IMG/VR virus record: IMGVR_UViG_3300025133_000486
Location: 1 to 28,090 of that record
Length of the DNA stretch: 28,090 bases
Direction: 5' to 3' (one strand)
Origin: a virus
Shown here: one piece after another, positions 1 to 28,090 of the stretch
Numbering within the stretch: the first letter of the stretch is position 1
Layout: each line of letters opens with the position of its first letter
Notes under the pieces: model-generated
What the model saw: only the letters and a program-made list of their open reading frames with translations
Told to the model about the DNA's origin: nothing
The model's database searches: none
Translations under genes and position numbers: made by a program

Positions 1-342
1 AGAATAGAAACTAGAAAATCATATAGGTTTTGGACAGCACTTACTAAGAAAATAACTGAAATTATTGAAGAATCAGAAAACCCTGAGATTAAAATAGCAT
101 TTCTTTGGCACATATTAACAGATATGCGCCGTATGTATGGATACGACAGAACAAGTAAATGGTATCATGAGTCATTGCAATACATAGCAGATAAGTTAAA
201 CACAGATATAAACCTATTAGATGATTATTATGATGACTATTATGAATTTATTAGAGATGTGACATATGAAAATTCTAAAACTACACACACTGAAATATTT
301 CAAAATAATACTGATAAATTTTATGCAGGAGAGATTACATGA
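1..342 (+). CDS. Hypothetical protein, 5'-truncated by window edge
   Basis: The reading frame is open from base 1 to the TGA at 340-342, so this is the C-terminal 113 residues of a longer gene; the ATG at 124 is probably internal. The product is hydrophilic, rich in Tyr, Asp, Lys and Ile, with an acidic aromatic stretch (LLDDYYDDYYEF) near its middle. No membrane segment, signal peptide or catalytic motif is visible and I do not recognise the family. The stop overlaps the next start as ATGA, so the genes are co-transcribed and probably translationally coupled. It belongs to the rightward (early or replication-type) block. The gene is real by frame length and junction; the function is unknown. 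Confidence 0.7.
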   Translation, partial: RIETRKSYRFWTALTKKITEIIEESENPEIKIAFLWHILTDMRRMYGYDRTSKWYHESLQYIADKLNTDINLLDDYYDDYYEFIRDVTYENSKTTHTEIFQNNTDKFYAGEIT

Positions 343-554
343 GTAAAACAGCAATAGTAGATGGAAAAGAAGTAAAAGTAGGTGATTGGGTAGGATTTAA
401 GGCAGATATCGAGCAACAAGGAAAGATAATTAAAATACACGGCTCAGGTAAATCAGCCGTCCTAGAATTAGAAGACTTAGGTGGATTTGAAGGCGGTTAC
501 ATAGGCGGAGAAACATGGCATGAAGAAGATGCTAAAAGATGCTGGATAAATTAA
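339..554 (+). CDS. Small putative SH3-like barrel protein
   Basis: A 71-residue protein. The ATG overlaps the upstream TGA (ATGA) and is preceded by GGAGAG about 6 bases upstream, a good ribosome binding site. Residues 12-40 (KVGDWVGFKADI, then GKIIKIHG) read as short alternating beta strands, as in small SH3/KOW-like barrels; the C-terminal half is Gly- and acid-rich (GGFEGGYIGGE). This fold reading is inference from strand pattern only. No catalytic residues are evident. It sits directly before a nuclease gene, so an accessory nucleic-acid role is possible but not shown. Its TAA (552-554) shares a base with the next ATG. Confidence 0.6.
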   Translation: MSKTAIVDGKEVKVGDWVGFKADIEQQGKIIKIHGSGKSAVLELEDLGGFEGGYIGGETWHEEDAKRCWIN

Positions 555-868
555 TGAGTCATCCTAGTAAACAAAAAGGCAACAGATTTGAACGGCTTGT
601 GGTTAAGCTAACGCAGGAAGCTGGTATTCCTGCAAAAAGGGCCTGGGGCAGTAATGGCGCTGCCCTAGGTCATCATGAAGAAGTTGATGTATTAATTGAC
701 AATAAGATCAAAGTCCAATGTAAATGCCGAAAGAAAATAGCCGAATGGATGATGCCCAATGAAAATGTAGACATCCAGCTTATTAAAGAAGACAGAGGCA
801 TGCCATTGGTGGTAATGCCTTATGAAGATTACTTAACACTTTTACTAAAGGTACAAAATAAAAAATGA
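554..868 (+). CDS. Putative PD-(D/E)XK nuclease, Holliday-junction-resolvase-like
   Basis: A 104-residue protein counted from the ATG at 554, which forms a TAATG junction with the preceding stop and has GGA seven bases upstream. An in-frame ATG at 539 would add five residues. The N terminus KGNRFERLVVKL with Glu13, then DVLID with Asp45, then VQCKCRKK with Gln55 and Lys57, follows the E...D...(E/Q)xK layout of small archaeal/phage Holliday junction resolvases and related nucleases. The usual Glu of ExK is Gln here. The segment AKRAWGSNG before the Asp is also typical of these small nucleases. The expected role is cleavage of branched or recombination DNA during replication or packaging. It lies in the rightward block and its end overlaps the next gene as ATGA. 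The family call is fairly good; the exact substrate is unknown. Confidence 0.62.
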   Translation: MSHPSKQKGNRFERLVVKLTQEAGIPAKRAWGSNGAALGHHEEVDVLIDNKIKVQCKCRKKIAEWMMPNENVDIQLIKEDRGMPLVVMPYEDYLTLLLKVQNKK

Positions 869-1086
869 ATTTATTAAAAAACTTTAATAACGATTTCAAT
901 ACTAAACTAATTGATTTGGATTCTCTTCTGGGAAAACTAACAAAAACCAAGTCATTTACACTACAAGATTTAAATTCGTTAGAATCAAACCTAATTAATC
1001 TTATTGCTGGACTCGAGAATGTTTTAACTAAGATTATGCAAATATCCCAAAATCTACAAAAAGAAAATAACTTATTTAAAAATTAA
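865..1086 (+). CDS. Small coiled-coil hypothetical protein
   Basis: A 73-residue protein starting at an ATGA overlap with the nuclease gene. It is rich in Leu, Asn and Lys with heptad-like leucines (for example LQDLNSLESNLINLIAGLEN around residues 38-57), predicting one long helix or helical hairpin that could dimerise. No catalytic or metal-binding motif is visible. It is the last gene of the rightward block: its TAA (1084-1086) overlaps the stop of the converging leftward gene, and a rightward terminator follows within 45 bases. I do not recognise the family. Confidence 0.6.
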   Translation: MNLLKNFNNDFNTKLIDLDSLLGKLTKTKSFTLQDLNSLESNLINLIAGLENVLTKIMQISQNLQKENNLFKN

Positions 1087-3737
1087 AGGTTGGCGAGTGC
1101 AGATAGTGCCTGTGCTCGCTGATTTTTTGATATAGCACTTGACCCTTTTTTTGGTTTCTTTTTTGAATTGCTTATTTTCTTTTGCATATCATGTGTTTTT
1201 ATTCCCATAGTAGTCGTGCCTGGATATAATCCAAACTCTGCTCTTAATGCAGAAAATATACTTCGTGGTTTATCTGTAAAAAGAGATTTAAAATAAGGAA
1301 AAAAGCTTCTTCTTAGAATTCTCTCTATTTCAATACTCCCCATTCCCGATAGTTCTTTTACAAATTCATTATTACTTATTCTATCATATTTTCTCATACC
1401 CATTACCCAAGCTGCTGTACTACCTTCATCGGCAAGCATTTTCCAGTATCCCGCAGCAACTCCTAGATTATGTATCTCTACAATATCATTTAATGGGACA
1501 ATGCCAGATGCTCCGACTAGCCCTTTGCCATAATATGCTTCATTACTTTCTTCGTCATCACCAGTTAAAAACTGCTTTAATTGCATTACTCTATCTACAG
1601 TATCATTATTTATATAACTTGTAAAATCTATATTCGATGCAACAGAAACCGCTTCAGTTAGGCCATATAGAGCAAACAATTTAGTTATCCTACTAGCTTC
1701 CTCACCGCTATAGTCACCCGCTTTAAAGGCTCGTGAATAATCTTTTAACATTTGATACTGAAGATCTGCGAAAGAGAATGCGTAATGTTGGAACTGACCT
1801 GCCACTGATCCCGCCTTACTCCCTAATATAGTTGATTTACCAAATTTAGAGTATTCAAAATGAAGTAAGTTAGTCATGCGACTAGCATATGTTCCTGCTG
1901 ACTGCTGCATTTTTAACAAAGCTTCAGGATTTCCTTCAATATTGGAAAATTCTGTTGTATTCTGTAATTGAGTATACCTTTGGTGGTAAGCCACCTTAAA
2001 AGTGCTTCTACGATTTGAGTTTTCAGCCATCTGAGTAAGAATCGCTGATTTCTCTGCGAGCTTGCTTGTTCCTTTGGCTAATTTCTCCATGATAGTATTT
2101 TTATCTCTAAAAGTAAGAATACCTTTTTCCATGTCAATGCCATATCCTAAAAGATCAGTATTGGAAACAGCACCCTCAGTTACAGCTGCAATATCAATAA
2201 ACATTAGTCCTTTTTCTTCTAACTGTTTATTTAGGCCTTCTTTGTATATAGCATTATCATTATACTCTTTATTAGATGCCTTCTCGGCCCCCAACGACCA
2301 GTAAATCTTATTTAAAAGCCTTTGGGTGCTATTTCTTAATGCACCCCTTGTTGACCATCCTAGTTTAGACACAAACTGTAGTGATGTTAATATTCTAGTT
2401 AAGTTTTCCCCTGTATCGGCATCCTCAATTTTTCTACTAGATGAAGCTCTTTCATACATTGATCCCAATATATGAGCGTATGTTTTTGCAGTACTGGCCT
2501 CGGGGGAATTTGGGTTTTTTAGCATTACCCCAGTTAATTTTTTTAATCCAGCAGTAAATGCATGATTTATATGGGAACTATGATTAAATGACGATACTTG
2601 TTCTATGTATTTATTAGCATAAAGCATAGGATTTCTTGAAAAATACTCCATGTCTTCATTTGACCTGGATTGTAGTCTTTTAGAAAGACTTGTATTGATC
2701 TCTTTTACCTCATTAACATACTTATTAAGAGCTGTATCAATATCCTTAGGAGACTTTGCCCTTGAAATCATTTCTGGAAGTTCTATTGATTGCCCCATAA
2801 TATCTAATACATAATGAGGAATGTAACCACCCTCAGTGTTTTCAAGATTTTTTACAACTTCTTTATACTCAGATATTAGTTTATCTGCTGTTTTACTTGT
2901 ATGTCCGTACTTTAATTCTATTGTTTTATTCAGATTGGCTATAGACCGTATTAAATGTACTTTTGATATGTCTTGTACCTTTCTCCACTCAACAGCAGCC
3001 TTATTAATACGATTAATATAATTTTTTTTGTTAGACTCATTTCTGTATTTATATTTTAAGCCCGAATCATTAGATGCCTCTACTCTATCTAAAAAATCTT
3101 GAAAAACAGCACCCTCATTTTTTAAAAAAGATTTCAAGCCGATTAGCTCCTTAGCTGCGCCTATCTTATCTCCGTTTTTCATTGAGATAACGTATTTTTT
3201 CTCCCTCTCATTGAGCTTATTGAATTTATCATTAACTATCTTTTTTCTAGCTCTACTATCTGCGCTGATAGCAAATGTTTTAATATCTGCATCTCCCGTC
3301 GTGGCCATTCCATCAAATTCAAGGATTGCCTGCTTTAATCCCCCCATCATATTATTATAACTAGCCATCATTTTATTAGTAGTATTAGCCCTAAACTCAT
3401 TGCCTTCTACTAGTCTATTCCAAAATTCTCTAGTAACAGGGTTGCTTCTAGATACCGCGAAACCAGGGACAAATGCCCTAAGAAACTTATTAGACAAGAT
3501 TCCAGGACTTTTTAGATCTTTTGATAATCCTTCTATACCTATTTGGAATTTTTTCATATCAATATCCGTAATGTTATTCCCAGCCATAAGGACTTTACCA
3601 GTAGACGCCTCAAAAAGAGCTGTAAATGCAGTTTTATCATCTGTAAGTCCGTATTTCTCAATAGACTTAGAATTTATCCACATGTTTTTTGCTCTGTCTG
3701 TCTCGGTCCAGAGACTTGACCCTTCTAAGCAAGCCAT
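1083..3737 (-). CDS. Putative internal virion / DNA-ejection protein (884 aa)
   Basis: The last gene of the leftward block, 884 residues. The ATG at 3737 follows a GAAGGAAA ribosome binding site and lies 19 bases after the stop of the giant gene. The protein is largely alpha-helical and Lys/Asn/Ser-rich, with no signal peptide. Around residues 454-475 the segment SKLGWSTRGALRNSTQRLL, and around 641-670 GQFQHYAFSFADLQYQM, resemble patterns I know from very large phage ejection and polyvalent proteins. The C terminus is basic (KKISNSKKKPKKG), which could bind DNA. Its position after the giant and the coiled-coil ejection proteins supports a role inside the virion, delivered with the genome. No polymerase or hydrolase catalytic motif is seen. 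The stop (1083-1085) shares a TTAA with the converging gene. A separate structural or scaffolding role remains possible. Confidence 0.62.
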   Translation of the reverse strand: MACLEGSSLWTETDRAKNMWINSKSIEKYGLTDDKTAFTALFEASTGKVLMAGNNITDIDMKKFQIGIEGLSKDLKSPGILSNKFLRAFVPGFAVSRSNPVTREFWNRLVEGNEFRANTTNKMMASYNNMMGGLKQAILEFDGMATTGDADIKTFAISADSRARKKIVNDKFNKLNEREKKYVISMKNGDKIGAAKELIGLKSFLKNEGAVFQDFLDRVEASNDSGLKYKYRNESNKKNYINRINKAAVEWRKVQDISKVHLIRSIANLNKTIELKYGHTSKTADKLISEYKEVVKNLENTEGGYIPHYVLDIMGQSIELPEMISRAKSPKDIDTALNKYVNEVKEINTSLSKRLQSRSNEDMEYFSRNPMLYANKYIEQVSSFNHSSHINHAFTAGLKKLTGVMLKNPNSPEASTAKTYAHILGSMYERASSSRKIEDADTGENLTRILTSLQFVSKLGWSTRGALRNSTQRLLNKIYWSLGAEKASNKEYNDNAIYKEGLNKQLEEKGLMFIDIAAVTEGAVSNTDLLGYGIDMEKGILTFRDKNTIMEKLAKGTSKLAEKSAILTQMAENSNRRSTFKVAYHQRYTQLQNTTEFSNIEGNPEALLKMQQSAGTYASRMTNLLHFEYSKFGKSTILGSKAGSVAGQFQHYAFSFADLQYQMLKDYSRAFKAGDYSGEEASRITKLFALYGLTEAVSVASNIDFTSYINNDTVDRVMQLKQFLTGDDEESNEAYYGKGLVGASGIVPLNDIVEIHNLGVAAGYWKMLADEGSTAAWVMGMRKYDRISNNEFVKELSGMGSIEIERILRRSFFPYFKSLFTDKPRSIFSALRAEFGLYPGTTTMGIKTHDMQKKISNSKKKPKKGSSAISKNQRAQALSALANL
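1093..1128 (+). terminator. Intrinsic terminator for the rightward genes, inside the converging gene
   Basis: Arms GCGAGTGCAG (1093-1102) and CTGTGCTCGC (1110-1119) form a 10-bp stem with a 7-base loop, followed by TGA and six T (1123-1128). Two pairs are G-U in the rightward RNA; in the leftward RNA the same positions are C/A mismatches, so the hairpin favours rightward transcripts. It lies within the last codons of the 884-residue leftward gene, which therefore encodes both a C terminus and an antisense terminator. Confidence 0.8.
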
Positions 3738-3756
3738 TTATTTATTTCCTTCATAT

Positions 3757-6700
3757 TTAATTACAGAGAGGTTTCCCGTCTTTCCCAATAGGTGCCGATG
3801 CTCCGTGTTCGTTCTCAAATCCAATTTCATCATTTAATAAATCAAGAATTTTAGTCCCTCTCTTTTGTGGTCTAATTCCAGTAATTCTTCTTTGTTTAAT
3901 AGATTTTCTATCCATTAAAACCTCTCCAATAAGTTGCCCTTCTCCTCCAGATGTACTGAATTGTTTAGTTGAAAGTCCATCAAACACAAGACTGCCTCTG
4001 GCGACCTTAAACAATGCTTTATATTCGTTTTCACCAACTTCATTAATAATATTCTCTTTTATGCGTATTGCAGTCCCAGCATCTATGACTTGACCGTCAA
4101 TTAGCATTTGCTGCATTAACTCAGCGAATTCAGAATTGATACCAGAGCCTATTTCCATATATTCCGATATCTTTTTAAACTCCTCTCTTGATACAAACGG
4201 ACTATTCATAACCTTCTTATTTAAGCTATTAATTAACGCACCCTCAAAATTGGCATCTGCAATTCTCGACATACCTGATTCAAATCCGTTGCCAGCAACA
4301 AGTGCATCATAAAAGCCTCTATGGACTTGAGCAAATTTTTGAATAAATTCCTTTTTGTGAGGCAAGGCACTATAATCATTAAGGAAGTTAAATACGGCCT
4401 TAATAACTGATTTGGATGGAGCTTTAACGGCTGGCATAAAGCCACCTGTTTTTGGAGAGAAATAAAATTGATTTGGGTTCCCACTATGATCAGGTGTCAA
4501 CATAGACATTAAGAAATCAATTCCGTATGATTCCTTCCCATCTGGCAAATTACCAAGAGCTGGTAAAAGATCGGCTTGCTTAAGAGAAGCTGGGACCTCT
4601 TCATATAATTTGTTTACTACATCTTGCAGACCCTTTTCTATCTCATGCCTAACTAAATTCTCATACTTATCCCACTCTTTAACATTACTGTTGTCCATTG
4701 TATCAACCATTAACTTGCGAATCCTGCCTTTTGTCTTCCTCGCGTACTGACCAAACCAGTCCATGTCACCTGTAGCTATCCCAGAATAGTACCCTAGTGT
4801 ACTGTGCGCAAATGCAATTCCATCTATTAAATCGTGTTCCTTTATAGCCTTTAAAATAACAGGGTTCCTAACAGCGACCTCCCCCTTTTTAAGTTCATGT
4901 TTATCTCCAGCATTCCTTAACATTCGTCTTTCCTGCCCAGTCTCAGCATCCTTGATTGCAATCTGCCTGTCGCCAAATACCTCAACCAAGTTATTCCCAT
5001 CTGATTTATACTTCTGAATACTCTGGCCAGGAAGACCTTCTTCTGCAGATACGGTCATTTTATTTAAAAGAAGAGATAGGGCTTTTCTCTTGATTTGAAT
5101 ATTCTCACGATTTACTTGAATAAATGCATCGTCTCGGTTTTCATCAGACTTCATCTGCTCCTTTCTAATTAAGAACTCTGCTGTGCCAATTTGTTCTTCT
5201 ATAGTATTGGCCTGCACAAGAGCATCCTCGGTCTTCTTCGTCTTATAGAAAGCTTCCCACATTTGCTCAAGAATAATAGTTTCCTCAGGTCTGCTTTCTG
5301 TATCTCCTCCACGCAAAGCTTCCGCTAAGGCCTCACCGCGCCTTTCTCCAATAAGCCTATCTAAGGCTGCATTAAAATGGTCTCCACTTGGACTGTAGGT
5401 TTCGCGTACCTGCATCCTATCCCTGGATGCAATCCCCTTTAACGATCTTAAGAATGGATCAGGGCTATCATTAATCGCTTTTGATAATGGTCCCAGTATA
5501 TCATTCATGCTCTTTTTAGTATTACTGTTTTCATAAAATATTTGATTTGCGACTTCTTCATTGAATTTATATTTTATATAATTGTAATAATTATGATTGA
5601 TTCTATCTGGTCTATACTCATCCCTAAAGATCTTAAGAGCAGTGACCATGTCTTTATACCTAGGAGTTTTTGCCTCCCCAGCCTCCCACACATTGCCCTC
5701 ATAACTTAAAAGTCTGCCGAAATCCCCCATAAGTTTTTCAACTATTAGCATATGACCATCTTCTGTTATGCGACTACTAGATCCATCTTTGCTTTTAATA
5801 TAAAAGAACGGCTTATCTGCTATTGTACTTCTATCGCTTCTGTTGTTGCCAAAAAAAGTGTTTCTCTGCCATTGGTTAAAGTTTTTTACATAAAATGGGA
5901 GTGTTTCATAAATATCTACAGCGCCCTGAGTATCAGAAACAAGTCTCTGCATTGCCATATCGTCAAGTTCTTGAAAGACTATTTCTCTTCCATCTCCAAT
6001 ATTTATAGACTTTATCTGCTCAAAAACATTTCTAGCATAAGTTAATTTTCTATGAGTCTTGACGACCTGCCCGAATTTTTTTCTATAATTATTAATTTCC
6101 CCAGAATAGTTCTCCATACTTCTTCTGTCGTATGGATTTAGCTCCAAACCAGCGGGCCTATCTACTGGCAAGGCTTCTTTTACCTGGCCATTAACCTTAT
6201 ATGATTCACGCATAGCGGAAAAAGGAGTATCCATATAAAAATACATTTTATCCGTATCAAAGTCTCTTTGGGCACGCATAGTTAAGTCATACGGATTCAC
6301 CTCCATAATCCCCCCGTCCCGCTTAGATAGAGTTCCCTTCACCTTTAGTAAAATAGCATCATGTGGGCCCGTTCTAGGGGCAGGAAGACCCATTATGCCA
6401 AGCTTTAATACCTTTTTCCCAGTATCACCAGCCTGGAAATTATTTAGAAAATTAAGCACATCTCTATAAGTAGAAATTCCACCTTCCTTCATAGACATTT
6501 CAGCTCTCAATTTTTTAACTGCCCACTCTAGTGCTTCATAATCTGGGATCTTTGATCCTTTTCCTAAAAATTCAAGACCATCCGTTGGTTTCTTAGGGTC
6601 ATACACCCTGCCAGATTTTAAATCATAAACTACGTCTCTTCCATTTGCTTCTAAAATTATACTTATAGTTGATACAGCCTTATGCTTTGGTCTCTTCCCC

Positions 6701-9700
6701 TTACCCCTAGATAGACTTGCCTGTCCGTAATCCGCTATATTATGAATCTTCCTATCTAAGTAGACTTCGGATATATTGGCTTCACCAATTTTAATTTGTT
6801 TATTATTCTCATAAACGGGGATATTTAAGTCCATTGACATGTTACCACGCAATATAGCAGATCCACCTGCATCTGTATGGCCATCGAATATCCCAGCATC
6901 ATCAATATACCGTCTTTTTATCATAGACTCGTACAGGTTATTTGCTATACTAAAGGGAACACCATCCCCCTCTATCCAAATAGACTCAAAAGACGCATTG
7001 TCCGTCTCGACGGAAATTGTTCCATCCTTATTTCCCTTTGTTCTTATAAACGACCTTGCCTCGGCAGATGCAAGAGCAGTGTTCTCGATATTAAAAAACT
7101 GAACATTTATATCGGCAAATTTGTCTATCATATCTGCCCTTGCATATTGATAAATATCTCTTTGAACCTTAGGAGATGTCCAATTACTAAATTGTTTTAA
7201 GATTTTCGCATCATGAGGTTCCCCATATATCGTCCCAGAAAGACTTTGATCCGCCTGCATGCGCATAACCGATTTGTTATTATCAATATTGTCAATCTTT
7301 AATTCATTTATCATGTCATTAAGATTCATACCACTATCTACTTTAGGAATTGCATCATATGGGATAAATTGATTCTCTAGAGATTCATTTGGGTTTATTC
7401 TCTTGGCTTTTTTAGCACCACTAGTAAAGGCTATCATATGAATATCTGGATTTTTTTCAAAAAATGGATCCAATCTAGAATCGTAAAAATAATGAGTTTT
7501 ATTATAGAGTACATGTATGACGCCATTGTTGTCCTTGTAGGAAGACAAACCCACTGGTTTCTGCCCAGATGATTTTCCTATAAGACTAGAATCTCCATTT
7601 TGAAGAAGAATATAATCTAGGTATCTTCGATTAACAGGAGTCCCGCCATTAACATATTCAGCATTAATAGAGTTGCTGTCCTTCAACAACTTGATCATTT
7701 CTTCATAAGCGCCCTTACTGATTTCTTTATTTTTATACATCTCTTTTAATTTGAATTCAGAGACTGATCTATTATCAGTTATTAACCCATTTGAATTCAT
7801 ACCTTTTTCACTAACCATCCCGTCATTAATAACGAATGCATTAGTATACTCCTGGTCCGTAAATTCATTAATTAATTCCCTATGGTAAGCATTATCGCTC
7901 TCTCCATACAATATCTTAGCAAACTCTTTCCTTTCGTTGCTATTCCTTGAGTAGCCCTGGTTTTGAGCAAGTCTCTTATATTTAAAATGCTTTCTTTGGC
8001 CTTTTGAACTTGTGTAGGCATCTTGCAGCCAATCATGGTCTATTCTTTCGCCATATATTGCATTAAATATCGTAAAAAATGCATCATGCACTGATTCTTG
8101 GTCAGATCCCCTACGGCTATTAACAAATTCTTTCATGCTCCCATCTGTATTCTTAAGGGTGTTATAATAAGACTCTAGATTATTAAATAGTTCTTTTGCT
8201 CCTGGTAAGCTCTTTATTGACTTCCTGGTATATTCTTCATCCCTAACTCGCTCAAACCATTTTTTAAAACTTTTTCCCAATGATTCAAAGCCTCTGTCTG
8301 GCAACAATATTGTGATATTTTCATCTATTATAATTGGATAGTGTGCACCACTAATAGTCTGTTCATCTATCGGGATGCCATGAAACATATCCCCAACTCC
8401 TGGTTTTGCGACACCACTGCTCAATGTTTTTATATATTTATTGCCACCTTTTGATAAACTGGCCATAAAGTCTTCATTATAGGTCTGCTGGGAAATATTT
8501 TTTAATGCCCTGGGGTTAGAGTATAAACTTTTTATGCTCCCTTTTTCCATATACTGAGAATCTAATAACATTAAGGGGGTATTACCAAAAACCTCAGTAA
8601 AAACATCAGTTAAGAATCCTTTTGATATCTCGGAATTCTCAAAAATAGCCTTCCCGCTACTTGTGTTCATCGTAACTCTTTTAATGTTAAATCGCCTTTC
8701 GAAAAGATTAGACAAGACCATTATGTCGTCTCTTAACTCACGATTGGGCGTATCAACTCCTGTGAGTTTGATTACTCTATCAACAAAATCTTTCCTAGAT
8801 CCCCCTTTTAACGTCCTTGCGTACAGGGCATATAGAGCATCCGAGTTGGAGTCATATGTTATACCATGCTCAGGGTCAGTAAATTGAAATATATCAGCCC
8901 TTTCAATGCCATGTTTTTCAAAAAACATATCTGGAGTCGTATGAGTTTTTTCCCCTGGAACAATACCTTCTATTTCACGTTGCTCCCTGACGCGCTCAAG
9001 ATTCTGTCTCCTCTCGTCCCAAGATGTCAATACGTCAGATCTATTGGCTACATTTGTGGCGATTTGTTCACGTAAAACACTCAACTCATCCGTTAATCTT
9101 ATGAATTCTTCTTTTGTTTCAGCTCTCTCTAGCTCTTTTAAATAGTCGTAGTATTTTTTATTAGAACCAGCATGAGGCGTTGAGCCCATAAAATCAAGAT
9201 AGGCAGAAATCCTTGTGATTTCCTTTCCTCCTGCGTACGCACTGCGAAACATATTGTATGCATCATTAAACACTCCTATCTTTTCATTCTCAAACTCCAT
9301 CATAGCTCTCACTTCGGACGCATCACTAGATGACATATCAAGGCTAGTGAGAGTCTCCTCGAGAACTGTTTTCCTAGCCTGTGCTCTTTCTATGAACTGC
9401 AAGTGCTCAGTCCCGTTCTTCTCGGTATCTGTTACGAGTTTTTCTTTATTTAAGATGCGATCTGCTGTTCTTATTGATGTAAGCTGCTCGCTTGTTAAAT
9501 GTGTAATATTGAAATCTTTTTTTCTTGCAACAGCCTTATGACTTATCCTACTAAGAACACTCTTGTACGCATCAACATATTCTTGACTTTCGATCTTAGA
9601 CAGAGATGGCATCATTCTATTTACCTGATCGGCACTTATTGATTCAGGAGCCACTAGTCTAACCCCTCTTCCTGCACTATCCTCAGCAACGCTTATAATG

Positions 9701-12624
9701 CCATTCTTCATTAATTTTTTTATAACTAACCCAACATGAGGATCAAGATCCATGCCGTAAGTAGCCTGATCAATTCCATGTGATATTGCTTTTTCAACCC
9801 ATGTGGCCATTCTTGTATCTAACATGTGATGTTCGGGATCAGGCATACCTGCTTTTACAAGCTTTTCTTTTAGTTCAGTGACTTTGCCTGCAGAAATAAC
9901 CACTTTCCTTCCATCAACAGGAGCCCTCTTAGTTGCGCCAATACTCCACAGGTCAAGTGTAAACTGTTGTAATGCCTGTTGTTGCGCAGTAGAGCCTCCC
10001 CAATCATCTGGGAATTCCATTTCAATCTTTAAGGGACTGTCTGTCATTGTCACGTCGTTCCGACTAGAACTATTTGACAACACCTGCTGAACAAGGGATT
10101 TAATTTCACCCGCGTCTACCTTTTCAAGGCCTGGTATCTCCTTGCCCCCTATTACATCAACCACGTTTGCAACATTCTTCTGATAATTAACCTCTCTGGC
10201 CAAGTTCCAAAGCATAGGGTCGTTCAAGTCTGCGGGGATGCCCATAGACTTTCCATATAACTCTTGCCCCAATGTTTGTTCATACATCTTACTCAGTTCG
10301 TCTATTTTATTAATAGACTCATGAGTTAATTCATACTGTAGTCCTTTTTGCTTAGAGTGCTCTATATCCCGCAGTGTGATGATGCCCTCATCCTTAAGAT
10401 TTTCAGTAAGATCTTGAAATTTTCTTATGGCTATCCTCTGATCATCTGTGATATCTAAATGTTTATAATTTAAATTAAAATCGTATAATACTCCCTCATC
10501 AACACTATTTTGCTTATTGGATAGAATATCATGCATCTGTTCAAAAAGCTCATAAGTATTTCTTTGAAACTTAGTTATACTTTTCTGACTCCCGCTAAGT
10601 ACAGCCTGCCTTATATTAGTGCTAGAGTCAAGTCTTCGAGTGTGAGCTGCTGTAGTAAGCTCCTCTGAAACTAGATTCTTAACGCTATCAAGAGCTTTAG
10701 CATGCTCTGCTTTAGTGGAATTCGGATTTAGTGCTAAATTTCTAGATGTCATTACAGCAGTTACTGGGTTTATTAAATCTAACAATTCCCTATTGGTAAG
10801 GGCTGTAACCCCCTTAGGAGTTATAGGTCCGTTACTTTTGTCATAAATAACATTATTATCCATTAGTGTTGTTATGATATTCTCAACATCCTGAATCTGA
10901 TTTCTATTAACCCAATCGGTATATAGATTTCCATCAAACTGCTTTACAAGATCCCCAATATTATGCGAATAGACATTCATCCTGTCTAAGCCTTGTTTAA
11001 TAGCAGTTAATTCACTAGCGTAGTGATACGGTCTCTCACCAAAGTGAAATCCTGTCCTAGGGACTGTGCCTTCAAATACAGGTTTATGTTTTTTTGTTAT
11101 TAAGGCACCAAGGGCGAAATGAAATCCTGTTTCAAGTGGAGATAAGTAATCAAAGGCTCCATCTTCCATAGCATGATAGTTCATTATAGCACTACCCATT
11201 GCCATTCTAGGGAGTGACCCTATTAAATCTCGACCACCTTCTTTAATTAACTTGCTCCACTTGGGGCCATTGAAATCTTTCGCCATATTAATATTGTGTT
11301 GCTTCATAGATGTCTTTAAGGCAGATAGTTGTTCTTTTTTAATGCCGACACCTTTCCTTAGAGATTTCCTTAATACATTTTGACCATTTATATTTAATAA
11401 ATACGATCTATCGTTTTTCATCTCATTGCGAGCAAATGCTTTTGCCTCGTCTAGGGACATCTTATCAATTTTCTTATTAATAGATTTTACATGCTTTCCA
11501 ACGCTAGCCTTAAAAGGATTTAGTATACTATTGTTTACACCCCCTGGTATAAATTTTACTGCCCCGAAAGCTGCACCTGTAATAAGGTGGCTCATAACCT
11601 TGTCAAAATATGTATCATCTGAGAGATCGAGGTCGCCTTTGCCGTATTGGACTGCATCCATAGATGCACCGACTAATCCGAATTGGACAGCCTCCTGAGC
11701 CATTCCACCTAAAACCCGCAGAGCGGGAGTGGCTATTGTACCAGAATAAGCGCCCTGTATGATGCTTTCTAAACTATTAAACGGCTTAGATCCTAGTAAC
11801 TCAATCATATCATCTGACATTTTTAAAATCTGTTTTTCAGTAAGATTTTTTACTCCAGCTTTTGAAAGCTCAGCTGCCAATCTCTCAGGCATAATACTTT
11901 TCATCACATTTCTAGCATTATTTAGATGTTCAACGCTATGTTCTAGCTGATATGCCTTTCCACCGCCCATAATTTTCTGATACCATTTAAGGCCATCCGT
12001 ACTAAACCCAATAACATCATCGGACACTGCTTTAGCAATATTTTGAGCTTCAGACTTTGATAAGGAGCCTCCTACTTTTTGCGTATATTTTAATGTTTCA
12101 GAGTATAATTTACTACCAGCCCCTGCCTGAAGAGCTTTTGTAGTCGGAGATGCTATATCCGCTAGTTTCTTACCTCCAGCAATTGCCTTTGCCTGACTAG
12201 TTCCGCGTACGGTGCGAGTGACAGCACTCATTCCCTTCCCCCATACTCCCATAGGAGCCAGAAATCCAGCAAGTCCTCCTAAGGTGCCCCCAACTCTACC
12301 AAGTGCTGAGTCATTCAACTCCTCCATGGCAGACTCATAAGAGCCCTCATCAATCGCCTTCCATGCCCAGCCAGGTGCCCCGATTAAAGCCGTGTCTACC
12401 CCAGACCAAACAGCATTTGCCGCACCCTCAAGAATGTTTTTAACAACTCCATCATCGTTATAAGCATCATATATAGTTTCGTCTTGCCCGATGAACCCAT
12501 ATCCTTCATCCTCAGATTGGGATTTAAGATTATTATAGTATTCGTCAACCTGGGCGCTTGTTAAATATTGTCCCTTAGCAAGAAACGCGCTTTTAATTCG
12601 CTGTTTTTCGTATAAAGCGTCCAT
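3757..12624 (-). CDS. Giant virion protein with RNA-polymerase-like double-psi barrel motif (2955 aa)
   Basis: A single 8.9-kb frame encoding 2955 residues. The N terminus has hydrophobic, Gly-rich stretches (about 61-90 and 108-135, with GGTLGGLAGF) and further hydrophobic helices near 340-500, as in proteins that enter or cross membranes during genome ejection. Residues 2082-2086 (APRTG) and 2121-2130 (DFDTDKMYFY), with VNP about 10 residues before the latter, match the layout of the second double-psi barrel of two-barrel RNA polymerases, where three Asp (D2121, D2123, D2125) would hold catalytic magnesium. A possible first-barrel segment, GHTDAGGSAIL, is at 1916-1926. No T7-type polymerase motifs were seen. 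The ATG at 12624 lies two bases after the upstream stop without a clear Shine-Dalgarno, suggesting reinitiation. Being a virion protein is inferred from context and size; polymerase activity is inferred from motifs. Confidence 0.66.
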   Translation of the reverse strand: MDALYEKQRIKSAFLAKGQYLTSAQVDEYYNNLKSQSEDEGYGFIGQDETIYDAYNDDGVVKNILEGAANAVWSGVDTALIGAPGWAWKAIDEGSYESAMEELNDSALGRVGGTLGGLAGFLAPMGVWGKGMSAVTRTVRGTSQAKAIAGGKKLADIASPTTKALQAGAGSKLYSETLKYTQKVGGSLSKSEAQNIAKAVSDDVIGFSTDGLKWYQKIMGGGKAYQLEHSVEHLNNARNVMKSIMPERLAAELSKAGVKNLTEKQILKMSDDMIELLGSKPFNSLESIIQGAYSGTIATPALRVLGGMAQEAVQFGLVGASMDAVQYGKGDLDLSDDTYFDKVMSHLITGAAFGAVKFIPGGVNNSILNPFKASVGKHVKSINKKIDKMSLDEAKAFARNEMKNDRSYLLNINGQNVLRKSLRKGVGIKKEQLSALKTSMKQHNINMAKDFNGPKWSKLIKEGGRDLIGSLPRMAMGSAIMNYHAMEDGAFDYLSPLETGFHFALGALITKKHKPVFEGTVPRTGFHFGERPYHYASELTAIKQGLDRMNVYSHNIGDLVKQFDGNLYTDWVNRNQIQDVENIITTLMDNNVIYDKSNGPITPKGVTALTNRELLDLINPVTAVMTSRNLALNPNSTKAEHAKALDSVKNLVSEELTTAAHTRRLDSSTNIRQAVLSGSQKSITKFQRNTYELFEQMHDILSNKQNSVDEGVLYDFNLNYKHLDITDDQRIAIRKFQDLTENLKDEGIITLRDIEHSKQKGLQYELTHESINKIDELSKMYEQTLGQELYGKSMGIPADLNDPMLWNLAREVNYQKNVANVVDVIGGKEIPGLEKVDAGEIKSLVQQVLSNSSSRNDVTMTDSPLKIEMEFPDDWGGSTAQQQALQQFTLDLWSIGATKRAPVDGRKVVISAGKVTELKEKLVKAGMPDPEHHMLDTRMATWVEKAISHGIDQATYGMDLDPHVGLVIKKLMKNGIISVAEDSAGRGVRLVAPESISADQVNRMMPSLSKIESQEYVDAYKSVLSRISHKAVARKKDFNITHLTSEQLTSIRTADRILNKEKLVTDTEKNGTEHLQFIERAQARKTVLEETLTSLDMSSSDASEVRAMMEFENEKIGVFNDAYNMFRSAYAGGKEITRISAYLDFMGSTPHAGSNKKYYDYLKELERAETKEEFIRLTDELSVLREQIATNVANRSDVLTSWDERRQNLERVREQREIEGIVPGEKTHTTPDMFFEKHGIERADIFQFTDPEHGITYDSNSDALYALYARTLKGGSRKDFVDRVIKLTGVDTPNRELRDDIMVLSNLFERRFNIKRVTMNTSSGKAIFENSEISKGFLTDVFTEVFGNTPLMLLDSQYMEKGSIKSLYSNPRALKNISQQTYNEDFMASLSKGGNKYIKTLSSGVAKPGVGDMFHGIPIDEQTISGAHYPIIIDENITILLPDRGFESLGKSFKKWFERVRDEEYTRKSIKSLPGAKELFNNLESYYNTLKNTDGSMKEFVNSRRGSDQESVHDAFFTIFNAIYGERIDHDWLQDAYTSSKGQRKHFKYKRLAQNQGYSRNSNERKEFAKILYGESDNAYHRELINEFTDQEYTNAFVINDGMVSEKGMNSNGLITDNRSVSEFKLKEMYKNKEISKGAYEEMIKLLKDSNSINAEYVNGGTPVNRRYLDYILLQNGDSSLIGKSSGQKPVGLSSYKDNNGVIHVLYNKTHYFYDSRLDPFFEKNPDIHMIAFTSGAKKAKRINPNESLENQFIPYDAIPKVDSGMNLNDMINELKIDNIDNNKSVMRMQADQSLSGTIYGEPHDAKILKQFSNWTSPKVQRDIYQYARADMIDKFADINVQFFNIENTALASAEARSFIRTKGNKDGTISVETDNASFESIWIEGDGVPFSIANNLYESMIKRRYIDDAGIFDGHTDAGGSAILRGNMSMDLNIPVYENNKQIKIGEANISEVYLDRKIHNIADYGQASLSRGKGKRPKHKAVSTISIILEANGRDVVYDLKSGRVYDPKKPTDGLEFLGKGSKIPDYEALEWAVKKLRAEMSMKEGGISTYRDVLNFLNNFQAGDTGKKVLKLGIMGLPAPRTGPHDAILLKVKGTLSKRDGGIMEVNPYDLTMRAQRDFDTDKMYFYMDTPFSAMRESYKVNGQVKEALPVDRPAGLELNPYDRRSMENYSGEINNYRKKFGQVVKTHRKLTYARNVFEQIKSINIGDGREIVFQELDDMAMQRLVSDTQGAVDIYETLPFYVKNFNQWQRNTFFGNNRSDRSTIADKPFFYIKSKDGSSSRITEDGHMLIVEKLMGDFGRLLSYEGNVWEAGEAKTPRYKDMVTALKIFRDEYRPDRINHNYYNYIKYKFNEEVANQIFYENSNTKKSMNDILGPLSKAINDSPDPFLRSLKGIASRDRMQVRETYSPSGDHFNAALDRLIGERRGEALAEALRGGDTESRPEETIILEQMWEAFYKTKKTEDALVQANTIEEQIGTAEFLIRKEQMKSDENRDDAFIQVNRENIQIKRKALSLLLNKMTVSAEEGLPGQSIQKYKSDGNNLVEVFGDRQIAIKDAETGQERRMLRNAGDKHELKKGEVAVRNPVILKAIKEHDLIDGIAFAHSTLGYYSGIATGDMDWFGQYARKTKGRIRKLMVDTMDNSNVKEWDKYENLVRHEIEKGLQDVVNKLYEEVPASLKQADLLPALGNLPDGKESYGIDFLMSMLTPDHSGNPNQFYFSPKTGGFMPAVKAPSKSVIKAVFNFLNDYSALPHKKEFIQKFAQVHRGFYDALVAGNGFESGMSRIADANFEGALINSLNKKVMNSPFVSREEFKKISEYMEIGSGINSEFAELMQQMLIDGQVIDAGTAIRIKENIINEVGENEYKALFKVARGSLVFDGLSTKQFSTSGGEGQLIGEVLMDRKSIKQRRITGIRPQKRGTKILDLLNDEIGFENEHGASAPIGKDGKPLCN
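6205..6402 (-). other. Candidate catalytic barrel (DxDxD) of the giant protein, residues about 2075-2140
   Basis: The coding segment for the proposed polymerase active site. The DFDTD codons are at 6250-6264. In bacterial RNA polymerase beta' the order is RAPTLHR, a run of strands, HP, then NADFDGDQM and a following Pro. Here the order is APRTG, KVKG, GGIMEVNP, then RDFDTDKM, YFY and a following Pro, with nine residues between NP and DFDTD against eight in beta'. From memory, crAss-like phage polymerases carry DFDxDK with a preceding RxP-TxG segment. Gly is replaced by Thr at the fourth loop position. Confidence 0.6.
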
Positions 12625-12626
12625 AA

Positions 12627-14270
12627 TTATTTATTAAGGATTTCTAACGCTCTTTTGAACTCATCATCGGAGATTTGTTTTGATCCCAACAATAAATCAG
12701 AATTAAGAACAGTGCTTAGGTACGTACTATGGACTTTTTCATGTGCCTTTATCTGAGTTCCAACAGTTCCCAGTTCTTTAAGTAAAATTTTATTATTATA
12801 CACACCCGTCTCTATCCAGGCTTCAGCATCAAGTAGGTCATTAGCTCCGTCTATCTCATCAGCGTGGGCCTTGATATACGCTATCCTACCATCAACTTTT
12901 GACCATTTCTTTTTCACCCTAGATAAGCCTTTCTGTTCATCAATCCAGGTATTGATATCTTGCTGATTAACATTAATAAACGCCTGGAGCTTATCTCCTT
13001 TCTTCATTATGTCCGATATCACATCTGAGCTGAATCTATAATCAGCAATCAATTCTTCTGAGCTGCCCATAGATTGAGTTGTAATTAGATCTTTTATGTC
13101 ATCAGCTATCCGATCGTATGTGGGATTGTTTCTAATGTAAATATCAAATTTAGAATCAAAGTTATTATCAACCCCTGTCGCCAATAACTCATATTCAGAC
13201 ATTAACGTAACAAGTGGCATAATATCGGTACCATCCTTAAAGGCAACTTTTGACAAAACTTTCATACCTATGATCTTTTGAGACATGTTAAGACTTGCTT
13301 TTAACCGATCCGACGACTCAATGGTTTTTTCCTGCTTTGCTTTATCAAGTGCCCAATCTTCATCATCATATCTATCCTGCTCATTATTGTGCTCCATTCT
13401 TCTCATGGAAGTTTCTAGTTTTGCTTGCTCGTAAGCTTCATCTAGCATCTTATTTTGAGTGTCAATTCGCTCTACCTCGTTTGCACTAATGGCTAACGCG
13501 TAATTACGGGCTGTCTTTTCATCTTCCTTCTCAAATGGTAAATAATTGTTTATTATGCCCTGGTGTACATTTTGAAGGCGTTGAGCTTCGTTTGAAAGAA
13601 CCTTAGAGTTATTTTCTAATTTCTGTTTAGTCTCCAGGTTATCATAAATTGCCTGAGCTACGTTTATATCTATTACCCCTCTATCATATTTCTGCTGTAG
13701 TTCCTGCGGTAGACTATCTATTTGGATCTGAGTTAGGTCTCCTTCTAAAACTGCCTTTCTAAGGTCTTTTGATTCCCTAGCACCGTACTCTTTCGACAAT
13801 AGCCCTTGTATAAAAGGGTCATTGTAATTATAGTCAGGCCCCCCAGGCGTCTGGAGCTCGCTAATACTTAATATTCCATCTTTATTTATATCCACGTGAT
13901 CAAATAATTGGGTACCCTTATTGAATTCAGCAAGACTCTCTTGAATCTTATCGCCCCTACGATTAGAATTAATGATCTCACTATTTATGTCATCTAGGTT
14001 TTTAATTGCGATGTTCTTTGCATTCCGTGTTGTATCAGCCCCATCTAAGGTATCTAGACTATCTATAGTTAATCCAGCTTGTATGGCTTGATCTTCCAAT
14101 GCTATTACCCGAGCTCTCTCCTGCTCTAATCCCCTAAGCCCAGATTCAATATACATATTCTCTCTATTGAATTCCATTGCGTCACGAGCTCGTATATTTT
14201 TATTCTTCTCTTGTTGATCTGACCTGATTAGGGAAATAAGTCCACTTAAAGCTTGTAGTGCTTCGCTCAT
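12627..14270 (-). CDS. Coiled-coil internal virion protein with an EF-hand loop (547 aa)
   Basis: A 547-residue, strongly charged, mostly helical protein; long Glu/Lys/Gln/Arg-rich stretches (about 20-110 and 205-330) predict coiled coils, and there is no membrane segment. Residues 127-138 (DINKDGILSISE, bases 13857-13892) are a canonical 12-residue EF-hand calcium loop: Asp1, Asn3, Asp5, Gly6, a hydrophobic at 8 and Glu12. The start ATG overlaps the upstream stop (ATGA) and follows GAGAGGAAG. It sits immediately before the giant gene and after two smaller putative ejection proteins, the position where podophages place internal core or ejection proteins. That role is inference from place and composition. 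The stop is two bases before the giant's ATG, implying translational coupling. Confidence 0.6.
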   Translation of the reverse strand: MSEALQALSGLISLIRSDQQEKNKNIRARDAMEFNRENMYIESGLRGLEQERARVIALEDQAIQAGLTIDSLDTLDGADTTRNAKNIAIKNLDDINSEIINSNRRGDKIQESLAEFNKGTQLFDHVDINKDGILSISELQTPGGPDYNYNDPFIQGLLSKEYGARESKDLRKAVLEGDLTQIQIDSLPQELQQKYDRGVIDINVAQAIYDNLETKQKLENNSKVLSNEAQRLQNVHQGIINNYLPFEKEDEKTARNYALAISANEVERIDTQNKMLDEAYEQAKLETSMRRMEHNNEQDRYDDEDWALDKAKQEKTIESSDRLKASLNMSQKIIGMKVLSKVAFKDGTDIMPLVTLMSEYELLATGVDNNFDSKFDIYIRNNPTYDRIADDIKDLITTQSMGSSEELIADYRFSSDVISDIMKKGDKLQAFINVNQQDINTWIDEQKGLSRVKKKWSKVDGRIAYIKAHADEIDGANDLLDAEAWIETGVYNNKILLKELGTVGTQIKAHEKVHSTYLSTVLNSDLLLGSKQISDDEFKRALEILNK

Positions 14271-14767
14271 ATCATCTTCCTCTCATAATTTCTGATGTCA
14301 CCTTGTATAGTTCTCTGTAGGTCTTTAACACCGCTAATCTTTCCTGCGGTTCCAGCATATGCATTATATACACTAGTTCCCATCATATCTTCAAAATTAT
14401 CATGTATATTAGTTAAGGCTTTATTTACACCAGATGATTCAACCATTGATTTACCAGCTTTAGTATTAAATAATTTCTGCGTACTAGCCGCAAACATATT
14501 TTCACCTTTATTGGCCCCAGCTTGAATCTGATAGCCAATTTCTGGTCTATAATGTGATGTTTTAGTTAATTTAGTTAGGCTGTCGTACTCTGTTTGTAGA
14601 TCGCCAATAATGGGGGCATATGTGCTCTGGAGTTTCTTCCATGCCCTATAGGCATCGCCCTTTTCTGCATTCTCAAACTTGGACCAATCATCATACTCAC
14701 TCGCATGATTACTATACCAATCTTCAAATTCTGGTTCATACTCCCTATTTACGCTAACATAACCCAT
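14267..14767 (-). CDS. Putative small internal virion protein (166 aa)
   Basis: A 166-residue soluble protein with an acidic, aromatic N terminus (YEPEFEDWYSNHASEYDDW) and a helical, Ala/Gly/Ser-containing remainder. A strong ribosome binding site (GGGAGGT) precedes the ATG, which forms a TAATG junction with the preceding gene, and the stop overlaps the next start as ATGA. I recognise no domain. It lies in the run 200-166-547-2955-884 residues, so it is probably co-expressed with the ejection proteins and may be one. A chaperone or assembly role cannot be excluded. Confidence 0.5.
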   Translation of the reverse strand: MGYVSVNREYEPEFEDWYSNHASEYDDWSKFENAEKGDAYRAWKKLQSTYAPIIGDLQTEYDSLTKLTKTSHYRPEIGYQIQAGANKGENMFAASTQKLFNTKAGKSMVESSGVNKALTNIHDNFEDMMGTSVYNAYAGTAGKISGVKDLQRTIQGDIRNYERKMI

Positions 14768-15369
14768 TACAAGTACCTCCCTGTCAGGATGCCAAAAGCA
14801 GTCTGTTCAGAATCAGAGTATTCCTGATCACCTACATCTCTATATAAATCGAGAGGAGATCTTTCAATTACATCACTCCACTCACCTGTTGTATTTGGAA
14901 AGATATTTTTCTCATAATTAAAAGCATTTTGATTTAACTTAGTCTGTCCAATGGCTCCAGCTTGATAAGCTATGGTGCCCAATTGAATAGCTTCTGCATT
15001 ATACTGATCATCCCGCTTCGCTTTCATTGCGAAGTAGTTATCCATCCCCTCTCTAGTATATGGGATATAGGTTCTATCGGTACCCATAGTAGATGTCACT
15101 GCTTTATCGCCTACTGATGCACCAATAGCCGCTCCTGTTGGGCCACCAACAACAAAACCTACGCCTCCTCCTATGATACTAGCACCTGCCCGAAAAGGGG
15201 CTGCCTTACTCTTAGCGGATGCGATTGCCTCTTTCCCCTGATACATGTCTTCAACTGTTAGGTCGGCATAATCTTGTTTAATATCATAGGCAGCATCCAT
15301 AACGGAATGCTTTGTATTGGCGCTACTGTATATATTACTGATAGCGCTTCGCGTTAAACTATTGCTCAT
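14767..15369 (-). CDS. Putative membrane-active ejection protein with glycine zipper (200 aa)
   Basis: A 200-residue protein. Residues 61-90 form an Ala/Gly/Val-rich segment (GASIIGGGVGFVVGGPTGAA) with GxxxG-type glycine-zipper spacing, as in membrane-inserting or pore-forming helices. Flanking regions are polar and helical. The start has an excellent GGAGGAG ribosome binding site and a TAATG junction with the 63-residue gene. T7 gp14 and P22 gp7 are ejection proteins of similar size and position, so by analogy this may form part of a channel through the cell envelope. No sequence identity to either can be claimed. Confidence 0.55.
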   Translation of the reverse strand: MSNSLTRSAISNIYSSANTKHSVMDAAYDIKQDYADLTVEDMYQGKEAIASAKSKAAPFRAGASIIGGGVGFVVGGPTGAAIGASVGDKAVTSTMGTDRTYIPYTREGMDNYFAMKAKRDDQYNAEAIQLGTIAYQAGAIGQTKLNQNAFNYEKNIFPNTTGEWSDVIERSPLDLYRDVGDQEYSDSEQTAFGILTGRYL

Positions 15370-15560
15370 TATACTCCTCCAGTAGATAATTTGATATTAT
15401 ATACAACGCCTTTATGTTTGATGAATAGAAACATACCCTTACCAGATATAAACCTATACTCGGGGACATTATCCCTTAGTTCTCCAACAGCTGGAGCACC
15501 AGACACAACCTTAGGCCTGGAGCCAGTAATATTTCTGATCTTTCTAGTCTCGCTACTCAT
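15369..15560 (-). CDS. Small basic hypothetical protein in tail block (63 aa)
   Basis: A 63-residue basic protein. The N terminus is Arg/Lys/Ser-rich and probably disordered; the C-terminal half (EYRFISGKGMFLFIKHKGVV) reads as two or three beta strands. It overlaps the 842-residue tail gene by ATGA and the following gene by one base, so it is firmly inside the operon. Such a small beta protein beside the hub could be a minor tail component, but I do not recognise the family. Confidence 0.5.
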   Translation of the reverse strand: MSSETRKIRNITGSRPKVVSGAPAVGELRDNVPEYRFISGKGMFLFIKHKGVVYNIKLSTGGV

Positions 15561-18085
15561 TTGAGGCTAACATCCCTGTATACAATGTTGATATCATTAA
15601 TTTCAAATCCCGCTGGCACACTATGTGTTACAGGGGGGTCACCCACATCAGGCGCTTGATAAACCTTTAACTGCATTGATAAGACATCATTGGCATTAAC
15701 CACAATTCTCTGTGTTGTCCAATTTGCTGCTGTACTGTGCTCTGTTAATGAAACTGCACCTGTCCAAGAACCTTCACCACTTGAGTAATCTAGTATCTTA
15801 TATGATAGTTTAACTTTATCAGTGCCTGCATTCCTATGAGTTACGTAAATACTGTAAATACGCTTTCTCTTTGAATTAGAATCAAAAGTTATATCTTTGG
15901 TTTCAAATAAATAATCATCTTTATCAACTGGTGTATGATCCCATTTTTTGAATACCATAGAGTCCCCACTTTGATATCCATGAAGAAGTGTATCATCCCA
16001 TCCTAGAATAAAATTACTCTTACTGGCTACATTAAATGTTCCAGCGGGGTAGAATACCCATCCTCCAGTTTTAAAACTAAATACGTATACCTCACCACCA
16101 TTTGTGTTACTTGCGATCGTATCAACCACAATCAAAGTCTTGTCTTCTGGATTATATCCAACACTTTGTATCATAGTAGCACCCCCACTTCCCTTAGATG
16201 CTTCTCTAAATTTTTTCCAGTCATCTTCAGGTATCCTTAATACACCCTTGGATTCAAAGAGATTTAAAACTTTTTCACCATCGTAGTGGAAAACACCTTC
16301 CTTATTTGCCCAGGATATCCCCATATCATTCTTACATACCGACGCTGAATGCTCTACTCCTTTATTAATATGAGTTTGTTCTATGTACTCGTAGTCGCTT
16401 GCCACATTAATAATATATAAGGTATGTTTTTTAAACTGCAGGATGCGATCATTAAATCCTTCTATGTGTACAATAGACTCACCATCATTAATAGATGCTA
16501 CTGATTTATTATCTAATAAAAACGTATCAAACTTTCCAGGCTGTGTCTTTATCATAGTATCGCCCATGACTTCGACTGCACCTTTGTCAGGGTTGAATAT
16601 CTTTACATTTCCAATCCACGCAACCCTACCTAGAACAGTAGCCGTTTTAAATCTTGCAGTCAACCTCGTTGTCTCGCTATCGAAACCTGATGACATCTCA
16701 AAAGATTTTATTAAGGGGAACGCTCTTAATCTCCCCGTAGGAGACCATAAAATTTTATTAGTAGTTATATCTGAATGATCTCTCCAGCCAGTGTATCCGT
16801 CGACACTAACATCACGGGATACTCCACCATTTGTAATATCAAACTCACCAATTTGCCACCATGTATCTGCTCCATCCTCTCTAGCGTATACATTAATCCC
16901 AGTAATTCTACTATCAATTTTATTGGCGCTATCGGTCTTAATTCCACATTGCACATCTACTCCGTATATAGCAGGAGCAGTACCCCCAACTTCTGTAATA
17001 AAGTCAATAACAGAGTCACCTCGTGTTCTATAGGTTAATGGAGATTCTTGATTGCCTTCATAAACATAGGAAACAGCAATATTCCATTTTGCTTCCCATC
17101 CCGTTGTTGAATCAACTCCTGTACCTAATGTTGAGTCGTGAAGAGCAGTGAGCCTCACAAATACATCCCCATAAGAAATTCCCGTGTACGTCGTTTCCCC
17201 AAGATCATCTTCTTGGCCCGTTCCAACATAATATTGGTATGACAAATCTAACCCAGTCGGTTTATCTAAATTTTGATCCGTTAAAAACCAGTTATTAACT
17301 GAATATTCTGTTGAACTTTGCCCATTGACTCCATTTTTAAAGAATGTTCTATTTAAATATCCAAAGTGCTTTGTATTCGCAGATGTATCAAAATTTCCAT
17401 CGCTTATACGTATTGATCCGTCTACGGTATAAATAATTGGCTCTGTTGTGCTTGTTGTAGATACATCAAACCTGTCCAATACCCACGATGATACACCATC
17501 GTCATAAAGAGATAATCGTCCACCCGCTCCAATAAAACCTAAAAAGTTAGTATCTCTTTCGGTGAAAGTTGAAATAGTAGACACTGATCCACTTTCATTG
17601 GACGAATACGTTGTGTCATCTAAGTCAAAATAATTACCACTAGGATTTTTTTCTCTACCAGAGATGGTATAAATGCCATCTAAGCTGCTCCATCCCGCTA
17701 GTACTACTGTATCTCCATCACTAACACTATCAATGAAATCAGTGTCGACATTTACCCTGACTAAAAAACCACCTTGATCATCATGCTCTGTTCCCTCTTC
17801 ACTGTCGGCATTTGTATCTATTGTAACATCGATTGAATAATCTGAGGCAAATCTAAATAAGCCTCTCCCCTTATCTGATGATAAAGTAGTATTAGCGCTA
17901 TCTGCAAAAGTTGGAGATGTGCCCATAGAATGCGACTGAAGAGACCCTCCGCACTTCACAAGTCCATGTGATCCAATGCTTATAGATTTAGCTTCTACAA
18001 GTTCATTGATCTGTAGGTCTCTCTTAGATGCACCACGGTTTATCCCTCCGTCGAATCTTTCGATTTTCCATTCTTTTTTAGGCAT
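15557..18085 (-). CDS. Tail hub / head-tail stabilisation protein, beta-propeller type (842 aa)
   Basis: An 842-residue, beta-rich, Gly/Ser/Thr/Asp-rich protein. Its N terminus (KIERFDGGINRGASKRDLQI, then a G-L-x-K-x-G-G turn) follows the pattern of podovirus tail tubular / stabilisation proteins such as T7 gp12 and P22 gp10, which form a beta-propeller-containing nozzle or hub. Residues roughly 85-185 look like an inserted beta domain (SDGDTVVLAGW, GIYTISG). No later start codon in this frame near the N terminus would keep the conserved segment, so the ATG at 18085 stands although it overlaps the preceding gene by 46 bases. There is no signal peptide or coiled coil. It should sit at the distal tail and connect portal-adaptor rings to fibres. 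The structural call is good; the exact homologue is uncertain. Confidence 0.68.
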   Translation of the reverse strand: MPKKEWKIERFDGGINRGASKRDLQINELVEAKSISIGSHGLVKCGGSLQSHSMGTSPTFADSANTTLSSDKGRGLFRFASDYSIDVTIDTNADSEEGTEHDDQGGFLVRVNVDTDFIDSVSDGDTVVLAGWSSLDGIYTISGREKNPSGNYFDLDDTTYSSNESGSVSTISTFTERDTNFLGFIGAGGRLSLYDDGVSSWVLDRFDVSTTSTTEPIIYTVDGSIRISDGNFDTSANTKHFGYLNRTFFKNGVNGQSSTEYSVNNWFLTDQNLDKPTGLDLSYQYYVGTGQEDDLGETTYTGISYGDVFVRLTALHDSTLGTGVDSTTGWEAKWNIAVSYVYEGNQESPLTYRTRGDSVIDFITEVGGTAPAIYGVDVQCGIKTDSANKIDSRITGINVYAREDGADTWWQIGEFDITNGGVSRDVSVDGYTGWRDHSDITTNKILWSPTGRLRAFPLIKSFEMSSGFDSETTRLTARFKTATVLGRVAWIGNVKIFNPDKGAVEVMGDTMIKTQPGKFDTFLLDNKSVASINDGESIVHIEGFNDRILQFKKHTLYIINVASDYEYIEQTHINKGVEHSASVCKNDMGISWANKEGVFHYDGEKVLNLFESKGVLRIPEDDWKKFREASKGSGGATMIQSVGYNPEDKTLIVVDTIASNTNGGEVYVFSFKTGGWVFYPAGTFNVASKSNFILGWDDTLLHGYQSGDSMVFKKWDHTPVDKDDYLFETKDITFDSNSKRKRIYSIYVTHRNAGTDKVKLSYKILDYSSGEGSWTGAVSLTEHSTAANWTTQRIVVNANDVLSMQLKVYQAPDVGDPPVTHSVPAGFEINDINIVYRDVSLK

Positions 18086-18237
18086 TTTCTAATCTCTATT
18101 TCTTCTTGTTCTGTTGCAGTTTCTAGCAAAGATCTGATAATTCTATTCTTATGGAATGTGGGGAGACCCCATACCTCATCCCAGTCAACTACATCATCAA
18201 AATCCTGAGCCTCTTCATAATGAACACTCTTGTTCAT
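18040..18237 (-). CDS. Small acidic hypothetical protein (65 aa)
   Basis: A 65-residue protein with an acidic N-terminal half (EEAQDFDDVVDWDEVW) and a basic C terminus (IRKCLKKNGKSK). Its start forms a TAATG junction with the upstream 75-residue gene, implying coupled translation, and its end overlaps the 842-residue gene by 46 bases in another frame. No domain is recognised. It could be an assembly factor for the tail protein that follows, but only neighbourhood supports that. Confidence 0.5.
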   Translation of the reverse strand: MNKSVHYEEAQDFDDVVDWDEVWGLPTFHKNRIIRSLLETATEQEEIEIRKCLKKNGKSKDSTEG

Positions 18238-18464
18238 TACTTGCTCTTGAATATGCCTTCTAATACATCCGTAACAACGTCCATAATCTTCTCAAAGAAG
18301 ATTTGTTCTTTATCTTCAGAAACAAATGGGATGTCGATCCTGCGATTAATTGCAGTTGCCATTTTATCTGCTACTTCATCGGAAGCCAGGTGTTCTATAG
18401 CCTGTTCCTGCATTTTTTCTGCTTGCTCTTCAGCAAGTTTAATTAACATTGATTTAATGTCCAT
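18237..18464 (-). CDS. Small helical hypothetical protein (75 aa)
   Basis: A 75-residue, mostly helical, amphipathic protein: a Glu/Gln/Ala-rich first half (LAEEQAEKMQEQAIEHLA) and a hydrophobic C-terminal helix (FFEKIMDVVTDVLEGIF) that is amphipathic rather than a clear transmembrane span. The ribosome binding site AGGAG lies about 6 bases upstream of the ATG. It follows the phosphoesterase gene by nine bases. Function is unknown. Confidence 0.5.
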   Translation of the reverse strand: MDIKSMLIKLAEEQAEKMQEQAIEHLASDEVADKMATAINRRIDIPFVSEDKEQIFFEKIMDVVTDVLEGIFKSK

Positions 18465-18473
18465 TATTAACTC

Positions 18474-19355
18474 CTAATTAGACCATGATTTAATTGATTT
18501 TGGGCCAAATTCCATTGTAACCCATCCTGTCCTAATCATAGGAAAAAATGAATATCGTGCATATTCTGCATAGTTAAGGAAGGAACCACCCCTGCAATAC
18601 CATCTCCTATGAATTTTTTCTTCGCCATTATCCACTCTTAATGAATCTATGGGCTTTGCATAAAGCTGATGATTATGGCCTAAAAAGAATACATCTCCTT
18701 GGCTATAAACTGCTGCCATCTTATCCAACTCAAGGTCGCCATTCTTACCACCACCTCTTCCGTGCCCAGTTACTAAAAACCAATCCTTGTCATTTACAGT
18801 TAACTTTGTATAACCAGGTAATTTGAAATAAGGCACTTGTAGATCATCTGCTAGAAGCATGGAAACATCGAATCCTAATATGTTTACACTTCTAATAAAG
18901 TCATGATTGCCACCCCTAACAAAAAGTAGTTTATCTGCAATCTTCTCAATACGCTTTCTAAAAGAGATATGTTGCTCATCTGGCTCCATAGATTGACCTC
19001 TCTGAGAGATTTTATATCCAGGGGGAATAAGTTCGATGTTATCTCCATTCAAAAACCACCTAGCATCTGGATCAGAATAAACCTCATCGATAAAATCATC
19101 GAAGTGCTTCCAGCTATGTTCAGCAGCACCGTGATGAACATCGGTTGCACCATGAATCTTAACAGGCTTGTCAAATTTGAAAGATAAGACTCCTCCTGGT
19201 TCAACGATTCCATCTTTTATAGTCTCTGTTTCTATAAGTGGCGTTTGGTACCACTTCCCACAATTCTTGCACGCGAACCTCTGATACACACCAGACTTCA
19301 AAGTACGCTTTCCTTCTTTTGCTACTTTCACTGATGCACAATAAGGACATATCAT
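18474..19355 (-). CDS. Zinc-ribbon plus calcineurin-like metallophosphoesterase (293 aa)
   Basis: A 293-residue two-part protein. Residues 1-36 form a zinc ribbon: C3-x2-C6 and C29-x2-C32, resembling the InsA-type ribbon of transposases and other DNA-binding proteins. Residues 66-260 hold all metallophosphoesterase blocks: D72-x-H74, G104-D105-N106, G149-N150-H151-D152, H198 (TGHGRGGG) and G226-H227-N228-H229. These residues normally bind two metal ions and hydrolyse phosphomono- or diesters. The substrate is unknown; the ribbon suggests nucleic acid. The ATG has a strong GGAGGGAG site and overlaps the lysozyme gene by ATGA. Finding an intact hydrolase between lysozyme and tail-hub genes is unusual; it may be packaged, or simply hitchhike on late expression. 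Confidence 0.85.
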   Translation of the reverse strand: MICPYCASVKVAKEGKRTLKSGVYQRFACKNCGKWYQTPLIETETIKDGIVEPGGVLSFKFDKPVKIHGATDVHHGAAEHSWKHFDDFIDEVYSDPDARWFLNGDNIELIPPGYKISQRGQSMEPDEQHISFRKRIEKIADKLLFVRGGNHDFIRSVNILGFDVSMLLADDLQVPYFKLPGYTKLTVNDKDWFLVTGHGRGGGKNGDLELDKMAAVYSQGDVFFLGHNHQLYAKPIDSLRVDNGEEKIHRRWYCRGGSFLNYAEYARYSFFPMIRTGWVTMEFGPKSIKSWSN

Positions 19356-19804
19356 CTACTCCCTCCATTAGCTTTTAAAAAATGTTCAACAGTCCCCTTA
19401 CCGTGTTTTGTATTGTAATACTGTTTCCAGTATTTCGCTTGACCAACAAGGTCGTCTACAGCAGGTAATCGCTTGGGAACTCGTCTATAGTGCAGTCTGC
19501 ATATAGCGGCTTGAACTGCGATATTTGAAAACAGAGACCATTCAGCATCTGCCTCATTAAATCCTAAATTCCATAATTTTTCTTTTATCTGAGGGCGATA
19601 CATGACATAGTTCTCCCATATATCTAAACAGGTAGCTGGTTCACACTGGAAGAAACCTCTCGCTGGCCCTTTGATCTGTTCAAGGTGCCTGAATCCGCTC
19701 TCAGCATTTCCAGTAGCGATTATAAGAGCTACTGCTTCTTCGGAATAGAGATCAAGGCGCTTTAAAGTTTCCTTGACTATTCTTTTTACACTTTTCCTAA
19801 TCAT
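19352..19804 (-). CDS. Lysozyme / lytic-transglycosylase-like protein (150 aa)
   Basis: A 150-residue protein with a lysozyme-fold signature: helix ATGNAESGFRH with the likely catalytic Glu35, then GPARGFFQCEPATCLDIW (residues 46-63), matching the E-S-G ... G-x-x-Q-x-x-P-x-T pattern of SLT/GEWL-type transglycosylases and phage tail lysozymes. There is no signal peptide or membrane anchor, so it needs a holin for lysis or acts as a virion-associated enzyme that opens peptidoglycan during entry; its place in the tail block favours the latter but does not prove it. Both ends overlap neighbours as ATGA. It is shorter than most bacterial transglycosylases, as is usual for phage single-domain enzymes. 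Confidence 0.72.
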   Translation of the reverse strand: MIRKSVKRIVKETLKRLDLYSEEAVALIIATGNAESGFRHLEQIKGPARGFFQCEPATCLDIWENYVMYRPQIKEKLWNLGFNEADAEWSLFSNIAVQAAICRLHYRRVPKRLPAVDDLVGQAKYWKQYYNTKHGKGTVEHFLKANGGSR

Positions 19805-20169
19805 GATGTAGACTTAATCCCTGGTGATCCAGAGAATGAAGGTATTACTCGTCTTACTGCCTTAATCTTGTTTCGTCTGTCCATATCTGCCCACCTTATA
19901 AAAAGAGCATAGAAATATTCTTTCTCTTCAAGGTTATTTTGAGATTCTGCTATCATGGCTTTGAAATAGTACATGAGAGCATTACCCAATGTTTCTGATA
20001 CATCTATATCAGCTGCTTCATTAGTAGGGATTTCTGGCATCTTACTATACTCCATCATGAGTCCGTTTGTTATGGTCTCAGTAGGAGACTGCCATTGATT
20101 ATCTTTATTTTCGACTAAAGCAATATCCCTACCGCGAAAATAATATGCGTATTTCTTATTAGACGCCAT
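19801..20169 (-). CDS. Putative tail/connector completion protein (122 aa)
   Basis: Starting at ATG 20169, the product is 122 residues (MASNKKYAYYFRGRDIALVE ...). An in-frame ATG four codons earlier is abutted by the AGAGG ribosome site, whereas that site lies 12 bases before 20169, so 20169 is preferred. The N terminus is basic and aromatic; the middle (LGNALMYYFKAMIAESQNNL) is helical; the end is Arg/Lys-rich. I recognise no catalytic motif. Its place between the connector-type genes and the lysozyme suggests a neck or tail completion protein. It overlaps the upstream gene by 11 bases and the lysozyme by four. Confidence 0.5.
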   Translation of the reverse strand: MASNKKYAYYFRGRDIALVENKDNQWQSPTETITNGLMMEYSKMPEIPTNEAADIDVSETLGNALMYYFKAMIAESQNNLEEKEYFYALFIRWADMDRRNKIKAVRRVIPSFSGSPGIKSTS

Positions 20170-20440
20170 CTTGGTCCACATCCTCTAACATTTTGATTCT
20201 AGGAATAGATCTGTATTTAGTTTTCCCATCATCCCCCTTAAAATAAACTCTGATATCTCTTAGATTTATCATATTGGGAGGAGTTGTATAATACCTTCTA
20301 TCCTTAGTAATGGTTGATTTGGCCTGTTCTATCTTTTCTGGGTATCTGTTTTCAATTTCTAAAAGAGCACTCTTCAAATAGGATTTAGCTACTCCAAATT
20401 GTGTTAGTCCAGACCTTTGCATTATTTCCATAAATTTCAT
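20159..20440 (-). CDS. Putative head-tail adaptor/connector protein (93 aa)
   Basis: The ATG at 20440 forms a TAATG junction with the preceding stop and has GGA about eight bases upstream, giving 93 residues; a longer frame from 20485 would overlap the previous gene by 46 bases and is less likely. The N-terminal half is helical (ALLEIENRYPEKIEQAK); the C-terminal half (YYTTPPNMINLRDIRVYFKG ... YRSIPRI) has the strand pattern seen in small adaptor or gateway proteins that bind under the portal. That reading rests on pattern and neighbourhood, not on a firm family match. Confidence 0.5.
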   Translation of the reverse strand: MKFMEIMQRSGLTQFGVAKSYLKSALLEIENRYPEKIEQAKSTITKDRRYYTTPPNMINLRDIRVYFKGDDGKTKYRSIPRIKMLEDVDQDGV

Positions 20441-20730
20441 TATACATTCCAGTTTGTGATTGACCCCGAAGTGTCCTTCACCCATGGTGAAGTTGTCCCT
20501 ATAAGATCAGTTGACCAATTTACTTGGCTTGTTAAAATTGCAGATGACCATTCTGGGGAGTTATAAAGCCATCCGACGCTGTCCCAATTATAGCTCAATA
20601 GAGCATATTCAGAACCTGTACCGTCCCACGTAAGATTACTTTCGGGATCATCCCAATAAGACCTTAGCATAGGGTCTTTTGACACCCATGAACTCTCTGA
20701 ACCTGCGGTATCTGTTCCCCAATCAGCCAT
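20440..20730 (-). CDS. Tryptophan-periodic small protein (96 aa)
   Basis: The ATG at 20730 has a strong GGAGAGGG ribosome site and overlaps the upstream gene by eight bases; an upstream TTG at 20763 is a poorer start. The 96-residue product has ten Trp (positions 4, 15, 26, 35, 49, 54, 61, 72, 83, 94). Six of the nine intervals are exactly 11 residues. Between them lie Ser, Asp, Thr, Gly and Asn, with almost no Lys or Arg. This looks like a repeat of short beta strands with regularly buried tryptophans. No known family is recognised. It sits among connector and tail genes, so a structural virion role is likely by context. Confidence 0.58.
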   Translation of the reverse strand: MADWGTDTAGSESSWVSKDPMLRSYWDDPESNLTWDGTGSEYALLSYNWDSVGWLYNSPEWSSAILTSQVNWSTDLIGTTSPWVKDTSGSITNWNV

Positions 20731-21634
20731 CAGCCCTCTCCTTCGATTTCTGTTGTTGGCCAAAGTATCCGTAATATTCTTGCATTAATTGACTCTTTCT
20801 TATGGCTAACTGCTCTAATTCTTTCAATTCACTTTCCATGTAAGCCTTTGCTTCAGCTATTGCTGGTTCAAATTTTCCAACACTTACAGCGGCTCTTTCT
20901 AATTCCTGTTTCGCTGCAGCAATAACAACCGCAACCTGTTCTGTATCCCCTTCTTCTATAAAATCCACTGCATCACTAGTAAGACCAGATATTCCTCCTG
21001 AATTATCAATAAGATCTTGCGCATGCGTAAGAGCATCATCAAATGCTGTAAACCCTGGAGTACCTGTAAGTGCCGAAAATGTTATGTTAGACGCCTGGGT
21101 AGACATTTCGTCGTTTAATATTCTTATAGCCACATACAAAACCAATAAGGTTTCCATTGTAATGGATAATCCACCTGATTCTGATGCAGCAAATAAATCA
21201 ACAGCATCAATCCCAGCATAATCAATAAGCTCTGCTTTTATGCTTGTAGAGCTAGTAGGGAGCACTTTAATTGTAGGTGTATTCGACGATGATGTGTCTA
21301 CGTACCATACTGGATTATAAATACTTGATTCATGAATACTTCCTGATGTGGAATCATCATATAGATTTGACTCAGCAAATGATATCTTACTGCAGGGATA
21401 ATTATCCCTCAAGACACTCATAATAGTATGCACCTCATCAAGAGCTATTGCAAGTGATGTTGTACCAGTTTCCTGGTTAAACATACCAGACACTATTGTT
21501 GGGTCCGATCTCAGTGACCTTGTTACTGTGTCACGCGCACCTGCTCTCCAATAGGCATGTACCTTATCAGAGTCACCACTAGAATGCGTAAGCCCAGCAA
21601 TATCAAAAATCTTTTGAGATAGAAATCGAGCCAT
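20723..21634 (-). CDS. Putative head-tail connector / adaptor structural protein (303 aa)
   Basis: A 303-residue protein. The N-terminal part (IFDIAGLTHSS, YWRAGARDTVTRSL) and a central mixed alpha/beta region lead to a C-terminal coiled coil (about 225-300, with IAEAKAYMESELKELEQLA). This arrangement and its place two genes after the capsid terminator resemble the adaptor or neck proteins of podophages. No enzymatic motif is visible. The ATG shares a base with the upstream TAA and lacks a good Shine-Dalgarno, so translation is probably coupled to the 90-residue gene. A structural role is likely; the exact position in the particle is not known. Confidence 0.55.
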   Translation of the reverse strand: MARFLSQKIFDIAGLTHSSGDSDKVHAYWRAGARDTVTRSLRSDPTIVSGMFNQETGTTSLAIALDEVHTIMSVLRDNYPCSKISFAESNLYDDSTSGSIHESSIYNPVWYVDTSSSNTPTIKVLPTSSTSIKAELIDYAGIDAVDLFAASESGGLSITMETLLVLYVAIRILNDEMSTQASNITFSALTGTPGFTAFDDALTHAQDLIDNSGGISGLTSDAVDFIEEGDTEQVAVVIAAAKQELERAAVSVGKFEPAIAEAKAYMESELKELEQLAIRKSQLMQEYYGYFGQQQKSKERADG

Positions 21635-21906
21635 TATGATGTAGATACATTCAGCACATTTGCGGATTCATCAACACAAGCATCAAGTTTATCTGTAGTG
21701 GCCTTAACGGCCTGAATAGCAATCCTTATATCGTCTATGTCTGCTTTCATAAGAGCTATATCGTCCTGCATAGTTGCTATAACGCCACTATCAGCCACTG
21801 TGACACTAGACAATTGAGTTACAGTATTGTTGCACTTCAATTCCCCATCGTCGTTCAAAACCTTATTTAGTACTTCACCGCCTGTAAATTTGTATAAATT
21901 TGCCAT
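21634..21906 (-). CDS. Small hypothetical structural protein (90 aa)
   Basis: A 90-residue protein, the first gene after the capsid-block terminator. The N terminus (MANLYKFTGGEVLNKVL) and middle are beta-like and polar; residues 45-75 (MQDDIALMKADIDDIRIAI) form a short coiled coil. AGGAAA lies eight bases before the ATG. Composition recalls small trimeric fibre or decoration proteins, but I see no clear family. It may be expressed by read-through of the terminator or from a promoter in 21963-21999. Confidence 0.5.
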   Translation of the reverse strand: MANLYKFTGGEVLNKVLNDDGELKCNNTVTQLSSVTVADSGVIATMQDDIALMKADIDDIRIAIQAVKATTDKLDACVDESANVLNVSTS

Positions 21907-21933
21907 TATTATTTCCTAATTGTTTTAATTTTT

Positions 21934-21962
21934 AAAAAGGGACCCACCCGAAGATGGGCCCC
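21934..21962 (-). terminator. Strong intrinsic terminator with cUUCGg loop after the capsid genes
   Basis: In the leftward RNA, arms GGGGCCCATC and GGUGGGUCCC form a 10-bp stem (two G-U pairs) closed by a C(UUCG)G tetraloop and followed by five U (bases 21934-21938). The stability of the loop and the clean U tract make this a convincing intrinsic terminator. The G-U pairs become mismatches in the opposite RNA, so it is direction-specific. It separates portal-scaffold-capsid-head-fibre genes from the connector and tail genes, probably keeping capsid transcripts in excess. Confidence 0.88.
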
Positions 21963-21963
21963 T

Positions 21964-21991
21964 AACCTTATATTGAGTTATTACCCCTCAA
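21964..21991 (-). promoter_or_regulatory. Candidate promoter element upstream of the connector/tail genes
   Basis: Leftward strand AACTC, AA, TATAAGGTT (21964-21979), with a small TTGAG/CTCAA dyad (21973-21991) beside it. The nine bases TATAAGGTT recur, again after AACTC, in the control region at 27867-27880. The overlap with the terminator upstream edge means a promoter here would start within or near the hairpin, which weakens the idea. No clear -35 box was found. Confidence 0.25.
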
Positions 21992-21999
21992 ATTTCAGT

Positions 22000-22200
22000 T
22001 TATGACTTGATTACGCCTGCGCTTTCAAGAGCAGAGATAATTGCATTGATCTTATCTTTCAATAAGTCCATTTTTGTCTCCGCTGCAGCTAGATCAGCAA
22101 GTGTTCCTGCTGCTGCTGCATCTGCAATCGCGTCCTGTGCGTCAACCATTCCGTCAAGTTTGGCATCAGCTTTGTTTGATCCGTATAAAGGATTACCCAT
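22000..22200 (-). CDS. Head-fibre-like small capsid protein (66 aa)
   Basis: A 66-residue, Ala/Asp/Lys-rich helical protein with an ideal AGGAGGT ribosome site eight bases before the ATG, implying very high expression. The end, DKINAIISALESAGVIKS, matches the pattern of phage head-fibre/decoration proteins in which a Lys/Asn-rich helix finishes with a leucine-rich segment and a G-V/L-I terminus. It follows the major capsid gene by 16 bases and precedes the strong terminator, so it is made with the capsid. A trimeric fibre on the head surface is the likeliest role, by family pattern and place. Confidence 0.52.
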   Translation of the reverse strand: MGNPLYGSNKADAKLDGMVDAQDAIADAAAAGTLADLAAAETKMDLLKDKINAIISALESAGVIKS

Positions 22201-22216
22201 TGTTCATACCTCCTGT

Positions 22217-23731
22217 TTAACTGTTGACTGAAGACACTTTCTTCCAGATAGCGTGAGATTCGGGCATGCTGAATTCCATACCAGCTTCGGTAAGAATTTG
22301 GTCAACCCGACGGTCAACACCACTGTTTTCAAGTGTCTGTACACCTACATAAATGGAGGTGTCGCGATTAAGGCCATTACCTACGAGAGGTCGATAAGCG
22401 ACATGCTTTAGATCGACTCCCATCATAGATACATTAGTGCCATCCAAGTGAATGTTTCTCATCAGATTCATTCCACCATAAGGTGTAGAAATCTGTGTCA
22501 CATCAAGACCAAGAACTTTCTTGCGACCAGTTACTGCAAGGTCGGCCCGAAATTGGCCATCTATGCCGATGTTATTAGAGAAATAACCACCCAGCTTATG
22601 TAACCAGTTGTATACTTCTGTTGAACAGAAGAATACTGTACCAGAACTAGCTGAGTAGCGAGGATCTAACAGTGCAGACATATCATCAAGGAAGTTATCT
22701 GCGTGCTTGTCAGTCGCCCATTCAAAAGCATTACCGTGGCTTAAAACCCAATCAACTGCACCTTGTGTAGTGCGGTAAGTAGAGTTTTGAGATCCAAATA
22801 GGAGTGATTGCTCAATATCCCATTTATGCTCGATAAGCTTCTCTTTCCAGATACGTGCCCACTCATTGCCTTCAAACTTTAATGACGTTGCACGATCAGT
22901 GTTAGTCATCGACATTGTAGTTTTGAAGATTTGAGTTTGTCCGTAGCTAGTTGAGAAAGGTTGGTCTTTCCAAGTCTCTGGATAACCAGTTCCTTTTTCA
23001 AACACAGAACCAACAACATAACACTTATATGGTGCTAATGCTTCCTCACTTTGAGTCGCTGCGGCAGTATCACTGTCAGCTACGCTCATTCCAGCTGGTT
23101 CACCCATGTAGAAGCTACCTGCGTCAACACTTTTAACTACCTTACCTGTTACATTAACGTAATTTCCAGAATCTGCTACACTGGATATCTTTATAACTTG
23201 GTAGTCAGAAACTAACTTATCATTAGATGCGTTTGAAGCTGTTGCTACAGGAACTTTAATTAACTGATCAACCATGAAAAATTCTGGCTTAGTACCAGCT
23301 CCCCCAGATTGATAAGTTGTATCTTGGCCATACACATTAGTCTTATTGCCTGCACTAGCATAGTCAGTACCAAATTGACCATACCATGTATCTTCTGCAG
23401 CATCTTGCGAATTTGCATTTGTAGAACAATTAGTGTCAAAACTGCTACCATGATGTGCTAAATAAGCATAACGCTTATGCCATGAGCCACGTCTCTCAGT
23501 AAATTTAAACTGAGGGTCATCCGTGGGTTTTTTCGCTAGTTTACTTACTAAACGAAAGAATGGATCTTGGGACACAGCGAGCTCCGATACACGACTTCCA
23601 AAGTCGTATTTTCTACGAAGATCACCAGTGTTAGGATCAGATCCATCATACCCGCTAGGGGCACCAGGGGCTGCACCATCAGTAAAAGTACCGATATTAG
23701 AGCCCGATGAATATAGAATGTCTTCTGGCAT
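22217..23731 (-). CDS. Major capsid protein (504 aa)
   Basis: A 504-residue protein directly after portal and scaffold genes, with a strong AAAGGAG ribosome site. Features fit an HK97-fold capsid protein: a polar, Gly-rich N-terminal arm (1-60), a long spine-helix region (TMSMTNTDRATSLKFEGNEW, EKLIEHKWDIEQSLLFGS around 275-310), and a beta-rich C-terminal domain (VLGLDVTQISTPYGGMNL). The RTTQGAVDWVLS segment near 315-330 recalls SU10/DUF5309-type major capsid proteins. There is no protease gene in the window, and the N terminus is not obviously cleaved. A Gly/Ser/Asp-rich region around 90-260 could be an insertion domain. The capsid call is strong from order and composition; subfamily is tentative. 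Confidence 0.82.
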   Translation of the reverse strand: MPEDILYSSGSNIGTFTDGAAPGAPSGYDGSDPNTGDLRRKYDFGSRVSELAVSQDPFFRLVSKLAKKPTDDPQFKFTERRGSWHKRYAYLAHHGSSFDTNCSTNANSQDAAEDTWYGQFGTDYASAGNKTNVYGQDTTYQSGGAGTKPEFFMVDQLIKVPVATASNASNDKLVSDYQVIKISSVADSGNYVNVTGKVVKSVDAGSFYMGEPAGMSVADSDTAAATQSEEALAPYKCYVVGSVFEKGTGYPETWKDQPFSTSYGQTQIFKTTMSMTNTDRATSLKFEGNEWARIWKEKLIEHKWDIEQSLLFGSQNSTYRTTQGAVDWVLSHGNAFEWATDKHADNFLDDMSALLDPRYSASSGTVFFCSTEVYNWLHKLGGYFSNNIGIDGQFRADLAVTGRKKVLGLDVTQISTPYGGMNLMRNIHLDGTNVSMMGVDLKHVAYRPLVGNGLNRDTSIYVGVQTLENSGVDRRVDQILTEAGMEFSMPESHAIWKKVSSVNS

Positions 23732-23750
23732 TCCAAACTCCTTTCTTTAA

Positions 23751-23784
23751 GTTCGGAATAGCGCCAAATAAGGCCTATCCGAAC
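23751..23784 (-). other. Hairpin between scaffold and capsid genes
   Basis: Inverted repeat GTTCGG/CCGAAC, ATAG/CTAT and GCC/GGC gives a 13-bp stem with two single-base bulges (23757, 23762) and a six-base loop (23766-23771). It covers the scaffold stop codon (23775-23777) and ends about 16 bases before the capsid ribosome site. There is no U tract, so it is not a terminator. It may be an RNA processing site, a 5' stabiliser of capsid mRNA, or a brake on scaffold relative to capsid translation. Confidence 0.55.
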
Positions 23785-24698
23785 AGGTTATTTAAATCAG
23801 GATCCAGGGAAAGTATGTTATCAAATACAGAATCATCTGCAGATTTAACTACCTTTCCTGGGCTGTTCACTCCACTGGCGCTTGTTGGCATATTTCGGAC
23901 ATTTTTCATCTGATTCAGCATATCTTGCTTAGTAGCATTTGCTGTGTTTTTTGCCGCTTTATCACGATTAACGAGATAATAAATATCATCAATAGTCATT
24001 TTCCGACCTTTGGCATCAGCCATCATGCCGTCAAAATCATCTTGACTCATGTCCATTTTCTCTCTGAATTCATTCTCCTGCTTTGATCGCTGTGCCTTTG
24101 CTTGCATAGCTTGCGCGTTCTGACGTTCACCTTGAAGCATTTGCCCAACTCTTTGTTGAACTATGCCGTCTACATGAGCATTCATTACTTTTGCAGAATC
24201 TGAATCAGGATCTGATACAGCTTCACTGGCGTCAAACATAAAGTTTTCATCAAGATTTAACTTATCCTGAATCGTCTTTGTTGGTTCACCGCCATTAACC
24301 AGATAGTCTCGAACGTGGTCAACAAGCCCACTATCATTTTTCATTGCTTCAAGAACAGGAACAAAAGGTTCCAGGTCTTTCAGCTCATCCTTAAGTTTCA
24401 CAGCTTCCCGACTTGAATCGGAATACCGCTTCTTATAAGGATTATCGTCGTTGTCCCACGTGTTAGAGCCACCGCTTTCTGTAGAGTGAGTTACCTGTTC
24501 GGGGTCACTCGCGACTTGATGGGTTACCTCAGTGGTATCGTCAAGGATTCCTCCATTGACTGATTTATCAAGTGCTTCAAAAAAATCATCACCTTCTGAG
24601 CCTGTTCCTTCAGGTAGACTGTCAAATGATTCAAAGTCATTTAACGGTTTTTCCTGAACTTCAGGGTTACTTTCAGTGTTTTCGGAAGAAGCTACCAT
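23775..24698 (-). CDS. Scaffolding protein (307 aa)
   Basis: A 307-residue, very acidic, low-complexity N-terminal region (1-90, rich in Glu, Asp, Ser) is followed by KKRYSDSSREAVKLKDEL and a long helical, Gln/Met/Lys-rich segment (about 170-270, GERQNAQAMQAKAQRSKQE) and a disordered tail ending DPDLNNLFG. This is the composition of podovirus scaffolds (P22 gp8 / T7 gp9 type), which line the procapsid and leave before DNA packaging. It sits between portal and capsid genes, as expected. A good AGGAG site precedes the ATG. No protease motif is visible. Confidence 0.78.
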   Translation of the reverse strand: MVASSENTESNPEVQEKPLNDFESFDSLPEGTGSEGDDFFEALDKSVNGGILDDTTEVTHQVASDPEQVTHSTESGGSNTWDNDDNPYKKRYSDSSREAVKLKDELKDLEPFVPVLEAMKNDSGLVDHVRDYLVNGGEPTKTIQDKLNLDENFMFDASEAVSDPDSDSAKVMNAHVDGIVQQRVGQMLQGERQNAQAMQAKAQRSKQENEFREKMDMSQDDFDGMMADAKGRKMTIDDIYYLVNRDKAAKNTANATKQDMLNQMKNVRNMPTSASGVNSPGKVVKSADDSVFDNILSLDPDLNNLFG

Positions 24699-24724
24699 AC
24701 TTAATCTCCTAAGTTAGTTGTATA

Positions 24725-27022
24725 TTATTCTTTTTTATTGGCGTTTGCCAAATTGTTTCGTGTTTTCTGTAACTCAAGGTCCATCTTGTCCTTAACGGCA
24801 TCAGCTTCATTGGACATTACATTCCTTAGGAGCTTCTGCTTACCTTCAGTTTCAGTGTATTGCTTATCTGTCTTAGACTTCGCCTGTTCTTTGTGTTTTG
24901 TGATTTCCATCTCAGCCTGCATTACTTTACCTTTAATGCCTGCCTGTACTAATTGTCTCTCAAGCGTTTCAATCGTTCCTTCCTTATCTTTCAAGACTTC
25001 GTCCATCTGCTCGATCTGACCGCGCATCTGAGCATATAAGCTCTTACGCTTTGCAATTTGTTCTTTATCTTTAATATCTGTTTCAGCAAGGACGGCAAGA
25101 TCATCTACAATGCCTAGTTGCATCATATCCTTCAATTCCGATAGGTATGCCCACCTATTTATAGGCAATGTAGAACCAGAAACCACTCGTACATCAAATT
25201 TAGCAGTCTCATAGTCCATGCTCTTGCCGATAGCCTCACCCATATCGTTATAAAGGGGTACATTTAGTTCAACCTCTTTCTCTTGCTGTAACGCACTGGG
25301 TTGAACGATTCTAAATCTTTTGTTAGCAGTGTATACATTTTGAGAGAATTGCATTACAACCTTACCTAGTTGCCTAAGCGCAGGTTCAATGCTATGTTTC
25401 ATCCATTGTTTAATTCTCCTGGTACCATACTCGTCTAGCGCAAGCATACCACGAAATGTCTCATGCTGTTGTTGAGTATCCCCCTGCATACTTGAATAAA
25501 TACCAGCTAAATATTCCATATCCTGTTTACCTTCTTGAACAATGCCGAAAAATGCATTAGATAGAGGAGCTGGTAATATGGGAGTAGGAGCTTCCGATCC
25601 AACGCGCTTCGGAAGTAATGCGCCTGGTGCGGATGAATATTTTTCCCACACTTCTTCATCAATAGCGCCTTCATCATATAACCATCTAAGCGACGAACCC
25701 AATGATGCATTATGCACCATAATTTGATGACTTTTGTTTATTTCTCTCTGTTTTCCGATTAGTGGGGAAACTGCAGATATGGGAAATGGTGTCCCTGTCC
25801 ATTTATAATGGAATGGAACAATGGGATACTCAGTTACATTATCTGGTAAGACCTTTTCATACAAGAACTGATCACCCGCTACGCAACTTTGCTTTATGCG
25901 AGTACCCTTAAATGGAATGCTCTCTATCACATTTTTAGCAAAATTCTCATCTTCCATTATGATTTTAAACTCTTTCTCGCTAATAACTTGGTTCTCAATC
26001 TTAGACGCTTCCTGCTGTAACTTGCTCATGCACTCCTGGCTAAATCCTTGAAGTTGAGCATCCATCTGCTCCTTTGCCTTTGTCAGTTCGAGTTGCATTC
26101 TTTCTGGTAGCATCTTACCTGCTTGTACTTGTTCTTGCATAGATGCTTCTTGCTCTCGAAACTGCACCTCAAGTTCCTGTTGCATCTCCTTTACCATTAC
26201 ATCACATTGCTTCTTCATCTCACTTAATTCTTTTTTAGTGGGAGGCATGCGGTAAAATACATTTACATATGGAACTTTGATCTTTTCGTACATTTCAAAA
26301 AACTCAACCATGTCATCCTGAGTCCCATCAGACCTAACTGTCATAGTATTATTATTATCTTTCGGACTAAATAGAGATTGGTCATTATCCCACATTGCTC
26401 TCTGGGAGTAATCATCATTAGTTTGCACTGTACTAGACCTCTTGATCTTTATTTTATAATCTGGAAATAGTTTCTCAAGATGATTTTTGGGAAGAACTTT
26501 CTTAATTATGACATAAGCAGCATCTCTGAATAGCATGTCTCTGCTTTTCGGATCTGGATATACATCAAAAGGATCTGGTTGTTTTAGAGTGACCTCGCCC
26601 ATTCCGTTATCCATATCAGGATCTACATCAACCAATACATAACCTACTGATTTGGTAATTGAATCATTAATAGCATTTGCATACAAGGTGCCCCCATCCG
26701 ATAAATGCCATATATAGTCTGCAATATCAGAAAATACCGCAGCTACACCAGAATCACTCCCTTCGACGCCTATTGCTTGCCACCTAGGGCTATTTGCTGT
26801 TGCATAAAAATTTAACATTTCGACTACAGGTAAGATCCTATTAATCGTGAATGTGGGCATACCTTGCTCTTCAAGAGATGTCTTTTCTTTTTCCGACAAT
26901 TGAGCATCATTGGAAAATTCATACCCAACTGTATTGACCCTCTCCCACTGCTGTCTTTCATATATGTCAGCACCCTGGTTAAATATTTCTCTTATTATAT
27001 CTGCTTTTTTCTTCCTAGCCAT
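24725..27022 (-). CDS. Portal protein, P22-like (765 aa)
   Basis: A 765-residue portal: the start of the structural order portal-scaffold-capsid. The N-terminal half has the P22-type portal pattern: QGMPTFTINRILPVVEML (53-70), SPRWQAIGVEG (78-88), SITKSVGYVLVDVDPD (121-136), KQPDPFDVYPDPKSRDMLFRDAAYVI (147-172). Residues about 262-348 are a Gln/Glu/Met-rich coiled coil inserted in the body, and the last 115 residues form another long coiled coil (from about 650) consistent with a C-terminal barrel like that of P22 gp1. It is expected as a dodecamer at one capsid vertex through which DNA enters and leaves. The start has AGGT eight bases upstream and the gene overlaps nothing. Confidence 0.85.
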   Translation of the reverse strand: MARKKKADIIREIFNQGADIYERQQWERVNTVGYEFSNDAQLSEKEKTSLEEQGMPTFTINRILPVVEMLNFYATANSPRWQAIGVEGSDSGVAAVFSDIADYIWHLSDGGTLYANAINDSITKSVGYVLVDVDPDMDNGMGEVTLKQPDPFDVYPDPKSRDMLFRDAAYVIIKKVLPKNHLEKLFPDYKIKIKRSSTVQTNDDYSQRAMWDNDQSLFSPKDNNNTMTVRSDGTQDDMVEFFEMYEKIKVPYVNVFYRMPPTKKELSEMKKQCDVMVKEMQQELEVQFREQEASMQEQVQAGKMLPERMQLELTKAKEQMDAQLQGFSQECMSKLQQEASKIENQVISEKEFKIIMEDENFAKNVIESIPFKGTRIKQSCVAGDQFLYEKVLPDNVTEYPIVPFHYKWTGTPFPISAVSPLIGKQREINKSHQIMVHNASLGSSLRWLYDEGAIDEEVWEKYSSAPGALLPKRVGSEAPTPILPAPLSNAFFGIVQEGKQDMEYLAGIYSSMQGDTQQQHETFRGMLALDEYGTRRIKQWMKHSIEPALRQLGKVVMQFSQNVYTANKRFRIVQPSALQQEKEVELNVPLYNDMGEAIGKSMDYETAKFDVRVVSGSTLPINRWAYLSELKDMMQLGIVDDLAVLAETDIKDKEQIAKRKSLYAQMRGQIEQMDEVLKDKEGTIETLERQLVQAGIKGKVMQAEMEITKHKEQAKSKTDKQYTETEGKQKLLRNVMSNEADAVKDKMDLELQKTRNNLANANKKE

Positions 27023-27030
27023 AGCTATAC

Positions 27031-27252
27031 CTATATCATGTTAAATGCTTTTAATACAATGGGGATAAGAAAACTCACCACAATCGCAATAGTATAAACC
27101 TTAGCTTCACTTTTTTCAAGTTCTACTATTCTTCCATTTTGAACAGAAAGATGATTCTCTATTTTTTCCACCCTCTTATAAATTGTGATCTGTCGCTCAT
27201 TAAGTTTTGTTAAGTATTTCAATACTTCTTCTCTATGTTCAGAAACTTTCAT
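27031..27252 (-). CDS. Coiled coil with C-terminal membrane anchor (73 aa)
   Basis: A 73-residue protein: residues 1-48 form a Lys/Glu-rich coiled coil (HREEVLKYLTKLNERQITIY) and residues 50-71 a transmembrane helix (VYTIAIVVSFLIPIVLKAF). Its start overlaps the 106-residue gene by ATGA, so the two are coupled. A tail-anchored small protein next to an N-anchored one suggests a membrane pair for lysis (holin/antiholin or spanin-like). That is inference from topology; no family is recognised. Confidence 0.5.
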   Translation of the reverse strand: MKVSEHREEVLKYLTKLNERQITIYKRVEKIENHLSVQNGRIVELEKSEAKVYTIAIVVSFLIPIVLKAFNMI

Positions 27253-27569
27253 TTACCATTCCCATTCATTCGTGACATAATTCCATCCATACGAGATAAT
27301 TGTTTTTCAATGTCACCCATCGCTTCAATCATCGCCTCGTGTCTACGGTCTCTAACCGCATCAGATTCATTCCATCTCGATATTAGTTTAATAATCATAC
27401 CTTCCATATTCTCTATTGTCTCAGATTGACCACGATTCTCTATTTCAAGATTCCTGAGTGACTCTTGCTGAGATTCGGACTTCTTTGACATTGATACTAC
27501 TAGATAGACGAACATCACACCTACTACGCCAATCATCCCTGCTTCGCCATATACCGCCATAAAATCCAT
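27249..27569 (-). CDS. Putative BhlA-like holin or membrane coiled-coil protein (106 aa)
   Basis: A 106-residue protein with one N-terminal membrane helix (about 5-27, GMIGVVGVMFVYLVVSM) followed by a long charged coiled coil (SESQQESLRNLEIEN ... MGDIEKQLSRMDG). One hydrophobic helix then charged Ser/Lys/Glu heptads is the outline of BhlA/UviB-type holin-like proteins, although those are usually shorter (about 70 residues). AAGGTAAA precedes the ATG. It lies upstream of portal with another small membrane protein, and the lysozyme gene is 7.5 kb away in the same direction. A role in lysis is plausible but unproved. Confidence 0.5.
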   Translation of the reverse strand: MDFMAVYGEAGMIGVVGVMFVYLVVSMSKKSESQQESLRNLEIENRGQSETIENMEGMIIKLISRWNESDAVRDRRHEAMIEAMGDIEKQLSRMDGIMSRMNGNGK

Positions 27570-27572
27570 TAT

Positions 27573-27761
27573 TCATTTTACCTTGTAATTTGGTTGCCAT
27601 ATTTCGTAATAATCATCAAACTGCACCGACTGCCACATAGCCCATTGATATAAGTTTCCGAGCATATCTTCTACCCACTCACTCATTGGACTATTAAACC
27701 AGAGCAGTCTATCTGCATTATGACCGATATGATAGAACAGTATTGATAGCATCCTTCTCAT
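27573..27761 (-). CDS. Small aromatic hypothetical protein (62 aa)
   Basis: A 62-residue protein rich in Trp, Tyr, Met and Leu (LLWFNSPMSEWVEDML, LYQWAMWQSVQFDDYYEIW). Hydrophobicity is spread and amphipathic rather than a clean membrane span. It is the first gene after the palindrome-rich control region; an in-frame stop lies just upstream, so the ATG at 27761 (or 27752) is the start, with only GGA close upstream. Function is unknown. Confidence 0.48.
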   Translation of the reverse strand: MRRMLSILFYHIGHNADRLLWFNSPMSEWVEDMLGNLYQWAMWQSVQFDDYYEIWQPNYKVK

Positions 27762-27811
27762 TCCGATGATTTATTACTAATTTTCATAGTTAATCCGTGT
27801 TTTTCATGCTA

Positions 27812-27887
27812 TTGCGCAAGTTTGCGTTACGCAATGTTGCATAACAAGGTTGATATTCCGCTTATCAACCTTATAGAGTTGTGTAAC
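27812..27887. promoter_or_regulatory. Palindrome cluster in the control region before the late genes
   Basis: Within 76 bases lie: TTGCGCAA (27812-27819); TTGCGTTACGCAA (27822-27834), a palindrome with one central base; GTTACGCAATGTTGCATAAC (27826-27845), an imperfect palindrome overlapping it; AAGGTTGATA / TATCAACCTT (27846-27872), perfect 10-bp arms around TTCCGCT; and a third TTGYRTAAC copy (27879-27887; the others are at 27837-27845 and, inverted, 27826-27834). No U tract follows on either strand, so these are not terminators. Operator sites, a hairpin promoter or an origin/packaging signal are possible. Confidence 0.6.
27867..27880 (-). promoter_or_regulatory. Candidate promoter element upstream of the structural genes
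   Basis: Leftward strand AACTC TATAAGGTT, matching the element at 21964-21979 apart from a two-base gap. TATAAG could act as a -10 box; no convincing -35 box is at standard spacing. It overlaps the left arm (in leftward reading) of the 10-bp hairpin, so a protein bound there would affect initiation. Confidence 0.25.
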
Positions 27888-27936
27888 AAAATGTAGCATA
27901 ATTCGCACATTTTAAACGGATAGCCACACTACCCAT

Positions 27937-28089
27937 TTACTTATTTTTCTTCTTTCCCCAACTAAGAGGATTGATATTAAATTCTTTTTCATAGAAGTTC
28001 ACTTTCTCTTCAAGCTGGTCTCGTTGTATCTTTTCTTCCACCATATGTTTGTCCAGTAAATCCCCAATCTTAACATCAGCCGTGACCAT
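27937..28089 (-). CDS. Small coiled-coil protein at window edge, possibly 5'-truncated
   Basis: A 50-codon leftward frame ending in TAA (27937-27939). ATG is at 28089-28087, one base from the window end, so it may be the true start or an internal Met of a longer gene. The sequence is charged and helical (HMVEEKIQRDQLEEKVNFYE) and ends PLSWGKKKNK. Length and place upstream of the late genes do not identify a family. The last base of the window gives no upstream ribosome site to judge by. Confidence 0.45.
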   Translation of the reverse strand: MVTADVKIGDLLDKHMVEEKIQRDQLEEKVNFYEKEFNINPLSWGKKKNK

Positions 28090-28090
28090 C

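Follow-up and report, generated by a model that had tools for sequence, protein, structure and literature searches.

The giant gene and its neighbours

The window analysed here is the whole of a 28,090-base IMG/VR virus record (IMGVR_UViG_3300025133_000486) from an uncultured phage. As listed in Table 1, an ORF for a giant protein of 2955 residues was found on the minus strand, and a second contig, L002, encodes an identical protein. Since the same-strand neighbours of this gene include the portal and the major head protein genes, it was assigned to a structural block. The three proteins encoded upstream of it may be ejection proteins, judging from their position. All three lack cysteine, like the injected proteins of N4 and P23-45. 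The largest of them has one EF-hand-like calcium loop, DINKDGILSISE, at 13851-13910 on the minus strand (PF00036, E = 7e-4, under the curated cut-off). Also in the structural block, the minus-strand region 18474-19355 encodes a zinc-ribbon-like start and then a metallophosphoesterase-like part (PHROG 7339, DNA repair exonuclease); the structural genes of phage phi14:2 likewise include a metallophosphoesterase gene.

Table 1. Features of the window, with positions, strand, and basis of assignment
Feature	Positions	Strand	Basis or remark
Downstream protein, 884 aa	1083..3737	-	Adjoins the giant across the family; probable counterpart of crAss gp49/gp76
C3, sole cysteine of the downstream protein (MAC...)	3729..3731	-	Family Cys counts
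Giant protein, 2955 aa	3757..12624	-	ORF and relatives; conserved N-terminal part, predicted RNA polymerase core, and C-terminal part ending GKPLCN
C2954, penultimate residue and sole cysteine of the giant	3763..3765	-	Family Cys counts
Predicted RNA polymerase core region, residues 1576-2461	5242..7899	-	BLAST to L200, whose equivalent region was folded and matched 6vr4 and QDE-1
Predicted second double-psi barrel (DPBB-B) segment, residues 2076-2131	6232..6399	-	HHalign segment to crAss-like RNAP
DFDTDK, residues 2121-2126, predicted catalytic Mg-binding Asp triad	6247..6264	-	Asp invariant in 47/47 aligned cores
APRTG, residues 2082-2086	6367..6381	-	Counterpart of crAss RIPTEG and family RQPRN / RTPKAG
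Predicted first double-psi barrel (DPBB-A), residues 1658-1742	7399..7653	-	Alignment; collinear HHalign segment to crAss DPBB-A
N-terminal region common to the giant family, residues 63-588	10861..12438	-	BLAST
Possible ejection proteins, 547, 166, and 200 aa	12627..15369	-	Upstream of the giant; function from position only
Major head protein	22217-23731	-	PHROG 1328, E 5e-12
307-aa protein between major head protein and portal	within 22217..27022	-	Same-strand structural block
Portal	24725-27022	-	PHROG 156, E 6e-59

Within the giant, APRTG is followed by KVKG, VNP, DFDTDKMYFY (residues 2121-2130), and Pro 2134. The distance from the catalytic motif to the C-terminus is 834 residues, as against 819 in the phi14:2 polymerase.

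A family of giants in uncultured viruses

No match to the giant or its relatives was found in Pfam, PHROGs, PDB sequences, or an annotated phage collection. Relatives were collected by way of the portal, which led to 80 related loci whose whole records were searched with the giant, and then by stepwise profile scans of IMG/VR. The giant was matched in six records among those of the 80 loci, mostly at the motif, and the motif region is among the best-conserved parts held in common with the giants of other phages. The N-terminal region was matched in L110, L196, L105, L111, and others at 20-25% identity (best E = 1.9e-11 in a small set), and residues 1576-2201 were matched in L200 at 22% identity (E = 3e-13, again in a small set). 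The IMG/VR scans yielded about 46 related giants of 2930-3210 residues in several groups. This is a large unnamed family of two-barrel polymerase giants from uncultured viruses, carrying no annotation. Two scans of genome contigs found no relative, so that no host is assigned.

The motif takes the form DxDGDH (G), DYDMDK (M), D[FY]D[FML]DK after RQPRN (F), or PQDADFDLDKS after LRTPKAG and the like (group R), with DYDFDE in L095 and DFDTDK in the window. Thus the fourth position varies among G, M, F, L, and T, and the three Asp residues are constant. The columns P2083, N2110, D2113, D2121, D2123, and D2125 are invariant in all 47 aligned cores, across which the first-barrel lysines K1689, K1709, and K1738 are near-invariant. 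The HExxH zincin motif was not found in the giants.

The window giant was placed near the root of the tree, between groups; I distrust this position because its terminal branch is long (2.91 changes per column). Another locus, L122 (record G001), has a portal 74% identical to that of the window and carries a giant, of which 1871 residues are seen. This giant is unmatched by the window giant at E 0.001 and is matched by the family profile at E 7e-42. From this case, the giants seem to diverge or to be swapped much faster than the portals.

Sequence link to crAss-like RNA polymerases

A reference profile was made from 11 crAss-like RNA polymerases, and the controls were 120 shuffles, the other 300-residue tiles of the giants, and P23-45 gp96. 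Residues 1951-2250 of the window giant were aligned with this profile exactly at the catalytic loop (HHalign score 35.2, E = 9e-4). This score exceeds the best of the 120 shuffles (23.1) and that of every other tile; gp96, a proven polymerase serving as the positive control, scored 28.3, below the window giant. The family profile matched the crAss enzymes in three separate segments that keep their order: barrel A including its lysines, one segment in the middle, and barrel B. The E-values ranged from 0.0009 to 0.054 at barrel B and from 0.0014 to 0.11 at barrel A. Single HHalign E-values of this kind are modest and pairwise, and it is the same order of segments that makes the homology convincing. 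The sequence profiles matched no solved polymerase among the PDB sequences.

The 11 crAss-like polymerases have patterns such as GYRIPTEGK...TGSDFD[IV]D[KS], whose fourth loop position is I or V, so a residue other than glycine is normal there. The motif alone is insufficient as evidence for a polymerase, since a near-identical peptide, DADFDLDK, is present in the unrelated Wza protein. PDB 9r60 and its relatives (Wza, an export protein) have DVIKQQDADFDLDK, which is close to the catalytic peptide of the family, presumably by chance.

A sequence-only reading of this DNA had noticed an RNA-polymerase-type DxDxD loop in the 2955-residue protein, and the ORF, the invariant columns in the 47 cores, and the HHalign score set against its controls bear this out. 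The crAss pattern that it named, DFDxDK after RxP-T.G, is indeed seen in the 11 polymerases, and both the invariance of the three Asp residues in 47 of 47 homologous cores and the profile-profile match to crAss-like RNAP at the catalytic loop came out as it anticipated. It was mistaken in taking the change of the loop Gly to Thr as the sign of an undescribed subgroup, given the I/V of the crAss-like enzymes and the G, M, F, L, or T of the family. For the fused membrane-active domain that it proposed, no clear signal was found in the giant (best 19-residue hydropathy, 1.19).

The 884-residue downstream protein was aligned with gp49/gp76-like proteins at HHalign E = 0.0013 over 293 columns, with other pairings at about 0.02-0.36. 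An upstream module was also compared with crAss gp47/gp78; at E = 0.019 only, I do not claim it as a counterpart.

Predicted fold of the polymerase core

With 16 sequences, AlphaFold2 modelled the window core at a pLDDT of 41.7, and this model was not used. For the core of L200, which is 22% identical to that of the window, 47 sequences gave a pLDDT of 82.8 and a pTM of 0.85. The fold of the window core is transferred from this relative through the alignment at 22% identity and should be regarded as a prediction. The expectation of the sequence-only reading that two double-psi barrels would appear stood for the confident L200 model; in the window giant, the two barrels are placed by alignment only.

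In a Foldseek search of the PDB with the L200 model, the sole match below E 0.001 was the phi14:2 virion RNAP (6vr4, E = 4.4e-7); the match after it stood at 2.2e-2, and QDE-1 follows 6vr4. VIA-align superposed 595 residues of the model on 6vr4 (Z = 10.3, rmsd 4.9 A) and gave Z values of 13.9 and 13.7 for the QDE-1 / RDR cellular polymerases, so that QDE-1 stands above 6vr4 by Z. The non-virion RNAP of P23-45 (gp64, 8f72) was found at Z = 10.4, and P23-45 gp96 was not among the listed matches, an absence from which nothing follows. The model also matches Pol II. Among predicted viral structures (BFVD), there were 30 matches below E 0.001, and most of the named ones belong to crAss-like phages. 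A single-subunit polymerase of the T7/N4 type was considered and rejected, as the giants had no Pfam match and the L200 core model matches two-barrel enzymes. The T7-type family PF00940 had no match in 24 records, but it had none in the control genomes either.

Cysteines at the facing termini

As noted in Table 1, the giant and the downstream protein each have a single cysteine, and the two lie at the facing ends. Is this common in the family? A cysteine was found in the last seven residues of 46 of the 46 giants whose C-terminus is present; these giants are related and do not amount to 46 independent trials, and the rule holds in every group found. In 45 of them, this is the sole cysteine of the sequenced part, and the remaining one has one more. 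All of the readable downstream proteins (43 of 43) have exactly one cysteine, which lies within the first 11 residues. The residues around the terminal cysteine of the giants are unrelated (GKPLCN, DGRCG, NGKGCLY, ELFKCLDL, and DAIDKLCR). Since the flanking residues differ so widely, the position of the cysteine is apparently kept by selection. Terminal cysteines that face each other where the polymerase giant ends and the next protein begins were seen in the window and loci L102-L212, and in L130 and L245-L256.

The same rule was found in crAss-like phages, where 15 of the 15 testable junctions between separate polypeptides, in 11 phages, agreed with it. In phi14:2, the only cysteine of the upstream module is its final residue, that of the downstream module is residue 3, and the polymerase carries a pair, at residue 3 and at the penultimate position. 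The 1-2-1 layout recurs in crAss001, with one additional internal cysteine in gp50. For DAC15, cr6_1, and Dulem virus 41, the expectation was set before counting, and five of five junctions agreed. Carjivirus and Rudgehvirus have the polymerase and the downstream module in one chain, and cr50_1 and Fpv1 have the upstream module and the polymerase in one chain. Such fused junctions are without the cysteines, and the junction that is still unfused retains them. In crAss002 (L248), the rule is masked by the annotated start of gp33, a fused polymerase with an internal MSC at residue 33; this start is probably 32 codons too early, and a start at MSC fits the rule. Several crAss modules (e.g. those of cr6_1, DAC15, crAss002, Carjivirus, and cr50_1) have internal cysteines, and the rule concerns only the termini there. 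N4 gp50 and P23-45 gp96 are single chains for which no such partner is known, and both are free of cysteine. No report of the cysteine rule was found in the searchable literature, which consisted of openly licensed papers, mostly at title level.

Discussion

The giant resembles the crAss-like virion RNAPs (phi14:2 gp66, PDB 6vr4; crAss001 gp50) in the single-chain two-barrel fold of the top Foldseek match, in having RxP followed by DxDxDK, in the stretch of about 820 residues from the motif to the C-terminus, in modules adjoining structural genes, and in the terminal-cysteine rule. It differs from them in that the identity by structure is only about 9% and that the N-terminal module and the polymerase form one chain of 2955 residues. 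The phages themselves may differ as well: the records seen here are 83 kb or shorter. A tblastn search with the window portal matched one non-crAss record and no crAss phage, and no terminase was identified in the window. The QDE-1 / RDR cellular polymerases belong to the same fold class, but they are eukaryotic RNA-interference enzymes and are not fused to phage modules. The virion RNA polymerase of N4, gp50, is likewise a very large injected polymerase (3500 residues); it has a T7-type fold and, unlike the giant, is cysteine-free. Thermus phage P23-45 gp96 (PMC10770324) also has a two-barrel polymerase within a giant virion protein. In contrast to the giant, gp96 joins its polymerase, which occupies the N-terminal quarter of 5002 residues, to the tail tape measure protein; it has no cysteine at all and matches the crAss enzymes more weakly by sequence (28.3 versus 35.2).

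The conserved catalytic Asp and Lys residues, the collinear matches to both barrels, and the confident model of a relative whose top match is the phi14:2 polymerase all lead to the polymerase reading. The presence of a two-barrel RNA polymerase in the giant, as the sequence-only reading had proposed, is strongly supported, and the giant is a probable virion protein. Very likely, then, the giant belongs to the crAss/QDE-1 clade of DNA-dependent RNA polymerases, with both barrels in a single chain and a long module fused to the N-terminus, and is packaged in the virion, injected, and used to transcribe the first genes. Gene order and homology suggest that it would be packaged in the virion and ejected with the phage DNA, after which it would transcribe the first phage genes. 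Catalysis, the DNA template, packaging, injection, and the early-gene role are extended by homology from phi14:2, whose polymerase accompanies the DNA into the cell and is responsible for early transcription (PMC7886860). Polymerase fusion to a tape measure protein is known from P23-45 (PMC10770324), and the homologous modules gp47, gp49, and gp50 of crAss001 were found in virions by mass spectrometry (PMC10172136).

A degenerate two-barrel fold without RNA synthesis, serving a purely structural or ejection function, would be in keeping with the very fast divergence (2.91 changes per column on the terminal branch of the window) and with the lack of the loop glycine in most members. It is nevertheless highly improbable, because the Asp triad, the Lys residues, and the Pro, N, and D columns are kept or nearly so where identity is about 20% elsewhere, which indicates selection on the active site, and because activity is known for crAss-like enzymes that have I or V in this place of the loop (phi14:2, cited in PMC7886860). 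The giant might instead be a non-virion polymerase made after infection and not packaged, since P23-45 has such an enzyme (gp64) alongside its virion enzyme (PMC10770324). This is very unlikely for a part of a 3000-residue chain that lies in a structural block, where the modules are ordered as in crAss virions and bear the same cysteine signature.

What might the terminal cysteines do? The cysteine rule suggests, as its simplest reading at the sequence level, a covalent head-to-tail chain. The lone C-terminal cysteine of the giant would pair with the lone N-terminal cysteine of the next protein, the linked proteins would be threaded through the tail head-to-tail as one chain, and reduction in the host cytoplasm would release them. 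I lean slightly towards this disulfide chain for the injected polymerase modules of both the crAss phages and the giant family. In the crAss001 virion, disulfides are described in the portal-vertex dimer and in the tail hubs and rings; these passages of the atlas deal with tail and portal-vertex proteins and not with the gp47, gp49, and gp50 modules (PMC10172136).

It is quite conceivable, on the other hand, that the terminal cysteines serve both proteins in another way, for instance as a site for metal or lipid or as a dock for a partner that both share. The cytoplasm is reducing at assembly, and no phage thioredoxin (PF00085) was found in 26 records of the family, the control being good; both points also count against the disulfide step. 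Such roles would leave it unexplained that the cysteines lie exactly at the facing ends across a gene boundary and are absent where the boundary is fused, and that a middle module has two terminal cysteines and the end modules have one each; moreover, a single chain would usually need more than one cysteine to form a metal site. The alternation of split and fused forms in crAss-like phages would also allow the pattern to be a functionless remnant of gene fission from one long cysteine-poor protein. I regard this as most improbable, since such a remnant would not persist in 46 of 46 giants with unrelated flanking residues.

The giants bring a broad family of probable virion RNA polymerases into a clade whose known members come mainly from crAss-like phages and from RNA interference in eukaryotes. 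The cysteine rule, common to both groups of phages, offers a testable answer to how very large proteins may cross a narrow tail in order and arrive working. If the disulfide chain is true, the same modules would be linked interchangeably, either by fusion of their genes or by coupling through cysteines.
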